Assembly: GCA_025463005.1 (NCBI GenBank)
Contig: JAOAPR010000097.1
Coordinates: 1 to 64,000, forward strand
DNA from: Bryobacterales bacterium
Lineage (GTDB): Bacteria > Acidobacteriota > Terriglobia > Bryobacterales > Bryobacteraceae
Length of the DNA: 64,000 nucleotides
Direction: 5' to 3'
Shown here: positions 1 to 64,000 of the stretch, one piece after another
How positions within the stretch are numbered: position 1 is the stretch's first letter
Layout: each line of letters begins with the position of its first letter
Translations under genes and position numbers: made by a program
The notes under the pieces: model-generated
The model's database searches: none
Told to the model about the DNA's origin: nothing
What the model saw: only the letters and a program-made list of their open reading frames with translations

Positions 1-118
1 CATGGTGGGTCTCCAGGGGATTTACGATCGGGTGCTGCAGTTTGGGTGGAAGCCAGCGGCGCTACTTGAACGCGTGGCCAGGGAAGGCAAGACGTTCGCC
101 GCAAATGAACGCCCATGA
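1..118 (+). CDS. C-terminal end of an unidentified protein (partial)
   Basis: An open frame enters from the left edge and ends at a TGA whose first bases overlap the ATG of the next gene (ATGA). The visible tail reads VGLQGIYDRVLQFGWKPAAL and continues for about 17 more residues. The four-base overlap suggests translational coupling with the methyltransferase that follows. The fragment is too short to assign a family. Confidence 0.5.
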   Translation, partial: MVGLQGIYDRVLQFGWKPAALLERVAREGKTFAANERP

Positions 119-917
119 ACGCAAGTCGGTACGGCGGTTACGAAGCGGTACCCGAGCTTCCTGAACTCTACGATCAGATCCCTTCTTACCAGGCGCGGCG
201 GGATGCGGAGTTCTACGTCGACCTCTGTCGCGAGGCTAGGGGCGAGGTTCTCGAGCTGGGCTGCGGTACGGGGCGGGTGCTGATTTCGGCGGCAGAAGCA
301 GGGTGCACCATGACGGGGTTGGACCAATCGCGTTTCATGCTGGAGCGATGCCGGCGGAAAGTGCGATCTCTCGCTCCCGAAGTTAAGAATCGCGTGACGC
401 TGGTGGAAGCGGACATGACGAACTTTACCCTTGACCGTTCATAGCGCTAATTACTGTGCCGTTCCGTCCGCTCCAGCACCTGGTAAACGTCGACGAGCAA
501 TTGAGTTTTCTCGGGTGTGTTCACCGCCACCTTAAGCCTGGAGGGAAACTGGCACTGGACGTCTTTAATCCCGATCTGACGCGGCTGGCCAGCCCCGTGA
601 GCCCGGAAGAGATCGAAGATACTTCGGAATTCGTGCTAGCTGACGGTCGGCAGCTTCGGCGAATGTTTCGAGTGACGGCCAAGCGAGTCGCGGCGCAAAG
701 CAGCGACATCGAGCTGATCTATTACGTTCGCGATCCCAACGGGGACACGCAACGGATTGTCCAGGCGTTTCCGATGCGTTATTTTTTCCGCTATGAACTG
801 GAACATCTCTTGGCGCGGAGCGGGTTCGAGATACAGAACCTTTTCGGCAACTTCGATAAATCGCCGTTCACTGAGTCCTCTCCCGAGATGGTTGTGATCG
901 CGGCGCGAAAAGAATGA
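115..917 (+). pseudogene. Class I SAM-dependent methyltransferase, frameshifted
   Basis: The first 109 codons carry a SAM-binding motif I (VLELGCGTGRVL) and the acidic motif II region (GLDQS). The frame then stops at a TAG near base 441. The rest of the fold continues in another frame: FIALITVPFRPLQHL leads into HLKPGGKLALDVFNPDL (post-I and motif III region) and runs to base 917. The combined length is one base short of a multiple of three, and adding one T in the short T run near base 440 restores a single protein of about 267 residues. This is either a real one-base deletion or a sequencing error. The substrate is unknown. The start overlaps the preceding stop. Confidence 0.75.
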
Positions 918-918
918 C

Positions 919-1044
919 TTACTTCTTGTCCTTGTTCACGAACCATTCCACCCACTTGTTGGGCGGGAAGATGAAGAAGGCGATCAGCACCACGATGATA
1001 AAAAAGACAAACAGCAGAACAGCAAGGGCCATGGGTCCCTTCAT
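919..1044 (-). CDS. Small single-pass membrane protein (41 aa)
   Basis: A 41-codon frame starts MKGPMALAVLLF, has one strongly hydrophobic segment (about residues 5-27, ending IAFFIFPP), then a short charged tail ending VNKDKK. The topology suggests an N-terminal anchor with a small basic tail. Its start lies 14 bases from the divergent ogt start, so the two may share a promoter region. No family is recognised. Support is the clean frame, the textbook membrane segment and the fit between flanking genes. Confidence 0.6.
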   Translation of the reverse strand: MKGPMALAVLLFVFFIIVVLIAFFIFPPNKWVEWFVNKDKK

Positions 1045-1058
1045 CTTATACTGAGCGT

Positions 1059-1559
1059 ATGAAGTACTGCTATGCGGACAGCCCTATTGGCCCGCTGCTG
1101 GTCGCGGGCGACGACGAAGCCATTCATCTAATTGGTTTCCCACGGAACGGGAAGCCGCAGCGCCCGGAGGCCGGGTGGACGGAATCCATCAGCGGTCCAC
1201 TGGCGGAAGCGGTGCGGCAGTTGCGGGAATATTTCGCGGGCCGGCGGACGGATTTCGATCTTCCGCTCGCGCCCGAAGGCACCGACTTCCAGCGAAAAGT
1301 GTGGCGGAAGCTGCAGGAGATCCCCCACGGAGAGACGATCTCTTATGGCGAACTGGCCAAGCGCGTGGGGAATCCCAAAGCATCGCGCGCGGTTGGTTCG
1401 GCAAACGGCAAGAATCGGATTCCGATCGTGATTCCGTGCCACCGCGTGATCGCCGGCGACGGCGGGCTCGGAGGTTTCGGCGGGGGGCTTTCTGTGAAGC
1501 AGCAACTGCTCGCGCTCGAGGGAAAGCAACTCGCACGCGCACCGACTACGCGGCAATAG
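1059..1559 (+). CDS. ogt: Methylated-DNA--protein-cysteine methyltransferase
   Basis: Suicide DNA-repair enzyme that moves the alkyl group from O6-alkylguanine or O4-alkylthymine to its own cysteine. The active-site motif PCHRV follows IPIVI near residue 125, preceded by the DNA-binding region (GETISYGELAKRVGNPKASRAVG) with the arginine finger, and followed by the GGFGGG turn. At 166 residues it is the size of the stand-alone Ogt/MGMT type with no AdaA domain. Its 3' end overlaps the convergent ABC permease gene by 14 bases. Confidence 0.95.
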   Translation: MKYCYADSPIGPLLVAGDDEAIHLIGFPRNGKPQRPEAGWTESISGPLAEAVRQLREYFAGRRTDFDLPLAPEGTDFQRKVWRKLQEIPHGETISYGELAKRVGNPKASRAVGSANGKNRIPIVIPCHRVIAGDGGLGGFGGGLSVKQQLLALEGKQLARAPTTRQ

Positions 1560-3159
1560 GACCGTCGCCGCGCGAGAGCGCAGCGACCATCTGTTCCTTC
1601 AGCCGTTCAGCGGCTGCCACAGCCGAATCAAGGGATAGTTTGTAAACCACGGCCCCGATCGCCGCATCCACAGCCAGGATTCCGAAGAAGGCCGCCTCGC
1701 TGGTGAACGCGTAGCGGGCCAGGTACGCCAGGCCCACAGGCAGAAACGCAATCGGGTAGATAAGGAAAAGAATCGCCTGCACGCGGCCGGCGGCGCCTGA
1801 CCGGAAGGACGCTGCGGGATTCATGGCGCGCGGCTGGCGGATAGAGAGCTGATTTCCGGCGGCCAGCAGGAAGATGCTGATCACCGCCGCCACTCCGAAG
1901 GACTCGGCCAGCGTGCGCGGGCGCAGCGGCATCCCCAATAGTCCGCAGACCAGGGCGATCATGCTGATCTCCAGCACGATGAAGAACAGCGCGCTGAGAT
2001 TCTTGCCGATCATGACCCGCGTGAACGGGATCGGGGCCAGGAAATAGATCTGGGCAGCGGAGCGGTCGAACCCGAAGAAGTTCCAGAAACACGCCTCGCT
2101 GAGCAGCAGCAGCGAATATACGCTCACCACCGTCAGGTAATTCGTGCTGAGGAATGATTGCGACGCTCCCTGCCGGCCCAGCGCCACCGGCAGCCAGACT
2201 AGCAGGCCGAAAGTAAATCCCATGAGGAACACCAGGCGGAAACGCGGCGATCGGGTCAGGAACCGCACTTCCTTTTCGATCAGCGCGCCCAGAGGGTCTC
2301 CCAGCAGCATGGAAGGCAACCGAAAAAATCGTTCGACCAAGCGCTCGACAAGGGTCGAAGGGCCGGATCCGCTGGATGGCCGTGCAGAGGCTGCCTGGAC
2401 ATCGAAGGAGATGGTGCGGCGGAATTGCCAGTAACTGAATAGCCCCGCGGCGGCGAGCCATGCGAGGATGATCGCCAAAGATGCGAAGATCTCGTGCCCC
2501 TGCATGAAATGCGAAGTGGCGGTCCAGGGCCAGCCCAGCCAGGATTCCCTGGTCATGATGACGCGGAACCGGCTCTGGAATCCGCGGCCGCGGGTGAGCA
2601 GGACCTGAGGCAGGGCCGCGCAAAGAATCAGGAGAAAAAACGCCGCTTCGCGTATGCGCCTGCGGGCCAGAACGCGTGCGATGGTATCGCGCGAGCCGAC
2701 GCCCAGCACCAGATTGAAGGCGATAAACGGTAAAAGACCCAGCGCACCCCAGGCCGGCAGTGCCGGATTCCGCAGGATCCCGATTCCCGCCCCGATCAGC
2801 ACTAGAACCACTTCCACAACGGCGGTGACCCGAAGGATAACTTCTAATCCGAACAATTGCGAAACCGGGATCGGGTAGGCTTGCAGCTTCCGCAAGTCGA
2901 GCGACGCGCCGGACGCGGCCATCAGGACCGGCACCACCTGCCAGTAGAGAAGGGCTAGCAGCAGAACTCCGCCTAGAATGTTGCCGACCATCGCCGAGCT
3001 GGCGAGCAGCATCACGGAAAAGCTCACGACCAGCCATACACCATACCAGATGAATCCCACGGCGGCGGCCCAGCCAATACCGGTGCGCGGGAAAAAGTTG
3101 CGCATGGAGCGCCATTGGGCCCACAGGATCGCGCGCGCCTCGTTCAGAGCCAGGTTCAT
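1546..3159 (-). CDS. ABC transporter permease, large multi-span membrane protein
   Basis: A protein of about 537 residues with many hydrophobic segments, including a cluster near the N-terminus (IGWAAAVGFIWYGVWL and following), the middle and the C-terminus. No nucleotide-binding motif is present. The chosen start, MNLALNEARAILWAQ, lies 7 bases after the stop of the ABC ATPase gene on the same strand. A frame extension upstream would overlap that gene and looks non-coding. The pair forms a two-gene export-type ABC system. The substrate cannot be read from sequence. ABC-2-type exporters are the closest match by architecture. Confidence 0.8.
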   Translation of the reverse strand: MNLALNEARAILWAQWRSMRNFFPRTGIGWAAAVGFIWYGVWLVVSFSVMLLASSAMVGNILGGVLLLALLYWQVVPVLMAASGASLDLRKLQAYPIPVSQLFGLEVILRVTAVVEVVLVLIGAGIGILRNPALPAWGALGLLPFIAFNLVLGVGSRDTIARVLARRRIREAAFFLLILCAALPQVLLTRGRGFQSRFRVIMTRESWLGWPWTATSHFMQGHEIFASLAIILAWLAAAGLFSYWQFRRTISFDVQAASARPSSGSGPSTLVERLVERFFRLPSMLLGDPLGALIEKEVRFLTRSPRFRLVFLMGFTFGLLVWLPVALGRQGASQSFLSTNYLTVVSVYSLLLLSEACFWNFFGFDRSAAQIYFLAPIPFTRVMIGKNLSALFFIVLEISMIALVCGLLGMPLRPRTLAESFGVAAVISIFLLAAGNQLSIRQPRAMNPAASFRSGAAGRVQAILFLIYPIAFLPVGLAYLARYAFTSEAAFFGILAVDAAIGAVVYKLSLDSAVAAAERLKEQMVAALSRGDGPIAA

Positions 3160-3166
3160 GGCCTGC

Positions 3167-3937
3167 TCACAGCCAGTCGAGGGTATCGCGCATGGTGACG
3201 ACGCCCACGGCGCGAACAAAGGCGTCTTCCAGAGTAGCGGACGATCCGCGCAGCTCCTCCATGGACCCTTCCCGCACGAGCTTGCCGTCGTTTATGATCG
3301 CGACGCGGTCGCAGAGTCGCTCCACCACCTCCAGCACATGCGAGGTGAGGAAGATGGTGGCGCCGTGGCGGACCTGTTCGAGCAGGATATCCTTCATCAG
3401 CCGGGCGCCGACGGCATCCACGCCTTCAAACGGCTCGTCCATCAGGAAAAGTTGAGGCCGGTGGATGAGCGCGGCCGCCATTGCTACCCGCTTGCGCATT
3501 CCTTTGGAGTATTCGGCAATGAGCTTACGGGATGAATCGCCCAGTTCGAACAGGTTCAGCAGCTCCTGGCTGCGTTCCCGCGCGATCTTGCGTTCCAGGC
3601 CGTAGACGCGGCCGACGAATTCGATAAACTCGCCGCCGGTGAGGTGGTCGAACAGCAGGGATTCATCAGGCACGAGTCCGATCTGGCGCTTGATCGCGAG
3701 GCTTTCCTCGGGCATGGGCAATCCCAGCAGGCGGATGGAGCCGGAGGTGGGCGGCGCCAAGCCCATCAGCATCTTGATAGTGGTGGTTTTGCCGGCGCCG
3801 TTGGGTCCAAGAAAACCAAAGAAACAGCCGCGCGGGACGCTCAGGGTGAGCCCGTCGACGGCGGCTTTCTGATCGTACATTTTCCGGAGATCGTGGACTT
3901 CGATGGCCGGAGCCGTATCCCGAGAAAAGTCGGACAT
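3167..3937 (-). CDS. ABC transporter ATP-binding protein
   Basis: A 256-residue ABC ATPase with Walker A GPNGAGKTTTIKM (about residue 44), signature YSKGMRKRVAMAAAL, Walker B LFLMDEPFEGVD, and the switch histidine in LTSHVLE. The signature reads SKGM rather than LSGGQ, a variant usual in the ABC-2 efflux group (CcmA/YadG-like). The Q-loop position reads LVPDES and appears to lack the usual glutamine. It is followed by its membrane partner 7 bases downstream, so the two are co-transcribed. Confidence 0.92.
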   Translation of the reverse strand: MSDFSRDTAPAIEVHDLRKMYDQKAAVDGLTLSVPRGCFFGFLGPNGAGKTTTIKMLMGLAPPTSGSIRLLGLPMPEESLAIKRQIGLVPDESLLFDHLTGGEFIEFVGRVYGLERKIARERSQELLNLFELGDSSRKLIAEYSKGMRKRVAMAAALIHRPQLFLMDEPFEGVDAVGARLMKDILLEQVRHGATIFLTSHVLEVVERLCDRVAIINDGKLVREGSMEELRGSSATLEDAFVRAVGVVTMRDTLDWL

Positions 3938-3972
3938 GCGTTCCTTATATGGTAACGCCCGTCCGCACGGAC

Positions 3973-5838
3973 TTACTCGACGCCGAACGCCAGCAGCACA
4001 TTGCCGCCCATCCCGCCTCGCGCCGGATATCCTGACACAGAAAACAGCATGCCTCCCGCCACCACGGGGCCGGCGACATCGATAGCTCCGCCGTGTCCTG
4101 CGACGCCGTTCACGGTCTTAAACTCCCGGGCGGTGTCGAAGTCCCAGATGATGTGCCCGTTCGTGGTGGAATAGCCTCGCAGGTGGCCGTCTTCCGAGCC
4201 CGAGAACACCGCGCCCGGAATCGCCGTGATGGCCGCCGATTGCGCCGGACTGCAGGGCCGCCGGTCCCCGCAGCCGGGGGGCGGAGTCTGCCACATTCGT
4301 TCGCCATTATCCACGCGAAATGCGAAAAGGCCGCCGCCCTTGTTCGGATCGAGCTGATAGGTCCGGTCGTTGCTGCCGGATTTCAGAGCCACTTCGAAGC
4401 GAATGTCGGAAAGCGCGACGTAAACATTGCGGCCGTCGCTGGCCGGCCCCCACTCGATGCCGCCGACGGTGCCGCCCTCGCCGATGCGGGCCTGCCACAG
4501 CGTCTGACCTTTTCGGTCCGGGTCGACGGCGTAGATCACGGCGGACTTCTGCCCCAAGAGAAGCGCCCGCTTCGGCCCTTTCTCGTTCGGAGGCAGCGAA
4601 ACCAGAATGGCGGACGCCGCGAAATCGAAATCCGGACCTTCCGTATCAGGGCAATTCACTTTCCCGGGAAGCTGGCACGAACTGTTCCAGGCGTCTTTCG
4701 CGGTGAGCTGTTTCGACCACAGAATCTCGCCGCTGGACAATCGCAAAGCGACCACCGCATCACTCATCGAGGTAGCCGGATCAGAATAATTGTCGCCGGT
4801 GGTGACGTACATCGTGTCTCGCTCCGGATCGAGCGTGGGGGCGGTCCACACGCCCGCGCCCGAAGGTCCGAATACCGCCGCGCCGTGTTTGCTCTTGGAA
4901 CGCTCCTTGGCGAGCTCAGGGATCATGTATCTCTTCCAGATGGTCTTTCCGGTAGCCGCATCCAACGCCGCCTCGCTGCCACGAAACGTGCAGCACATGT
5001 AGCCGGCAGAAACCGATAGAGCCTCCTCGCGGGACGCCGCGCCCACGTACAATCGCCCCTGGTGGAACACAGGAGTTGCGGTTACCGTAGACGCCGGATG
5101 CTCATCGGGGCGCATCCGCCACAACTGTTTTCCGGTGGCGCCGTCGAGAGCGTACACGTATCCCGCGGAATCGCCGAAGAAGATCGCCGGATTGCCCGCG
5201 ATCTCTCCCGTGGCGATTCCGGAGCGAACCTGCGCCTGAACCATCGTCGACCAGTGGACGCATCCGGAGACTGCGTCGAGCGCGCACACGCTGCCGTCCT
5301 GGCTGCCGACGAAAACTCTGCCGCGATACACGGCCGGTTGCGAGCGCAGGGTGGACGTATCCGGGAAAGCGAACGCCCACTTCAAGGCGAGGCGCGGCAC
5401 GGCGTCGGCTTGCAGGCCGGCCTCATTCGCTGGAAGGAAGCGTGTATTCGCGAGCCCGCCTCCCCAACTGGTCCAACCCTGTGTCTGGCCCGGTCCGTCT
5501 TTCCATGGAGCACTCGCCGGGCCCCCTGCAGGGCATGGATTCGCGATCTCCTCGCGGCGCCGTTCCACCGTGACAGCGGTCCCGAGGAAGTTCGCGACCT
5601 TCATGCGTTCGTCGCCGGAAAGCGGCGCGGCCTGCGATTTCATGATTCCGCTTTCGAGGGTCCGCAGAATCGCCGCGGGCGACATGGTCTTCAGCGCCGC
5701 GATTTGAGGAATGCGGGCTTCCGCTCCCGACGCGGCCTGGTGGCAGGAGGCGCAGTTCTTTTGAAAGAGTTGCTCGGCATAGGGATCGGCGGCGGACAGA
5801 ATTATGGGCGCGATCAGAGACAGATACAGGTATTTCAT
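3973..5838 (-). CDS. PQQ-type beta-propeller dehydrogenase with N-terminal cytochrome c domain
   Basis: About 621 residues. The start MKYLYLSLIAPIILSAA is a Sec signal peptide; a longer frame would run into nuoB. A heme c site CASCH follows at residues 29-33, with a plausible distal Met in a small cytochrome fold to about residue 95. The remainder has the repeated beta-strand pattern of quinoprotein propellers (GRVFVGSQDGSVCALDA, GYVYALDGATGKQLW, GGLFAFRVDNGERMW). Fusion of cytochrome c with a PQQ propeller resembles polyvinyl-alcohol dehydrogenase and related periplasmic alcohol oxidases. The substrate is unknown. No PQQ biosynthesis genes are in the window. Confidence 0.85.
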   Translation of the reverse strand: MKYLYLSLIAPIILSAADPYAEQLFQKNCASCHQAASGAEARIPQIAALKTMSPAAILRTLESGIMKSQAAPLSGDERMKVANFLGTAVTVERRREEIANPCPAGGPASAPWKDGPGQTQGWTSWGGGLANTRFLPANEAGLQADAVPRLALKWAFAFPDTSTLRSQPAVYRGRVFVGSQDGSVCALDAVSGCVHWSTMVQAQVRSGIATGEIAGNPAIFFGDSAGYVYALDGATGKQLWRMRPDEHPASTVTATPVFHQGRLYVGAASREEALSVSAGYMCCTFRGSEAALDAATGKTIWKRYMIPELAKERSKSKHGAAVFGPSGAGVWTAPTLDPERDTMYVTTGDNYSDPATSMSDAVVALRLSSGEILWSKQLTAKDAWNSSCQLPGKVNCPDTEGPDFDFAASAILVSLPPNEKGPKRALLLGQKSAVIYAVDPDRKGQTLWQARIGEGGTVGGIEWGPASDGRNVYVALSDIRFEVALKSGSNDRTYQLDPNKGGGLFAFRVDNGERMWQTPPPGCGDRRPCSPAQSAAITAIPGAVFSGSEDGHLRGYSTTNGHIIWDFDTAREFKTVNGVAGHGGAIDVAGPVVAGGMLFSVSGYPARGGMGGNVLLAFGVE

Positions 5839-5891
5839 CGCCTGGGAGTATATCAAGGCGTGAAGCTGTTCGAAAGGCTTGCGGGTTTTAA

Positions 5892-6446
5892 TTAAGCCAG
5901 GTTCAGGACCTTCGCCGTCACGTTCTTTTCCTGCTCGATCTTCTTCTGCAGGAGCATGATGGCGTAGATCAACTGTTCCGGCCGCGGCGGGCAGCCGGGG
6001 ACGTACACATCCACCGGGATCACCTGGTTCACGGGCACTAGGGCGTAATTCGAAAACACGCCGGTGGAGGTCGCGCAGGCGCCCATCGAGATTACCCACT
6101 TGGGCTCGGGCATCTGCTCGTACAGGCGGCGGATCACCGGGGCCATTTTGTTGGAAACACGCCCGGCGATGATCATCAGATCGCTTTGCCGCGGCGAGCC
6201 GCGCATCACCTCCGCGCCAAAACGCGAAATATCGTAGCGCGAGGCGATCATCGACATCATCTCGATAGCGCAGCAGGCCAAGCCGAAGCTCATCGGCCAG
6301 ATCGCGTTCTTGCGAGCCCAGTTGATCACCTTGTCGAGCGACGTCGTGAGGATGGATTGTCCGAACTCGTCCAGCGGTTCAGGTTCATCGTCGACGCGCG
6401 CGAATAACGCGGGCGGCTGGCTCAATTGAAATTTGGGCTCTTCCAC
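5892..6446 (-). CDS. nuoB: NADH-quinone oxidoreductase subunit B
   Basis: A 184-residue NuoB/PSST subunit of respiratory complex I, which carries the N2 [4Fe-4S] cluster next to the quinone site. The tandem cysteines appear in [11 protein letters not shown], with further ligands in [10 protein letters not shown] and [12 protein letters not shown]. It starts with GTG (VEEPKFQL). No other nuo subunit is adjacent: a PQQ dehydrogenase gene lies downstream and a divergent malQ upstream, so this is an isolated copy, either an extra paralog or a gene detached from the main nuo operon. Confidence 0.95.
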
Positions 6447-6480
6447 AACACGATTATCTCACGGGCGCTTACACTGGAGT

Positions 6481-8562
6481 TTGCCGTCCTATCGGGAAGC
6501 TTTGGAGCGCGCCGCCGCACGGTGGGGCGTGGAACTGGAGTACACCGACACCTGGGGCCGGACCCACGCGGCCTCGGAGGAAACCCTGCGCGGAGTTCTC
6601 GCGGCTCTGGGAGTTCCCGCGGGAAGCGAACAAGAGCTGGAACGCGCCAGCACTGAGCGCGATCTGGCCCGGTGGTCACGCGCGTTCGATCCCGCCGTAG
6701 TCGTATCCGAAGACTCCGATTCGATCGCGCTGCGCATTCCCGCTGAGCGCGCGGGCGCATCGGTCAAGCTTGAATTCCGGTGGGAGAACGGCGAAATCGA
6801 GCACCACTGGTTCTGGCTGCCCGAGCTGGCGGACATCGAGCGGATCTCGATAGCAGGACGGGAATTCATCTCGAAGCGCGTGCCTTTGCCCGCCCTGCGG
6901 CTCGGCTATCACGATCTGCGAGTGTACTGGATGAAAGAGCCGGCGCAGGAGGCATTCGAGGATTCCCGTTTCATCGTGTCCCCGCGGCGGGCGCGCGACG
7001 TCGACGGGCGCATGGCCGGAGTAGCCCTCAGCCTGTACGGCATGCGGTCGGCGCGCAACTGGGGCTGCGGCGACTTTACGGATCTTCGCGCGATGATCGA
7101 AACGCTGGCTCCGTCCGGCGCGGCCTTCATCGCGCTGAATCCGCTGCATGCGATTGCCAACCGCCAGCCGTACAACACCAGTCCCTATCTTCCGCTGTGT
7201 TCGATGTATCGCAATTATCTGTATCTCGATGTCGAGCGCGTGCCGGGATTCCTTAAAAGCGACGCGTCTGCAACGGAGATCGAAGCGCTGCGCGCCACCG
7301 AGCTAGTGGAATACGAGCGGGTTGCCGAGGTCAAGCTGCGTGCGCTGCGCCAGGCGTTTGGGCGATTCCAAGCGTCCGGCAAAACCGTCGAATTCGAGGA
7401 ATTCGCGCGGGTTGAGGGCAGGCTGCTGCACGATTTTGCGGTATTCTGCGCGCTGGATGAGCACATCCACCAGCGGAATCCGGAGATCTGGTTGTGGAAA
7501 GATTGGCCGCCGGAGTATCAGGATCCACAGTCCGAAGCCGTCGCGAAATTTGCCCAACAACATCGCGACGATGTCCTGTTTTACAAGTTCTTGCAGTGGC
7601 AAGTGGACCGGCAGCTAGCCGAGGCGCAGAGTCACGCGATCGCGTGCGGGATGAAGATCGGGCTGTATCACGATCTGGCGCTGGCCACTGATCGGTTCGG
7701 CGCGGACCTGTGGATGAATCGCCCGTTTTATGCAAACGGCGCTCGCGTAGGGGCTCCCCCGGATGAGTTGGCTCCCGGCGGCCAGGACTGGGGATTTCCG
7801 CCGCCCAACCGCGAAGCTCATCGCGAAAACGGCTACGAGCTATTCGCGCAATCGATCCGCAAGAACGCGCGGCACGGGGGCGCGCTGCGCATCGATCACG
7901 TGATGGGGTTCTTCCGCCTATTCTGGATTCCGGATGAGCTCACCGCCGTTCAAGGGGCCTACGTGAAGGATTATGCCGAGGACCTGCTTGGCATCCTGGC
8001 GCTCGAGAGCGTGCGCGGCGGATTCATCGTTATCGGAGAGGATTTGGGGACGGTGGAATGGTCGGTGCGCCAAAAGCTAACCGAGATGGGCATTCTGGGG
8101 TACCGGCTGCTGTGGTTCGAGAAGAATCCGGACGGAAGTTTTCGCCTGACGCAGGAGTATCCGGCGCAGGCGGCGGTGTCGACCACCACTCACGATCTGC
8201 CGACGCCGGCAGGATTCGTCGAAGGGCGCGACATCGAAGCGCGCCGAGCTGCGGGACTCGTCGACGAGGCCGGCTATCGGCATCAATGGGCCGCCCGGCG
8301 GGAAGAACTCGTGCGGCTGCAAGACGCGCTGCAGCGGGCTGGATTCCCCGGCGATCCGCTGGGATTCGTGCTGGCGACGCCGTGCGCGCTGGCGATCGTT
8401 AATCAGGAAGACCTTACGCACGAGACCGAGCAGCAGAACCTCCCTGCGAGCACGTGGCAGCATCCCAACTGGCGGCGGAAGATGAAGGTTGCGGTGGAAG
8501 AGATGGGTCCGATCGCCGCGGATCTGCGTCGGCGACTGGACCGCGCCGGCCGCCTGTTGTAA
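6481..8562 (+). CDS. malQ: 4-alpha-glucanotransferase (amylomaltase)
   Basis: A GH77 disproportionating enzyme of about 693 residues that transfers maltodextrin segments between glucans. Family landmarks are visible: LYGMRSARNWGCGDFTDL, the NTSPYLPLCSMYRN region, the nucleophile region IGLYHDLALATDRFGADLW, LRIDHVMGFFRLFWIP, VIGEDLGTVEWSV and the STTTHDLPTPAGFV end of the active site. The start is uncertain. TTG at 6481 (LPSYREALE) leaves the N-terminus typical of long bacterial MalQ, but its GGAG is only one base away. An in-frame TTG at 6433 would overlap nuoB. No ATG is available. Confidence 0.9.
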   Translation: MPSYREALERAAARWGVELEYTDTWGRTHAASEETLRGVLAALGVPAGSEQELERASTERDLARWSRAFDPAVVVSEDSDSIALRIPAERAGASVKLEFRWENGEIEHHWFWLPELADIERISIAGREFISKRVPLPALRLGYHDLRVYWMKEPAQEAFEDSRFIVSPRRARDVDGRMAGVALSLYGMRSARNWGCGDFTDLRAMIETLAPSGAAFIALNPLHAIANRQPYNTSPYLPLCSMYRNYLYLDVERVPGFLKSDASATEIEALRATELVEYERVAEVKLRALRQAFGRFQASGKTVEFEEFARVEGRLLHDFAVFCALDEHIHQRNPEIWLWKDWPPEYQDPQSEAVAKFAQQHRDDVLFYKFLQWQVDRQLAEAQSHAIACGMKIGLYHDLALATDRFGADLWMNRPFYANGARVGAPPDELAPGGQDWGFPPPNREAHRENGYELFAQSIRKNARHGGALRIDHVMGFFRLFWIPDELTAVQGAYVKDYAEDLLGILALESVRGGFIVIGEDLGTVEWSVRQKLTEMGILGYRLLWFEKNPDGSFRLTQEYPAQAAVSTTTHDLPTPAGFVEGRDIEARRAAGLVDEAGYRHQWAARREELVRLQDALQRAGFPGDPLGFVLATPCALAIVNQEDLTHETEQQNLPASTWQHPNWRRKMKVAVEEMGPIAADLRRRLDRAGRLL

Positions 8563-8563
8563 G

Positions 8564-8605
8564 AGGCGGATTTATCCGCCTTCACGAGGTGGACAAGCCC
8601 ACCTC
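8564..8605. terminator. Two tandem hairpins between convergent genes
   Basis: The 43 bases between malQ and dnaJ hold two perfect 7-bp hairpins, AGGCGGA/TCCGCCT (loop TTTA) and GAGGTGG/CCACCTC (loop of six). There is no clear T-run. They probably act as a bidirectional terminator, or are a copy of a repetitive extragenic palindrome. Confidence 0.6.
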
Positions 8606-9730
8606 CTACATGAAGTAATCTTTTACCTTGTCCAGGATACTCTTCTCTTCCGGCTCATTCTCCGCCGGGAGCATGTCTCTGAGCTCTTCGAGCATACGGC
8701 GCTGGTCGCGGGTCAGCTTTTGCGGAACCTTCACCGCCAGGTGAACGTAAAGATCGCCGCGCGCGCTGGAGTTGAGATGCGGGACGCCGAACCCCTTCAG
8801 GCGCAGCCGCGAGCCGGCCTGCGATCCCTCTGGTACCTTCACGTTCTGAAGACCGTCGAACGTCAGAACGTCCACCGAGCATCCCAGAGCCGCCTGCGCG
8901 ATATTTATCGGAACAGTACAGTGCAGGTCATATTCGTGACGCTCGAAGATGGGGTGCTCGGCCACTTTCAGCACTACGAACAGATCGCCTGGAGGGCCGC
9001 TGTTTGCGCCGGGCTGTCCTTCCTGAGACAAGCGGAGCTGCGTGCCGTTGTCCACGCCGGCGGGAATGTTAACTTTGAGCTTTCGTTCGCGGCGCTGGTA
9101 ACCCTGGCCGCGGCACTCCTTGCACGGACGGCGGATAATCTGACCGCGCCCGCTGCATGTGCTGCACGTGCGCCGGACTGAAAGAAACGCCTGCTGATAA
9201 ATCACTTCGCCGCGGCCGCGGCAAGTAGGGCAGGTCACGACACCGTCGTCGGGCTCGGCGCCTTTGCCCTTGCAGCGCCCGCACTCTTCCATGCGCGGCA
9301 CCTGGATATCGACGGCCAGGCCGCGCATCGAATCTTCGAAGCTGATATCGAGGTCGTAGCGGACGTCTTCGCCGCGTTGAGGACGCGTGCGGCGCTGGCG
9401 CGATCCGGAGTTGAACACTTCGCCGAATCCGAACATCTCGTTCAGGATGTCGCTCAAATCTGGGAATCCGTTGGCATCGAAGCCTCCGCCGGCGGCGGTG
9501 GGCACGCCCTGGTGGCCGAACCGGTCGTAGGCGGCGCGCTTCTGCGGATCGCTCAGGACGCTATAGGCCTCAGCGGCTTCCTTGAACCGTTCTTCGGCGT
9601 GCGTATCGCCGGGATTGCGGTCGGGGTGATGCTGCAAAGCGAGCTTCCGGTAGGCTCCCTTGAGGACCTGATCGTCGCAGTCCCGGACTACACCGAGGAC
9701 TTCATAATAGTCTCTCTTTGCCACGCTCAC
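8606..9730 (-). CDS. dnaJ: Chaperone protein DnaJ
   Basis: Hsp40 co-chaperone that stimulates DnaK ATPase. Domains in order: J domain with the HPD triad (HHPDRNPGD, about residues 34-42), a Gly/Phe-rich linker (GGGFDANGFPDL and FGFGEVF), then four CxxCxGxG zinc motifs (CGRCKGKG, CPTCRGRG, CSTCSGRG, CKECRGQG), then the substrate-binding beta domains. At 374 residues it is a full type I DnaJ. The start is GTG, with a second GTG two codons later. It is the last gene of the hrcA-grpE-dnaJ set, 3 bases after grpE. dnaK is not in the window. Confidence 0.97.
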   Translation of the reverse strand: MSVAKRDYYEVLGVVRDCDDQVLKGAYRKLALQHHPDRNPGDTHAEERFKEAAEAYSVLSDPQKRAAYDRFGHQGVPTAAGGGFDANGFPDLSDILNEMFGFGEVFNSGSRQRRTRPQRGEDVRYDLDISFEDSMRGLAVDIQVPRMEECGRCKGKGAEPDDGVVTCPTCRGRGEVIYQQAFLSVRRTCSTCSGRGQIIRRPCKECRGQGYQRRERKLKVNIPAGVDNGTQLRLSQEGQPGANSGPPGDLFVVLKVAEHPIFERHEYDLHCTVPINIAQAALGCSVDVLTFDGLQNVKVPEGSQAGSRLRLKGFGVPHLNSSARGDLYVHLAVKVPQKLTRDQRRMLEELRDMLPAENEPEEKSILDKVKDYFM

Positions 9731-9733
9731 GGA

Positions 9734-10285
9734 TTAATCTCGCTTCGGTTCAACGGCGACTTTGACCATCGCCGGACGAAGAAGCCGACCCTTGAAATTA
9801 TACCCACGCTGGAATTCCCCAAGCACAGTATGGTCGGGCACTTCCTCGGTCTCCACCATTTCAACAGCGTGGTGGATGTGCGGATCAAACGGCTCTCCTT
9901 GAACAACAATCGGCTCCAAACCGAGTTTCTTGAGGGCGTCGAACAGGCGCTGGCGGATCAACTCCAGGCCGTGGGCGTATGTCTTGTCGGCTGTCTCGGT
10001 CTGTAAGGCCCGCTCGAAATCATCGACTATTGGCAGCAGCGTGCGGACGGCCTCAATACTGGCGTACTCGCTGAACTCCAGGCGGTCCTTCTCGGAGCGC
10101 TTGCGAAAGTTCTGGAACTCGGCCATGGCGCGCACACAGCGGTCCTGCAACTCGGCGTTTTCGGCCGCCAACCGGTCGCGCTCGGCCGTGATCGCTTCAA
10201 GCGCGGCGGGCGAGTCGACTTCCGCCCGATCGTCGTTCCTGTCGGGGTTGGTTTCCAATGAATCGGTGGCCTGTTTCCTGCTCAC
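9734..10285 (-). CDS. grpE: Nucleotide exchange factor GrpE
   Basis: Releases ADP from DnaK. The 183-residue protein has a charged, probably unstructured N-terminus, a long coiled coil (ITAERDRLAAENAELQDR, then FQNFRKRSEKDR), the four-helix segment (LLPIVDDFERAL) and the C-terminal beta domain with the signature near FDPHIHHAVEMVET and VLGEFQRGYNFKGRLLRPA. It starts with GTG. It lies between hrcA and dnaJ on the same strand. Confidence 0.96.
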   Translation of the reverse strand: MSRKQATDSLETNPDRNDDRAEVDSPAALEAITAERDRLAAENAELQDRCVRAMAEFQNFRKRSEKDRLEFSEYASIEAVRTLLPIVDDFERALQTETADKTYAHGLELIRQRLFDALKKLGLEPIVVQGEPFDPHIHHAVEMVETEEVPDHTVLGEFQRGYNFKGRLLRPAMVKVAVEPKRD

Positions 10286-10349
10286 AATTCTAGATTAGCA
10301 GGCAGCAGCGAGCCTACGTGCCGGTCATTCCTGAGAGCTCGCGTGCCGC

Positions 10350-11360
10350 TCAACCTCGCAACGCCCTGCCGACGTGCTGAATGGTAGAGATCACGCGGGT
10401 GTAATTCATGCGCATGGGGCCGAGCACGGCAATAACGGCCGAAATCCCGTCTTCCAGGACCACCGGAAGCCCGATCAGCGAGAGCTCCCGCATGGACGGA
10501 TGAATGCCCCCCAGTCCGACATGCACGCCCACTTCTCCGGCGGGGTTTTCAAGGAACCGGTCCAGCAATTCCAGGACGCGTTTCTTTTCTTCCAGCGCGC
10601 GGAACAGCTCGCGCATTTTCTCCTTGGTGAGATGCAGATCCAAAACCACCAGATTGCTGGCGCCATCCATGCGCACTTCTGGCGCCATCCCGATGTCGAA
10701 AAGCCCCTTGGAGTAGAGCAGAGTCAGCTTCTGGAGCACCGCGTCGTAGGTAGCTTCCGCACGCGCCAGCCGCGCCGCCAACTCGCGGCGGACGCTTTCG
10801 AGCGACCACCCGGCGAAGTTTTGATTGATGTAGTTGCGGATGCAGGCGAGCTCGTCGGTGGTGACCGATTCTTCGAGCGTCACCACGCGGTTGCGGACCT
10901 GGTGATCGCGTGTGATCATCACCACCAGGACGCGGCGTTCGGGCAGCGAGATCAGCTCCAGTTGATCCAGGGCCGGATTGGGGCGGGGAATCGCAGCCGC
11001 AATGCCCACGCCGTGGGTCAACTCGGTCAGGGTGCGCGACGTGTACTCGATGCGCTGCTCCATCGTCTCCAGAAGCCCGAATTGTCCCCGCAGCCGCTCG
11101 ATTTCGGCCGCCACCAGTTTCCGAATACCCAGGGACTGGACATAGCTGCGGAAGGCCTCTTCGGTCGGAACCCGTCCGGCCGAGGTGTGGGGCTGCGTCA
11201 GGTAGCCTTCTTCTTCCAGGTCCGCCATCACGTTCCGGATGGAAGCGGCGCTCAGACCGTCGCGACGACGACGGGCGATAGACCGCGAGGCCACGGGTTC
11301 GCCCGTGGCGATATAGCTCTCGACGATCTCGTGCAGAACTTCGAGGCTCCTAGGCGTCAT
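10350..11360 (-). CDS. hrcA: Heat-inducible transcription repressor HrcA
   Basis: Represses heat-shock operons by binding the CIRCE element, with GroEL as cofactor. The N-terminal winged helix is clear (LEVLHEIVESYIATGEPVAS, then LSAASIRNVMADLEEEGYL), followed by the GAF-like middle domain and the C-terminal motif around VHVGLGGIHPSMRELSLIG. Length 336 is normal. First gene of the hrcA-grpE-dnaJ operon. A CIRCE sequence was looked for in the upstream 140 bases and not found. Confidence 0.96.
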   Translation of the reverse strand: MTPRSLEVLHEIVESYIATGEPVASRSIARRRRDGLSAASIRNVMADLEEEGYLTQPHTSAGRVPTEEAFRSYVQSLGIRKLVAAEIERLRGQFGLLETMEQRIEYTSRTLTELTHGVGIAAAIPRPNPALDQLELISLPERRVLVVMITRDHQVRNRVVTLEESVTTDELACIRNYINQNFAGWSLESVRRELAARLARAEATYDAVLQKLTLLYSKGLFDIGMAPEVRMDGASNLVVLDLHLTKEKMRELFRALEEKKRVLELLDRFLENPAGEVGVHVGLGGIHPSMRELSLIGLPVVLEDGISAVIAVLGPMRMNYTRVISTIQHVGRALRG

Positions 11361-11458
11361 AGCGTGTTCAGAATAAAGCGCTTGCCGGACGGGCGAGGCT
11401 CCGCCAGCACCGAGGTACGTCTAACACACATTATCGCATGGAACTTTTCCCGCGGAGA

Positions 11459-11472
11459 GCTAAAGCTTTAGC
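11459..11472. promoter_or_regulatory. Perfect 14-bp palindrome between divergent genes
   Basis: GCTAAAGCTTTAGC is fully self-complementary. It sits between the hrcA start (99 bases away) and the TPR gene start (30 bases away), a position expected for an operator. The binding protein is unknown. It does not match CIRCE. Confidence 0.4.
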
Positions 11473-11501
11473 CTTACAAGGTCGATGATCGCCCGATACG
11501 C

Positions 11502-12734
11502 ATGAACGGGTTTCTGAAGACGTTGCAGTGGAGCTGGACTCGTGCGCCCCAACGCGAATCCTGGGGGCTCGACCGGAACTGGCACCGTTCGGAAGCTGCG
11601 CGGCACCTCAAATCCGGCAATTTTGCCGATGCGGAACGGCACCTGTCGCTGGCCGCCCGGGAAGCGGACGACACAGGAATCGCCGCGGTCCAGAGGGTGG
11701 AGCTGCGCCTCGAATTGGCGGGGCTTCAGCGTCAACTGGGCGCGCCCTCGGGAGTGGTGGAAGGAACCGCTCAACTGGACGTGGCGAAGCTGCGGGAAGC
11801 CGAAAGTACCCTGCGCGAGGCCGTTATCGTGTGCACCCAGGCCTCCGATTCCACGCTGTACCTCCGCTCGTTGGACGCCCTAGCGGAGATCTTCTGTCTG
11901 CTGGAAGACTACCCGGCTTTGGAAGAGATCGCCCGGGATGCGATCCGGCTGGGAGCATCGGTTAACAGCCAGGATCCGCAGTCCATGGACATCCGGCTGC
12001 AGCGGCTGGCTATGGCTCAGGACAAAAACGGCCGTTTCCCGGATGCCATGAAGACCTTCGATCAGGCCATCGCGCTGCGAGAGAAGCGCTACGGGCCAGG
12101 GCACCTCGAAACAGGCAACCTGCTGGCTGAGGTCGGCCGGATCTGCCGGGTGCGAGGGGTCCATGTACAGGCCCAGGCGTATCTGAAACGCGCTCTCCAA
12201 ATTCATGAGGCGCAGTGCGGCACGGATTCGATTGAGGCTCTGGCCGATGTCCAGCAACTGGCCGGTTCACTCGAGGATACGGGGGATCTGGACGGAGCCG
12301 CGGCGCAGTACGAGCGTGCGTTGGGACTGAAGCTTCGAAAATTGGGGTGCGAGAACATCGACGAGGTCGCCGAGATGCAATATAGCCTCGCCTGCCTGCA
12401 CGTTGGCTGGGGCCATTACTCGCGAGCTCGGGAACTGTTGTCGGAGTGCATCGGGGCCTTCAAAAGATCGGGTGGTCCGCGGCTGGCGGTGGCTTACGAA
12501 TCGCTGGCGCATGTCGAGGAGCGCGAAGGGCGGATGTCCTTCGCACTCGGTGAGATGGAAAAAGCGAGCAAAATCTGGGAAAAGTGTGTTCCGCCCCGGC
12601 TCGAGGAATTGGCGCGAAACCTGGAGCTCAGAGCAGATCTATCGGATCACTTGCGCCTGCGCGTGGAAGCGAATCTCCTTCGAAAACAAGCCCGCCACGT
12701 AGCGGCGGCCGCCGAGGATCAGGCGGTTACTTAA
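11502..12734 (+). CDS. Tetratricopeptide-repeat protein
   Basis: A 410-residue all-helical protein with several degenerate TPR units, clearest at NGRFPDAMKTFDQAIALREKR, HVQAQAYLKRALQIHEAQ, DLDGAAAQYERALGLKLRK and HYSRARELLSECIGAFKR. There is no signal peptide or membrane segment, so it is probably cytoplasmic. The repeat spacing resembles the long TPR_12 (kinesin light chain-like) type. It overlaps the convergent pseudopilin gene by 8 bases. The partner is unknown. Confidence 0.8.
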   Translation: MNGFLKTLQWSWTRAPQRESWGLDRNWHRSEAARHLKSGNFADAERHLSLAAREADDTGIAAVQRVELRLELAGLQRQLGAPSGVVEGTAQLDVAKLREAESTLREAVIVCTQASDSTLYLRSLDALAEIFCLLEDYPALEEIARDAIRLGASVNSQDPQSMDIRLQRLAMAQDKNGRFPDAMKTFDQAIALREKRYGPGHLETGNLLAEVGRICRVRGVHVQAQAYLKRALQIHEAQCGTDSIEALADVQQLAGSLEDTGDLDGAAAQYERALGLKLRKLGCENIDEVAEMQYSLACLHVGWGHYSRARELLSECIGAFKRSGGPRLAVAYESLAHVEEREGRMSFALGEMEKASKIWEKCVPPRLEELARNLELRADLSDHLRLRVEANLLRKQARHVAAAAEDQAVT

Positions 12735-13203
12735 TCTCCGGGCTGGCGGGAGTCGCAGGCTCCTGGCCCCAGTTGTTGCGAATCACCAGGGTCTGATCGG
12801 AATAGAAAGTCCGACGCCCCGAGTTCCCAAACGATTCCGGGACCGCTGTTATCGAGTACCCGGTAGGCGTCGCCGTCAGCGTGTAGACGAACCCGTTTTT
12901 CTTGCCATCGGCCAGGACTTTCGGGAGGATGTTCGCCGCTTCGGGCCCGTCGGCGCCGCTTACGGGCGGACCAAGCTGAGTCAGATTCGTGGCGTACTTC
13001 CCGAACTGGGAGTAGTACTGCGTCTCGGCTGAGTGGATGCTGCCGATCTCCCGGATCACGGCCATTTCGCGGGCCCCCTGCATCTGGGTGTTCATCTTGG
13101 GGACGGCGATCGCCAAAATCACGAGAATGATGGAGATCACGATCAGGAGCTCGATGAGCGTAAAGCCCCTAGTTTTTACGTGGCGGCGGCGCAGAGTACC
13201 CAT
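12727..13203 (-). CDS. Type IV pilin-like protein (prepilin)
   Basis: A 158-residue protein with a class III prepilin leader. The basic start (MGTLRRRHVKTRG) is cut before FTLIELLIVISI, with the conserved Glu at +5 and the hydrophobic N-terminal helix. The rest is a short globular domain with an alternating Gly/Tyr pattern and no obvious calcium site. It lies apart from other pilus genes, with a small gene of unknown function upstream. It could be a minor pilin or a general pseudopilin. Confidence 0.88.
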   Translation of the reverse strand: MGTLRRRHVKTRGFTLIELLIVISIILVILAIAVPKMNTQMQGAREMAVIREIGSIHSAETQYYSQFGKYATNLTQLGPPVSGADGPEAANILPKVLADGKKNGFVYTLTATPTGYSITAVPESFGNSGRRTFYSDQTLVIRNNWGQEPATPASPEIK

Positions 13204-13250
13204 ACCTTACATTTTAGACGCGTGATCGGCGGCGGGCGTGCAGACGAAAC

Positions 13251-13535
13251 CTAGTGCACCCGGACGTCTGCCCGATCCAGGGCCTGCTCGCGGGTGACCA
13301 ACTGGTCGAAGATCGACAGAACTTGCTTGCGGTAGAGGTAGGTGCGCTGGAGTTTCTGCCGCACCGCCTGCTCGTTGCGGTGGCGGAACATCAGCTTGTT
13401 CAAGAGCTTCCGCGGTACATCGATATCGCGACGAAGCGTTTCGGCGGAGTGCCCGCGCAGGAACAGCCCATAGAACAGGGCCGCCTCCCGCTGAGGCGCC
13501 AGGGGATCGAGTTCTTCCAGTCGCGCCACCGGCAT
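13251..13535 (-). CDS. Conserved small protein of unknown function (94 aa)
   Basis: The likely start is MPVARLEELDPLAPQREAAL; the frame extends further upstream but the added residues look random. The protein is helical and charged with two possible helix-turn-helix stretches (HSAETLRRDIDVPRKLLNKL and NEQAVRQKLQRTYLYRKQVL). It may bind nucleic acid, but no family is recognised. It precedes the pilin-like gene on the same strand. Confidence 0.55.
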   Translation of the reverse strand: MPVARLEELDPLAPQREAALFYGLFLRGHSAETLRRDIDVPRKLLNKLMFRHRNEQAVRQKLQRTYLYRKQVLSIFDQLVTREQALDRADVRVH

Positions 13536-13621
13536 AAAAACAGCATTATAATCTCGACGCGCTTCCTCCGCAAGACCCCAACGATTGCGGAGCGGGCCGC
13601 TTTGACACAACAGCTGTGCCA

Positions 13622-13750
13622 TTATTTCGCGCTCTGTGCGCGCTCTGGCCCTTCCTGATGGGCCTTCGGTGAAGAAGAAACCATCTCGAGAAACAGCGAA
13701 ACGATCAGCAATCCGGCGATCACGGCTCCGACTAGCATAGGCGACCCCAT
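13622..13750 (-). CDS. Small single-pass membrane protein (42 aa)
   Basis: A 42-codon frame reads [20 protein letters not shown], then a polar tail ending GPERAQSAK. One membrane segment covers about residues 5-22. The frame is short but the composition is typical of bacterial small membrane proteins. Function unknown. It resembles the other small membrane gene near the left edge in size and layout but not in sequence. Confidence 0.5.
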
Positions 13751-13909
13751 TTCAAACAGCGACTTTCCCTAAGCACGCTACTTACCAACTCGATTCCCCA
13801 CCAAATCTCACTGACGAATACGTTACATCGGATGCTCATGGATGTTCGCGCGATGCGGAAGAAAAGCGGATCAGACGAAGCGCCCGCAGCGGGCTACACT
13901 GGAATCTGC

Positions 13910-14392
13910 ATGCCGAAACAATACTCCAGTCCGCCCCCGATGACGATCGATGCCACCAAGCAGTACTCTGCGACGTTCAGTACTTCGCGCGGCGACATCG
14001 TCTGCGAGCTGTTCGCCAAAGAGGCGCCCAAGACGGTAAACAATTTTGTATTTCTTGCGCGGGATAAGTTTTATGACGGTACAAAATTCCATCGCGTCAT
14101 CGCCAATTTCATGATCCAGGGCGGCGATCCGCAGGGAACCGGCGCGGGAGGACCAGGCTACCGATTCGAGGACGAATGCAAAGGGAATCCCCATAAGCAC
14201 AAGGTCGGGACGCTCTCGATGGCGAACGCCGGACCGAACACCAACGGAAGCCAGTTCTTCATCACTCACGTGGTCACCAGCCATCTGGACGGAAAGCACA
14301 CCGTGTTCGGCCAAGTGACCAGCGGTCAGGACGTGGTGGACGCGGTGAAGCAGGGCGACACGCTCAACAGCGTTACGATTACCGAAGCTTAA
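13910..14392 (+). CDS. Peptidyl-prolyl cis-trans isomerase, cyclophilin type
   Basis: A 160-residue cytoplasmic cyclophilin. The start [14 protein letters not shown] was chosen because upstream codons lack cyclophilin similarity. Catalytic and signature regions are present: [20 protein letters not shown] (with the active-site Arg), [20 protein letters not shown], and [11 protein letters not shown] where the human Trp is replaced by His, as in many bacterial forms. No export signal. The gene ends 16 bases before bshB1. Confidence 0.93.
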
Positions 14393-14408
14393 TTTTCCGT
14401 CCACGCAT

Positions 14409-15101
14409 ATGAGAATCCTGGCGGTCGGCGCGCATCCCGACGACGTCGAATTCGGTTGTGCGCCCATTTTGATCCAGGAAGTCCGAAGCGGGCACGAAGC
14501 GCGCATCCTGGTGACTTCGAAAGGCGAAGCCGCCAGCGCCGGGACGCCGGAAGAACGAGCGCAGGAGGCGCGAGACGCCGCCCGGATCATCGGGGCCGCG
14601 ATCCAGTTCCTGGAGCTAGGCGGAGACTGCCATATCGAGCACAACCCGGCGAACGCAATAATCTTTGCTCGGGAGATACGGCGATTCAAGCCGGACGTGG
14701 TACTGGCCCCGCACCTGGGGGAGAACCAGCATCCGGATCATTCGGCGGTGGGAAAGATCGTACGCGACGCAGCCCGACTGGCTCGCTTTGGCGGTTTACA
14801 GGATCTGGAGGAGCTTCCTCCGCATCCAATCACGAGCCTGTACTACTACACCATCACTCAGGTATTCATCGATCCACCCGATCTGGTGGTGGACGTCAGC
14901 GCAGCGCGCGAGGCGTGGGAAGCCGCGATTCAGTGCCACAAGAGCCAGATGAGAACCCGGAATTACCTCGATCTGGTGATGTCGCGGGCCCGGACACTGG
15001 GCGCGGCGATCGGCGTCGAGTACGCAGCCGGGCTGTGGTTGAACGATCCGATTCGAGTGGGATCGCTGGGGGATATTCCACTGTCATCGAGGTATTTCTA
15101 G
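14409..15101 (+). CDS. bshB1: Bacillithiol biosynthesis deacetylase BshB1
   Basis: Zinc-dependent deacetylase that removes acetate from GlcNAc-malate, step two of bacillithiol synthesis. The LmbE/PIG-L motif AHPDD is near the N-terminus (residues 8-12), with the second metal/catalytic region LGENQHPDHSAVG. Length 230 is typical. It is followed 4 bases later by bshA, which makes the substrate, so the pair forms a pathway unit. bshC (the cysteine ligase) is not in the window. Confidence 0.9.
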   Translation: MRILAVGAHPDDVEFGCAPILIQEVRSGHEARILVTSKGEAASAGTPEERAQEARDAARIIGAAIQFLELGGDCHIEHNPANAIIFAREIRRFKPDVVLAPHLGENQHPDHSAVGKIVRDAARLARFGGLQDLEELPPHPITSLYYYTITQVFIDPPDLVVDVSAAREAWEAAIQCHKSQMRTRNYLDLVMSRARTLGAAIGVEYAAGLWLNDPIRVGSLGDIPLSSRYF

Positions 15102-15105
15102 GGCC

Positions 15106-16308
15106 ATGGGGACAGCCGGCCGAATTCGGCGCGCTAAAGCGGAGGCAGTACCCAAGTTATCGATCGGGATCACCTGTTACCCGTCGATCGGGGGCAGCGG
15201 GATTGTAGCTTCGCAGCTCGGCAGCGAGCTGGCGCGATTGGGTCACAAGGTTCACTTCATCAGCTATGAGCCGCCGTTCCGCTTAGACCGCAAACAGCGC
15301 AATGTTACGTTCCACCGCGTGGAACTGAACGAATACCGGCTGTTCAAGTATCCCGACTACACCCTGCCACTGGCGGTGAAGATGGTGGAAGTGGCCGCCA
15401 GGCACGATCTCGATATCCTGCACGTGCATTATGCAGTGCCACATGCCACCGCGGCGCTGCTGGCCACACAGATCGCGCGGAAACAGATTCGTCGCGCGCC
15501 GCACGTAATCACCACTCTTCACGGAACCGACATTACGCTGCTGGCACGCGATCGAAGCCTGGGGCCGATCATCAAGTACTCGATCGAGAGCTCCTGCGCG
15601 GTGACAGCAGTGTCGCGGAGCCTGAAGAAGGAAACCATCCAGGTTCTGAAAACGCGCAAGCCGATCGAGGTGATCTACAACTTCTACCGTCCTAAACCGC
15701 CGCGCCAGGCTCGAACCGAGGTTCGCCGGGCACTGCGGGTGCGCGAGAGCGATTTCCTGCTGATTCATCTATCGAACCTGCGGCCAGTGAAGCGACTGCC
15801 TGACGTTCTGCGCGTGGTCGCCGAGCTGAAAAACTTAGAGGTAGGAGATCACGGTAAGGTCAAGCTCCTGATCCTGGCCGGCGACTCATTCGCACCCTTC
15901 CGGCCGCTGGTCAAACGGCTGGGGATCGAAGACCGTGTGATCGTGAAAGAAAACGTCCTGGACATCGAGAACTACCTGCATGCGGCCGACGCGGGACTAT
16001 ACACATCCGAAAAAGAGAGCTTCGGCATGGGGGTGCTGGAGACCATGAGCTTCGGCAAGCCAGTGGTGGCGACGCGGGTGGGCGGCGTGGCCGAGATCGT
16101 ACAGAATAAGCGGACCGGATTCCTGGCGCGGCTGGGAGACGTGAAGGCGATGGCCGCCGCCGTTCGGCGCCTGGCTGCAGATCCGGAACTGGCGGCGCGC
16201 ATGGGCGCCGCGGCTCGTATCCGGGCGGAGCAGGAATTTTCTTCGCAAAAGAGTGTCGAGCAGTATTTGGATTTGTATCGCCGGACGATTCGGGATTGCC
16301 GGGATTAG
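15106..16308 (+). CDS. bshA: N-acetyl-alpha-D-glucosaminyl L-malate synthase BshA
   Basis: GT4-family glycosyltransferase that joins UDP-GlcNAc to L-malate, the first step of bacillithiol synthesis. The BshA N-terminus is distinctive (ITCYPSIGGSGIVASQLG), followed by HVHYAVPHA, LHGTDITLL and the C-terminal nucleotide-sugar site with the E(x7)E motif in SEKESFGMGVLETMSFG. Length 400, slightly longer than usual because of a basic N-terminal extension. It is directly downstream of bshB1. Confidence 0.93.
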   Translation: MGTAGRIRRAKAEAVPKLSIGITCYPSIGGSGIVASQLGSELARLGHKVHFISYEPPFRLDRKQRNVTFHRVELNEYRLFKYPDYTLPLAVKMVEVAARHDLDILHVHYAVPHATAALLATQIARKQIRRAPHVITTLHGTDITLLARDRSLGPIIKYSIESSCAVTAVSRSLKKETIQVLKTRKPIEVIYNFYRPKPPRQARTEVRRALRVRESDFLLIHLSNLRPVKRLPDVLRVVAELKNLEVGDHGKVKLLILAGDSFAPFRPLVKRLGIEDRVIVKENVLDIENYLHAADAGLYTSEKESFGMGVLETMSFGKPVVATRVGGVAEIVQNKRTGFLARLGDVKAMAAAVRRLAADPELAARMGAAARIRAEQEFSSQKSVEQYLDLYRRTIRDCRD

Positions 16309-16378
16309 CGCAGAGAGAGAGGAATATGCCGACTCGCAAAGTGCCAACATGGAGTGCAGGGCTACGAGGAGCTAAGGC

Positions 16379-16717
16379 ATGAAAAAGATAGAAGCGATCA
16401 TCCAGCCTCACAAACTGGACGACGTGAAGAGCGCTCTGGCGGAGATCGGCATCGACGGCATGACAATTCTCGAGGGGCGCGGCCATGGGCGGCAGAAGGG
16501 CCACACGGAGATTTATCGCGGCGTGGAATACAAGTTGGATCTGCTGCCGAAGATTAAAATCGAGATGGTGGTGCCAGACGACCGTGCCGAGGAGGCCGTA
16601 CGGAAACTGATGGCAGCGGCGCGCACCGGCAAACTCGGCGACGGCAAGATTTTCGTGTCCGAGATCTCCGAAGCATTTCGCATCCGGACGGGCGATTGGG
16701 GCGAAGCCGCGCTGTAA
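16379..16717 (+). CDS. glnB: Nitrogen regulatory protein P-II
   Basis: A 112-residue trimeric signal protein that reports 2-oxoglutarate and ATP/ADP levels. The T-loop is present with the uridylylated tyrosine in TEIYRGVEYKLDL, plus the B-loop (ARTGKLGDGKIFV) and the C-terminal RTGDWGEAAL. An ammonium transporter (amtB) or glutamine synthetase gene, the common partners, is not adjacent. GlnB versus GlnK cannot be decided from sequence alone. Confidence 0.95.
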   Translation: MKKIEAIIQPHKLDDVKSALAEIGIDGMTILEGRGHGRQKGHTEIYRGVEYKLDLLPKIKIEMVVPDDRAEEAVRKLMAAARTGKLGDGKIFVSEISEAFRIRTGDWGEAAL

Positions 16718-16798
16718 GCGATCATCACCTTCGTAGCCACCGCCGGAATTATCTCCTGTCTTGGCAAATTTCTCGCGCCGCATTCTCCTCGCCGACAC

Positions 16799-17881
16799 GC
16801 AAAATCAATCACTTGCAATCACGGAACATCACTTGCGGTTGAATTTCGCCGTTGGAGGGTACCTTATGCAAGAGGACTACTCGGACGCCGACGCCATCAG
16901 TGAGGAATCCGATTCGGAGTGGCGGTGGGTCCGGACGCAGCGCAGCCAGCGTTTTTTCACCGCAGCTCTGACCGTGCTGGCGGCAGGTCTGGCGGGGGTC
17001 GTCTGGTACATGTATCCCATCCTCGAGCGGCACGACGTGGTGCTGTCACAGATCCCCCTGACGTTGACCGATGTTCAGAGAGATATGTTCAGCCTGGGCG
17101 AGCAGACCAAAGCGACAAACGCAAAAGTCGAAAACTGGAGTAGCCGCCAGGAAGACCTGCGGGGCCAGCTCAATAAAGCTCGCACGGAGTTGATGGCGCG
17201 CATCGATTCCGCAACGAAGCAGGCGAGCGACGCGTCGGCAGCGCTGACGCAGCGCGTGTGGAGCGAGGTTTCCAGCCAACTGGAAAACATAAAAGCTCAG
17301 CTCGCTCGTCTGCAAGCTTCGAATGAAGGCGGCCGGACGCAGATTGCAGGATTGCAGCAGGAACTAGCCCAGGTTCGGAGCCAGGTGAATCAGCAAGGCC
17401 AGGAGCTGGCGCGGGTTCATGGACAGGTGGATCGGAACGCGATTGCGAGTGAACCCCTAGTTGCTGCAGTGAAAACCACGCCTGACAAGTTCGCGTTGAA
17501 ACGAGTCGATTTTGAGGTGATCAGCAACCACGGTACTCAGGTCGCGCCGGGGATCTTGCTGGAAGTGATCAGCACAGAAGTATCCGCCCAGCAGATCAGC
17601 GGTTCCATCTCGGTGATTCCGGATGGGCGCACGATCCGGCTACAGCAGCTTAAAGTGCAGGAACCGGTTTTCCTGACTAGTTCTGTGGACAACCGGACGC
17701 GCAAGCTCGTAATCACAGGCGTGAGCACGAACGGCGCAACCGGCTACTTGCTGGTCCCGGCGCAGAGCGGGACTGCCAGTCACCTACCAGCCGAGTAAAG
17801 CCGACGGGAATATTTTCCTGCCCGGGCAGATCCTCCCGCACGTTTCCGGTCCGTCTACTTGCAAAATCAATCACCTGCAAT
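16799..17881 (+). repeat. Duplicated 21-bp upstream element of two paralogs
   Basis: GCAAAATCAATCACTTGCAA (plus T) at 16799-16819 recurs at 17861-17881 with one mismatch. Each copy begins exactly 67 bases before the ATG of a coiled-coil paralog. Equal spacing suggests a shared promoter or operator copied together with the gene. The listed range spans both copies. Confidence 0.6.
16866..17798 (+). CDS. Membrane-anchored coiled-coil protein, paralog A
   Basis: 310 residues. The start MQEDYSDADAISEES follows a strong GGAGGG site; the frame is open further upstream but that part lacks a ribosome site. A cytoplasmic acidic stretch (1-30) precedes one membrane segment (about 36-56, FTAALTVLAAGLAGVVWYMY), a long coiled coil (about 75-200, with Gln-rich heptads such as IAGLQQELAQVRSQVNQQ), and a C-terminal beta domain (FEVISNHGTQVAPGILLEVI). 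It looks like an envelope protein with an external rod and head. Function unknown. The next gene is a close paralog. Confidence 0.8.
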   Translation: MQEDYSDADAISEESDSEWRWVRTQRSQRFFTAALTVLAAGLAGVVWYMYPILERHDVVLSQIPLTLTDVQRDMFSLGEQTKATNAKVENWSSRQEDLRGQLNKARTELMARIDSATKQASDASAALTQRVWSEVSSQLENIKAQLARLQASNEGGRTQIAGLQQELAQVRSQVNQQGQELARVHGQVDRNAIASEPLVAAVKTTPDKFALKRVDFEVISNHGTQVAPGILLEVISTEVSAQQISGSISVIPDGRTIRLQQLKVQEPVFLTSSVDNRTRKLVITGVSTNGATGYLLVPAQSGTASHLPAE

Positions 17882-17927
17882 ATGGAACCTCAGTTGCCGG
17901 TCGTCACGGGTTCCGGAGGTTGTTGTT

Positions 17928-18887
17928 ATGCAAGATCACGACTCGAACCCTGTTCACATTCGTCAGGAAAGCGAATCGGACTCACGGTGGGAATGGGCGC
18001 CCCGCGTCCACCATCTGTTCACCGCCGGCCTGATCCTGCTTGGGGCCGTTCTGGCGAGCGCGGCCTGGTATGCGTATCCCATCCTCGGGCGGCATGATGT
18101 GATGCTGTCGCAGATACCCGATGTCCAGAAAAATCTGTTCAGCTTGGGCGAGCAGGTCAAGGCTACAGCCGCCAAAGTGGAAGACTGGAGCAGCCGGCAG
18201 GAAGAGCTGCGAGGCCGCTTGAACAAAGCCCGCGGTGAGCTAACTGCACGCATAGATTACGCCAACAAACCTGGAAGCGATGCCTCGACCGCGCTAGCGA
18301 AGCGGGTGCGAAGCGAGGTCGGGACCGAAATCGACAGCCTGAAGGCTCAACTGGGTCGCGTGGAAGCTTCGCGCGAAGGCGATCGTGAGCAAATTGCACG
18401 TTTGCAGCAGGAACTGACGCAGGCTCAGGATCAGTTGAACCCGCAAAGCAGCGCAGTGGCGTCGGTTCAAAGCCCCGAGCAGAACCCGGCTTCGGCCGAG
18501 CCGGAGCTTCCGGCGGCAACGAGCGCTCCCCAACGCCCGCGACGCGATTTCGACGCTTACTCGGACAAATTCGCCGTAAAACGGTGGGATTTTGAGGTGA
18601 CCAACAACCACGGCACTCAGGTCGCGCCGGGGATCTCGCTGCACGTGAACGGCACGGACGTTTCGTACCAGAGGGTTAATGGTTCGATATGGGTGACTCC
18701 GGACCGCCGCACCATCATGCTACGGCAGCTCAAAGTGCAGGAACCCGTCTTTTTAAGTTTTGCCGACGGCCGTACGCGCGAGCTGGTGATCACGCGCGTG
18801 AACAAGGACAGCGTAGTCGGCTACATGCTGGTGCCAGGGCAGACCGGCGCTACAAGTCGCACTACCAGTCCAGTGCGAGCCGAGTAA
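17928..18887 (+). CDS. Membrane-anchored coiled-coil protein, paralog B
   Basis: 319 residues, same plan as paralog A: acidic N-terminus, membrane segment (FTAGLILLGAVLASAAWYAY), coiled coil (KAQLGRVEASREGDREQIAR and on), a Pro/Ala-rich hinge, and the same head domain (FEVTNNHGTQVAPGISLHVN). Identity is strong in the membrane and head parts and lower in the coil, as expected for an old tandem duplication. GGAGGT lies 8 bases before the ATG. Its last 26 bases overlap the convergent pepA gene. Confidence 0.8.
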   Translation: MQDHDSNPVHIRQESESDSRWEWAPRVHHLFTAGLILLGAVLASAAWYAYPILGRHDVMLSQIPDVQKNLFSLGEQVKATAAKVEDWSSRQEELRGRLNKARGELTARIDYANKPGSDASTALAKRVRSEVGTEIDSLKAQLGRVEASREGDREQIARLQQELTQAQDQLNPQSSAVASVQSPEQNPASAEPELPAATSAPQRPRRDFDAYSDKFAVKRWDFEVTNNHGTQVAPGISLHVNGTDVSYQRVNGSIWVTPDRRTIMLRQLKVQEPVFLSFADGRTRELVITRVNKDSVVGYMLVPGQTGATSRTTSPVRAE

Positions 18888-20313
18888 ATGTGCGAACGGC
18901 CACGCCGGAAGGGCCCTTCGCCAGGAATGGTTTCGCATCATCGAGCCAGGCGGTACCGGCGATATCCAGGTGCACCCAGGGCGTGTCGCCGGCGAACTCT
19001 TTTAGAAAATACGCGGCGCTGATGGCTCCGCCCCATCGACCGCCGATATTGGCCAAGTCGGCAAAGGCGCTCTTGAGCAGGTCTTTGTATTCGTCATCGA
19101 GCGGCATGGGCCAGGATTTTTCGCCTTCCGCTTTGGCGGCGGCCAGCACGCGCGCGAGCAGCGCATCGTTATTGGTGAAGACGCCGATGTTAACGTTGCC
19201 CAGGGCGACCACGATCGCTCCGGTGAGCGTCGCGGCGTCCACCAGGTGCGTGCAGCCGAGACGCTGCGCGTAGGTAAGCGCGTCGATCAGAATCAGGCGG
19301 CCCTCGGCGTCGGTATTGAGCACCTCGATCGTTTTGCCCGAAAGCGAAGTGACGATGTCGCCGGGACGCTGTGCTTTGCTGCCGACCATGTTTTCGACGG
19401 CGGGAACCAGTGCGGTGACGGGAATGGCGGGCTTAAGCTGTGCGATGGCGCGCATCGCCCCGAGCATGGCCGCGCCGCCGGCCATGTCGTACTTCATCTT
19501 TTCCATGCCGTCGGCGGGCTTGATCGAGACGCCGCCGGTGTCGAAGGTGACGCCCTTGCCGACCAGTCCCAGATGATCGCTGGTCTTGGCCGGCGTCGCC
19601 GGTTTGTATCGAACGATGATCAGAGCGGGCGGCTCGGCGCTGCCCTGCGCCACTCCGAGCAGCGATCCCATGCCGAGCTGGCGCATGCGCGGTTCGTCCA
19701 GAATTTCACACTCGAGTCCTACTTCGGCGGACATCGCTCGGGCGCGCTCGGCCAGCAGCGACGGGGTCATGAGATTAGCCGGTTCGTTGACCAGCTCGCG
19801 GGTGAAGTTTTGCGCATCACCGAGAATCTTGCCACGCTCGAAGGCGGCGCGCGCAGAATCGGGAGCGATCAACACAAACGTGTCGAGGGACTTCGCGTCG
19901 CTGGAGGTTTTGTGGCGGTCGGGCTCGAAGTTGCCGAGGATGGCGCCTTCGACGGCGGCTTCTGGATCGGCTCCGGCGAGCAAGAAGGCAAGCGTTTTTA
20001 CGCCCTTCTGCTTGAGCGCGCGCACGGCGGTTCCAACGGCGCGGCGCAATGCGGGAGCGTCGAATTTGTCGCGCTTGCCTCCGCCTGCTACCACGAGTCG
20101 CTTAGCCTTGAGCCCTTGGGGAAGATGCTGAACCGCGATCTCGCCGGTCTTGCCGGTGAATTCGCCGGAAGCGCGCAGCTCGTCTATCCATGCAGATGGC
20201 CATGCCGAAGAACCTTTCAATTCGGCCGGTGCCGCATCATCTTCAAACAAAAGCACTACAACCGCGTCAGCCTCGACGCGGTCGAGGGATTGTGATACGA
20301 GAGTGGTCTCCAC
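18862..20313 (-). CDS. pepA: Leucyl aminopeptidase (M17)
   Basis: Cytosolic two-metal aminopeptidase, 483 residues. The catalytic C-terminal domain shows GLVGKGVTFDTGGVSIKP (metal and Lys site), MKYDMAGGAAM and the family signature NTDAEGRLILIDAL. The N-terminal macro-like domain is more divergent, as usual. The start is GTG (VETTLVSQSLDRVEAD). Confidence 0.95.
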   Translation of the reverse strand: METTLVSQSLDRVEADAVVVLLFEDDAAPAELKGSSAWPSAWIDELRASGEFTGKTGEIAVQHLPQGLKAKRLVVAGGGKRDKFDAPALRRAVGTAVRALKQKGVKTLAFLLAGADPEAAVEGAILGNFEPDRHKTSSDAKSLDTFVLIAPDSARAAFERGKILGDAQNFTRELVNEPANLMTPSLLAERARAMSAEVGLECEILDEPRMRQLGMGSLLGVAQGSAEPPALIIVRYKPATPAKTSDHLGLVGKGVTFDTGGVSIKPADGMEKMKYDMAGGAAMLGAMRAIAQLKPAIPVTALVPAVENMVGSKAQRPGDIVTSLSGKTIEVLNTDAEGRLILIDALTYAQRLGCTHLVDAATLTGAIVVALGNVNIGVFTNNDALLARVLAAAKAEGEKSWPMPLDDEYKDLLKSAFADLANIGGRWGGAISAAYFLKEFAGDTPWVHLDIAGTAWLDDAKPFLAKGPSGVAVRTFTRLALDW

Positions 20314-20325
20314 TACTAGAGCTTA

Positions 20326-21285
20326 CTATTTAACCTTGGAAAGCTCGGCGTAGAAGGGATCGAGACGCGCAGGGGGCGTCCATTGGGGGCCCGTCACGTT
20401 CCAGCCGATGTCGTCAGTCTTGATCGATGCGAGCAGCTTGTCTTTCGGGGTGCCTTTCTTGACCTGCTCGGCCGCGCGCGAGACCAGCGTGTCCCATTTG
20501 GTCTTGTAGGCTTGGACGTCGGCCTTAGTCATCACGTTGCCGTGACCGGGGATAAGCGTGTCGAAATCCAGCTTCAGTGTGCTGGCGATCAGCTTGGGCC
20601 ACTCGACAGCGCTGCCGCCGTTGGGGAAATCGATATTCGGAGCGCCGTTGACGATGGCGTCGCCGCCCGCGACGATCTTGAGATCGGGGAAGTAAACGAC
20701 GGAATCGCCACCGGTATGGGCGCGGCTGAAGTGGTACACTTCCGCCTTCACGCCACCGAGTTTGATCGTGGTTTTCTTGCCGTAGGTGAGGTTGGGCTCG
20801 GCAGGCTTCCCGGCGGCGCTGGTGTAAGTCGCCAGTTCGGCCTTTTCACCTTCATTGGCGATGACCTTGGCGCCCGCGTCCTCAAAGCTCTTGGTGTTGC
20901 CGCTGTGGTCCTGGTGGACGTGGGTGATCACCACGTACTTCACGGGCAGATTCGACACCGTCTTGATCTGTGCCATCAGGTCGTTGTAATTGGCCTCGCC
21001 CAGGTTCTTGGTGTCCACCACAATCAGGCCGTCTTTGGTGACGCGAACGCTGGTGTTGCCGCCCGCTCCCGTGACTTCGTAGAAACCGGGCTTGATCTGG
21101 GTGATCATCTGGCCCTGGGGAGCGCCCTTTCCTTTCGCGTCTCCGCCGCCTTTACCTTTTCCGTCTCCTTTACCCTTGCCGCCTTCCGGAGGCGCTTGGG
21201 CGGAAACGATCATGGCGGCCGCGACAATGGCTGTCAGCGCGGCTGCGGTGAACACAGTTTTGTGGAACACGGTTTTGCGAAACAT
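20326..21285 (-). CDS. Secreted metallo-beta-lactamase-fold hydrolase
   Basis: About 319 residues, starting MFRKTVFHKTVF after a GGAGG site. A signal peptide (TAAALTAIVAAAMIVSAQA) is followed by a striking Gly/Lys linker (GGKGKGDGKGKGGGDAKGKG), then an MBL fold with the metal motif HVHQDH, a second His in FSRAHTGGDSVVYF, and the C-terminal HGN (PGHGNVMT). The closest shape is subclass B3-like or quinoprotein-relay MBL proteins. Substrate unknown, and beta-lactamase activity should not be assumed. Confidence 0.85.
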   Translation of the reverse strand: MFRKTVFHKTVFTAAALTAIVAAAMIVSAQAPPEGGKGKGDGKGKGGGDAKGKGAPQGQMITQIKPGFYEVTGAGGNTSVRVTKDGLIVVDTKNLGEANYNDLMAQIKTVSNLPVKYVVITHVHQDHSGNTKSFEDAGAKVIANEGEKAELATYTSAAGKPAEPNLTYGKKTTIKLGGVKAEVYHFSRAHTGGDSVVYFPDLKIVAGGDAIVNGAPNIDFPNGGSAVEWPKLIASTLKLDFDTLIPGHGNVMTKADVQAYKTKWDTLVSRAAEQVKKGTPKDKLLASIKTDDIGWNVTGPQWTPPARLDPFYAELSKVK

Positions 21286-21350
21286 GGTTGAAATCCTCCC
21301 GAAAGGTGACAAATGCCGGCGGGAAACGCCCGAGCAGGATTGAGTATAGC

Positions 21351-21830
21351 TCAATCCCTGCGGCGGCCGAGTGCGGCGCGGGCTTCGGCTTTCATTTCGC
21401 GCTCCCGCTCGCTCTCGCGCTTGTCGTGGAACTTCTTCCCCTTGCCGACTGCCAGTTCCACCTTGATCCGGCCGTTCTTCAGATACAGCTTGGTGGGGAC
21501 AACCGTCAGCCCCTTCTCGCGGGTGGTCTCCTGGAGTTTAACGATCTCGGACCGATGCAGCAGCAGTTTCCGCCGGCGAACCGGCTCATGGTTCATGAGG
21601 TTGCCGTGCGAGTAGTGGGAGATGTGGGCGTTCACGAGCCAGGCTTCGTTGGCGGCGACCTCGCCGTAAGCGTCCTTGAGCTGAATCATGCCGCCGCGGG
21701 CCGCCTTGACCTCGGTTCCGGTCAGCACCAGGCCTGCTTCGATCCGATCCGATAGAAAGTAGTCATGCCCGGCGGATCGGTTGTCGCTCAGAATCTTAAT
21801 TTTCGCTTCCACGCAGGCAACCCAAATCAC
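21351..21830 (-). CDS. smpB: SsrA-binding protein SmpB
   Basis: tmRNA partner in trans-translation. The core is clear ([51 protein letters not shown]) with the basic C-terminal tail that enters the decoding centre ([16 protein letters not shown]). The start is GTG; a second in-frame GTG six codons later (VEAKIKIL) would give the usual length. No tmRNA gene was recognised nearby. Confidence 0.95.
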
Positions 21831-21895
21831 GTCAAGGGCTTATGAGGCCCCGGGTGCAAGTGTAACACGCGGGGTAGGGTGAATTCGGTAAATGA

Positions 21896-24262
21896 ATGAT
21901 GTGTAAGCACTTACGAGTAATTGCGGCAATTGGCCTGTCCGTCCTGATGGCGTTCCCGATGGAGGCTAAGACCCGCAAAGGCGATCGGCTGTACAAGCAG
22001 GCTCAAGAGGCCGAACTCAAAAAAGATTGGGATCTGGCGCTGGAACTCTACATCCAGGCCGTCAATGAGGATGGGCGAGATACAGGCTACTTGATCGGGC
22101 TGCAACGAGCCCGTTTCCAGGTCGCGGCGATCCATGTGGAACGGGGACAGAACAACCGCACCGACGGGAAACTCGAGGAAGCCATCGGTGAATTTCAAAA
22201 AGCTATCGTGGCCGATCCTTCTTCGGCCATGGCGATACAGGAACTGAAACGCACGCAGGATATGCTCCGCAAACCGCCGCCCACGGCGGAGGGTCGCACA
22301 CTGACGCCGCTGGAGCAGTTTCGCCGCGAAACCAACCTGCAGGTGGAGTCGATGATGGGACCCCCTGAGCTCAAACCGGCGCTGCGGCGGATTCCTTCGA
22401 TCAAGCTCAATAACCAGCCGCCGCGAGTGCTTTACGAGAGTATCGGCAAGATCGCGGGGATCACTACGGTCATCGATCCGGATGGTCTGGGCCAAGCCCA
22501 GACGCGCAATTTTAACGTGGAACTGGGCGAGTCCACGGTGGAGCAGGCCTTCGATTACGTCGCGCTGCTGACGCATACATACTGGAAGCCGATTTCCAGC
22601 ACGAGCATTTTCGTGGCACAGGACACGGCCAACAAGCGCCGCGACTACGAAGATTTCGTGGTCAAAACGTTCTACATCACCAACGCCAGCACGGTGCAGG
22701 AATTTCAGGAAATCTCGACCGCGGTGCGCACGATTACGAACATCACGCGCGTGTTCACGGTGAATCCGCAGAAAGCCCTGGTGGTCCGCGGCTCGGCGGA
22801 TGCGGTGGCTCTGGCGGAAAAACTGGTTCACGATCTGGACAAACCCAAGTCCGAGGTCGTCATTGATGTGCTGATCATGGAGGCGAATACCGCCCGCACA
22901 CGGGATCTGGCGGCCACGATCGCCAGCGCGGGAGCTGCCGGCATAAATGTTCCGATTACTTTCAGCCCGCGGGGAGCGACAACTACCCCGGGAACCAACG
23001 GAGGCACTGCGACCACCAACAACTCCATCAGCCTGGCGCGAATAGGCCACCTGTCCACAGCCGATTTTTCGACCACGCTGCCGGGTGCGCTGCTGCAGGC
23101 CGTCCTTAACGACAATCGCACGAAAATTCTGAACTCCCCGCAGGTGCGGGCGTCGGACGGCATGAAGGTCTCGCTGAAGGTCGGCGACCGGGTTCCGATC
23201 GCGACCGGCAGCTTCCAATCGGGCGTCGGCACGGTGGGCGGCGCGCCTTATGCGCAAACCCAGTTTCAATTCACGGATGTGGGCGTCAAAGTGGAGATTA
23301 CGCCGCAGGTGCACTCCGCCGATGAAGTTACGCTTCACGTAAATTTCGAAGTATCCAACGTCCGGAATTACATCAATATTGGCGGCGTACAGCAGCCGGT
23401 GATCGGACAGCGCACGAACGAAGCCGACATCCGGCTGCGCGAGGGCGAGATCAACATTCTGGCGGGCCTGGACGGGACGCAGGATTCGAGCGTAGTGAAC
23501 GGCATTCCCGGGTTGGTGAACATTCCAATACTGGGCAAGATTTTGTTCGGCAGCGAGCATACGGAGAAGGACCACCAGCAGCTGATGATCGCGCTGGTGC
23601 CGCACATTGTTCGGACTCCGGATTATACGCCGACGAATCTGCGCGGCGTGTTCTCCGGACCGGATCAGTCGCTGCGGTTGATGTACGCGCCTCGGGATGA
23701 AGACGGCTCGGCTCCGCCAGCGGATGCACCGAAGCCCGGAGTAATCGCGCCGGGCGCGCCGCCGGCCACGGCTCCGCAGACGCCTGCTCTACAGCCGCCG
23801 ATTCCGGGAGTGCCCGGGGCCCCGCCTCCTACAGTTCCGCCTGGAGCCGGAGCGCGGGTAGGATTCACGCCCGGCAGCGTGTCCGTGGGACCGAATACTC
23901 CCTTTACGGTGAATGTGGAATTGAACGGCGCAAACGACGCATTCTCGATCTCGCCGCTGCGGGTTAAATGGGACCCGGCGGTGCTGCGCCTGACTGACAT
24001 TGCGCCAGGCGACCTGCTTTCCCGCAACGGCGGGGCGGTGAGCGCGATTAAGGACATCCGCAACGACGCGGGTGAGGCGACGCTGAATTTGGGTCGTTCC
24101 GGCGGAGCGGGAATTTCGGGCTCGGGGCCTGTAGCGGTCCTGAATTTTGTGGCCGTGGCGCCCGGAACGGGTTCGGTGACGGTGACCGAATTGGCCTTGC
24201 GAAACTCGCAGTCTCAGCCGGTTCCCGTAGCGCTGGGTTCCGTTTCCGTGGCGGTAAAGTAG
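21896..24262 (+). CDS. Secretin (type II secretion/type IV pilus family) with C-terminal cohesin-like domain
   Basis: 788 residues. A signal peptide (VIAAIGLSVLMAFPMEA) is followed by a TPR-like part (about 25-110), secretin N domains (about 170-330), the secretin channel (GVKVEITPQVHSADEVTLHV, REGEINILAGLDGTQ, IPGLVNIPILGKILFG, LMIALVPHIVR), a Pro/Ala-rich linker (about 600-650), and a final beta domain (VGFTPGSVSVGPNTPFTVNV and WDPAVLRLTDIAPGDLLSR) with the look of a cohesin domain. Two pseudopilin genes follow 7 bases later. It probably forms an outer-membrane pore. The TPR and cohesin additions are unlike classical GspD. Confidence 0.88.
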   Translation: MMCKHLRVIAAIGLSVLMAFPMEAKTRKGDRLYKQAQEAELKKDWDLALELYIQAVNEDGRDTGYLIGLQRARFQVAAIHVERGQNNRTDGKLEEAIGEFQKAIVADPSSAMAIQELKRTQDMLRKPPPTAEGRTLTPLEQFRRETNLQVESMMGPPELKPALRRIPSIKLNNQPPRVLYESIGKIAGITTVIDPDGLGQAQTRNFNVELGESTVEQAFDYVALLTHTYWKPISSTSIFVAQDTANKRRDYEDFVVKTFYITNASTVQEFQEISTAVRTITNITRVFTVNPQKALVVRGSADAVALAEKLVHDLDKPKSEVVIDVLIMEANTARTRDLAATIASAGAAGINVPITFSPRGATTTPGTNGGTATTNNSISLARIGHLSTADFSTTLPGALLQAVLNDNRTKILNSPQVRASDGMKVSLKVGDRVPIATGSFQSGVGTVGGAPYAQTQFQFTDVGVKVEITPQVHSADEVTLHVNFEVSNVRNYINIGGVQQPVIGQRTNEADIRLREGEINILAGLDGTQDSSVVNGIPGLVNIPILGKILFGSEHTEKDHQQLMIALVPHIVRTPDYTPTNLRGVFSGPDQSLRLMYAPRDEDGSAPPADAPKPGVIAPGAPPATAPQTPALQPPIPGVPGAPPPTVPPGAGARVGFTPGSVSVGPNTPFTVNVELNGANDAFSISPLRVKWDPAVLRLTDIAPGDLLSRNGGAVSAIKDIRNDAGEATLNLGRSGGAGISGSGPVAVLNFVAVAPGTGSVTVTELALRNSQSQPVPVALGSVSVAVK

Positions 24263-24269
24263 GGTTAGA

Positions 24270-24761
24270 ATGACGCAGCGCCAGCAGCGCGAAAGGACAA
24301 AGGCCGGCCAGCGCGGGATGACTCTGGTCGAGCTGATCGTGGCGTTCACGATCCTCGCGCTGCTCTCGACCTTGGCCGTCCCCCTGGCGCGCTACAAGGT
24401 AAAACGCGACAAGGAGCGCGACCTGCGTTACGCGCTACGCGAGATCCGCAGCGCCATCGACCGGTATAAAGATGCTGCCGATCAGCAGAAGATCCAGGTG
24501 AAGATCGGGACCGACGGATATCCGGAGGATCTGCCCATCCTGGTGGAAGGCGTGACGCTGGTGGGCAACGCCACGGGAGCCAAGATCAAGTTCCTGCGCC
24601 GCATTCCCATCGACCCCATGACCGGGACCGCGGAATGGGGCAAGCGAAGCTCGCAGGACGATCCCAAGTCGAACAGTTGGGGCGGGCAGAATGTTTTCGA
24701 TGTCTATTCGAAGAGCATGGACCGCGCGCGCGATGGGACTCCCTATTCGGAGTGGCAATGA
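24270..24761 (+). CDS. Type II secretion pseudopilin, GspG-like (first)
   Basis: 163 residues with a prepilin leader cut before MTLVELIVAFTILALLST (conserved Glu at +5). The C-terminal part is GspG-like: RIPIDPMTGTAEWG, then FDVYSKS and GTPYSEW, the calcium-loop end of the major pseudopilin. It lies between the secretin and a second pseudopilin, one base from the latter. Confidence 0.9.
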   Translation: MTQRQQRERTKAGQRGMTLVELIVAFTILALLSTLAVPLARYKVKRDKERDLRYALREIRSAIDRYKDAADQQKIQVKIGTDGYPEDLPILVEGVTLVGNATGAKIKFLRRIPIDPMTGTAEWGKRSSQDDPKSNSWGGQNVFDVYSKSMDRARDGTPYSEWQ

Positions 24762-24762
24762 G

Positions 24763-25182
24763 ATGCTAGGCAAACCGCTCCATAACTGTCGCAGCTCGGT
24801 AGCGAGACACGGATACACGCTGATCGAGCTGATTATCGTGATGGCGATCATCTCGATCCTGGTGTCTATCGCGGTGCCGCTGTATCAGAAGTCGCTGGTG
24901 CGCACCAAGGAAAGCATGCTGCATAGCCACCTCCAGACTCTGCGGATCGTGATTGACGAGTACACCTTCGACAAGAAGAAGGCGCCACAGACGCTCGAAG
25001 ACCTGGTAGCCGAGGGTTACCTGCGCGCGGTTCCGATCGATCCCATCACCGGCCAGAATGAATGGCGCACGATTGTGGAAGATTCGCTCACCGCGGTGGA
25101 TCAGACCCAGCCGGGGATTTTCGACGTGCGCAGCCGATCGGACCTGACCAGCCTCGAAGGCACTCCTTACTCGGAGTGGTGA
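24763..25182 (+). CDS. Type II secretion pseudopilin, GspG-like (second)
   Basis: 139 residues, starting MLGKPLHNCRSSVARHG, cut before YTLIELIIVMAIISILVS. The C-terminus repeats the GspG pattern (VPIDPITGQNEWRTI, FDVRSRS, GTPYSEW). It is a tandem paralog of the preceding gene. The assembly ATPase and inner-membrane parts (GspE/F) are not in the window. Confidence 0.9.
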   Translation: MLGKPLHNCRSSVARHGYTLIELIIVMAIISILVSIAVPLYQKSLVRTKESMLHSHLQTLRIVIDEYTFDKKKAPQTLEDLVAEGYLRAVPIDPITGQNEWRTIVEDSLTAVDQTQPGIFDVRSRSDLTSLEGTPYSEW

Positions 25183-25219
25183 AACGTCGTTTCGCCCGGT
25201 ACGTCATTATGGATACTTA

Positions 25220-25897
25220 ATGACGCCGACCACTGGGTTCAAAACAGCCGACCGGGCCCATACCAGTTTCCTGGCTGCGGCCGAGAAGCGAACGCTGATC
25301 TGGATCGCGACGCGGCTTCCCGCCCGGGTGAATTCCGACCACCTCACTGCGCTGGGCTTCGTCTCGCTGATTTTGGCCGGCGCCAGCTACTGGTACGCGC
25401 GCTATAGCGCCTGGGGGCTGCTGCTGGTGATCCCGTTTCTGGCGCTGAACTGGTTCGGCGATTCGCTCGATGGCACGCTGGCCCGCGTGCGCAACCGGCA
25501 GCGTCCGCGTTACGGCTTCTACGTGGACCACATCCTGGACGCCCTGGGGATGAGCTTTCTGATCGCGGGGATGGCGCTTTCCGGCTACATGTCTCCGTTA
25601 GTGGCGGGTGGATTTCTGATCTTCTACCTGCTGCTTTCCATCGAAATCTACCTGGCGACCTATACCATTGGTACGTTCCATCTTTCCTATTGGCGGTTTG
25701 GTCCCACCGAGCTGCGGATTCTCCTGGTGATCGGCAATCTATTCGCGCTGAAAACCCCGTACGCGATCATCATGGGCCGCGATTTTCTGCTGTTCGATGT
25801 AGGCTTCGCCGTGGGGACCGTGGCATTGGCAGCGATCCTGGTGCAAGCGACAGTGAAGCACATCATCATGCTGTATCGCGAGGAGACCCTTCCGTAG
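25220..25897 (+). CDS. CDP-alcohol phosphatidyltransferase family membrane enzyme
   Basis: 225 residues, mostly membrane spanning. The complete family motif D-x2-DG-x2-AR-x8-G-x3-D-x3-D is visible in FGDSLDGTLARVR and YGFYVDHILD. It transfers a phosphoalcohol from CDP-diacylglycerol (or CDP-alcohol) to an acceptor. Whether the product is a phospholipid or another CDP-linked lipid cannot be told. GtrA-family gene follows 15 bases later. Confidence 0.9.
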   Translation: MTPTTGFKTADRAHTSFLAAAEKRTLIWIATRLPARVNSDHLTALGFVSLILAGASYWYARYSAWGLLLVIPFLALNWFGDSLDGTLARVRNRQRPRYGFYVDHILDALGMSFLIAGMALSGYMSPLVAGGFLIFYLLLSIEIYLATYTIGTFHLSYWRFGPTELRILLVIGNLFALKTPYAIIMGRDFLLFDVGFAVGTVALAAILVQATVKHIIMLYREETLP

Positions 25898-25912
25898 CGT
25901 GGCCTGAATAAG

Positions 25913-26275
25913 ATGCATCGGTGGCTGAAATTCAACGCGGTGGGAGCGATCGGCGTGCTGGTGCAGTTGGGCTTGCTGGCGCTGCTGGTAAAGCTGGGCG
26001 TACATTATCTGGTGGCGACGGCGCTGGCGGTGGAGGCCGCGGTGCTCCAAAACTATTACTGGCACGCGCGCTGGACGTGGAAGGGGCGGGCAGGCAACCT
26101 GTGGCGCTTTCATCTCGCCAACGGATTGATTTCCGTGGTTTCGAACCTGATCTGGATGCGGGTGTTCACCGGCTGGTTGGGAATTCCGCCTGTTGCGGCG
26201 AATCTTATGGCAATCGCGCTGACGTCGGTGATCAATTTTCTGTTCGGCGATCGTTGGGTATTTCAAAAGTCGTAA
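25913..26275 (+). CDS. GtrA family membrane protein
   Basis: 120 residues with four membrane segments, starting MHRWLKFNAVGAIGVLVQLG and ending NFLFGDRWVFQKS, the usual GtrA terminus. GtrA-like proteins are thought to move lipid-linked sugars across the membrane or assist glycosyltransferases. It shares an apparent operon with the CDP-alcohol phosphatidyltransferase. Confidence 0.88.
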   Translation: MHRWLKFNAVGAIGVLVQLGLLALLVKLGVHYLVATALAVEAAVLQNYYWHARWTWKGRAGNLWRFHLANGLISVVSNLIWMRVFTGWLGIPPVAANLMAIALTSVINFLFGDRWVFQKS

Positions 26276-26320
26276 CCCGTGATTGGCGCGTGACGTGCGC
26301 TGGTAAAGCACAGGTGTGCT

Positions 26321-26629
26321 ATGAAAACCAGCAAATTCCTTCTTACTACCGCGCTTCTGATTGCATCCTTTTTCATTCTTGCCGCGCACGTCGATTTCGG
26401 GATCGCTGTCGGCACCGTTCCGCCCCCTCCTCCCCCTACCGCCGTCGTAACTCCGGTGGTCCCTGCGCCCGGTCCAGAATACGTGTGGGTACCAGGCTAC
26501 TGGGATTGGGTGGATGGCCGTTGGGTTTGGGTCGAAGGCCGTTGGGTGCGACCGCCAAGGCCTCGTGAAGTCTGGGTCGCACCCGCGGTTGACATTCGTC
26601 TGCATCGCGGGCATTGGGCCAGGAGGTAG
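26321..26629 (+). CDS. Small exported protein with aromatic WVxGxW-type repeats
   Basis: 102 residues. A signal peptide (FLLTTALLIASFFILAA) precedes a Pro-rich stretch (six prolines in a row) and repeats of the type YVWVPGYWDWVDGRWVWVEG. Proteins with such repeats occur in envelopes of many proteobacteria and acidobacteria, and their role is not known. Confidence 0.75.
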   Translation: MKTSKFLLTTALLIASFFILAAHVDFGIAVGTVPPPPPPTAVVTPVVPAPGPEYVWVPGYWDWVDGRWVWVEGRWVRPPRPREVWVAPAVDIRLHRGHWARR

Positions 26630-26780
26630 CTCGCCGCGAAAGGCTGTTGTCCTGTCCGACGTTCGATGAACAGCGTCGAACCATCGACGACTGGATTTCA
26701 GTGTCGCGTGCCGGCATTACCGATTTCATTCGTGCGAGCGTGGCAGGCCAGATGCACTTCCGATATTCGAGGTACGCGCC

Positions 26781-27305
26781 ATGAAAAAACATATCGCAAT
26801 CTTTCTTTCACTGGTGGTCGCTCTCGCCGCTATTGTATTCGCGAAAGTGACTACCGACTATGATCACTCGGCGGATTTTTCGAAGTACCACACTTACTCC
26901 TGGATCAAAGTGAAGGTGGAAGATCCCCTCTGGGAGGATCGGGTGATGCGTGCTGTCGACGCACAACTGGTAGCCAAAGGGTGGACAAAAGTTGCCGCGA
27001 ACGGAGATGCTTCGGTCGCGGCTTATGGATCGACCCACACCAAGAAGACACTGCAAACCTGGTACGACGACTTTGGAGGAGGATGGTACTGGCGCGGGTT
27101 CGGAAGTGGACTGGCCACGACGTACGTGGACGAGACTCCGGTCGGCACGCTGCTGGTAGATATCTTTGACAATGCAACCAAGAAATTGATCTGGCGCGGG
27201 ACTGCAAGCGGCACCTTGAGCGGCAAGCCCGACAAAGACGAGAAGAAATTGGAGAAAGCGGTGAGCGACATGTTCAAGAAGTTCCCGCCTTCGCCGAAAG
27301 TGTAA
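26781..27305 (+). CDS. DUF4136-like exported protein
   Basis: 174 residues starting MKKHIAIFLSLVVALAAIVF. The signal peptide has no lipobox Cys. The mature part begins TTDYDHSADFSKYHTYSWI, the typical DUF4136 N-terminus, with GTLLVDIFDNATKKLIWRG towards the end. Such proteins are periplasmic or outer-membrane associated, function unknown. Confidence 0.85.
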   Translation: MKKHIAIFLSLVVALAAIVFAKVTTDYDHSADFSKYHTYSWIKVKVEDPLWEDRVMRAVDAQLVAKGWTKVAANGDASVAAYGSTHTKKTLQTWYDDFGGGWYWRGFGSGLATTYVDETPVGTLLVDIFDNATKKLIWRGTASGTLSGKPDKDEKKLEKAVSDMFKKFPPSPKV

Positions 27306-27322
27306 GTGAAGAGCCGGATCCT

Positions 27323-28081
27323 TCAGCGTAATGCGCGAAGGGTCGCTTCCATGGTTTCCTGCAGCGATTCACGCGGCACGCTGGTCACGAGCGGTTTGAC
27401 CACTAAGCCCCATCCAAAAGGGATGTCGCGAGAGAGAGAAATCGATCGGCACTCCAGATATACACCTTCCGGACGCGGCTCGATGAGCCAGTAAGCGTTC
27501 AGCCGCCACAGAAAACCGTAGCCGCTGCCGGGCGCCAATTCGCGATCGCCATCCAATTCGGCGATGCGTGTGGAGCGCGATAGCATGCTCCAGCGGTTAT
27601 TCCCGAGTGGGCGGTATTGAACATCGAATTCGCCGTTGAGAACCGCGGTCAGGACCTTTTTCTTCACCATCCGCAAGTAGATATGCCAGCGGTCGCCGTC
27701 GCGGCGAAGGACCTTCGAATCGGACACGTCGACCCTGTAGATGTTTTTGTAGTCGGTGTAGTTCTGAAGAAGGGCGAGCGTTTTGTCGACCGTCACGCCT
27801 GGAACGATGGTGGCTCCAATCCAGTCATGGATCAGGCCGTCTTTGACGTCGATAGAGCCCGCGGTATTCACAGGCACGATTTCGACTTGCCCGGGTCTTA
27901 GCCCGGAGGGAAAGTGCGGGCGTCCATCGAGTCGCGCTTCGACGGCCGTGCGGTAGTCGTCAAACGCCTGATCGGTTTTTGGGCTGAGACGGGTCTGCAG
28001 TTGTGCGGCGAGCGGGAGGGCGCTAGCCAGGGCCAGAACAGGCAGGATCAGCCCCCGGAACACGAATCGGAATTCCAGCAC
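27323..28081 (-). CDS. Exported START/SRPBCC-like protein of unknown function
   Basis: 252 residues with a signal peptide (LILPVLALASALPLAA). The mature domain has the strand pattern of a lipid-binding START/SRPBCC fold (GLIHDWIGATIVPGVTVDKT, TRIAELDG, YWLIEPRPEGVYLECRSISL). The fold call is weak and made from the pattern only. It lies back to back with the tRNA gene at the edge of the accessory region and is the last clearly chromosomal protein gene. Confidence 0.6.
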   Translation of the reverse strand: MLEFRFVFRGLILPVLALASALPLAAQLQTRLSPKTDQAFDDYRTAVEARLDGRPHFPSGLRPGQVEIVPVNTAGSIDVKDGLIHDWIGATIVPGVTVDKTLALLQNYTDYKNIYRVDVSDSKVLRRDGDRWHIYLRMVKKKVLTAVLNGEFDVQYRPLGNNRWSMLSRSTRIAELDGDRELAPGSGYGFLWRLNAYWLIEPRPEGVYLECRSISLSRDIPFGWGLVVKPLVTSVPRESLQETMEATLRALR

Positions 28082-28141
28082 TCAAACCTTAGACGAAAAT
28101 GGCGAGTGTCCTGATACACTAAAATAGTTCTCGCCCAATAC

Positions 28142-28215
28142 TCCCCGGTCGTCTAATGGTAGGACAGCGGCCTTTGGAGCCGTGAATCGTGGTTCGAATC
28201 CATGCCGGGGAGCCA
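28142..28215 (+). tRNA. tRNA-Gln (anticodon TTG), integration site
   Basis: The cloverleaf folds fully: acceptor TCCCCGG/CCGGGGA, D-stem GTC/GAC, anticodon stem GCGGC/GCCGT with loop CTTTGGA (anticodon TTG), T-loop TTCGAAT, discriminator G, and CCA encoded in the DNA. A tyrosine integrase begins within 90 bases of the 3' end, the usual layout of an element inserted into a tRNA gene. The 3' half is therefore the likely left attachment site. Confidence 0.95.
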
Positions 28216-28256
28216 ACCTTTCTAGAATCAGTAACTTGCAGCAGTAGATAAGGCCG

Positions 28257-28298
28257 TTGTACACGGCATGGTACAAAAACCGGGTATATAATCCGGTT
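28257..28298 (+). promoter_or_regulatory. Palindrome and -10 box before the integrase
   Basis: TTGTAC-N8-GTACAA (28257-28276) is followed by TATAAT at 28287-28292. The -10 box is only 6 bases from the GTG start, so transcription would begin at or near the start codon. No good -35 is seen at 17-base spacing, and the palindrome may bind an activator there. Confidence 0.35.
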
Positions 28299-29462
28299 GT
28301 GCCTCTCACTATCTACCGTCGCCACTCCATCGATTGCCGGGTCCACGAGCTAAGACTGAAGGCCTACGAGAAGAAATACTTCAAGGAGTGCGACTGCCCG
28401 ATCTGGCTGACTGGGTCCACGGATACCGAGCGGTATCCGCGTCAGGCGCTCGGCGTTCGCGACTGGCCGGCGGCCGAGGCGAAGCTTCGATCACTGAATG
28501 CCGAAAGCAAGGATGAGACGGTTCACGGCCTGAAGCTGGACGACTGCATCACGCGCTACCTCGACGCGCGCGACGACGTGAAACCCAAGACGCTCGCGCA
28601 ATACAAGCTGCTGCTCGGCAGGCTGAAGGATTTCGCGCACGGGAAGAACAAGTTCTTCAGCCGTGAATTGAGCGTCGATGTACTGGAGGATTTCAAGACC
28701 TATGGCCTTGCCGGGCTGGCGGGCACATCGAAGGGTACGAGCATTGCGAAGCTTGCGCATTTCCTGCGCGAAGCCTACCGGCGCGGGTGGATCGCGGAAT
28801 CGCTGGTCGACAAGATGCGCCGCCATAAGTCGGTTTATGAACAGAAACAGCCCTACTCCGAGAAAGAGGTCAAGCTGATTCTGGATGCCGCTGGAAAAAT
28901 CAATGGCGGTACGACTGGCTATGCGAAGTCGGCCGCCACGTTCCGGCTTCTGGTCGAGCTGATGCTGGAGACCGGACTGCGCGTGAGCGACGCGGTAAAG
29001 TTCGATCCGAAGCGCTGCGTGAAATCGAAATATCTGTGGCTCTACTCATTCCATCCGCGCAAGGCGAAAAAGAATGAGGCGCCCAAGCTGCTCGACATCT
29101 ACCTGACGGCGAAGCTGAAAAAGAAAATCGATGAATGCGAATGGCTGTCTCCTGCGCTTCCGTTCGCCTATCGGGCCGTCTCGGCAGATGAGGAAACTGA
29201 TTATCTCGGCCAGGCCGTCTATGAACGTTTGCAGGCGGTGGGTAAAGCATGCGCCGTCGACGATTGCCGGCCACATCGGCTGCGGGACACTTTTGCGGTC
29301 GGGCTATTAACGAAGGGCGTTCCGCTGGAGGATGTCTCGAAGCTCCTAGGCCACGCGTCGATTGCGGTTACGGAGAAATACTACGCGCCGTGGGTTGCGT
29401 CGCGGAAGCTGCGCCTTGAGCGGCTCCTGAGTGAGACGTTCGCGAACGCGAAGGGCCACTGA
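28299..29462 (+). CDS. Tyrosine recombinase/integrase (tRNA-Gln site)
   Basis: About 387 residues from the GTG start (VPLTIYRRHSIDCR); an ATG 42 bases upstream is also open but lies in the promoter region. The N-terminal arm binds DNA with a cysteine cluster (DC near the start and KECDCP). The SAM-like core-binding domain follows (TLAQYKLLLGRLKDFA), then the catalytic domain with Arg I in ETGLRVSDAV, the His-x-x-Arg box PHRLRDTFAVGLL, LGHASIAVTEKYY and the nucleophile Tyr near YYAPWV. It integrates and excises the element at the adjacent tRNA. Confidence 0.93.
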   Translation: MPLTIYRRHSIDCRVHELRLKAYEKKYFKECDCPIWLTGSTDTERYPRQALGVRDWPAAEAKLRSLNAESKDETVHGLKLDDCITRYLDARDDVKPKTLAQYKLLLGRLKDFAHGKNKFFSRELSVDVLEDFKTYGLAGLAGTSKGTSIAKLAHFLREAYRRGWIAESLVDKMRRHKSVYEQKQPYSEKEVKLILDAAGKINGGTTGYAKSAATFRLLVELMLETGLRVSDAVKFDPKRCVKSKYLWLYSFHPRKAKKNEAPKLLDIYLTAKLKKKIDECEWLSPALPFAYRAVSADEETDYLGQAVYERLQAVGKACAVDDCRPHRLRDTFAVGLLTKGVPLEDVSKLLGHASIAVTEKYYAPWVASRKLRLERLLSETFANAKGH

Positions 29463-29744
29463 TTCCGGTACGGAGAATGTCGTGTAACTTCTTTTCCCGC
29501 ACGCCGTGCCTACGCCTTGCAATTTCAAAACGCCAGGCTCATTCCTGAAGAGCTTGCGGATTGTCGCGGGAGAGAAGCGCCATATGCTCGCGAGTTCCTG
29601 CGGCGTATAGTATTTCTCTTCAGATAACCTGCGCGAAATCGCATACGCTGCCGGTTCCTGCTCGCTGGGACGAGAGTTGGGAATCTCGCCGGCGCGGATA
29701 GCAAGCCGCGCTGGAATTTCCGGAACTGTTCTCGTCCTACGCAT
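29346..29744 (-). CDS. Helix-turn-helix protein, possible excisionase
   Basis: 132 residues with a winged-helix/MerR-like DNA-binding stretch, YYTPQELASIWRFSPATIRK, and a very basic C-terminus. It is antisense to the integrase and overlaps its last 117 bases. Size, fold and position next to the integrase suggest a recombination directionality factor, but this is inference. If translation starts later, the overlap does not change. Confidence 0.6.
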   Translation of the reverse strand: MRRTRTVPEIPARLAIRAGEIPNSRPSEQEPAAYAISRRLSEEKYYTPQELASIWRFSPATIRKLFRNEPGVLKLQGVGTACGKRSYTTFSVPESVALRVRERLTQEPLKAQLPRRNPRRVVFLRNRNRRVA

Positions 29745-29937
29745 AGCGTTGTCACGGCCTGCGTCGACCAGTCAGTTCCTGGTTTTATACTGCTCGCAAT
29801 ATTGCACGCGAAGGTCCATTCAGAAATCTTTTGTTATCAGTGAACATATTGTTCGGAAGAGTGGTTGTGGTGGTGGTTTTCAGCCGGTCGACTCGGTCGC
29901 GGCGCTTCGCGAGAACGGCAAGCGGATGGGAGGGAGG

Positions 29938-30231
29938 CTATTTCTTTTTCCGAGGCTTCCGTTTGGCTTTGGGTTTAGTTTTCTGTCGTGCGACAACGAA
30001 TTTTTTAATCTCGTACAGGTCGCCTTGATCGCTCGCTTCCTCGATCTTCTTTTGAAGAAACCCGGAAAAGCCCAGCAAGAACACCTCGGCTCCTATGCGG
30101 TCCTCGTCTGCAAGCTGAGCGATGACTTCGACGAGCGCGACGGCGATGGTTTCACGGTCGGCGCCTGCTGCCGCCAGCTCGTCAGCCGTTGTCTGCAACC
30201 GTGCAACGCATGCTTCCAGTTCGATGTCCAT
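29938..30231 (-). CDS. Small protein with Lys/Arg-rich tail (97 aa)
   Basis: The start MDIELEACVARLQTTADE was chosen because upstream codons look random. The protein is helical to about residue 80 and ends in a strongly basic tail (QKTKPKAKRKPRKKK), suggesting nucleic-acid contact. No family recognised. Same strand as the next small gene. Confidence 0.5.
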   Translation of the reverse strand: MDIELEACVARLQTTADELAAAGADRETIAVALVEVIAQLADEDRIGAEVFLLGFSGFLQKKIEEASDQGDLYEIKKFVVARQKTKPKAKRKPRKKK

Positions 30232-30320
30232 GGCTTTCTCATAAAGCAAATCAACCGGGTGGTCAACACTTCGTGACCTGTCGAGATATTCGCGAATTCG
30301 CGGAGGCCGAATTCGCCCAT

Positions 30321-30650
30321 TTATCGGGTGCGGCGCTTTTTGGGAACGGCATAAAGGGTGCGCGCCGGAACACCGTAAAGGGACCGCGCGCGGGTGGTGG
30401 CTTTTCCGACGGCGTTTATGACGCGCCCGGTTCTCAGGCGAAACCAAAGGCCTCGGCCGGCGCCGCGCTTTTCGAAATGCATTTCGATAACATCTCGGGC
30501 GCGGAAGCCGTAAAATTCCTCCGCCGTCCGCGCATCGGCAGTCCTGCCTTGGGTTCGCAAAACAAGGAAGTGAGCGCGCATGGCGTTATCGACTATCTGT
30601 GCCGGCCCAGGACGCCGTTTTTGTACATTGGGCTTCTTAGCGTTTACCAT
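30321..30650 (-). CDS. FRLRDGRV-family small protein, copy 1
   Basis: 109 residues, starting MVNAKKPNVQKRRPG. A helical lead (IVDNAMRAHFLVLRTQ) precedes the shared core EEFYGFRARDVIEMHFEK and GLWFRLRTGRVIN, then a basic tail ending VPKKRRTR. The core matches three other genes in this region. No known domain is recognised. Copies 2 and 3 lie on the opposite strand 0.8 kb away. Confidence 0.6.
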   Translation of the reverse strand: MVNAKKPNVQKRRPGPAQIVDNAMRAHFLVLRTQGRTADARTAEEFYGFRARDVIEMHFEKRGAGRGLWFRLRTGRVINAVGKATTRARSLYGVPARTLYAVPKKRRTR

Positions 30651-31099
30651 TTCCAGCTTCCTTTCCTGTTTAGAATACGCGGACAGCCGGGTTTTACAAG
30701 GGGGATGCCGCAAGGGGGAATTGAGCGGAGCGGTTTGAAGTCCCTTGCGGGGGTAGCCTGCGCATGACGCGTGACAGCGTCGTCTGCTGGTGCTGCGGCG
30801 TGTCCAGGAGTGGGGCGAACCTGCCCCGCCCCGGCGTCCCTCGGGGGGAACGGGCAAAGAGGGATGCACTTCCGCAAGTGATCGGGTTGAAAACTTGATT
30901 CCGTCAACCTCTTCGCTCTGGATTGCACACAGTCGTATTCATCTACCCGTTGTGCGTGTAACGATCCGAACGAAATCAATTAGAAGTTGCGCTATGTTAA
31001 ACGATTTTTCTTGATTCGTTCCTGCCGAATCAGGCAGGCTTGAAGAGTATTCACCAAAATCATTTTTGAAGTCGCATTTTTCATAGGGGGACGTATTGC
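30651..31099. other. Gap without recognised gene
   Basis: 449 bases between divergent small genes. Frames present have no ribosome site or protein-like composition. The last 100 bases before 31,100 are AT-rich and end in AGGGGG 11 bases before the next ATG, so they probably hold the promoter of that gene. Confidence 0.4.
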
Positions 31100-31444
31100 A
31101 TGAGCCTTAGCGGGGGTTTCAACAGCAAATGGGCTAACCAGGACAAGCTCGGGCGCGAGATCAAAACACATGAGGATTTACGCACGGCGCGCATTCGCCA
31201 CGACGATGGTAGCAGTGCGGAATATCGCGGCGGCAAGATGGTTCCTGGAACGCAAACGCATTCCGGGCCGAAGCAATTCGCGAAGGTTGACGTTCCGACC
31301 ACAGAGAGCAAGTTCTACACGCCAACGATGATTTCGACGATTGTCGAAAAGCAGCAAGGGGACAAGGAGACCGTCGGCGACAAAGAGGCCGCAGCGCGTG
31401 TGCGCAAGCCGATCGACGTGAACAGAAAATCAATGAAGTTGTGA
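31100..31444 (+). CDS. Unknown small protein (114 aa)
   Basis: A polar, probably partly disordered protein (MSLSGGFNSKWANQDKLGRE to RKPIDVNRKSMKL). It has a strong ribosome site, AGGGGG. The stop is followed 8 bases later by copy 2 of the FRLRDGRV family, so the three genes form one unit. No family recognised. Confidence 0.6.
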   Translation: MSLSGGFNSKWANQDKLGREIKTHEDLRTARIRHDDGSSAEYRGGKMVPGTQTHSGPKQFAKVDVPTTESKFYTPTMISTIVEKQQGDKETVGDKEAAARVRKPIDVNRKSMKL

Positions 31445-31452
31445 GGTGCGGC

Positions 31453-31707
31453 ATGGAAAAGAAGCTCCAACATTTCGACGACCAGATGCGCCGGGCGCAC
31501 CGGCACAGCCTGCTGCTGGCTTTTACGACGGCGGCGAGCCCGAAAGACTATTTCGGTTTCGACCACCTGGCGGTCAAGGCAATCCACTATCACCATCGGG
31601 ACATCGGCGCGGGCCTGTGGTTCCGCCTGCGAGACGGCCGCGTATTCTGCGATATGGCGCTGCCGGCCGATGCCGATGTGCATATCTACGACCGGTCTGG
31701 GAGGTGA
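31453..31707 (+). CDS. FRLRDGRV-family small protein, copy 2
   Basis: 84 residues from ATG (MEKKLQHFDDQMRRAHRHS), which has GAGGTG at good spacing. The shared core reads PKDYFGFDHLAVKAIHYHHR and GAGLWFRLRDGRVFCDM. It ends 4 bases before copy 3, and both are 84 residues long. Function unknown. Confidence 0.7.
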   Translation: MEKKLQHFDDQMRRAHRHSLLLAFTTAASPKDYFGFDHLAVKAIHYHHRDIGAGLWFRLRDGRVFCDMALPADADVHIYDRSGR

Positions 31708-31711
31708 TGCC

Positions 31712-31966
31712 ATGCTTGTCGACGTTTCGAGCTATGACGACATCCTTGAGAAATACTTCCGGGTCACAAAAGGGCTGGGTCTGACGGCAGCGGGCTCCAA
31801 GGAAGAGTTTTTCGGCTTCGGGGGCTGCGATGTGCTGCGCATGCACTTTCACAAGCAGGGCTTCGGCGGGGGTACTTACTTTCGGCTTCGCGACGGCCGC
31901 GTGGTCGACACCTGCGCTCAGGAACATCCGCCTAACCCCATCTGGTACGACCAGACGACGCACTGA
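31712..31966 (+). CDS. FRLRDGRV-family small protein, copy 3
   Basis: 84 residues from MLVDVSSYDDILEKYFRV, with GGGAGGTG just upstream. The core is EEFFGFGGCDVLRMHFHKQG and TYFRLRDGRVVDT, with a Pro-rich tail (EHPPNPIWYDQTTH). Its 3' two thirds are repeated about 2 kb downstream as a truncated copy. Function unknown. Confidence 0.7.
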   Translation: MLVDVSSYDDILEKYFRVTKGLGLTAAGSKEEFFGFGGCDVLRMHFHKQGFGGGTYFRLRDGRVVDTCAQEHPPNPIWYDQTTH

Positions 31967-32210
31967 CCTCAGTTGTGGGCTCTTGCGGGCAATTGCTGTG
32001 GCCTTTGCATTCACCCCCCTTTTTCTCTTAATGGGACAAGGGTTTTTTAAGCGTCCGGGTGCGCAGGTCAAGGGCGCGGGTGGGGTATTCCCGCGTTCAT
32101 CTCGACCCTTGAGCGCGCGCATGGGCGCATACGCTGGTGAGCGAGGAAAAGGGGGGCGGTTTTTGGCGATGGCGCTTTTTGGAAGTTCTTTTTTCAACAG
32201 GGAGTTTTGC

Positions 32211-32261
32211 ATGATGTTGTTTTCCGGCGAATTCGATTTCACTACTCCGCGTGCGCCATGA
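32211..32261 (+). CDS. 16-residue leader peptide coupled to the methyltransferase
   Basis: ATGATG follows AGGGAG at good spacing and opens a frame of 16 codons (MMLFSGEFDFTTPRAP) whose TGA overlaps the methyltransferase ATG. The methyltransferase start itself has no ribosome site, so ribosomes finishing the leader probably re-start on it. Confidence 0.5.
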   Translation: MMLFSGEFDFTTPRAP

Positions 32262-33073
32262 CGGTGGTCCGCGGGGACTGCGTGAACGTGATGAAGGCGA
32301 TGCCTTCAACGTCCGTCGATTTCATCCCGACCGATCCGCCGTACCTGGTCCGCTACTGCGACCGCTCCGGCCGCAGCGTCAAGAACGACGACAACGACGT
32401 CTGGCTCGATCCGGCCTTCGCGCAGATGTATCGGGTGTTGAAAGACAATCGTTTCTGCGTCAGCTTTTACGCCTGGAACAAGGTCGACCGTTTTGTCGAG
32501 GCGTGGAAAAAAGCCGGCTTTCACATCGCCGGCCACATCGTTTTCACGAAGAAATATGCATCGAGCGCCCGGTTCATGAGTTACCAGCATGAGCAGGCGT
32601 ATCTGCTCGCGAAGGGCAACCCGGCGCCGCCTTCGAACCCGCCGCCCGATGTGATCGCCTGGACCTATACTGGCAACAAGCTCCATCCAACGCAGAAGCC
32701 CGTCGGCATATTCGTGCCGTTAATTGAGGCTTTCACCAAGCCGGGAGACACGGTGCTTGACCCGTTCTGCGGGTCTGGGTCGGCGCTCGTTGCGGCGCAA
32801 GACCTCGGCCGGCGCGTTATCGGCATCGAGCTGGATGAGGCGCATCATCGCACGGCGTCGCAGCGCCTGGCTGAGAAACAGCCGGGACTGTCGTCGAAGT
32901 TCCATCAGGTGGGAATAAATCTGAGCCGTTTCGCGAAGCCGATCATTGTGCAGCCGCTGCAGCAGCCGAGCAAGTTCCACGTGCCCGAGGAGACTGCCTG
33001 GATACCGGAGCCGCAACCAGCAACGCAAATGCCGAGACCTCCGGTCATCAAGCCAAGAGCTATCGCGCCTTAA
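32258..33073 (+). CDS. DNA methyltransferase, beta class (N6-adenine or N4-cytosine)
   Basis: 271 residues. The catalytic motif IV DPPY comes first (about residues 26-29, in FIPTDPPYLVRY), then KLHPTQKP, then the SAM motif I LDPFCGSGSALVAAQ. This order defines the beta group, and DPPY favours N6-adenine methylation. No restriction endonuclease is adjacent, so it is an orphan methylase that may protect the element during transfer. The C-terminal tail is Pro-rich. Confidence 0.9.
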   Translation: MTVVRGDCVNVMKAMPSTSVDFIPTDPPYLVRYCDRSGRSVKNDDNDVWLDPAFAQMYRVLKDNRFCVSFYAWNKVDRFVEAWKKAGFHIAGHIVFTKKYASSARFMSYQHEQAYLLAKGNPAPPSNPPPDVIAWTYTGNKLHPTQKPVGIFVPLIEAFTKPGDTVLDPFCGSGSALVAAQDLGRRVIGIELDEAHHRTASQRLAEKQPGLSSKFHQVGINLSRFAKPIIVQPLQQPSKFHVPEETAWIPEPQPATQMPRPPVIKPRAIAP

Positions 33074-33094
33074 ACGTCGGCCCGCGCTGCAAAG

Positions 33095-33168
33095 TCGCGG
33101 GCCGCTTAGCTGAAGCCGTCTAAGGGCATGCTGGGGCCATTTTAAACTTACTTCGCCCCCATTGATTC
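33095..33168 (+). repeat. Dispersed repeat, copy 1
   Basis: Carries the shared phrases GCGGGCCGCTTAGC, then CCGTCTAAGGGCATGCT, then a degenerate form of CATTTTCAACTTACTCYGACC. It lies directly after the methyltransferase gene. Copy 4 shares the whole length. Confidence 0.7.
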
Positions 33169-33170
33169 AG

Positions 33171-33240
33171 TAAGTTACGCGATTGAAGCCATCTAAGGCA
33201 TGCACAGGCCATTTTCAACTTACTCTGACACCTTTGATTT
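33171..33240 (+). repeat. Dispersed repeat, copy 2
   Basis: Starts TAAGTTACGCGATTGAAGCC, continues with CATCTAAGGCATGCACAGG and ends CAACTTACTCTGACACC. Copy 5 matches it almost exactly. Its right part supplies the stop codon and last residues of the minus-strand membrane gene next to it. Confidence 0.7.
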
Positions 33241-33514
33241 TTGATCTGTTTTTGATCAACCAGTAATACGCAGCTACAAGCGCTATTCCCCAAAAGAGGC
33301 TGTTCAAGCACATGAGAATTTCGAGCGGATCAATGCCCCAGTACCACGTGGTCCAGTATTTAATCAAAAAACCCAATGGGAACGCCGTAATCCATGACAT
33401 GGCATAGCGAACCGTGCAGTCAAACCTGCATCCTTCAGCATATGCCATGCACATCAGCGTAAACAGAAGGTGCAGACCGCTCACAGCTATGACGAGAAGT
33501 ATTTTCTTTTTCAA
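33215..33514 (-). CDS. Small membrane protein (99 aa), AT-rich
   Basis: Begins with TTG (reads MKKKILLVIAVSGLHLLFTL) and has about three membrane segments (also MSWITAFPLGFLIKYW and NSLFWGIALVAAYYW). Base composition is clearly more AT-rich than the surroundings. Its last codons (GVRVS and stop) lie inside a dispersed repeat, so the natural C-terminus may have been replaced. Function unknown; a small membrane protein near a toxin could be an immunity protein. Confidence 0.55.
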   Translation of the reverse strand: MKKKILLVIAVSGLHLLFTLMCMAYAEGCRFDCTVRYAMSWITAFPLGFLIKYWTTWYWGIDPLEILMCLNSLFWGIALVAAYYWLIKNRSKIKGVRVS

Positions 33515-33636
33515 TGTGCTGTCATCCTACAGCTGCGGTGTTGGTGGCTCAGTCTTCCCGTGGTACGTGTCATCGAGATACTTGAAGACTTTCTCCGAGA
33601 AATCCCGGCAATTCGACCCGCCAGAGAAAAGGAGGG

Positions 33637-33667
33637 AATCAAAGGGGTCAGAGTAACTTGATTCAGG
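33637..33667 (-). repeat. Dispersed repeat, inverted partial copy (3)
   Basis: AATCAAAGGGGTCAGAGTAA continues into CTTGATTCAGGGG and is the reverse complement of the right half of the other copies. Confidence 0.6.
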
Positions 33668-33796
33668 GGATAGCGCGGCATGTGGGGCCCTTGCTGTCGA
33701 CTAAGGATCATCGCAAATGAAGGCGCGGACGCCAAGGGCGGTTTTGATAATGTTTAGTAAGGTGTGTGTCCCCTGATTCATGTCCTTCGCGCTGCC

Positions 33797-33873
33797 AAGT
33801 AGCGGGCCGCTTAGCCGAAGCCCGTCTAAGGGCATGCTGCGGCCATTTTCAACTTACTCCGACCCCATTGATT
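33797..33873 (+). repeat. Dispersed repeat, copy 4
   Basis: Matches copy 1 over its full length (GCGGGCCGCTTAGC, then GTCTAAGGGCATGCTG, then TTTTCAACTTACTCCGACCC). It ends just where the truncated FRLRDGRV copy begins, so its arrival may have removed the 5' end of that gene. Confidence 0.7.
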
Positions 33874-33889
33874 GCCATTGATTGTGGTC

Positions 33890-34074
33890 TGACAGAGGCA
33901 GCCTCCAAACAGGAGTTTTTCGGCTTCGGGGCGGGCGACGTGCTGCGCATGCACTTTCATAAACAGGGCTTCGGCGCGGGTCCTTACTTCCGGCTTCGCG
34001 ACGGCCGCGTGGTCGACATCTGCGCCCAGGAGCATCCGCCTAATCCCATCTGGTACGACCAGACGACGCATTGA
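33890..34074 (+). pseudogene. FRLRDGRV-family copy 4, 5'-truncated
   Basis: From GLTEAASKQEFFGFGAGDVL to EHPPNPIWYDQTTH the protein is nearly the same as copy 3, and nucleotide similarity runs a few bases past the stop. The first 24 or so residues are missing and replaced by dispersed-repeat sequence with no good start. A read-through frame exists from 33,766 but begins in repeat DNA. Confidence 0.65.
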
Positions 34075-34104
34075 GACCTCAGTAGAAGGCCTTTTTATCG
34101 GCAG

Positions 34105-34488
34105 TCAGCCACGTGTCGGGAAGTTGAAGATCGCGGTCTTGCGAACGAACTGAGTTACGCCAGCAAACAGAAACGCCGTTACGGTTATAATGCCTATTCT
34201 CATCGAATTAAATAGCTCCGGGCCACCGTAGGACAGAAGAATGCCGGGCGCTACAGACCCCATGAGAGAAACACCTGCGACTACCAACGGCGAAGGATAG
34301 AATACCCACAGAAGTACAACAAGGCCGATGGTGGTGAAAACAACCATGTGAAGCAAAGAACTATCAGAAGGGCCTAGGTACCAGGCATATAGGTACGTTG
34401 TAATGATGTAAAACCAACCAAGCATACATAGGCCAACCAACCCTACGAGCATTACTTTTGTCTTTCTCGCTAATTCCCGCATCTGCAC
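34105..34488 (-). CDS. Membrane protein (127 aa), AT-rich
   Basis: About four membrane segments (VMLVGLVGLCMLGWFYIITT, LLHMVVFTTIGLVVLLWVFY, LVVAGVSLMGSVAPGILLSY, IGIITVTAFLFAGVTQF). Composition is AT-rich like the flanking Sel1 gene. Downstream of the RHS and Sel1 genes on the same strand. Function unknown; an additional immunity role is possible but unproven. Confidence 0.6.
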   Translation of the reverse strand: MQMRELARKTKVMLVGLVGLCMLGWFYIITTYLYAWYLGPSDSSLLHMVVFTTIGLVVLLWVFYPSPLVVAGVSLMGSVAPGILLSYGGPELFNSMRIGIITVTAFLFAGVTQFVRKTAIFNFPTRG

Positions 34489-34542
34489 GCCTTTAAAGCT
34501 TGCTTCTTGATTTGAGCTCTATCAGCCCGCTTTTTCCTTGTC

Positions 34543-34618
34543 CTAAGTTACGCGGTTGAAGCCATCTAAAGGCATGCACAGGCCGTTTTCAACTTACTCT
34601 GACCCCTTTGATTCTGAC
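34543..34618 (+). repeat. Dispersed repeat, copy 5
   Basis: TAAGTTACGCGGTTGAAGCC, then CATCTAAAGGCATGCACAGG, then TTTTCAACTTACTCTGACCC, with an extra CTGACCCCCTTGATTC duplication at the right end. It supplies the stop and last residues of the Sel1-repeat gene. Confidence 0.7.
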
Positions 34619-35547
34619 CCCCTTGATTCTCTCGGCTCGGGATGAACTTTCATCCACTTTTGAACCTGCCCCTCAACATCATCAATTTGAGTTGGCGACA
34701 ATCGCTCCTTTACCGCTTCGAATTCACGATCGAGAGTCACCTGCCTTTTGACACCTTGGTCTAAAAACAACCGACCCCAAAAATAAGCTTTCATATCGTC
34801 CCTGGGAACATCAATCCCGGATATATATATATTAAAAAGATTGTGCATAGCCTCTAAATCGCCCTGCGCCGCCGACATCCCAAACCATTTTATAGCCTGA
34901 ATATTATTTCTCTGAGCAGAATTATGCTGCCCCATTCCGTCATTGATATAATAATAGGCAAGACTGTTCTGAGCTCGTAGGCTTCCATGTTCAGCCTCCG
35001 TCTTTAGCGAGGTTAGAGCTTGGGTATCACCATGGCTAACAGCGCCTAATAAGCGCTTCCAATGCTCATCTCTAAGGACTTCCACCCTTAATTGTAGACG
35101 TTTATTGGCTGCATTTAATTGTACTTTCGTAAGATTGTTAGCAATGTTGTCACGCAATTTAGCAGCACTCGAACGTGTCAACGCTGCAAGGCTATACCAA
35201 TAATACGCTTCGCTGTAATCCCTCTTTACGCCCTCACCCAGACCGTAAATCTGTCCAAGTCTGATCTGCGCATCAGGGTTTCCCTGATACGCAGCGCGTC
35301 GATACCAATTTTCTGCGACGCTCGAACTTTCCTTAGGGACCTTAGCATCATATATTTGCCCAAGTTCATACGCCGCATCAGCGCTTCCTTGATCTGCTAG
35401 TGGCACTAAGAGTTTAATACCAGTTTCAAAATCGCCGCGAAGATAGGCCGTTTGCCCATCTTCAAGCTGGCCCGCGTTAGCCCTAATCGCCGCGAAAGAT
35501 AGTAGATATAGAATGCAAATGAACGCTATGTAACGAAAACACAACAT
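34594..35547 (-). CDS. Secreted Sel1-repeat protein, candidate immunity protein
   Basis: About 317 residues from MLCFRYIAFICILYLLSF, a signal peptide with AGAGAG upstream; the frame extends 16 codons more without support. Sel1-like repeats are clear: DAAYELGQIYDAKVPKES, PDAQIRLGQIYGLGEGVKRD, LRAQNSLAYYYINDGMG, LEAMHNLFNIYISGIDV. It begins 32 bases after the RHS stop on the same strand. A periplasmic Sel1 protein right after a secreted toxin fits an immunity role (some type VI lipase immunity proteins use Sel1 repeats), which remains inference. The C-terminus (RGSESKGSE) is encoded by a dispersed repeat. Confidence 0.75.
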   Translation of the reverse strand: MLCFRYIAFICILYLLSFAAIRANAGQLEDGQTAYLRGDFETGIKLLVPLADQGSADAAYELGQIYDAKVPKESSSVAENWYRRAAYQGNPDAQIRLGQIYGLGEGVKRDYSEAYYWYSLAALTRSSAAKLRDNIANNLTKVQLNAANKRLQLRVEVLRDEHWKRLLGAVSHGDTQALTSLKTEAEHGSLRAQNSLAYYYINDGMGQHNSAQRNNIQAIKWFGMSAAQGDLEAMHNLFNIYISGIDVPRDDMKAYFWGRLFLDQGVKRQVTLDREFEAVKERLSPTQIDDVEGQVQKWMKVHPEPRESRGSESKGSE

Positions 35548-35579
35548 ATTCTCTCTACCACGTTCTAGACTATGAACCA

Positions 35580-38500
35580 CTACTGTGCGTCGCACGCGCA
35601 GCGCCGGAAAGTCGGCTCTTGGTAGTCAGGATCTGTCTTTCGAAAGGCCCAGTCATTCCAAAGCACTGTATTGGTTGTCGTTGCCGCCGATACCACGCTC
35701 GGTAATGTACCATCAAGAACATATATACCAACGTGGTGGTCAACCGCAACCACATCTCCATCTCGTGGAGTTCCGACAACTTCACCTGGCGCTGGCGGGC
35801 CCATAGGAATGAGGACGAGATATCCGGGAATTGTCAACCCCTTGTCATACCATTCCCCTGCAGTATAGGGGTACTTTCGTCCGGGAGGAAGCACTGGTGC
35901 ATTACCCCCCTGTTTCAGGGCTTCATGTACAAACCAATTGCATTTGTCAACTCCAAAGCCATTTGTTTTCCCACCATAAGACGAAGTAGTCCATGGGCTC
36001 CAATCGGAGCTGCTGATTTGATTCCAGGCCCACCAAGCCGCACCTTTTCCGTCCAAACCAAATGGATCGAGCCACATCAACGGATTCGCACCGACATAGC
36101 CAAAGGTATTGAGACCGCCCGCGAGGCCCACGGGGTCACTGCTGATATAGCGGCCGATAGCGGGATTATAAACGCGGTTCCAGTTGTAGAACAAGCCGGA
36201 CTCGGAATCATAATATTGCCCTGGCATACGCAGGTTGACGGTGGCAGTGCCGGAGGGGGCGCTGGTACCGAAGGCATCGTTGTTCCAACTCCAGACTTGG
36301 GTACCGCTATTGTTGGTGCCGAAGCGCGGCGTCCCAAGGTGGTCAGTATGAAGGTAGGTCAGGACCTCGGGCGATCCGGAGTTAATCTGGGCGAGCGATG
36401 CACTGTTCAGGTAAACATACTCGCGGATGAAGTTGCCGGAGGTATCGTATTCACCATACAACCGCCCGCCCGTGCCGTAAACATAGTAAGTCGTGCTGGC
36501 CGCCACCTTCTTCGCGCGCTGGCGGTAGACATTGTAGGTGTAGGTGCCGACCGTGCTGCCGCCGACTACCACTGTCTTCAGTTCGCCTTCCGCGTTCCAG
36601 GTGTAGGTGTTCACGCCATCGCCGGTGATATTGCCGGAAGAGTCGTAGGAATAGCTGTTACCGCCCACGGCGCTGATCTTGTTGCTGGTCGAAGGAACTG
36701 TGGTGGTCGTGGTGCTACCCTGCACTTTGGTCAGCCGGTTGCTGGACGCATCGTAGGTGTACGACGTCGAAGTGCCCGGATTTTCAGCGTTGACGCGGTC
36801 GATATTATCATAGCCGTAGGTAGTGGAGCCGGCCTGCGTAATGTTGCCGTTGTTGTCTGCCGTGTATGTCCAGTTGTAAATGCTGCCCGAGACCGTACGG
36901 TTGGTTGGGTTGTAATCCTGATCGTAGGTGCCAGTGAACGTCAGGCTATTGCCGTAAGTCAGACCCTTCATCGGCCCGAAGGGCAGATACGTGATGGAGG
37001 AGGCCAGTGTGGTACTGCTTCCGTTCACGGTGGCGCTGACGCCGCTGACCTGGCCGTTGCCATTAAGCGTATAGGTCACCGTGCGTCCCGAAGGCAGCGT
37101 AATGCCGGTGATATTGTCGGCGAGGTCGTAGCTGAAAGAGGTCGTGAAGGTCAACGACCCACGCGTGTCTTTCTGCTGCGTCACGCGGCCTAGCACGTCG
37201 TACTGGTATGCTGTCGTGCCCGCTGCATCCGTCACCGAGCAGAGATGCCCTTTATACGGCGTGCCGCAGCCGCTACTGGCGTCGTAAGTCAGGCTTGCAT
37301 TCAGCGACGTGTCCGAAGGGTAAGCTACAGTGCTGAGGCGGTTGATCGCATCGTAAGTAAAGGTGGTGATGACGGAGCGCGCATCGGTGCGTTGCGTGAC
37401 ATTCCCGGCCTTGTTCAACGTATACGACGACGTGCCGCGATCCGGGCTCGTTTCGCCCGTCACGTCGCCGAAGGCGTTGTAGGTGTAGGTCGTACTGTTG
37501 TTGCGGTGGTCCTTCATCGAGGTCACGTCATCCAGCGCGTCATACCCCGGCGTCGCGACGCCGCTCAAGGCGTCGGTGGCAGTTGCAAGACGCTGCAAGG
37601 CGTCATAGGTAAGGCCCGTCGCATGCGTCCGAGGATCGGTATAAGTCGTGAGGTTCGAGTTCGTGTCCCAGGCGAAGTTCGCCGTCTGGCTGGAAGCGCC
37701 CACGCTGGTCAGCAGGCGCGCGAGTTCGTCGAAGGACGCCGTGTGGGTATAGGTGGTCGTCGGCGTGGTGTTTTTATAAACGGTCTGCGTGACGTTGCCC
37801 GCGTTGTTCAGCGCATAGGTCACCGTATTGCCGAGCGCGTCCTGAATGCCGGTCAGGCGATGGGCATTGTCATAGGTATACTGCACTGTCACGCTGTTGG
37901 GCAGTGTCACCTGCGTCAGGTTGCCGGCGTAGTCATAGGCAAAGGAAGTCGTCGCCGCCAGCGCCGTGCCATAGGCCTGGATTGCGCTGGTCAGTCGCCC
38001 GTTCGTGTCGTAGGCGAGGTCGGTCTCGACGCTGTTGGCATCGGTGATTTTCTTTGGGCGACCCGCGGAATCGCGCGCCGTGATGGTCGTCACCTGGCTT
38101 AAGGCATTCGTGATGGTCGTGAGGTCGAAGTTCGTATCGTAAGCGAAGGTGGTCACGTCCGACACATCCGTGCGCGGACCGTCGATGGTGTGGAGACGTC
38201 CGAGAATGGTGTTGCCGCTCGGGTCAGTCGAGTTCGAATAGTAGGTATAAGTGGTGTTGCGCGTCTCCGATGTCGCCGTATCGGTGACGGTGACCGACGT
38301 CAGGCGGCCATAAGTATCGTAGGCATAGGCCGTCGTCTTTCCAGGTTGTGTGATGAGGGATGGCAGGTTCCAGGTCGCGTTATAGGCGATGTTCGTTACG
38401 CGCTGCTGCGTCGTGTCCTCGGCGTCGATGATCCGGGTCACGTTGCTGCGGTCGTCATAGACGTAGTCGGTCATGACATCCTGCCAGTCCGTCATGCCGG

Positions 38501-41237
38501 TCACATGCCCAAAGTCGTCGTAGTTGTAATATTGGCTGGACGCTACGGTATTCGTGGACGCCGCCCCGTCTATCTGGACGACCCGGCGCGGGGGTGTGGC
38601 GATGGTGGTGTCGACGTTGACGAAGTATTCCGTAAAGCTCTTGGAAAGCGGGTTGGTGATGCCCGACGTGTTAGTTGCGTAAGTGATCGAATATTGATTG
38701 ACGCCGCCAGCAAGTTGGGTCGAATTGGCCTTGCCGGTGGTGGCGTCGTAGGCGTAAGTCGAATAACGGTTGCCATTTTCGTCAACAATACCGGTCAGCG
38801 CGTGAATGTAAGTCGCGTTCTCGTACTTATAGGTGATGACTTTGGTATCCGGCTTCGTCACCGTCGACAGGTTGCTGTTCGCGTCATAGGCATAAGTGAA
38901 GGTGCCATCCGGCGTCACCAGTGTCGCAACGCGACCACTGCCGTCATAGGTCAGCGAAAGCGAGCGGTTGTTTTCATTGGCGATGCCGGTCAGCTGGTTC
39001 GAGCCGTTATAGGTAAGATTCAGCGCCCCGCCTCCGAGATATTCGATGCGGGTGAGCAGCTTCGAGCTGTTGTATTTCTCCACGGTTCCGTTTTGCAGCG
39101 TATAGGTATAGCCACCCGTGACGGTCGCAAGCGCCGCGGTCGTGGCGGGATCATCCGCAACCCAGTTCGACCCGCTCAAGGTATAGGTCGTCGTGACACC
39201 AGTGTTGTCCGTGAGGGAAGCCGCGGTGCCGCCCGTGATGGTGAACGTGCGGGCGTAGTTGTGGCGCCAGAGGGTGCCGACCGCATTGTTGGTCCAGGTG
39301 CTGTCGGAGCGATAGATCCGGGTAAAGCTCAGTCCGCCGGCGCTGTAATCGGTCGCCGTCTGCGACTTGAATCCGGCGTCGAAATTGATGGGGTTGCCGG
39401 CGAAAGTGGAAGCGCCAAAGATGTCCATCACGCTGGGTGCGAGGCGATCCCAGGTGCTGCTAAAGGCGTCAGCGATGCCGGCGGCGGCGGCGGCAAAGGG
39501 GCCGCCGATAAGGAAAGCGCTCCGCATGTCATTCGCCACGCTGTTCGCAGGGCTTGCACCGGGATTAGCGGCGGCATTCATGCACGTCAGGCACGGACCC
39601 GGCGTCGTGTCCGGCGGAATCGCCGACACTGTAACGGTGTAGTTGCCGGTGGCCAGGCCCGTCTGCTCGTAAAGCACGAGGGTATAGGTGTAGTTGCCGG
39701 TGATGGCGGGAGAGGTTCCGCTATAGGTGTTCCCGGTAATGGTCCAATATGTGCCGTCGGGCTTATACAGAAGCGCGTCGCAGCCGTAAGTGCCAAAGGT
39801 GCAGCTGGTGGTGATGCTGACGGGCGAGCTGGCCTTGGAAAGAAACTTGTAGCTCTTGATGGCGTTGAGCTGCATCGTGCCATGGCGCAGTTTGCCGTTG
39901 ATGAGCCAGCCTTCCGAAACTGGGGCGTTGCCCTTGACGAAGTAGAAGTTATAACTGCCCGGATCGGTATAGGTGTAGTTCAACGGGTATACCAGAAAGG
40001 TGTAGGTGCCCGTCTGCGTCAGCGAGTTGATGTTGTAGATGGCGGTGCTGTTGTTGTAGCCCAAATAGTGGCCGTCAGGCGTGTAGGCGATAATCATGAC
40101 AGGATAGGTAGCGCCGACGTGCATCGCCATCGCCTGTCCCGTGACCCCTTTGAAGCTGTAGCTGCGTATCTGTGCGCTGCCCATGCTACTGGGGTCGAAC
40201 GCGCCGCTGTGGAACGGCTGCGGATTTTGCGAGACCGTATCCAACGTCTGCATAAAATACATCTTGTAGGAGCCGGTGCTGGTTGAACTTTGTGCAATGA
40301 GCACGACGGTGTAGGTTCCCGTCTGCGGCAGGGTGGTGGCGAGCGACGTGTAATCGTTGGCACTGGTGTAAGTCCAATAGTGGCCGTCCGGCGTGTAAAT
40401 ATACATGTAAGTGCCGAAATTCATGCCGCCTACGGCGAGTGCGAGGCTGCGGCCCGTCGTGCCGGAAAAGGTATAGCTCGTCATCTGGCCCGCCGGCAGC
40501 GTGCCCGCATTGCCCAGGCCGCCTGATGTAAGCGCTCCGTCGGAAACGCCGCCCCCGCCGATCACATAGGAAAGGTCGTAAGACCCATAGCCGGTGCCGG
40601 TGCTCTGCACAACGATGGTATAGGTTCCCGTCGTTGGCAGCGAGGTGAGATTGATGCCGTTGGTGCCAACGGTGTAGTAGGTGCCATTGGGCGTATAGAC
40701 GAAGATGTAGGCGCTCCAGGCTGCGCTCGGTGTAGTGAGGTGAAGCTGCATGCCTTGCGATGCCGTGCCCGAGAACGTGTAGCTGGTGAGGCCCCCGGAC
40801 GGAAGCGTGTCATGGGCGGTCGCGCCGCTAGTGAGCGCGCCGTTGGAGACCGCCTCGGCGCCGGCGACGTAATAGAGGGTATACCCGCCGGGCGCTCCGC
40901 TCGTGTTTCCTGAGATTCGGACGCTGTAGGTCCCGCTTACGGGCAGCGAGCTGTGCCTGCAGAACGCGCCGCCGCAGACAAGGCCGGTTGTTAACTGGGT
41001 GCCGTCAGGCTTCCAGATCGTTATCGTCGGAGCGCCGAAACTGTCCACAACGGTGATATAGATGCCATGCCCCGTCGTGCCTGTGAAGGTCTGCGTATCG
41101 TAGCAGTTGCTGATGCAGGGAGGTATCGAGGGCACACTACCTGTTACCGTCGAGCCGCTGGTCATAGTTACAGCGTGCGCATCGCGGGCGCACAGGACCA
41201 TCAGGCAAAACAGGATGCCGCATAGGAAATTTTTCAT
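35580..41237 (-). CDS. RHS-repeat protein with signal peptide, beta-domain N-terminus and cysteine-peptidase-like C-terminus
   Basis: 1,885 residues, ATG preceded by GGAGGAG. Order: signal peptide (LCGILFCLMVLCARDAHA); about six PPC-like beta domains to residue 540 (SYTFSGTASQGMQLHLTTP, TGTYTIVVQSTGTGYGSYDL); a pre-RHS domain (PINFDAGFKSQTATDYSAGG); many YD repeats (YDANSNLSTVTKPDTK); the RHS core (YDSESGLFYNWNRVYNPAIG, ending NPLMWLDPFGL near 1728); and a variable 157-residue tail. The tail has DKCNWFVHEAL (Cys about 1766) and GDVVAVDHHVGIYV (His about 1835), the layout of NlpC/P60 or CHAP cell-wall hydrolases. Probably a contact-dependent toxin that cuts peptidoglycan. Confidence 0.88.
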   Translation of the reverse strand: MKNFLCGILFCLMVLCARDAHAVTMTSGSTVTGSVPSIPPCISNCYDTQTFTGTTGHGIYITVVDSFGAPTITIWKPDGTQLTTGLVCGGAFCRHSSLPVSGTYSVRISGNTSGAPGGYTLYYVAGAEAVSNGALTSGATAHDTLPSGGLTSYTFSGTASQGMQLHLTTPSAAWSAYIFVYTPNGTYYTVGTNGINLTSLPTTGTYTIVVQSTGTGYGSYDLSYVIGGGGVSDGALTSGGLGNAGTLPAGQMTSYTFSGTTGRSLALAVGGMNFGTYMYIYTPDGHYWTYTSANDYTSLATTLPQTGTYTVVLIAQSSTSTGSYKMYFMQTLDTVSQNPQPFHSGAFDPSSMGSAQIRSYSFKGVTGQAMAMHVGATYPVMIIAYTPDGHYLGYNNSTAIYNINSLTQTGTYTFLVYPLNYTYTDPGSYNFYFVKGNAPVSEGWLINGKLRHGTMQLNAIKSYKFLSKASSPVSITTSCTFGTYGCDALLYKPDGTYWTITGNTYSGTSPAITGNYTYTLVLYEQTGLATGNYTVTVSAIPPDTTPGPCLTCMNAAANPGASPANSVANDMRSAFLIGGPFAAAAAGIADAFSSTWDRLAPSVMDIFGASTFAGNPINFDAGFKSQTATDYSAGGLSFTRIYRSDSTWTNNAVGTLWRHNYARTFTITGGTAASLTDNTGVTTTYTLSGSNWVADDPATTAALATVTGGYTYTLQNGTVEKYNSSKLLTRIEYLGGGALNLTYNGSNQLTGIANENNRSLSLTYDGSGRVATLVTPDGTFTYAYDANSNLSTVTKPDTKVITYKYENATYIHALTGIVDENGNRYSTYAYDATTGKANSTQLAGGVNQYSITYATNTSGITNPLSKSFTEYFVNVDTTIATPPRRVVQIDGAASTNTVASSQYYNYDDFGHVTGMTDWQDVMTDYVYDDRSNVTRIIDAEDTTQQRVTNIAYNATWNLPSLITQPGKTTAYAYDTYGRLTSVTVTDTATSETRNTTYTYYSNSTDPSGNTILGRLHTIDGPRTDVSDVTTFAYDTNFDLTTITNALSQVTTITARDSAGRPKKITDANSVETDLAYDTNGRLTSAIQAYGTALAATTSFAYDYAGNLTQVTLPNSVTVQYTYDNAHRLTGIQDALGNTVTYALNNAGNVTQTVYKNTTPTTTYTHTASFDELARLLTSVGASSQTANFAWDTNSNLTTYTDPRTHATGLTYDALQRLATATDALSGVATPGYDALDDVTSMKDHRNNSTTYTYNAFGDVTGETSPDRGTSSYTLNKAGNVTQRTDARSVITTFTYDAINRLSTVAYPSDTSLNASLTYDASSGCGTPYKGHLCSVTDAAGTTAYQYDVLGRVTQQKDTRGSLTFTTSFSYDLADNITGITLPSGRTVTYTLNGNGQVSGVSATVNGSSTTLASSITYLPFGPMKGLTYGNSLTFTGTYDQDYNPTNRTVSGSIYNWTYTADNNGNITQAGSTTYGYDNIDRVNAENPGTSTSYTYDASSNRLTKVQGSTTTTTVPSTSNKISAVGGNSYSYDSSGNITGDGVNTYTWNAEGELKTVVVGGSTVGTYTYNVYRQRAKKVAASTTYYVYGTGGRLYGEYDTSGNFIREYVYLNSASLAQINSGSPEVLTYLHTDHLGTPRFGTNNSGTQVWSWNNDAFGTSAPSGTATVNLRMPGQYYDSESGLFYNWNRVYNPAIGRYISSDPVGLAGGLNTFGYVGANPLMWLDPFGLDGKGAAWWAWNQISSSDWSPWTTSSYGGKTNGFGVDKCNWFVHEALKQGGNAPVLPPGRKYPYTAGEWYDKGLTIPGYLVLIPMGPPAPGEVVGTPRDGDVVAVDHHVGIYVLDGTLPSVVSAATTTNTVLWNDWAFRKTDPDYQEPTFRRCACDAQ

Positions 41238-41284
41238 TGGAAGGCTCCTCCCCAGAAGCGGCCGCCTGGTGGCGGCCTTAAATA

Positions 41285-42073
41285 TTACTTTTTCGTGTAG
41301 TCGATTTCGAGCAGCTTGGTTTCATGGCCTGCGTTGTCGACTGCGGAAATGATGCGCCTGTAATGTTCGTCATCGACAAGGGTCAGCTGCGAATGAAATC
41401 CCTGTTCGACGCCCGTCAGCGGGTTGGTGAAGCGTCCGGATTCCCAGATATTGCGCTCCTTGCCGCCGGCTTTCGCGTCGCCCGGGCCTGTGCCGGTTTT
41501 GTTCGCGGCGGCTGCTTTCTCCTCGTACTTGCCGGTGCCGACGGTCACGCCCGTCGCCAGGCTGTCGACGGCGACGAAGGACAGGGATTTTTTCGCGTTG
41601 TCGAAGCCGATCAGCTCCTGGCCTTCGAAGGGAATCTGTTCGTGCCCAATGTTGAGTGTGCCCGTGACTTTGCTGGAGAGGTAATGGCCGTCCAGCACCA
41701 TGTCGTTTACGACAAAGCCTGTCCCTTGCTGCGGCTCGGCCTTCGGGGTCGTCCAGATGGATTCGACGTAGTTCCAGCTGCCGGTCAATGGCATCAGTAC
41801 GGCGGTATGGTCTTTCGCGGATGGCTTGGCGCGCACCTGCATCGCTTCGGCGATGCCGTCGGCGGGAAGGCGAGCCTCAGGCGAGGTCGCGGCGGCGGAA
41901 GGTGGTGTTTCGGTTGTCTTTCTCGCCGCCTGTGCCGGCGCCATCAGGCCGAGGCAAATCGTTGCCAGCACCAACAATCGCAAGGCGGGGACGAAAAGGC
42001 CCCATTCGCAGCACCGAAGAAGAATACGCGCAGGTGAAAGGAAGGCCCATTGGCCCTGTTGTTCCGTATGCAT
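41285..42073 (-). CDS. Exported DUF1579-like protein
   Basis: About 262 residues. The start MHTEQQGQWAFLSPARIL is favoured over one five codons upstream because GGGGGAT sits 8 bases before it. A hydrophobic segment (ALRLLVLATICLGLMAPAQA) follows, so the protein is exported. The mature part, LTGSWNYVESIWTTPKAEP, then VVNDMVLDGHYLSSKVTG and ELIGFDNAKKSLSFVAVDSL, matches the DUF1579 pattern. It lies 47 bases upstream of the RHS gene on the same strand and may be co-transcribed. Confidence 0.75.
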   Translation of the reverse strand: MHTEQQGQWAFLSPARILLRCCEWGLFVPALRLLVLATICLGLMAPAQAARKTTETPPSAAATSPEARLPADGIAEAMQVRAKPSAKDHTAVLMPLTGSWNYVESIWTTPKAEPQQGTGFVVNDMVLDGHYLSSKVTGTLNIGHEQIPFEGQELIGFDNAKKSLSFVAVDSLATGVTVGTGKYEEKAAAANKTGTGPGDAKAGGKERNIWESGRFTNPLTGVEQGFHSQLTLVDDEHYRRIISAVDNAGHETKLLEIDYTKK

Positions 42074-42088
42074 GCTTATATCCCCCAT

Positions 42089-42540
42089 CTTGAAACTGCG
42101 CCGAAGATGACGCTTTTAGATTTGATATGTAGAACCCAAGCACCTTGGCTGCACGGGGTCAACGGAAAAATGAATTACGTCGAGACTACCGGCTCCCGGT
42201 TAAGAAATGCTTAACGGCAGCGATTGCCAGAACACCCGCTCCGGTGGATTGCCAGAACGACAAGGCAACCTCAGGTGCATACCATGGTATGCAGACATTG
42301 CAGCGACAAGGCTGTGATTAAATGAAAAATTTCTGAGCATAGGTGTTCTCGCGCAACAGAATTTGCAGGCGCCAAACTACAGCGGAAAATGTGACACGTC
42401 GTCATGCGTGCCGGCGATGGAAGGTGAAACTGTGTGGATAAAAATTAAGGTAGAGCGCGGCTTTCGAAGGTCAAGGGCCTGTCGCTGCCTTTTCAACATC
42501 CGGCGACGACAAGTAATGTAATTACTCCAGCTCGTCCTGT
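42089..42540. other. Gap without recognised gene
   Basis: 452 bases between the RHS operon and the mobilization module. It contains a short direct repeat GATTGCCAGAAC (twice, about 30 bases apart, near 42,220-42,260). Nothing else recognisable; probably the promoter of the RHS operon at the left end. Confidence 0.4.
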
Positions 42541-42900
42541 TCACATCCTAGGCATTGGGAGTTGTTGCTTCCGCGCGCAATTGTTATACGCGGGCGCGAC
42601 ATGCTGCTTCGGGACCGGCGTAGGAGTTGGCAATGTCATGAACCGCGACATGCCAGGAACCTGCGAGATGAAGCGGGACATCGCGGGATGCGCTGCAATG
42701 AAGCGCGAAACCTTCGGATGACGCACGAGGAAGCGCGACAGGGGATTGCTCGGCACTTGCTCCGGCAGGTCTGCTGCAACTTTCAGAAACTGGCTCGGGG
42801 TCTGTTGCAAAAACCGCGAGCCAGTTACTTTCCCAACTTCGGAGGGGGCGGTTCCTCCCCGTCCCGGAATTCCTGTTCCATTTCGAAATCTTTTGCCCAT
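42541..42900 (-). CDS. Possible small protein with SRF(L/I/M) repeats
   Basis: 119 codons overlapping the relaxase 3' end by 76 bases in another frame. After a short lead the sequence repeats a unit every 11-14 residues: SRFLQQTP, SQFLKVAAD, LSRFLVRHPKV, SRFIAAHPAM, SRFISQVPGM, SRFMTLP. Such regular spacing is unlikely by chance, but it could also come from repetitive DNA. No family known. The start may be inside the frame. Confidence 0.35.
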   Translation of the reverse strand: MGKRFRNGTGIPGRGGTAPSEVGKVTGSRFLQQTPSQFLKVAADLPEQVPSNPLSRFLVRHPKVSRFIAAHPAMSRFISQVPGMSRFMTLPTPTPVPKQHVAPAYNNCARKQQLPMPRM

Positions 42901-44513
42901 TCCGATTGCTCGCGGGCGATGTCGATAGCCTTCTGCCGGTCGCGCAGGCGACGCTCAAGCTCTGTCTCGTAGCCCTGCTCTCGGCGCTTTTGCTCATCAA
43001 GGTGCCCCGCGCGCAAGGCGGCGAGCACGGCATTATTGTTCTCGCGGAGCTGCTTGATGAAATCCTTGCGTGCTTGGCCCTGGGCCAGGCGGAAGCGCTG
43101 GAGATCCTGCTTGCGGTTCTCTTCCCGCTCGGCGGCCGTTTCCGGATCGATATGGTCGCGAAACTTGTCGAGAAGCCCTTTGAGGCCTTCGCGTTTCGGT
43201 TTTTGCTGAAGCTTGAACGCCTGGAGTTCGGCTTCCTGCCTGATGGTGAAATCCTCCATTTTGGCCGGCATGGAATTTTTCAACTGGGCCTGCAGGACGC
43301 GGTATTCGCCCGCGTTCTTGTCGGCCTCGGCGCGGTATTCCTGTTGCTGGCGTTTCAGGATGGCGCCCCGCAGCTTCTCAATCTCGGGGTCGAGCGACGA
43401 CGGTCCTGGCGGTGCCGGGGGCGGCTGGAGAGCTGGGAATTGGGGCGTCAGTTCTTTTTGGGTCCAACCCTCGGCAGGCCTCGGCGTTACGGTCTCCTGT
43501 TTTTCGGGTAGGATTTCGGGCTGGGGCAGGGTTGGCAGCGGTTCCGGGGATTCGGTCGTCGCTCCGGGCTGGAGAAACTTGGACGCTTCTACGCCCTGTT
43601 TCGGGGCTTCGCCCCATATTTTCAGGGTGCTGAGCTTGCGCCGTTCCTGCTCGGCCGTAGCCTCATCGACACTCGGCAGCTTGCCTAGGTCGATGGGCTC
43701 CATGAAGGCTTTGAATTCTTTTCCCTTTATGTCCGTGACCTGTTTGGACAGGCTGTAAACTTCGCCAGCCTGGTCGACGATGACCAGTCCGCGCTTATCG
43801 CCCTTAGCCAGAATGTAGCCCGCATCCTCCAGGGCGGCTTTGAAGGACTGCGCGTTGTCGGCAGCGGCCCGGAGCGCCGTGACCTGTTCCTTGCGTTGCT
43901 CGATCGTCAAACCCGTCCGCAGGTCTTGCTGGTGATCTGCCTGGTTGGTTTTAGCGCGGGGGAAGTCTTTCTGCTTCTTGCGGTCGCGCTTCGCATGCTT
44001 GCCGGGCACGATTTCCTGCCCGAATTCCAATTCCATGCGCTGGCTGGCGCGCTCGTGGGCGATGTAGTTGTAGCTGTCTGAGATGACCTTCATCGTGTCG
44101 ACATCGGTGCGTTGCCAGACGACATGCAGGTGCGGCCGGTCGTCTTTCCCGGCATGAAGGACCATGGCGCAGGGCTGATCCTGCAGCCCGAGTTCCTCGC
44201 CCAGTATCTCGGCCGCGCGCTTCCATTGTTCTGGGGTCATCTCACGGGCGTAATGGGCTTCGGGGCTGATCTCGGCGTGATAAAGTCCGTCGCGCCCCTG
44301 TTTGGTCCCTTCGACGAGAGTTTGCCAGTCGCGAAACGCCTCAACGAGCTGTTCGGCTGTATGGTGGCGGTCGGGTTCGCCATCAAGGCCGGCTGCCCAC
44401 GGCGAGCGCAGTTCCAGAAGCTCCGCAGGCTCGCCCGTATCCCATCGCTCGACGCGCATGAGATAGACGGCGAGCTGCCGGGCACCACTTCTGGAAGCGC
44501 CCTTCGCGATCAC
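42825..44513 (-). CDS. Relaxase / mobilization nuclease
   Basis: 562 residues from GTG (reads MIAKGASRSGARQLAVYLMR). The N-terminal 250 residues carry the relaxase fold: a candidate catalytic Tyr17 in LAVYLMR and the metal-binding histidine motif HAGKDDRPHLHVVW (His120, His128, His130). A long, coiled, charged C-terminal half follows (EIEKLRGAILKRQQQEYRAE). It nicks one strand at oriT and stays bound to it. The MobC-like gene ends directly before its start (TGA then GTG), so both are translated together. Closest group by motif order is the MOBP/VirD2 type. Confidence 0.88.
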   Translation of the reverse strand: MIAKGASRSGARQLAVYLMRVERWDTGEPAELLELRSPWAAGLDGEPDRHHTAEQLVEAFRDWQTLVEGTKQGRDGLYHAEISPEAHYAREMTPEQWKRAAEILGEELGLQDQPCAMVLHAGKDDRPHLHVVWQRTDVDTMKVISDSYNYIAHERASQRMELEFGQEIVPGKHAKRDRKKQKDFPRAKTNQADHQQDLRTGLTIEQRKEQVTALRAAADNAQSFKAALEDAGYILAKGDKRGLVIVDQAGEVYSLSKQVTDIKGKEFKAFMEPIDLGKLPSVDEATAEQERRKLSTLKIWGEAPKQGVEASKFLQPGATTESPEPLPTLPQPEILPEKQETVTPRPAEGWTQKELTPQFPALQPPPAPPGPSSLDPEIEKLRGAILKRQQQEYRAEADKNAGEYRVLQAQLKNSMPAKMEDFTIRQEAELQAFKLQQKPKREGLKGLLDKFRDHIDPETAAEREENRKQDLQRFRLAQGQARKDFIKQLRENNNAVLAALRAGHLDEQKRREQGYETELERRLRDRQKAIDIAREQSEWAKDFEMEQEFRDGEEPPPPKLGK

Positions 44514-45134
44514 TCAGGCATTGCCTTCCGGGGGCGTGAATTTGCTGCGGACGGTGCCCCGCTTCAGCGCTTTCACCGATCCTATGGCGGGCGCGCTGGG
44601 GGCTGGATGTTCGGCGGCCTGCACTGCGGTACTCCCAATGATGCGGCGCAACAAATCGGCCGGGATGGCGATCGTCTCAGCGCCCGGATTAGCCGCCAGG
44701 CCTTTCTTGCCGGCTGCGATCAGGTCATCCCAGTCCTGCATCTCGGGGCTCGGTTCCTTGCCCAGGGCAACGAAAATAGCGTCGCGGAAGGCGACGTAAT
44801 CCTTAAGCATCAGGCGAAGCTCGGGCAGGTCATAAAAGTCATCTTCGTTAATACCGCGGGCGATCTGGTTCGCATTGTTATTGAGGCGCCCGAGCTGTCC
44901 CTGATGCTGAAGCAGGATCTGCTTGTCGACAGGCGGAATGCGCTGCGACCTGGCCCCTGGGTCGCCGTCTTGGGCGAGCGCCCGCATGAACGCCCCGAAG
45001 GTGAGCCCTGTCCGGTTAGCCCTGGCGGCGACCTTGTTGAACTCGGCCATATCCCAGCGGATGGGGGTTATCTTTTGACGCTTGCGGGTTTCGGTACCGT
45101 GGCTTTTTTTGGGCGCGGGCTGTTCGTCCGTCAT
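44514..45134 (-). CDS. mobC: Relaxosome accessory protein, MobC-like
   Basis: 206 residues with a basic N-terminus (KKSHGTETRKRQKITPIRWD, a ribbon-helix-helix-like start) and the MobC signature QILLQHQGQLGRLNNNANQI. It helps the relaxase bind and melt oriT. It is directly upstream of the relaxase, and the hairpin array and candidate oriT lie just before it. Confidence 0.85.
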   Translation of the reverse strand: MTDEQPAPKKSHGTETRKRQKITPIRWDMAEFNKVAARANRTGLTFGAFMRALAQDGDPGARSQRIPPVDKQILLQHQGQLGRLNNNANQIARGINEDDFYDLPELRLMLKDYVAFRDAIFVALGKEPSPEMQDWDDLIAAGKKGLAANPGAETIAIPADLLRRIIGSTAVQAAEHPAPSAPAIGSVKALKRGTVRSKFTPPEGNA

Positions 45135-45199
45135 GAGAGTACTCCGGTATGTTTGATGGCCGGACCCTGACAGGCTTTTACAGCCCCGGTCATTTGCAT

Positions 45200-45517
45200 A
45201 CGGGCTCCGGAGCTTCCCGTATGGTCAAGGGGTCGAGCCCCTTGGTCTGGTCCACAGGGGCGCGGAACTGAGCCCCTATCATGGTGTCGGAGCTCGAAGG
45301 CTCCGACAAGTGGGTGCCGGGACGCGATAGTCCTGGCGAGTGGTCGATGGGGCGCGATAGCCCCTCGTAGGGTCCAGGGGCAAAGCCCCGGTCGCTGGTT
45401 CTTAGGGGCGCGAATAGCCCTTGAGCGGTGTCGCAGAGGCAGAGCCTCCGGGCGGGTCCACGGGTGCCAAACCCTGGTCTGGTTGGGATGCAACGGGAAG
45501 GGCGAAGCAACCTTCCC
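45200..45517. repeat. Array of eleven different hairpins at about 29-base period
   Basis: Eleven short inverted repeats start at about 45200, 45229, 45257, 45287, 45317, 45349, 45377, 45405, 45436, 45462 and 45495. Stems differ in sequence but keep pairing: GGGG/CCCC, GGGGC/GCCCC, TCGGAGC/GCTCCGA, CCGGGAC/GTCCTGG, GAGGC/GCCTC, GGGT/ACCC, GGGAAGG/CCTTCCC. Linkers of 11-15 bases share a TGGTC- or GGGTCCA-like core. Compensatory changes mean the structure, not the sequence, is kept. It lies between the coupling-protein and MobC genes. A frame of 153 codons across it is an artefact. Confidence 0.85.
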
Positions 45518-45528
45518 TTGCCAAGCCA

Positions 45529-45600
45529 GCCCCGTTTTACGGGGCGCTCGCGGTAATACCGCGAATGGCTTGCAAGCGTTAGTAAGTGGCACCAGATGGT
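45529..45600. other. Candidate origin of transfer (oriT)
   Basis: Next to the array are two stronger hairpins, GCCCCG/CGGGGC (loop TTTTA) and TCGCGGT/ACCGCGA (loop AAT), then the palindrome GCTTGCAAGC and the run GTTAGTAAGTGGCACC. TAAGTGG after an inverted repeat is reminiscent of RSF1010-type nick regions (TAAGTGCGCCCT). Position beside the MobC/relaxase genes is typical. The nick site itself cannot be fixed from sequence. Confidence 0.45.
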
Positions 45601-45784
45601 ATTAGGCTACCATAGATAGCGATTCTGGTAAACGCTAAAAACTGAAGGCAACGCGCAGGCTTTCTTCTGCTGCTACAGCTTCGGGTTGTGACTATTGAGA
45701 TGACTGCGACACCACTCCCAAAGAGCTGGCCCGCAGTCTCCAACAAGTCCTGGTGAAATTTTCCTGACCGGTCGCTCGCAAAGG

Positions 45785-47845
45785 CTAAGTGGTGCCCTCC
45801 TTGACAGTAAACGGCCGCGCGTCACCTCCCATGTAGTATGGGTTCGGGTCGTACTGCAAGGGAAAGGTTCCCCAATAAATGTGCTCGAAACCGTCGGCCG
45901 TTTTCAGGTGCTGAAACGCTTCTGGAAGGTCCCAATAGTCCACTGGCCGGAGGTAATCGGGGCGATGGGCAGGGTTCAGGAGAATGGCCGTGTCGCGCCC
46001 CAGGTTCATGATTTCATCCGGCATCAGGAGATCGCGGCCGGTTTCCCCATGGGTCGTGCTCTGGCCGCTCGAACCGCCACCGGGGTTTTGATTAGCGGAC
46101 GTCGAGCGGCTTGTGGTGGGGACAGTCGTCTTCCCCAGGGCCTGGCTTAAGTACTTGGCGCTTTCGAGGTCGCCGATGTTGCAAAACCACTTGTAGCCGC
46201 AATTGTTAATAATTGTGGCGGCGTCGTCGCCATAGCAGTTGCGTGATTTAAGCTGGTCCAGCCCCTGAACGATGAGCGTGAAATCCACCCCATAGCCGCG
46301 CATCGTGGAAATGTCGTCCGGCAGGTCATCAAGCCGCCCCAAGGCCGGCAGTTCGTCTATCAGGAACATGCACCTGTGGAGGGGCTGGGTTTCCCGCTGC
46401 TTAAACGCCTGCATCCCGGAAGCGACTATGAGACGGAGCCACGTCCTTTGCGTTTTCATCCGCCCTGGAGGAATGATGACGTAGACCGTTACCAGCTTGT
46501 CGGTAAGGTCCCGCATGGAGAACGAGGAGGTGGCGGTATTGGCCTTGATCTGGGGGTCTGAGAGGAATTTTGTTCGGGTGTTCAAATTCGAAATCACCCC
46601 GCTATAGGTGGTATCGGCCAGGTCAATGAACGTGGCCGCGTTCTCTCGGATCGCGCCTTCGAAAGCAGAGCTGGCGGCCATGTTCACCAGGAAGTTGTCC
46701 CTCATGTCCTTCCGGGTTTTGGTGACGATTTCGCGGGCTCGGGCGAGAGTTTTGACTTCGGGTACTCCTCCGGGGCCAGGCAATCCTTCCTGATCCGTGA
46801 GCCAGAGGAGAACCGCCGTCAAAAGGCTGGCTGCGGACTCCGTCCAGTACACTTCGCGCGAACCGTCGAGGGGGCACATTGCGAGGGACAGGCTCTCCGC
46901 AATCGCGACGGCGTTGGGGTCATTCCGGTCCAGAAGGTCGAGCGGATTATACGTTGCCGGCGTAAACCCAAGCTGCTGGAATACGCCCTTCTTTACGCCC
47001 CAAGGGTTGACGATATGGATTTGAGAGAACAGTTTCTGCCGCGCCCTTGCGGTGACCGCGGCGTTCTCGCCCTTGGGGTCGATGACAAGGGCGCTACCCG
47101 TCCCATAGCGGAGCAAGGTGGGGATAATGACGCGGGTTCCCTTGCCCGTGCCGGTTTTGGCGACGATGAGTGTATGATGCTCCGGCGTCGAGCAAATCGG
47201 GCCCCCATTGTGCTGCGCGAAGGGCTTGAGATGGAGAGGTCCGGGCATACTGGACTTACCGAAGAAAACGCCCTCGAATACGGCCAGTCGGCTTGGGAAA
47301 CCAATCGGCTCTGCGAAACTCGCGCTGCCGTAAGTATCCGGAGCTTGTTGCTGCGGTACCTTGAAGCCCGGCTTCGACGACTTCCAGCCGGTTTTAATGA
47401 GATACCAGGCCCATGCGGAGCCTAAAACGATAACAGCCAAAATGAACAGGTGAACGTAGCGGTTGACTATATCGTCGTAGGAAAGCGGAACGCTTCTGGG
47501 GCCCTCATTGGGACTATTGGGAGGGGCAGTGCTGAAAGGGTCCGCGCGGTAAACCGGGTCTTTCAAAGCGCGTTTAAAGTCCGCTTCGAACGTTGAACGA
47601 TACTTGGTGCCGGACCATCTGTCGCGCAGCCGCTGTATCCGTGCGGCGCTCTCCGCTTCCCCCTTTTTTAACACTTCGGGCGACATCTGGTGCGCCCGCA
47701 CCTGGTCCCGGCCGAGTTCTAGACGAAGCTGCCAGTTGGACGCCTCGACGGCGTCCTTGACCACCTGGCTGGCGGCGGGCTCCTGAGCGAAAACCGGCAC
47801 GAGGGCGCATAGAAAAAGGGCCGGAAGTAGTGCCGCCCGTTTCAG
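45785..47845 (-). CDS. traG: Type IV coupling protein (VirD4/TraG)
   Basis: Membrane ATPase that brings the relaxosome to the secretion channel. From GTG at 47,800 it has 671 residues; the frame continues up to a CTG at 47,845 whose last two bases overlap the preceding stop, adding a signal-peptide-like LKRAALLPALFLCALVPVFA. The CTG start is used here. Counting from the GTG: membrane segment about 115-136, Walker A AKTGTGKG at 214-221, Walker B FLIDELPALG about 479. The C-terminus has the usual PADYLRPVDYW-like end. No channel genes are next to it. Confidence 0.9.
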   Translation of the reverse strand: MKRAALLPALFLCALVPVFAQEPAASQVVKDAVEASNWQLRLELGRDQVRAHQMSPEVLKKGEAESAARIQRLRDRWSGTKYRSTFEADFKRALKDPVYRADPFSTAPPNSPNEGPRSVPLSYDDIVNRYVHLFILAVIVLGSAWAWYLIKTGWKSSKPGFKVPQQQAPDTYGSASFAEPIGFPSRLAVFEGVFFGKSSMPGPLHLKPFAQHNGGPICSTPEHHTLIVAKTGTGKGTRVIIPTLLRYGTGSALVIDPKGENAAVTARARQKLFSQIHIVNPWGVKKGVFQQLGFTPATYNPLDLLDRNDPNAVAIAESLSLAMCPLDGSREVYWTESAASLLTAVLLWLTDQEGLPGPGGVPEVKTLARAREIVTKTRKDMRDNFLVNMAASSAFEGAIRENAATFIDLADTTYSGVISNLNTRTKFLSDPQIKANTATSSFSMRDLTDKLVTVYVIIPPGRMKTQRTWLRLIVASGMQAFKQRETQPLHRCMFLIDELPALGRLDDLPDDISTMRGYGVDFTLIVQGLDQLKSRNCYGDDAATIINNCGYKWFCNIGDLESAKYLSQALGKTTVPTTSRSTSANQNPGGGSSGQSTTHGETGRDLLMPDEIMNLGRDTAILLNPAHRPDYLRPVDYWDLPEAFQHLKTADGFEHIYWGTFPLQYDPNPYYMGGDARPFTVKEGTT

Positions 47846-48285
47846 AAGGGGTCTTCCTCCCCTCGCGGCTTGTTATCGCGATTTTTGTACCTCAGCGCGT
47901 GGCCGACTTGAATATGATGACGAAGAAACATATCGTCGCCCGTAGGGCCTTCGACGCCGCGTTTTTTTTCGGGAAGCCCAACCAAGTCGCAGCAACGGTT
48001 CCATGCGTCGACGATTGTACCGTCGCTGAACGGAATGATATTGGATATCGAGTTGTACAAAAATTCAGTCGGGAGAGAAACTTCCTTGTCGCCCCGTTTT
48101 TGCGCCTCCCGGATTTTGTCCGTGGCATCAATGTAGGCGTTAACTTCGTCCGTATCAAAAAACGCTTCGGTAAGGCCTTGTTCGGTCGCGGGGTACTCGG
48201 GTTCCGCTGGCGGCGGGTTTGGTGGTGCGGCAGGTTGTTTGCTTTTCGTTTTTTTGGGAAGCGGGTTTCTCGTTTTGGATTTCAT
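47842..48285 (-). CDS. Small protein upstream of traG (147 aa), unknown
   Basis: A basic, Pro-rich N-terminus (KSKTRNPLPKKTKSKQ, then PPNPPPAEPEYPATEQG) precedes a compact domain (TEAFFDTDEVNAYIDAT, FLYNSISNIIPFSDGTIVDA). An AAGAGGTT site precedes the ATG. Its stop overlaps the likely start of the coupling-protein gene, so it probably acts in transfer. No family recognised. Confidence 0.65.
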   Translation of the reverse strand: MKSKTRNPLPKKTKSKQPAAPPNPPPAEPEYPATEQGLTEAFFDTDEVNAYIDATDKIREAQKRGDKEVSLPTEFLYNSISNIIPFSDGTIVDAWNRCCDLVGLPEKKRGVEGPTGDDMFLRHHIQVGHALRYKNRDNKPRGEEDPF

Positions 48286-48581
48286 GCGGAACCTCTTAAC
48301 AAAAGAACACGGTCTGACCGTAGTTTAAATCTTTCCAAAGAAACCCCGCATGCCGCTCGAAGCTCCCCAGCTTTCATCTTTTCACTTCACTCCCGGTCTT
48401 AACATAACCACAAACGTCCTCTGCCTGGGACGCGGGTTGCTTGCAGCCGAATTCCGGCTCGCATGGCGTCGCAACCTCACGGTAGCTACTTTAACGTGCA
48501 TCAGGGCTGTTTTCATTGTCATCGGCTTCGGGTAAGGTTGACCGATGGTTTAGCGCAACTGCGGGTTGGAATGCAACCGAA

Positions 48582-48938
48582 ATGTCAGTACTGGAATGGA
48601 TACCTTGCGAGGAAAGTTTCGTCCCCGTCACCAGCGACGTGGTTTCGTGGACCGAACCCTATTGGCCCCCAACCAGGCGACGGCGAAAGAAGGTGAAGCC
48701 CTGGGGCGAACACCGTGTAACTGCCGAAGTGTTGGAAGTGGACAGCCGCGACTTCGTCCGGTTGTCCGTGCTTAAAGATGAAATCACCAAGAACCCCCAC
48801 GGCATGCCGCTAAAACTTCTCAAAAAGGGCGAGGTCATCGTCAAGAAACGGGCGACGATAGGACGCGGAAAACCGGAGCGTCTGGAATGGACGGACGAAA
48901 CGGTGCGCGCCATCGAGGTCAGCAGGTTCCTGCACTGA
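48582..48938 (+). CDS. Unknown protein (118 aa)
   Basis: Start MSVLEWIPCEESFVPVTSD chosen over an upstream frame that looks random. Contains a basic turn (TRRRRKKVKPWGEHR) and a beta-rich second half (AEVLEVDSRDFVRLSVLKD, GEVIVKKRATIGRGKPERLEW). It is a lone plus-strand gene divergent from the traG operon. No family recognised. Confidence 0.6.
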   Translation: MSVLEWIPCEESFVPVTSDVVSWTEPYWPPTRRRRKKVKPWGEHRVTAEVLEVDSRDFVRLSVLKDEITKNPHGMPLKLLKKGEVIVKKRATIGRGKPERLEWTDETVRAIEVSRFLH

Positions 48939-49368
48939 CGGCGTTCAGCCCGCGGATGCGCCGCAGCGCCAGCACGGGCGTTATTCTTTCACTTTAGCTT
49001 CGGCATGCGGCAACTGCCGCACTTTGCCGGGGCTCCTTGTCCTCAAGTGCGACATCTGTCGAATTGGCGATTGCCATTCCAAGGCCGTGAGGGCCTTCCT
49101 GGTCCTCTTCGGTGACGAACGCGCCGTTCACGCGATTTCTTCTTCATTTCTTCAAGGCCGCGTCCATCCTCGTCCTTCTTTAGCCTGTATCCTGCATCTG
49201 TTCGTTGTCGAAGTAAGCTTCCGGCCGCCGAGATTTTCGGCGGGGCCCGGAAGCTCTTGCTACTTGCGTGCCGCCCCAAGAGGGGTCACTTACGCCGCCG
49301 AACGAGATGCAGTCCTCAGTCCACGAAGGCCGCGATGGTCGCGGCTTTCGAACTGAAGGAGAAACCAC
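48939..49368 (+). other. Gap with strong hairpins before the 64-residue gene
   Basis: 430 bases. The clearest structure is at 49216-49255: AGCTTCCGG and CCGCCGA pair with TCGGCGG and CCGGAAGCT, a 16-bp stem with a three-base bulge. A second smaller hairpin, AAGGCC/GGGCCTT, is near 49,080-49,097. A possible structured leader or small RNA. GAAGGAG lies before the next ATG. Confidence 0.4.
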
Positions 49369-49563
49369 ATGAACAGCACTTTCATCCCCGCTTCGGACCT
49401 GAAGGACCTCTCGACCGTGGAACTGCAATCTAAATTCTTCCAGATGTCTGCGGACGTAAACCGCCTGCGCCAAAAGTGCGGCCAGTTGCCGATGGCCGAA
49501 GCGTCGCTCCAGAATATCCGCTCCGAGCTGGCGCAACGTCGCATACGCGGACCGAAGCCGTAA
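49369..49563 (+). CDS. Small protein (64 aa) with its own terminator
   Basis: MNSTFIPASDLKDLSTVELQ to RSELAQRRIRGPKP, with a good ribosome site (AAGGAG) and an intrinsic terminator 8 bases after the stop. Helical, with a basic end. No family recognised, but the ordered signals suggest a real, separately transcribed gene. Confidence 0.65.
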   Translation: MNSTFIPASDLKDLSTVELQSKFFQMSADVNRLRQKCGQLPMAEASLQNIRSELAQRRIRGPKP

Positions 49564-49571
49564 GCTTCGAA

Positions 49572-49602
49572 AACGGCGGGCTGCCTCAAGCAGCCCGCCG
49601 TT
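49572..49602 (+). terminator. Intrinsic terminator, 13-bp stem
   Basis: AACGGCGGGCTGC pairs perfectly with GCAGCCCGCCGTT around a CTCAA loop, just after the 64-residue gene. The tail is only weakly T-rich (TT then CTG), and AA before the stem could serve minus-strand reading. Confidence 0.75.
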
Positions 49603-49669
49603 CTGACGTGAGAAGCCCAGACAGCGCAGGCAGAAAGTCCTTCTCAGGCTGGTTTCGATAGGATCATTG

Positions 49670-49960
49670 TTATTCCGGGTCGTCCCACTTCTCGGTATAT
49701 CGAGCACCGAAAGCAATCTGCCGCTCGTACTCGGCGGTATTGCTCGCCTTCAGTTTCAGGAGCGAGTAGACGCGGTTCACGGCGTTCTTCATAATGAATG
49801 TCATTTCAGCATCCGTAACATGCGAGTATTCGGCGTTGCCGCTACAACTTGGACACTCCTTGCCAGCGTGAATGTCCTCAATCGGGCCATTGCGGAAGGC
49901 AAGGGCCACGATGGCCTTGGCCTCGTGGACGAGGTCGGGTTGATCTGTTTTGTTTTTCAT
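49670..49960 (-). CDS. Small protein with a CxxC pair (96 aa)
   Basis: Start MKNKTDQPDLVHEAKAIVAL; the frame extends upstream without protein-like composition. A CPSC pair at about residue 36 may bind zinc. The rest is helical (NAVNRVYSLLKLKASNTAEY). Function unknown. Weak ribosome site. Confidence 0.5.
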   Translation of the reverse strand: MKNKTDQPDLVHEAKAIVALAFRNGPIEDIHAGKECPSCSGNAEYSHVTDAEMTFIMKNAVNRVYSLLKLKASNTAEYERQIAFGARYTEKWDDPE

Positions 49961-50221
49961 TTCGAGAGCGCCTTGAGCCGCTAACATTCCGCCGCGCAGG
50001 TGTGGCCCTGCACGCGGAAGTATAGCGAGCCTCTGGCTCCGGGTCAAAGATGGAACACAAGCCTGGACATGGGTAAGAGGAGAAGGAGCGAAGCCTCGGC
50101 TTCGCAGGTCTGCAAATAACGAATTCGCTAAGACCGGCGCCATCTGGCGCACCGCGAATTCTTAGCCAAACGCGCTCGAAGTGCCGCATCTGCGGCCCGC
50201 GCGTTTGGGGCTTTGCCGCCT

Positions 50222-51610
50222 TCAGCGCCGCCGCGTCGATCTCGACGCTTTCCCGGCGGGCTGCAAAGCCTTGCCTTTGCGCTTCGCCTTTCGGGGCTTC
50301 GCTTCCGCTCCTGCGGCGTCGGCGTTCACGCCGCACGCTATTTCGCCGGAGCCATCCTCAGCAACTTCCCACGCTGGTATTCCTTGCAGGATCGCGGCGG
50401 CACTGGCGCTGGGAGTGATATGAGCGTAGGTCTCACGGATTTCTTTTTCAGAGGTGCCCATTTGCATCGCCAACTCAAAACTTTTGGTGCCATTCAGTTT
50501 TCGGAACGTGGCATATGTATGGCGGAATGAATAGTTACTCCGCCGTTTGCCCTCGACGCTAAAAAGAAGGTTCGTGTGATGCTTGCTCAGCAAGTCAGCT
50601 AACGATGACTGGTAGAGGGTCTTTGAAGGCTTCCCCTCCCAGGTCAGGAAAATATGATCATCCCGAGTAGCCGTTCTTCCGAGTTCTTTCAGTCGCTGGT
50701 CCATGAGTTCATAAATGCGGTCGAGGTACTTCGCAACGTTCATCCCCGCGACCAATTCTCGGGACATATCCTTGCCTCGTACGCTGAGGGGAAGGAACTG
50801 GCCTCCGTCTTTACCTGTTCTCGGCTCGCCCCGGTCTCGCCGAAGCAAATTGGCTGCCTCGGGCGTACGCATACCCGTGTTCGCCATGATGAGCATGAAG
50901 TTGTAGAACACCTTCCGATACCACCGGCTTTTCTTGCTAGGCTTCTTTTTCTTGTCCCTCTCGTTCTTCTCCGGTATCCAGATGTCGCGGGCATACTTAT
51001 ACAGCGTGTTGTACTCCTCGGGCATGAATGCCACGCCGCGCGGTTTGCGGAGTTTGAGAGGCCGTATGCTGAATTTCTTCTCCGCGACGTAGTTCTTCGC
51101 CGCTGCAAAACTCATAATGCCGCGTAAGACGTTTATCTCTCCGCGAATAGTCCAGTCGCTTACCTTTTCGTTTTTTGCGCGGCCCTTGCCCTCACTTCGC
51201 CGCCAGAGCGGGTAGCCTTTCCATTTGGCCTCGCCAATGAGGCTTATCTGGTCGTCTCCGCAATACAGATTGAGGATCTTTATGTAAGAGACTACTACCT
51301 TCCAGCGGTTGTGTTTGATCTCGCCGGCGTCAGCCCGCTGCTTCTGGAAATCCTCATACTCTTTCGCGACTTGTCTGAATGGCTTGTCAAAGATCGGTAG
51401 GTCGTGCTTGATCTTGACGCGCATTTCGAACTCTCGCTCAAATGCCGCTGTCTTGGCTTTGTCGACATCCACTGTCTTGAGATGAATAGTCTTGTACTTA
51501 TCGACGTCCGGGATTTTTATGCGGCAGTACCATTCTTTGTGTTTGACGTCGTCCCGCCGGAAGATAATGAGACCTTCCTTCAGTTCTTGCTTGTCGAGAA
51601 TAAATGCCAT
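50222..51610 (-). CDS. Second tyrosine recombinase/integrase
   Basis: 462 residues from MAFILDKQELKEGLIIFRRD. Catalytic domain: Arg I in NTGMRTPEAANLLRR, box II YSFRHTYATFRKL, then MGTSEKEIRETYAHI with the likely nucleophile Tyr. A very basic Ala/Lys tail ends it (KPRKAKRKGKALQ). It is not related to the first integrase beyond the family motifs. The direct repeats just upstream look like its binding sites. It suggests a second, nested element, or a recombinase with another role. Confidence 0.9.
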   Translation of the reverse strand: MAFILDKQELKEGLIIFRRDDVKHKEWYCRIKIPDVDKYKTIHLKTVDVDKAKTAAFEREFEMRVKIKHDLPIFDKPFRQVAKEYEDFQKQRADAGEIKHNRWKVVVSYIKILNLYCGDDQISLIGEAKWKGYPLWRRSEGKGRAKNEKVSDWTIRGEINVLRGIMSFAAAKNYVAEKKFSIRPLKLRKPRGVAFMPEEYNTLYKYARDIWIPEKNERDKKKKPSKKSRWYRKVFYNFMLIMANTGMRTPEAANLLRRDRGEPRTGKDGGQFLPLSVRGKDMSRELVAGMNVAKYLDRIYELMDQRLKELGRTATRDDHIFLTWEGKPSKTLYQSSLADLLSKHHTNLLFSVEGKRRSNYSFRHTYATFRKLNGTKSFELAMQMGTSEKEIRETYAHITPSASAAAILQGIPAWEVAEDGSGEIACGVNADAAGAEAKPRKAKRKGKALQPAGKASRSTRRR

Positions 51611-51624
51611 ACAACGGAATCCTT

Positions 51625-51832
51625 CAGTGCAGGTGCTGTGCAGCCAGGGCGCGTAAGCCGTTGATCTACCTGGACCAGTGCAGGAGTAGTGTATGGCAAA
51701 CTTAGAAAAAATATCGTGTCTTGTCAATTAGTTAATTCAATCTGCTTCCCCCTCTGGGGGAAACAGGGAATGACAAGAGTTTGATCTAACAAGCGATTTC
51801 AGCCTCATTTTTCCCAGTGCAGGAGTAGTGCA
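51625..51832. repeat. Three direct repeats before the second integrase
   Basis: CAGTGCAGGTGCTGTGCA (51625), CAGTGCAGGAGTAGTGTA (51676) and CAGTGCAGGAGTAGTGCA (51815), plus a paired TTGATCTA (51661, 51781). Such repeats next to a recombinase gene are the usual form of arm-type or attachment sites. Confidence 0.55.
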
Positions 51833-51859
51833 GACGCTACCTGAAAAAGTGGCGAATGC

Positions 51860-51875
51860 TCGCTAACTTTAGCGA
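51860..51875. promoter_or_regulatory. 16-bp palindrome, likely operator
   Basis: TCGCTAA-CT-TTAGCGA is a perfect inverted repeat, 250 bases before the integrase start. A half site (TCGCTAAG) also occurs near 50,128 in the other intergenic region beside the integrase gene. Confidence 0.4.
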
Positions 51876-51895
51876 ATTCGCCCGCCCCTGAAAAG

Positions 51896-51932
51896 CAATT
51901 AAAAAGGCGCGCGGGGCAAGGCCCCGCGCGCC
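51896..51932 (-). terminator. Intrinsic terminator, 12-bp stem with T tail
   Basis: On the minus strand GGCGCGCGGGGC pairs perfectly with GCCCCGCGCGCC around a three-base loop and is followed by TTTTTAATT. It ends the minus-strand unit that includes the 50- and 82-residue genes. Confidence 0.88.
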
Positions 51933-51949
51933 GTGTAGACCGGCTGCGG

Positions 51950-52102
51950 TCAATCTTGATTCAGCATCTCGATCGCCTGAGCGATATCCAGTGCCGCGCT
52001 TAACAGTATGTTTTCGCGGGGACCGAGCGCCATTGCCGCATCGAGGAAATCATCGAGCCGGAGCGCCGCGCTTTCGAGCTTGTCTCGCAATGGATTTTGC
52101 AT
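51950..52102 (-). CDS. Small protein (50 aa), helical
   Basis: MQNPLRDKLESAALRLDDFL to AQAIEMLNQD, with an AAGGAG site 9 bases before the ATG and a strong terminator just after. Mostly helix. Same unit as the 82-residue gene. Function unknown. Confidence 0.65.
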   Translation of the reverse strand: MQNPLRDKLESAALRLDDFLDAAMALGPRENILLSAALDIAQAIEMLNQD

Positions 52103-52164
52103 GTCGTGTACTCCTTCCGCTGAAAGAAGAAGGAAGGCGCTTTCGCGCCTTCCCCTTGGGTTGC

Positions 52165-52413
52165 CTAGAATGGGATATCGTCGTCGGTGCCGGTCACGGC
52201 CTGTACTTCCTCGGGCTTCGGTTTGCGGAAGACGATTTCGCCGCTGACGGCGATCCCGGCCGCGAACCTCGCGGTAAATCCTTCGCCGTCCTTGTGCGGC
52301 TTGAAGGCCACGCCGACGCGGGTCCAGTAAGTCTTTCCGTTCCGCTTCTCGACGCTCCAGGCGATGTAGTCCACCGAGGATTTTTCTTCGGGCTTTTCGT
52401 TTTTCGTGGTCAT
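52165..52413 (-). CDS. Small accessory-element protein (82 aa)
   Basis: Starts MTTKNEKPEEKSSVDYIAWS and ends VQAVTGTDDDIPF. The core VEKRNGKTYWTRVGVAFKPH then KDGEGFTARFAAGIAVSGEI looks like a small beta protein. A second, broken copy lies in inverted orientation 0.2 kb to the right. No name known. Confidence 0.7.
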   Translation of the reverse strand: MTTKNEKPEEKSSVDYIAWSVEKRNGKTYWTRVGVAFKPHKDGEGFTARFAAGIAVSGEIVFRKPKPEEVQAVTGTDDDIPF

Positions 52414-52597
52414 GGTCTTTTTCCTTTTTTGCATTACCCTTTCGGGCGTGCCTCCGACTCCCAGGAGCGGACGCGGCGTCAAGGAAACAAATGGTGGGGC
52501 CCCTCCTTGAAAAAACTAATCAATACCGGGGGAAACGATTTTTTCCTTGATGCCCCTAGCGGACGCGGATGGTAGTCGAATAGAGGCTGCACGAAGG

Positions 52598-52942
52598 GGT
52601 TTTGCAAAAAAGGACCATGGCCGCGAAAGACACCGAAGAAAAAACCTCGGTGGACTGCATCGCCTGTTTATAGGAGCGGAGAAAGCGGAACGGAAAGGCT
52701 TGCTGCGCCCGGCCAAAGGCATTTTGTGCGCCTGAAAGACGCCAAGGATGGCGAAGGATTTACCGCCGGGTTCGCAATAAGGACGGTATCGCAATCAGCG
52801 GCGTAGAGCTTTCGCAAGCCGATGACCGGGAAGGCAGGCCGTGTTTTTACGTCCGGCGGCGACGACGGTATCCAGTTCCAGGCAACCCGAGGGGAAGAGA
52901 GAGAAAATGCCTTCCATCTTTTTTCAGCGGCAGGATGCCGCC
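52598..52942 (+). pseudogene. Decayed inverted copy of the 82-residue gene and its flank
   Basis: Reads MAAKDTEEKTSVDCIA, a stop, then after frameshifts RKRNGKA, KDAKDGEGFTAGFA, and finally GDDGIQF, the counterpart of TDDDIPF. Nucleotide likeness continues past the gene end (GGCAACCCGAGGGGAAG versus GGCAACCCAAGGGGAAG in the intact copy). So about 340 bases were duplicated in inverted orientation and this arm has decayed. Confidence 0.75.
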
Positions 52943-52953
52943 CGTCGAAAATG

Positions 52954-52987
52954 CGAACGCCGCCCGCATCTTCGCGGGCGGCGTTCG
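52954..52987 (-). terminator. Intrinsic terminator, 14-bp stem
   Basis: CGAACGCCGCCCGC pairs perfectly with GCGGGCGGCGTTCG around a six-base loop, 14 bases after the ParB-like stop. No T-run, but the stem is very strong. Confidence 0.75.
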
Positions 52988-53000
52988 TGCGAAAGCAGGT

Positions 53001-54842
53001 TTACGCGGCGGTGCGCAACATTTCCGGCAACCATCCTTTCCCGGCAAGCTCACGCTCGGCAAGCGCGGCCAGTTCGGGCTTCTTCAGCTTCTCCCATGCT
53101 GGCGCATTCGGCTGGTTGCGGCCTTCCTTCAGCGCATCGAGAATTCGGGGCTTGGCTATCCGGGTGAAATAGTTCGCCGCGTCAGGCGCAAACCAAGCTT
53201 TCATGTCGAGCTTCAACGCCATAGCAAGCGCCGCCGCGTTCTTCAGGCGGTCGCCTTCGGGTCTGTCGCTCTTGCCCTGCACGGCGTTGACGGTCGCGGC
53301 GGCACAGAAGGCCAGAAGCTTCAGCAGCGTTTCCTGCTTTTGCTCAAGGCACCATGCCCATAGCGCGTCAGCGGATTTCGGGATAGCCTCGCGCCAGTTC
53401 TTGCGCTCGGCTTCCATCCGCTCGAATGCCTTGGAGCCTTCAATGCGGTGAAGCGATTGCGGATGCGCGGCAATCTGCAATCCGCGCTTCTCAACTGAAA
53501 CGTCAAGAAGGACACGCGCCGCCAAACCATGCACCACGACGGCAAGCGCGATATCGGGCTGGGCGGCAAGTTCGGCGGCAAGCGCCGCCGACTTGTGCGC
53601 GGACAGGCTTTCGGTCAGCGCCGCAGACAGGTCGGGCAAGCGGCTTTCGCCGCCCGGCTGTCCATCCGGGCCGACCGTCTGCGCGGCTTTCGCTTTCTTG
53701 CCCTCCTTCGGCATGTCCTCGGGGCGGACGAAACCGCGCTCGATGCCGATTTTTCCGTCCTTGCCGATGATGGCGATTGCGCCAGCCATGGCAAGCTGTT
53801 CCGGCGTCCATTCGCGTTCGCGGCTGCGCTCGATTTCATCGAGGCGTTCGCGGATTTCTGCAAGCCTGTCGGGATATTCAGCCTCTTCGCCCGCTTCTTC
53901 CCACGATGCTGCAAGGCTCTCGTATTCCGCTTTGAGGCTTTCCACTTCCTTAGCAAGCTTGCGTGGTAACGGCGCGGGCGCGGGATGGATGCCGCGAAAC
54001 TGCGAACGCTGTTCATAGCCGAAGTCGGCATAGGCATCCGTCCATTTCCAGCCCTCTTTCGCAAGCTCCTGCGTAACGCCGGCCAGTTTCTCCTTCAACA
54101 GCCTGTCCAATAGCGCGGGGTCGAGAATGAAAATGCTGTCGTCGCCCTCCGTGAACAGGTCGGTGCGCTTCTGGCCTCCCGCTTTCTCGTAGGCTTTCAG
54201 CGTGACGAATTTAACGCGCCGGTCGCTGGCGGGGATTTCATTCTCGGTCAGCGCGTCCCGGATGGTGCGCGGGTCGCGCTGGTTCGGGCGCAAGTTTTTC
54301 AGAACTTGGTCTTGTGCCGCGTGGTCGTCGGAGACGGTGAAAGCCATGACCTGTTGCAGCGTCAAGGTGTCGGCGCGATACGCCTTGAGCACGGCGGGAC
54401 TGACACGGGCCAGTTTTAAGAGCCGGTTGACATGGTCAAGACTCTTGCCGAAACGCGCCGCGATATCCACGGCGGAAACACCCTTGTCCACAAGGTCGCG
54501 GAACGCCTCGAACTGGTCGGCGGGGTGCATGTCCTCGCGCATGACGTTCTCGACAAGGCCGATTTCAGCCGGGTCGTAATCATCGTTCGCGATTTTGCAG
54601 GTGACGAGGTAATTCGGCGCAATGTCGCCTTCCTTGGCAAGTTGCATCAGCGCCAAGAAGCGCTGGCCCCCCGCGACAACGGCGAATTTCTTGCCCAGCG
54701 GTTTGACGGTCAGGTTTTGCTGCAAGCCATGCTCCCGGATGCTGGCCGCGAGTTCCGCGATAAAGCGCTTGTTATGCGTTTTGCGGACGTTGCCAGCGAA
54801 CGGGACAAGTTTGTTGAGGGGGATTTCAATAGTGTTGGTCAT
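53001..54842 (-). CDS. ParB/RepB/Spo0J-type protein (613 aa)
   Basis: Starts MTNTIEIPLNKLVPFAGNVR, the ParB N-domain, with AAGGAG upstream and an ATGA overlap with the gene before. The nuclease-like ParB box is clear (SIREHGLQQNLTVKPLGKKF, VVAGGQRFLALMQLA, NDDYDPAEIGLVENVMRED), then the HTH DIAARFGKSLDHVNRLLKLA. A long C-terminal half (about 270-613) contains a charged coiled coil. Length is twice that of chromosomal ParB, as in ParB-like proteins of large plasmids and ICEs. A ParA partner is not nearby, so roles other than partition are possible. Confidence 0.88.
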   Translation of the reverse strand: MTNTIEIPLNKLVPFAGNVRKTHNKRFIAELAASIREHGLQQNLTVKPLGKKFAVVAGGQRFLALMQLAKEGDIAPNYLVTCKIANDDYDPAEIGLVENVMREDMHPADQFEAFRDLVDKGVSAVDIAARFGKSLDHVNRLLKLARVSPAVLKAYRADTLTLQQVMAFTVSDDHAAQDQVLKNLRPNQRDPRTIRDALTENEIPASDRRVKFVTLKAYEKAGGQKRTDLFTEGDDSIFILDPALLDRLLKEKLAGVTQELAKEGWKWTDAYADFGYEQRSQFRGIHPAPAPLPRKLAKEVESLKAEYESLAASWEEAGEEAEYPDRLAEIRERLDEIERSREREWTPEQLAMAGAIAIIGKDGKIGIERGFVRPEDMPKEGKKAKAAQTVGPDGQPGGESRLPDLSAALTESLSAHKSAALAAELAAQPDIALAVVVHGLAARVLLDVSVEKRGLQIAAHPQSLHRIEGSKAFERMEAERKNWREAIPKSADALWAWCLEQKQETLLKLLAFCAAATVNAVQGKSDRPEGDRLKNAAALAMALKLDMKAWFAPDAANYFTRIAKPRILDALKEGRNQPNAPAWEKLKKPELAALAERELAGKGWLPEMLRTAA

Positions 54843-55225
54843 GCTAGTTCTCCTTGGGTTTGGGTTGAAGAAGCAGTCGGACGGGATGCCCTTCTGCGGT
54901 GGTTCACGTATTCGTCCGGCAACAGAAGCGTGGTCTCGCTCCGGTCGGCCTCGGTGACAATCCAAAGCCGGTTTTCGCCAAAGGCTTTGCAGGGTTTGGC
55001 CGGGTCGATGACGTAGGCCGACATGATCGACCCGCCGTCCGTTATCGCCACCTCGTTCTGCAAAGCGTCTTGCGAACCGATATGGCCCCAATCGCCCGTT
55101 ACGTGACGGGCGAGACACCTCTGCATATGGATAGCGGGGCAAGCCTCCAAGGCTCCCGGCGTAGTCAGGATGCGCCCGAGTTCAAAGCGCGGCTGCACAC
55201 GGCAGGGATGGCTGAGCATGTTCAT
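54839..55225 (-). CDS. Conserved plasmid/ICE protein (128 aa)
   Basis: Starts MNMLSHPCRVQPRFELGRIL with GGGAGGG upstream. Landmarks: FELGRILTTPGALEA, LARHVTGDWG, NENRLWIVTEADRSETT-like stretch and LLLPDEY. This family is often found next to ArdC and ParB-like genes in mobile elements, as here; its function is not established. It overlaps the ParB-like start by ATGA. Confidence 0.75.
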   Translation of the reverse strand: MNMLSHPCRVQPRFELGRILTTPGALEACPAIHMQRCLARHVTGDWGHIGSQDALQNEVAITDGGSIMSAYVIDPAKPCKAFGENRLWIVTEADRSETTLLLPDEYVNHRRRASRPTASSTQTQGELA

Positions 55226-55239
55226 GGTTTGCCCTCCCT

Positions 55240-56187
55240 TCACGCTGCGACTGCTTCGGGCGCGGCTTCCGTCACGGACTGCGGCTGCAAGCCCTGCAGG
55301 AAATCCGCTGCGCGCTGGGCGTGGGCGGCTGCCGAGAAAATGGCGCGTTTGTCCTCTTGCAGCACTTTCAGCCAATGCCCGAGATAGGCGGCGTGGTCGT
55401 CGCGGATTTCCGGGCTGATGCCGAGGTCGGCACAGAGGAAAGCGGCTCCCAATTCCGCGACGAGTTCTTCCCGCGCGTAGCCGTTGTCGCCAAAGCGCTT
55501 CGCATCAAAGCTGCGGTCAAGCCGTGTCTTGTGGCTCGTCCAGTGCGTCAACTCATGCAAGGCGGTTGCGTAATAGCTCTCCTTGTCCCGGAAAGCTTCG
55601 AAGGGCGGCATTTGCACGAGGTCGCGACCCGGTGCGTAAAAAGCCCTGTTCCCGCCGTGCCGGATGGTTGCGGCTGTCGCGGTCATGAAACGGTCGGCGC
55701 TATCGATGCGCTCGGCCAAGGGCAGCGGGTTTTCGGGCTTGGCGTAGTAATGCGCTGGCAAGCCGTCAATCTGCTCCACGTTGAAAACGGTGTAGCCCTT
55801 CAGGAACGGGATTGCGCGTTCAACGTCCTCGCCGTTCTCGCCCGTTTCGGTCTTGGTGATGCTATTGGCATAAACCACGAGGGAACCATACTCCCCCTTG
55901 CGGACGTGGGCATCGAATTCCAGAGCCTGTTTGAACGTCATCCAGCTTGGCGCGGCGTAGCCCTTCGCCACGGCCTCGCCCCACAGCAAAAGAACGTTCA
56001 TGCCGCGATACGGCGTCCCGCAATGGCGCAGGGGCCGTGAAATCTTTTCCGCCGTGTGTTCGCTGCTCCATGGCTTCATCCATGTGCGGATGCCTTGTTC
56101 GAGGTCGCTGATAATGCGGTCTGTGACGCGTGTATAAACGTCCTTGCGGCTAAAGCGGCTTTCTGTGTTTTCGTCTTTCGGTGTCAT
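55240..56187 (-). CDS. ardC: ArdC-type antirestriction protein with zincin domain
   Basis: 315 residues from MTPKDENTESRFSRKDVYTR after an AAGGAGAG site. The N-terminal DUF1738/ArdC part binds single-stranded DNA (RVTDRIISDLEQGIRTWMKP, YRGMNVLLLWGEAVAKGY). The C-terminal zincin-like domain has the metal motif HELTH (in ATALHELTHWTSHKTRLD), with a following Glu in REELVAELGAAFL. Such proteins protect incoming DNA from restriction. First gene of the ardC-unknown-parB unit. Confidence 0.9.
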   Translation of the reverse strand: MTPKDENTESRFSRKDVYTRVTDRIISDLEQGIRTWMKPWSSEHTAEKISRPLRHCGTPYRGMNVLLLWGEAVAKGYAAPSWMTFKQALEFDAHVRKGEYGSLVVYANSITKTETGENGEDVERAIPFLKGYTVFNVEQIDGLPAHYYAKPENPLPLAERIDSADRFMTATAATIRHGGNRAFYAPGRDLVQMPPFEAFRDKESYYATALHELTHWTSHKTRLDRSFDAKRFGDNGYAREELVAELGAAFLCADLGISPEIRDDHAAYLGHWLKVLQEDKRAIFSAAAHAQRAADFLQGLQPQSVTEAAPEAVAA

Positions 56188-56261
56188 CGGTTTTCTCTCC
56201 TTGGAAATGAGTTGCATGGCGCACATGCAACTCTGCCCTTTGGCGAAAACGGGGGTAGCAA

Positions 56262-56367
56262 GGCGCAAGAGGGCCGATCCGGGAGCGGGTATCTCCCGAT
56301 TTTCTTTCCGCAAAACAAAAATTTATAAGAATGAAAATTGGGGAAACCCGGTCGGCCCTCTTGCGCC
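56262..56367. repeat. 21-bp inverted repeat around an AT-rich core
   Basis: GGCGCAAGAGGGCCGA-T-CCGGG (56262-56283) pairs with CCCGGTCGGCCCTCTTGCGCC (56347-56367), with only one extra base. The 63-base core holds GGGAG/CTCCC and an AT-rich run with ATTTATAAG. It lies 75 bases before the ardC start. Confidence 0.7.
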
Positions 56368-56567
56368 GCGCGAGGGAGGTCGCCCTTAGCAACGATTTTT
56401 AATTCCGCATTCCGCGAAAGGGATCGTCACCCGCATGGGCCGAGACACCGTCTTCGGTGGCTCGGTGAGCGCGCCGAAGGCTTCAGCCGAGAGGCCGCGA
56501 GTAGAGCGCGGTCCGCGACAGCGGATTCGCCCGAACAAGTTTGCCAAAAGAGTGGTCGCGATAGCCC

Positions 56568-56585
56568 GTTGTCAGATATGACAAC
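56568..56585. promoter_or_regulatory. Palindromic operator before the HigA-like gene
   Basis: GTTGTCA-GATA-TGACAAC, a perfect 18-bp inverted repeat, ends 8 bases before the HigA-like ATG. The location fits autorepression by that protein. Confidence 0.55.
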
Positions 56586-56593
56586 ATGAATAC

Positions 56594-56914
56594 ATGAAGC
56601 GCGAGAACATGCGGGTATTGCGTGGCAGCGGGAATTCCTTTCGCGACCTTGGCTATAAGAACGCAGATGCGGCGCACCTCAAAGCCATCCTGGCAGCGGA
56701 GGTCATCAAAGCACTCGACCGAGAGCTGCTGACTGTGCGGGCGGCTCATGCCCGCACCGGAATCGCGGCGGCCGACTTCTCCCGCATCCGGAATGCGGAC
56801 CTCGGAAGGTTCACTCTCGACCGTCTTATGTCAATTCTCAACCGGCTCGGTTCGCGGATCGAGGTGAAAGTCCGGGTGTGGCGTGAACCTGTCGAGCATG
56901 GTCAGTCGGGCTAA
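56594..56914 (+). CDS. HigA-like XRE-family antitoxin/regulator without toxin
   Basis: 106 residues. The HTH core reads AILAAEVIKALDRELLTVRA, then IAAADFSRIRNADLGRFTLD and RLMSILNRLGSRIEV, typical for the XRE branch of HigA-type proteins. The partner toxin usually lies directly upstream, but the 400 bases before it hold no gene. It may instead regulate the helicase cluster that begins 80 bases later. An operator-like palindrome abuts its start. Confidence 0.75.
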   Translation: MKRENMRVLRGSGNSFRDLGYKNADAAHLKAILAAEVIKALDRELLTVRAAHARTGIAAADFSRIRNADLGRFTLDRLMSILNRLGSRIEVKVRVWREPVEHGQSG

Positions 56915-56993
56915 ACAAAATGAAGAGTTAATCGTTCAGCGTTCAAGCTAGAATCGCCCCGGATTCGCGGCCGTGGTGTAAAGTGGTGAAACC

Positions 56994-57191
56994 ATGAAAG
57001 CCCGTAGTACAGCTTATGTACGCGCGTCAATCAGCTTCCCGTCCGGTATTTACCAGAATCTCCAAAAGCTGGCGAAGCAAAAAAAAGTGTCTCTAGCGTG
57101 GGTTGTGCGAGACGCGGCGGAAAGGTACGTTGCTGAGGAAACGGTAGAGAGCGATGGAAAGCTAGGACGATTTGTCCGCGCTACCAAATGA
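56994..57191 (+). CDS. Ribbon-helix-helix DNA-binding protein (65 aa)
   Basis: CopG/Arc-like fold: the strand (YVRASISFP) and two helices (GIYQNLQKLAKQKKV, LAWVVRDAAERYV) are easily seen. Its stop shares ATGA with the next gene. As first gene of the cluster it is the likely local repressor, acting on its own operon. Confidence 0.8.
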   Translation: MKARSTAYVRASISFPSGIYQNLQKLAKQKKVSLAWVVRDAAERYVAEETVESDGKLGRFVRATK

Positions 57192-59395
57192 CCAAGAAGA
57201 ACAGGATGACACCTCTCTTCATACTAGCCGCGATAGTGGCAGCGCCAGTCGTCTTCTGGTTCGTACGGCGGCGAGCAAAACCGCGCGCGGTCAAAGAAAA
57301 CACGGAAGCTGCATCGGCAACAACCTCCTCGGGCGAAGTTGAACTCGAAACGTCACCATCCGAAGTTCCGCGGCCTCCAGAAAGTTCGGTATTGGTTGCA
57401 GAGGAGGAAGGCGCGCCAGCCAAGCTGGAGGAGCTGCCATCCGAAACTCCTCAGCCCGTTGATGCGGCTCAATCTCTGGATAAGCCTGAGAGCAATATTT
57501 CCCTCATACAAGGCGATGCCGCGATACTCGACGCTGCACATGTCGAAAATAACAATTCGTCGGTGATTGAGATAACCGAACCGTCCGTTATGCCGGAAGA
57601 TGACCGGCCGACGGAACACCAGGCCGCTGCTGCTGCTGTTGCGGGCGCCGAGCCGGAGACTTCACAGGTCTACACCACGACAGTAGTGTTGTTTCCCGCA
57701 GATAATGTGCGCGCGGATGAGACAGAAGAGGCGCTGGCCAGGCCGGAAGTGAAACAGTCGGCAGAGTTGCAGGCAGGACCAGCCGGCGTTCAGAGCGAAG
57801 CAGATATTTGTGAAGAGCCTGATGGCGCGGGCACTGAGGAGAATGGGCCAATCGCACCGTCTCCGCAAGTTTCAGACGACGTTCCATTCTTGTCACCAGC
57901 GGAGACATTTGCCGGGCATCAAGAAACCATAGCTCACGATCCTCCGGCGAGCGGAGAACCGGAAACCCAGCACGTCGCCGCCTACACGGCAATGGCTCTA
58001 ACTGTCTCGCCTCCGCCTGAGGCCGGCTTCGCGCAAGTGCTTTCTTCCGAGATAGGGGAACCCTCTGAAGGAGATACCGGAGAAGGACAGCATTTATACC
58101 GGCCACCTCCTCAAAGAGCACCACGGCAGACGCCTAGGCCAGTTACTCAATCGTTGTCGCGCTCCACTTCCGATTTGGCCCTCGACATTCGTGTTCAGGT
58201 GAGATTTGACCGTTTCGGCTTCTGCGAGATCCGGCTTTTGCCGGAGCGTATGGCGGAGATGGATAACGAGGTAGAGGTGAAGACTGGTGGAACCGAGCTT
58301 CATCTCGTGGCGCAGGAGGAATGGTATCAGGACCTCACGTTCGAAAACATTGGGGACCGTCTGCGGCGGGGACTTGAACTAAAAGGGCTTCTTGCAGACC
58401 ATCGTCGCGCCCGGTGGCTCTTAACGGGGCGGGACATTTATATACTTGCGAACCAGCAACGCGCCAGCGGCTTCGTCTCCACGACACGGCTTGTTTTGGG
58501 CCGGTCCCATGTTGTGCTGTGCGCGGCCGAATTACTTCCGCAAGTCGAGGCCGCTTTGAAGGATGCCGGATGTCAAGGATATACGAAACTGGACCAAGCG
58601 CACGGGATTCCGTCCGGATGGATTGGACTTCGTGGTGTGACGCCGTCGATAGCTGTGCCATTGGAGCCGGGCATCGATGCGTTTTATGCCGTTAAACCGG
58701 CGCCGGATATTGAAATCGAATTTGAAGGCGGCGTGTGTTTACGCAACTCGATTTGGCTGGCCGGTTTTCCTCCACGGATCAAATTGCTCGGAGACATAAG
58801 CGCGCCGGTAAAGGTCCTGATCGACGGCAAGGAAGCCGTCGCTGCGGGTGATGGCTCATTGGTTGGGGACGGCTATGACCAGCCCGGACAACACCTCGTT
58901 TACTGCGAGGGCTTGTCCTGTTCCCGCTCGTACTCGATTGAAGATCCTCCGGATGTTTGGGAGGAATGGCCGGCCTATCACTTCGGACAAGCTGAAATCT
59001 GCGGGCCACGCGTTCACATTCTTCCTCAAGCTGCGGGCTGGCGCATCCTTAGCGTTCCAATGTCGAACCCGCTTCTGCTTGGTGCTGAACCCGGCCAAAT
59101 CTTCCGCTGTTCGCCTCGAAGCGTTAAGAACTGGAAAGGGTTTGTTCCCTTCGATGTTGTCTGGGCACTGCCTGCCCATCCGTATATCTGCGATAAGAAG
59201 ACTGCGCGTATTATTCAGTTTGCTCAAACTCCGCTAGTGCTTCCGGGTCCCAAGAAACATGTACTCGGTTGGTGCGCGGCCATCCTCGAAGCATCGGCAA
59301 AGGGTCTTCAAATTGAAAATGCCTCCTCCGATGGGACGGTTCTCTGGAAGGAATATAAAAAGGCGGCGCGGAACCTCCGGAGGGCTGCGCGGTGA
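57188..59395 (+). CDS. Membrane-anchored protein of unknown function (735 aa), defence-cluster gene 1
   Basis: A membrane segment at residues 7-25 (MTPLFILAAIVAAPVVFWF) is followed by RRR, then a long acidic Pro/Glu/Ser-rich region (about 35-310) that should be unfolded, then a globular domain of about 420 residues (from DIRVQVRFDRFGFCEIRLLP; later GIPSGWIGLRGVTPSIAVPL). No catalytic motif is recognised; the C-terminal domain is mostly beta. Its ends overlap both neighbours by ATGA, so it is translated with the RHH gene and the next gene. The anchor would hold the system at the membrane. No family known. Confidence 0.8.
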   Translation: MTKKNRMTPLFILAAIVAAPVVFWFVRRRAKPRAVKENTEAASATTSSGEVELETSPSEVPRPPESSVLVAEEEGAPAKLEELPSETPQPVDAAQSLDKPESNISLIQGDAAILDAAHVENNNSSVIEITEPSVMPEDDRPTEHQAAAAAVAGAEPETSQVYTTTVVLFPADNVRADETEEALARPEVKQSAELQAGPAGVQSEADICEEPDGAGTEENGPIAPSPQVSDDVPFLSPAETFAGHQETIAHDPPASGEPETQHVAAYTAMALTVSPPPEAGFAQVLSSEIGEPSEGDTGEGQHLYRPPPQRAPRQTPRPVTQSLSRSTSDLALDIRVQVRFDRFGFCEIRLLPERMAEMDNEVEVKTGGTELHLVAQEEWYQDLTFENIGDRLRRGLELKGLLADHRRARWLLTGRDIYILANQQRASGFVSTTRLVLGRSHVVLCAAELLPQVEAALKDAGCQGYTKLDQAHGIPSGWIGLRGVTPSIAVPLEPGIDAFYAVKPAPDIEIEFEGGVCLRNSIWLAGFPPRIKLLGDISAPVKVLIDGKEAVAAGDGSLVGDGYDQPGQHLVYCEGLSCSRSYSIEDPPDVWEEWPAYHFGQAEICGPRVHILPQAAGWRILSVPMSNPLLLGAEPGQIFRCSPRSVKNWKGFVPFDVVWALPAHPYICDKKTARIIQFAQTPLVLPGPKKHVLGWCAAILEASAKGLQIENASSDGTVLWKEYKKAARNLRRAAR

Positions 59396-60333
59396 CGCCA
59401 AATGAACTTCTGTTATGGCTTTCGGCGCGTAAGGCGGGCTCTTGGTCGCAATTCCGGGGAGCGGTGGCACACCTCGATTTGGCGAGCAGCACCCCGGAGC
59501 CCGAAGAGGACGCAGGGCAGCATCTCCATCAACGGGTCCGCTTCAACCTCGAAAGGCTCGGCCATATCGAATTTGGCGCGGAGGAAAGCGGCGAAGGTTG
59601 GCGGGTGGTGCCTCCAACTTTGGCGCTCTTCCATTACGACGGCCGGGCTACGGGCATTTTATGTGGAGCGCGTGCCCTCCCTCTCTTGGAGAGAATTGAA
59701 CGGGCGGCGAACGAACTGGCGTTCGAACGTGTACCGCACCCGGATTGCCCGGACGTTCTGCGAATACACGCGCCAAATTCGCAAATCCTGATTGACCTGG
59801 CTCAACAGGAAGGCATTTCCTGCCAAGCTGATACTCCTACGGTTTTACTTTCCCACCTCCCATCCGTTGATTCCATCAAAGGCTGGAATCGCGCACCAAT
59901 GCCCGTCGCGGGCAACGATTGGGATGTGGAGCAATTCGTCGTCGAAAGGAAAACGATGAAGTGGCGGACGATAACGCTTCAGGAAGCCAACGCGCCGGGA
60001 GTTCAGGGGCTATTCCGTATCACGCGCTTTCAACGGCCACAGTATTTTCTTCGTGAAGGCCGGGAAACGATCAAACTCCCCGGTCCAGTTGCGAAGTACT
60101 ACACGCTGTTCCGCCTGCGTCGGCGTGTCCTAAAATATGACCGCAAAGAGCGTTCCCTTACCTTGCTGGCAATCTTCCGTCCGCCATTACTGACCGAGCG
60201 GGGTTTGATTCTTTGTTCCGGTTTCCCTCCCTCCGTCAGTAATGTGCGCGGCCGGCCAACATTGACCTATCGCGATATTCCCGAAGAAGTAGCGGGCATG
60301 ACCGCTGAAGTTCTTAAACAGGATTTAATATGA
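59392..60333 (+). CDS. Unknown protein (313 aa), defence-cluster gene 2
   Basis: Starts MTPNELLLWLSARKAGSWSQ. The first 75 residues look like a winged helix (FRGAVAHL, then RVRFNLERLGHIEF and GWRVVPPTLALF). The rest is mixed alpha/beta with IKLPGPVAKYYTLFRLRRR and a conserved-looking ILCSGFPPSV near the end. It overlaps both neighbours by ATGA. Function unknown. Strict coupling to the helicase suggests a subunit or DNA-recognition partner. Confidence 0.8.
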   Translation: MTPNELLLWLSARKAGSWSQFRGAVAHLDLASSTPEPEEDAGQHLHQRVRFNLERLGHIEFGAEESGEGWRVVPPTLALFHYDGRATGILCGARALPLLERIERAANELAFERVPHPDCPDVLRIHAPNSQILIDLAQQEGISCQADTPTVLLSHLPSVDSIKGWNRAPMPVAGNDWDVEQFVVERKTMKWRTITLQEANAPGVQGLFRITRFQRPQYFLREGRETIKLPGPVAKYYTLFRLRRRVLKYDRKERSLTLLAIFRPPLLTERGLILCSGFPPSVSNVRGRPTLTYRDIPEEVAGMTAEVLKQDLI

Positions 60334-63300
60334 GCAACCCTATCGCACTTTTCGACGACTTGCGGGATATGTATCTGCGCTACCTGGACAGCCCGTTCGA
60401 CTTGCGCTACCCGGAACTCGTTGCCGAACGGCGCAACTTGCTGAGTGTCGATGGGCGGCTTTTCCGCCAGCCTTTGATCGAGCCGATTCCTGCCTACCAG
60501 TCAAGTAATCAGACATTCCAGGCAATTGCGCAAGCCCGTCTTGGCGGTTCTTGGAGTAACACGGAGATCGCTGACCTTGCTGATTTCGTGTCGCTTGAGC
60601 TCTTCCCGCCGAACCGGTCCCCCTACGCGCATCAAGACCAGGTCTTCGCGGAATCAGTTGTCAACGGGAATGACGTTATTGTGACCACGGGCACAGGCTC
60701 TGGAAAAACCGAATGCTTTCTTTTGCCTGTCATAGCGGCGCTCATCCGTGAGTCCTCGGCTTGGGGGCAACCAGGTCAGCGAACTCCGCGCTGGGATTGG
60801 TGGAACCATCGCCAGAACGCGACGACAAACCGGTGGCTGCCGCGCATTCCGCAACGGAGTCACGAAGACCCGGCAGTGCGGCCGGCAGCGATGCGCGCTA
60901 TCATCCTTTACCCGCTCAACGCGCTTGTCGAGGACCAGCTCGGACGGATGCGAACGGTTCTCGACAGTGACAACGCGCGGAATTGGCTGCAAGCGAGACG
61001 CGCTGGCAACCGCTTTTATTTCGGCAGGTATACCGGGCGCACGCCTGTGTCAGGAGACCGGAATTCATCGAAGGAAACCAAGCTTAGAAAAGAACTTCGC
61101 GACATGGAACAGGAAGCCCAGCAGGTTGCGGGGCATTCGGCGGCGCGGTTCTTTCCCCGCATGGATGGCGGAGAAATGTGGTCCCGGTGGGACATGCAAG
61201 ACGATCCGCCGGACGTCCTCATCACCAACTACTCCATGATGAACATCATGTTGATGCGCAGCCTGGAGATGCCGGTTTTCGAACTCACCCGGCAATGGCT
61301 GGAGGCAGACCGCTCGCGGGTCTTCCATTTGGTGGTAGACGAACTTCACACATACAGAGGCACGCCGGGAACAGAAGTTGCCTACCTTATCCGCGTGCTG
61401 CTCGACCGCTTGGGCTTGTCCCCGAACTCCAGCCAATTGCGCATTATCGCGTCCAGCGCATCATTGACGGGTGACGCCTCGGGTCTTGATTATCTGGAAG
61501 CTTTTTTTGGGCGCGACCGCGGTCATTTTCAAATTATCGGCGGCAACACAGTGAGTCCCAATGCCGCCTCCGTTCAGATGGTGGCAAATCATGCTGCGGC
61601 TCTGCGCGATTTGGGACAAAGCCTGCGCGTGTCGGCCGCACCTCCGCTGCAAGCCGCCGCACAGACTTTTCACGCTGCAGTTGGAGCCCCGGCTGTGCCT
61701 GCCGGGGCTTCGCCGGAGCAGATTCTTTATACCAGCCTCGAACATCTTCAGGCAGCTGACGGACTGCGGATAGCTTGTATGACCGGAGGCCCCGGAACCC
61801 CGCCTCAACCCCGCTTCCCGGCCGATATCGGCGGCCAGCTCTTCCCGGCGCTTCCGCCATCCGAACGCTTAGATGCGGTGGACGGGTTGCTCGCTGGATT
61901 GTGCAATACGCGAAACTCGCAGGACGCCGCCTTGTTACCCGTGCGCGCGCATTTGTTCTTCAGAAACCTTCAAGGTTTGTGGGCTTGTTCGAACCCTCAG
62001 TGCAGTGTTGCACCCGCTCGAACATTCCCTTGCCCGGTAGGCCAGCTCCATTACACCCCGGCGCTCACCTGCGGATGCGGGTCAAGAATAGTGGAGTTGC
62101 TTTATTGCGAGCCGTGCGGCGAGGTGTTCCTGGGAGGCTACAGGAGGCGGGACGTCAACAATCCGAACGAGTGGTATCTAAGTCCGGACCATCCGGACCT
62201 GGAGGCCTCGCCGGACATGGCGTCAGTTGACCGTGATTATGCGAGATACGCTGTATTTTGGCCCGCCGAGAACGGGACGCAGCCAGCTACTCCTCAGTGG
62301 ACCCAGGATGGTGTTCAGCGGCGGTGGCAACCGGCGTCTTTCATTCCAGCAGAAGGCAAGGTCGTGCACGGCGGAGGCGCTCAGGCAAGGCGGGGATTCT
62401 TGTACCATGTCCCGCAGATGCACGGGGCCAACGGCGAAATTTTCGATCCCCGTCCGCAAGGGCTTGCGGCAAGCGCAGGCAAAGCGTATCCGTCCCGTTG
62501 CCCCCGGTGCGATACGAATTGGGTGAGGCGAAACATCGGATCGCCAGTGAGGACGCAGCGAACCGGCTTCCAGAAGTTGGCACAGATTCTCTCAGATGTT
62601 TTGCTCCGTGAAGTAGGTTCTGAGAATCCGGGCGGGCGAAAATTGGTTGTTTTCTCCGACAGCCGGCAGGACGCGGCAAAATTATCCGCCGGTATGAGGT
62701 TCGCCCATTACAGGGACTCTGTTCGCCAGGCGCTCGCTGCGGCCTTGGTTCATCAAGGCGCTGGTGTTCTGGCTTTCATCAAGCAACTCGGTGGTCAAAC
62801 GCTGACGCCGGAAGAGCAAACTGCCGCTAATGCTTTTGAAGCTGACTATCCGGCCGAGATGGGTACTCTATCGATGGCCCAAGGCGCGATGGCAAACCGG
62901 CCGTCGCCGGCCTTTCCGCCGTTGACTTATCAGCGGGCCGCTCAACAGATTCAACTCCGTGCTGTCCAGGGACCTCACCCGATTTCCCAGCTCGCCATAG
63001 ATGTGTCTTCGCAGTTGTTACGACAAGGTATCAATCCCGGAGGCTTCACCCAGCGGGTCCTTTGGACGAATGTAGATGATCAGGAGGGACACTGGCGGGA
63101 CCTCTATAACTGGCCAGCAGGAATGGAACCGGCGGCGAAGCCAAACAGCCAGCTTGATGCAAACCAGCAAATTCATCTGACGCGCATAAGAGATGAGTCC
63201 CTTGAAGAACTGATGGACATCGTTTTTGCATCTGGGCAACGCAGCTTGGAGTCCTTATGCATTGCGCTGCCTACGACCGATCGCCTTCGCTTTCCCGCAC

Positions 63301-64000
63301 CGAACGCGGATGTGCAAGAGGCTGCCGATGGCATCATTCGCCTTTTGGGGTCGCGCAAGAAGCTTTCTTCGCATGATTGGGCTTCACCCCCACAGAATAC
63401 GCCTGCCTACGTGCGGAACTACTTGCAGGCCGTTGCCAACCGCAGGGGACTGAGTGCCGCGACGCTTGAAGCAGATGTGATTACTTACCTAACCAATTCA
63501 GGCTGTCTTACTCAGTTCATTCTGCAAGCCACAGCCTTATGCCTCCTTCCGCCCGGAGCCGGGGCGCAATTCTATGAATGCCCCCGTTGCCGGAGAATTC
63601 ATCTCCATCCCGCAGGCGGCGTCTGTACCGATTGCCTGACGACGTTGAGCCCCCCGCAGCCACTCACATCGGCGCAGTTGATTTCTGATTACTACAGCTA
63701 CCTTGCTACCCAAACTGACGAGCTGTTCCGCCTGAACTGCGAGGAACTCACGGGCCAAACAAATAAAGCTGACGGACGTACAAGGCAAAGGCTCTTCCAG
63801 AATGTCGTATTACCAAACACTGAAAATGAGCGGACCGATCCCATCGATTTATTGAGCGTCACCACGACGATGGAAGCGGGCGTGGATATCGGGGGGTTGT
63901 TGGCCGTCATGATGGCAAACATGCCGCCGATGCGGTTCAATTATCAGCAAAGAGTGGGCCGCGCCGGACGGCGCGGCGCGGGCCTCTCTGTTGCGCTGAC
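60330..64000 (+). CDS. Very large SF2 DEAD/DEAH-like helicase (runs off the right edge), defence-cluster gene 3
   Basis: At least 1,223 residues from MSNPIALFDDLRDMYLRYLD, with no stop before the edge. Motif I GTGSGKT (121-127), Ia AIILYPLNALVEDQL, II DELH (about 337), III SSASLTG, motif IV VVFSDSRQDAAKL, V TTTMEAGVDIGG and VI QQRVGRAGRRG (about 1206). Three cysteine clusters (about 550-600 with YCEPCGEVFLGG, 725, 1085-1105) probably bind zinc. The plan matches the huge helicases of defence systems (DUF1998-linked DrmA, DruE, DpdJ) rather than repair helicases. ATP-driven DNA or RNA remodelling is expected. Overlaps gene 2 by ATGA. Confidence 0.88.
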   Translation, partial: MSNPIALFDDLRDMYLRYLDSPFDLRYPELVAERRNLLSVDGRLFRQPLIEPIPAYQSSNQTFQAIAQARLGGSWSNTEIADLADFVSLELFPPNRSPYAHQDQVFAESVVNGNDVIVTTGTGSGKTECFLLPVIAALIRESSAWGQPGQRTPRWDWWNHRQNATTNRWLPRIPQRSHEDPAVRPAAMRAIILYPLNALVEDQLGRMRTVLDSDNARNWLQARRAGNRFYFGRYTGRTPVSGDRNSSKETKLRKELRDMEQEAQQVAGHSAARFFPRMDGGEMWSRWDMQDDPPDVLITNYSMMNIMLMRSLEMPVFELTRQWLEADRSRVFHLVVDELHTYRGTPGTEVAYLIRVLLDRLGLSPNSSQLRIIASSASLTGDASGLDYLEAFFGRDRGHFQIIGGNTVSPNAASVQMVANHAAALRDLGQSLRVSAAPPLQAAAQTFHAAVGAPAVPAGASPEQILYTSLEHLQAADGLRIACMTGGPGTPPQPRFPADIGGQLFPALPPSERLDAVDGLLAGLCNTRNSQDAALLPVRAHLFFRNLQGLWACSNPQCSVAPARTFPCPVGQLHYTPALTCGCGSRIVELLYCEPCGEVFLGGYRRRDVNNPNEWYLSPDHPDLEASPDMASVDRDYARYAVFWPAENGTQPATPQWTQDGVQRRWQPASFIPAEGKVVHGGGAQARRGFLYHVPQMHGANGEIFDPRPQGLAASAGKAYPSRCPRCDTNWVRRNIGSPVRTQRTGFQKLAQILSDVLLREVGSENPGGRKLVVFSDSRQDAAKLSAGMRFAHYRDSVRQALAAALVHQGAGVLAFIKQLGGQTLTPEEQTAANAFEADYPAEMGTLSMAQGAMANRPSPAFPPLTYQRAAQQIQLRAVQGPHPISQLAIDVSSQLLRQGINPGGFTQRVLWTNVDDQEGHWRDLYNWPAGMEPAAKPNSQLDANQQIHLTRIRDESLEELMDIVFASGQRSLESLCIALPTTDRLRFPAPNADVQEAADGIIRLLGSRKKLSSHDWASPPQNTPAYVRNYLQAVANRRGLSAATLEADVITYLTNSGCLTQFILQATALCLLPPGAGAQFYECPRCRRIHLHPAGGVCTDCLTTLSPPQPLTSAQLISDYYSYLATQTDELFRLNCEELTGQTNKADGRTRQRLFQNVVLPNTENERTDPIDLLSVTTTMEAGVDIGGLLAVMMANMPPMRFNYQQRVGRAGRRGAGLSVAL

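Follow-up and report, generated by a model that had tools for sequence, protein, structure and literature searches.

Three of the four overlapping reading frames that close the window (the whole 64,000-nucleotide stretch of Bryobacterales DNA analyzed here, which opens a contig of 149,808 bases) are, judging by their sequence matches, almost certainly the DruF, DruL, and DruE genes of a Druantia type IV defense system, and the explanation that we consider probable overall is that the system is present here in a membrane-tethered form. Druantia type IV was defined as DruE + DruF + DruL (Payne et al. 2021, PMC8565338), with DruL named in that 2021 work as the subunit that distinguishes the type. 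The new part appears to be the DruF of the window and its clade, where a predicted anchor in the membrane, followed by a long arm, stands in for the usual first domain. The N-terminal domain is a trait of the models and stands outside the published type IV definition; because the window DruF is without it, we file the system as a variant.

The frames are listed in Table 1, and their positions and sizes are as the original prediction gave them. That prediction held that each frame overlaps the next by exactly ATGA. Overlaps of 4 bases are indeed present at every junction, with ATGA at the first and third and GTGA at the second, because the start codon of the 313-residue gene is GTG. DruF, DruL, and DruE are contiguous in the window with no gene in between, and the same F-L-E order is found at other loci; because other genomes repeat it, the arrangement is not a chance one. 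The helicase had been expected to exceed 1,220 residues, and extending the contig past 64,000 gave the complete length in Table 1, with the end of DruE lying 1.9 kb beyond the window (in locus L003 the complete frame is at 5331–10907).

Table 1. Positions in the window of the frames and of the features within them
Feature	Position	Strand	Remarks
RHH-like frame	56994-57191	+	65 aa; probably a local regulator and lineage-specific neighbor, not a core subunit
DruF, variant with predicted membrane anchor	57188-59395	+	735 aa
Predicted single transmembrane segment, DruF residues 8-29	57209-57274	+	hydropathy; model helix 10-29
Acidic arm, predicted disordered, DruF residues 30-326	57275-58165	+	low pLDDT, charge
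Folded DruF core, residues 327-735, beta-rich; possible Ig-like sandwich at about 507-589	58166-59392	+	AlphaFold
DruL	59392-60333	+	313 aa, GTG start
DruE, SF2/YprA-family helicase	60330-64000, on to contig base 65906	+	1,223 aa visible; 1,858 aa complete
Walker A GTGSGKT, DruE residues 121-127	60690-60710	+	invariant in 5-sequence alignment; K and final T 100% in 77 DruEs
DELH box, DruE residues 337-340	61338-61349	+	invariant in 5-sequence alignment; D, E, and H 100% in 77 DruEs
Motif VI QRVGRAGR, DruE residues 1207-1214	63948-63971	+	invariant in 5 sequences; Q and arginines 100% in 77 DruEs

The visible part of DruE matches the PADLOC model DruE4 (PDLC00051) at 1210.6 bits (E 0) over residues 2–1223, and DruL matches DruL4 (PDLC00057, E 5.6e-25) over residues 2–312 of 313 and, in addition, the final quarter of a DruF2 model (E 2.5e-9). 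For DruF, eight PADLOC DruF models match weakly and in the core only (E 7.2e-6 to 1.2e-3, the best over residues 420–493), and an HMM built in this analysis matches residues 314–730 at E 6e-103. PADLOC gave no DruG match among four window and four downstream proteins (for the helicase and the methylase, among the best 25 matches listed). These matches bear out the earlier call of a defense operon with a giant helicase. They overturn its companion claim that the two middle genes match no subunit of DISARM, Druantia, BREX, or Zorya, since both prove to be known subunits. An uncharacterized system unrelated to the named ones, as then supposed, would suit the empty Pfam and NCBIfam searches with both middle proteins, but it is so improbable in view of the DruL4 and DruF matches, the gene order, and the DruE tree that we rule it out.

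Loci for comparison came from a scan of genome contigs, in which the best 80 of at least 560 confirmed stretches were kept, and because the best-scoring stretches were kept the sample leans to helicases like the window's. Our counts refer to 89 non-redundant DruE loci, with duplicates removed (L020 = L083, L023 = L080) and near-copies retained (L067/L077, L079/L105); L019 and L021 are without DruE and lie outside the 89, and L118–L120 were added later and are counted apart, the contig ending before DruE in L119 and L120. A weak DruL match in genome G136 was dropped after a re-test (L021) that found no DruF, DruL, or DruE. In this sample, picked by likeness to the window helicase, DruF and DruL both occur at 71 of the 89 loci, and the helicase is thus not found mostly without the middle genes, as the original prediction had allowed that it might be. 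DruF and DruL share one frame at 17 of the 89 loci, and PADLOC's DruF2 model spans both as one chain in the fused homologue L058. From this fusion, we conclude that DruL is the tail of a DruF-DruL unit elsewhere and that the border between types II and IV is blurred. Twelve loci, mostly of cyanobacteria and Chloroflexota, have a short DruF (about 565 aa in many) and a long DruL (about 440 aa); a second split point, with the missing end of the short DruF moved to DruL, found no support in a profile comparison (probability 0.2, E 0.39; two controls, 0.2 and 0.3) and was dropped.

The original prediction counted the first frame, a ribbon-helix-helix protein, as part of a four-gene unit. The frame is present, and its Pfam support is weak (RHH_5 at 20.7 bits and RHH_1 at 19.3 bits, both below the cut-offs). 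Among the eight DruE-bearing clade loci with an assessable DruF, seven are without a homologue before DruF and only the window has one, so we place the RHH gene outside the core and rule it out as a fourth subunit. A homologue also precedes DruF in the close relatives L118 and L120, and others lie upstream of cytosine methylases in L003, L004, and L119. A cytosine methylase is found 287 bases downstream of the window DruE, with DruM2 as its best match (E 6.9e-141). Vsr and one more gene accompany it, so it could form a methylation module of its own. We reject it as a fixed subunit for the window clade, where it is present at four of eight loci. Cytosine methylases lie in the fetched flanks, whose lengths vary between loci, of 38 of the 89 loci. 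By layout, and again with flanks of varying length, they accompany 13/17 fused, 12/26 split, 7/9 type II-like, 0/12 short-DruF, 1/4 weak-core, 1/7 none-class (a weaker match, 4e-24), 0/4 cut-DruF, and 0/2 DruL-only loci, the labels having been assigned by simple script rules that put at least five ill-fitting loci (L041, L052, L066, L075, and L095) in the split class.

The original prediction described the 735-residue protein as membrane-anchored with a long disordered linker, and as predictions both parts are borne out. The membrane segment is predicted from hydropathy in a 19-residue frame, with a threshold of 1.6, together with an AlphaFold helix. In the window DruF, hydropathy reaches 2.33 over residues 8–26, with a net charge of +3 before and +4 after, and the AlphaFold model has a single helix (10–29) followed by about 297 low-confidence residues and then a confident core. 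pLDDT is below 50 for residues 30–302 and 313–326 (about 28–42 over most of 30–302) and stays low up to 326, and it is mostly above 90 from residue 328. The arm has a net charge of −38 over 288 residues in the window, and across the clade it is about 200–370 residues long, acidic, and predicted to be disordered. Such anchoring through an unfolded arm had been called unusual for systems of this kind, and that judgment stands. Among the 59 DruF-core frames whose start is complete, the HMM finds the N-terminal domain in 51, and the other eight all belong to the window clade. The domain was not found anywhere in the five clade genomes searched (5/5), and the same search found it in both control genomes (2/2).

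Hydropathy of at least 1.6 near the start is seen in six of eight clade DruFs as annotated versus 1 of 67 N-domain frames, and in 3/3 further relatives (2.20–2.52). On these data, membrane-tethered DruF with a cytosolic core is the likely arrangement. A plain cytosolic Druantia IV, with a hydrophobic start that is either a leftover or a binding site for some partner, and in which what matters is the loss of the N-domain and not the gain of an anchor, would fit the two remaining clade members, since L017 has a weakly hydrophobic start (1.00) and no segment above 1.6, and in L080, the seventh, the hydrophobic stretch (1.93) lies upstream of an in-frame stop that separates it from an otherwise open frame. 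It would also fit the poor conservation of the segment, which has 23–80% identity and dN/dS of 0.2–0.81 over 23–30 codons. However, the strongly hydrophobic start is retained in those six members and the three further relatives despite adjoining arms that have diverged to 25–39% identity, and we consider this reading unlikely. Judged by the sequences compared, hydrophobicity alone is conserved in the predicted segment, and not its sequence. Constraint is weaker in the arm, with dN/dS of 0.37–0.68 (estimable in three of five pairs), than in the core, with 0.10–0.23.

The short N-terminus followed by a hydrophobic stretch also resembles a signal anchor, and Ig-like folds are common outside cells, so DruF might instead be exported, its core watching the periplasm for injecting phage. 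This is very unlikely, because at 17 of the 89 loci a single frame holds the core together with DruL and the N-domain, and none of these 17 fused proteins has a hydrophobic start; 11 never reach 1.6 along their whole length, and in the other six the stretch that does lies beyond residue 80, which argues for a cytosolic core. Moreover, the positive charge comes after the segment, the following flank being more net positive than the preceding one in 6/6 annotated segments (with a preceding flank of only 0–11 residues). A further alternative is that anchored DruF is the killer, with DruE as the sensor and an assembly that perturbs the membrane on infection and so causes abortive infection. Single-anchor effectors are known in abortive systems. 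A section heading in PMC13316683 ascribes phage defense by type III Druantia in M. smegmatis to abortive infection. We nevertheless hold out little prospect for this alternative, since no clade DruF reaches a hydropathy of 1.6 a second time, and 66 of 67 DruFs with the N-domain have no hydrophobic segment at the start, so that membrane attack is not the common mechanism.

In the DruE tree, a single change of state suffices to explain the predicted tethered form of DruF, with a clade support of 100 (86 of the 89 loci, leaving aside the cut helicases of L075, L080, and L092; quick search, LG+G4, many rows of skewed composition), and given this single origin its recurrences are not independent gains. 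The genomes in which the clade occurs belong to four bacterial phyla. Most named clade members, like the window genome (96% complete, 4% contaminated), are binned assemblies, so that the phylum label may be wrong for any single contig; the safest labels are those of a Gemmataceae scaffold (4.9 Mb) and G071 (4.4 Mb). Carriage of the clade on plasmids or phages was rejected: no DruE match reached 60% identity among 72,556 records of plasmids and 50,697 of phages, and the DruL search returned three cyanobacterial plasmids at 23–24%.

AlphaFold models were made for the window DruF and for L058. VIA-align matched mainly Ig/fibronectin-type sandwiches, and for one stretch only, other parts being barely covered: Ig-type single-domain matches are weak in the window DruF (Z ≤6.1) and better in L058 (Z 9.0, rmsd 2.6, 87 aligned). 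Two adhesin rows for the window model had Z of 6.8 and 6.5 but rmsd near 30. Foldseek searches with the two models returned nothing at E 0.001 or better, and sequence profiles of DruF and DruL against the PDB gave no known fold (best E 0.32 and 0.41). A winged helix at the start of DruL is an impression, the original prediction's and ours, formed without a fold match. Neither DruF nor DruL has a conserved acid/His/Lys set.

DruE of the window clade, as far as alignment can tell, retains its helicase motifs (Table 1). It contains DEAD and Helicase_C domains, and an MZB match at 1646–1738 falls just below the cut-off (23.5 vs. 24.2 bits), consistent with a probable Zn-binding part within the helicase polypeptide. 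No active nuclease was found for the window system, and the Vsr-like DruE C-termini of Druantia types I and II are considered inactive (PMC12458937).

In the mechanism that we propose, DruF would be inserted in the inner membrane, its core facing the cytosol, and the core and DruL, which have no conserved catalytic set and form a single polypeptide in other lineages, would act as a joint sensor and adaptor. The arm could give this unit a reach of up to tens of nanometers off the membrane, covering places of phage DNA entry and, for some virions, of assembly. Upon contact with a trigger from the phage or with DNA of abnormal structure, the unit would load or license DruE, which would then translocate on phage DNA and block its processing. 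That DruE is positioned at sites of DNA entry or assembly is the rather doubtful part. Only tentatively, then, do we suggest the fuller account, in which a domain swap made a cytosolic DNA-defense machine membrane-tethered, the machine spread horizontally through four phyla, DruF-DruL is a single sensor, and the tether stations DruE where phage DNA enters or virions form. If true, an anchor on a long arm may station defense at the cell membrane. The same DruF core would work with either a helical domain or a probable membrane tether, a natural experiment in which the two forms are exchangeable, and given the swap the job of the N-domain may be placement or assembly. Detection tools that demand a full-length DruF may overlook the window clade. 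Among the top matches in open-licence PubMed Central, we found nothing in print on the mechanism of Druantia types II and IV or the function of DruF and DruL.

Like DISARM, the window system has a YprA-family helicase, with a weak DrmA match (27.1 bits). Unlike DISARM, in which DrmA is accompanied by a separate DUF1998-type DrmB, it combines helicase and probable Zn-binding part in one protein, and PADLOC found no DrmB among the window and downstream proteins scanned. With Druantia type III (DruH-DruE), it shares a partner with an Ig-like region adjoining DruE; in PMC13192584, that region of DruH is proposed to recognize phage proteins. However, PADLOC matched none of the four window proteins scanned to DruH, and the helicase scores far higher with DruE4 than with DruE3 models (at most 293 bits). 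With Druantia type II, it shares a DruE-type helicase, a DruM2-like methylase nearby, and a DruF2 model that covers DruF and DruL, whereas DruF and DruL are two genes, no DruG match was found in the eight proteins scanned, and the DruM and DruG expected of that type were not both found there. With Druantia type IV (PMC8565338), it shares DruE, DruF, and DruL in the F-L-E order and no DruG among the proteins scanned, and it differs in a DruF that has, in place of the N-terminal domain, a predicted anchor and a long disordered arm.

The four frames that the original prediction had taken for an uncharacterized defense system ending in a giant helicase are real and lie where it placed them (see the table). 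It had also read every junction as ATGA; the four-base overlap holds at all three, and the bases are ATGA at two and GTGA at the third. The window opens a contig that runs to 149,808 bases, and the helicase is complete there at 1,858 residues. With PADLOC models, the helicase matched DruE4 at 1210.6 bits, the 313-residue protein matched DruL4 at 5.6e-25, and the 735-residue protein matched DruF weakly and over its core only (best 7.2e-6). In Payne et al. 2021 (PMC8565338), Druantia type IV is defined by DruE and DruF, with DruL replacing DruM and DruG, and is counted at 168 instances in 11 phyla. Searches of DruF, DruL, and DruE against Pfam and NCBIfam recognized the helicase alone and gave no match for the two middle proteins; because these collections know only the helicase, the original by-eye reading could not place the middle genes. 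A second Druantia IV copy, on contig C118 of the same genome, has a DruE that is 79% identical in protein and 73% in DNA.

DruL4 is rare: among relatives it matched 4 of 101, and across the phylum 3 of 396 genomes. Both counts include the window's own genome, and one of the latter three was weak and failed on re-test; a second DruL model matched 3 of 299 genomes of the class. We give layouts from a set of 89 loci, comprising the best 80 of at least 560 confirmed stretches from a DruE-alignment scan of one genome per species (84,980 species), 4 from viral contigs, and 5 from genome searches, with duplicates removed. DruF and DruL, located in these loci by HMMs that we built by iteration, are both present in 71 of the 89, and in 63 of the scan's best 80. 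The layouts are split DruF and DruL (26 loci), fused DruF-DruL (17), short DruF with long DruL (12), N-terminal domain only, or type II-like (9), window-like (8), none (7), DruF cut by a contig end (4), N-terminal domain and DruL with a weak core (4), and DruL only, contig-cut (2). Profile comparison found no kinship between the extra DruL stretch and the missing DruF end of the second variant in the table. The loci on IMG/VR contigs may reflect real phage carriage or host DNA mistaken for viral.

Loci and features, with coordinates where they apply
Locus	Positions	Strand	Feature
Window	56994-64000	+	RHH-like protein (65 aa), DruF, DruL, DruE
L003 (window's own locus)	14225-19000	-	Downstream gene pair: 305 aa with sub-threshold HEPN match; >1,249 aa with weak HEAT-like matches only
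L003	10998-11165		RHH gene or fragment akin to the window's, directly before a cytosine methylase
L004 (second copy)	5231-5476		As above
L119	656-859		As above
L004	258-17558		Surroundings of the second copy
L064	5623-15778		DruF, DruL, DruE on a Heimdallarchaeota MAG contig; ~1.1 kb separates DruL from DruE
L118	6335-9363		Decayed copy: RHH with four-base overlap, DruF in two frames, DruL 235 aa
L058 (fused protein)	residues 470-567		Ig-like sandwich in core
L104-L107			Druantia II/IV-like loci on four IMG/VR viral contigs
L027-L030, L033, L035, L040, L042, L048, L079, L105, L106			Second variant: DruF end ~100 residues shorter; DruL with extra N-terminal stretch of ~130 residues
L018, L039, L047, L057-L060, L062, L068, L076, L081, L089, L090, L093, L096, L097, L107			Fused DruF-DruL

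Elsewhere, DruF opens with a conserved domain of ~250 residues (70 frames, 69 non-redundant), which is present in 51 of the 59 DruF-core frames with a complete start. The eight frames that lack it are those of the window, the second copy, L017, L024, L025, L031, L078, and L080. The domain profile gave zero matches in five clade genomes (G000, G622, G802, G051, G071) and was positive in two control genomes (1.8e-87 and 3.5e-80), so the domain does not sit in a different gene of those clade genomes. Instead of it, six of the eight DruFs carry a hydrophobic segment with a 19-residue mean hydropathy of 1.91-3.25; in L080 the segment (1.93) sits upstream of an in-frame stop, and the start of the L017 DruF is merely weakly hydrophobic (1.00). 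Only one of 67 domain-bearing frames with a complete start reaches the cut-off of 1.6 (L099, 1.78). A DruF-core search of the order matched 7 of 257 genomes, the window's own included, and yielded three further relatives from the same bacterial family with segments at 2.20, 2.52, and 2.22; one of these loci (L118) is decayed, with DruE not found there, and contig ends truncate the remaining two.

In the DruE tree, which has 86 loci, a single change accounts for the window-like state if those with a cut DruF are left out of the count, and seven window-like loci together with L026, whose DruF is cut, form a clade of eight with support of 100. Named members belong to Verrucomicrobiota, Planctomycetota (two), and Pseudomonadota (two, one being L026); L080 is the same contig as L023 of G622, a genome listed under the window's family, and its record reads Candidatus Sulfopaludibacter, phylum Acidobacteriota. 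Going by the labels of mostly binned assemblies, the clade spans four phyla, which implies horizontal transfer.

Between segment and core, clade DruFs have an arm of 201-373 residues that is rich in P, E, S, T, and A and has a net charge of -18 to -48. In the AlphaFold model of the window's DruF (mean 67.1, pTM 0.48, 30 sequences), residues 10-29 form a helix, confidence is low across 30-326, and most of the core scores above 90. Across five pairs of relatives, identity is 25-39% in the arm and 64-78% in the core, and dN/dS is 0.37-0.68 in the arm (estimable in three of the five) and 0.10-0.23 in the core. In the same pairs, identity in the segment ranges from 23% to 80% and dN/dS from 0.2 to 0.81 (23-30 codons), and the segment retains hydrophobicity rather than sequence. 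This pattern fits a tether in which length, charge, and greasiness are what is maintained, and it would fit a region of little function as well.

Since DruF and DruL share one frame in the fused loci (Actinomycetota, Pseudomonadota, Bacillota, Bacteroidota, and others), DruL does not count as a fully separate subunit. The PADLOC DruF2 model spans the fused L058 protein end to end (1535 bits), and its last quarter also matches the window's DruL. No fused chain among the 17 starts with a hydrophobic stretch, and in 11 no part of the chain reaches 1.6. Judged from sequence, the fused chains are cytosolic, and DruF core and DruL should thus be cytosolic too; positive charge comes after the segment in six clade DruFs, in agreement with a cytosolic core. 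The L058 model (mean pLDDT 81.5, pTM 0.77) combines an all-helical N-terminal domain, a beta-rich core whose Ig-like sandwich gave a best Z of 9.0 (rmsd 2.6, 87 aligned), and a mixed alpha/beta DruL part. Columns conserved at 75% identity are chiefly W, G, P, and L; the N-terminal domain adds N and Q, and DruL adds two arginines, a serine, and two tyrosines. No plain catalytic set was seen among them.

In 77 DruE sequences, Walker A, DELH, motif VI, and several cysteine pairs are kept almost invariably. The DruE C-terminus retains H-P-L-W and R, and the D...ExK set is absent from it. In Bell et al. (PMC12458937), a paper that does not name type IV, the Vsr-like ends of types I and II are termed inactive.

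Downstream of the window's DruE lie a cytosine methylase (best match DruM2, 6.9e-141), a Vsr nuclease, and a NOV_C-domain protein matching candidate PDC-S36 (2.7e-110); upstream of the RHH gene are an HTH protein, ArdC, and a ParB-like gene, which fit the mobile, defense-rich setting first proposed. The second copy is in a dense defense island. Beside it are a class II prokaryotic Argonaute (5.2e-256), a TIR protein, and an integrase, together with a cytosine methylase that is accompanied by a NotI-like endonuclease. By raw count, fetched flanks contain a cytosine methylase at 38 of 89 DruE loci (fused 13/17, type II-like 7/9, short-DruF 0/12); at seven loci it shares the strand of DruE and follows it at 1.0-1.1 kb downstream. 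The RHH genes in the table look as if one regulator family served several defense modules of the window's bacterial family.

Among open-licence PubMed Central papers, one mentions DruF along with Druantia, none brings together Druantia, DruE, and "membrane-bound", and a search for such a tether yielded a single review on a different topic; a report elsewhere is possible. In the available part of the CoCoNuT paper (PMC11090510), type III is the only Druantia named. The sensor of the window's clade may be leashed at the membrane, where an arm of ~297 residues would reach near 100 nm fully stretched (at 0.36 nm a residue) and much less as a relaxed chain. For Druantia III, one paper (PMC13192584) proposes that DruE acts on ssDNA-containing intermediates and that DruH, with Ig-like parts, senses phage structural proteins, and another (PMC13316683) describes activation by a minor tail protein in mycobacteria. 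By analogy with Druantia III, the roles of sensor and adaptor in type IV would fall to DruF-DruL and that of motor to DruE.
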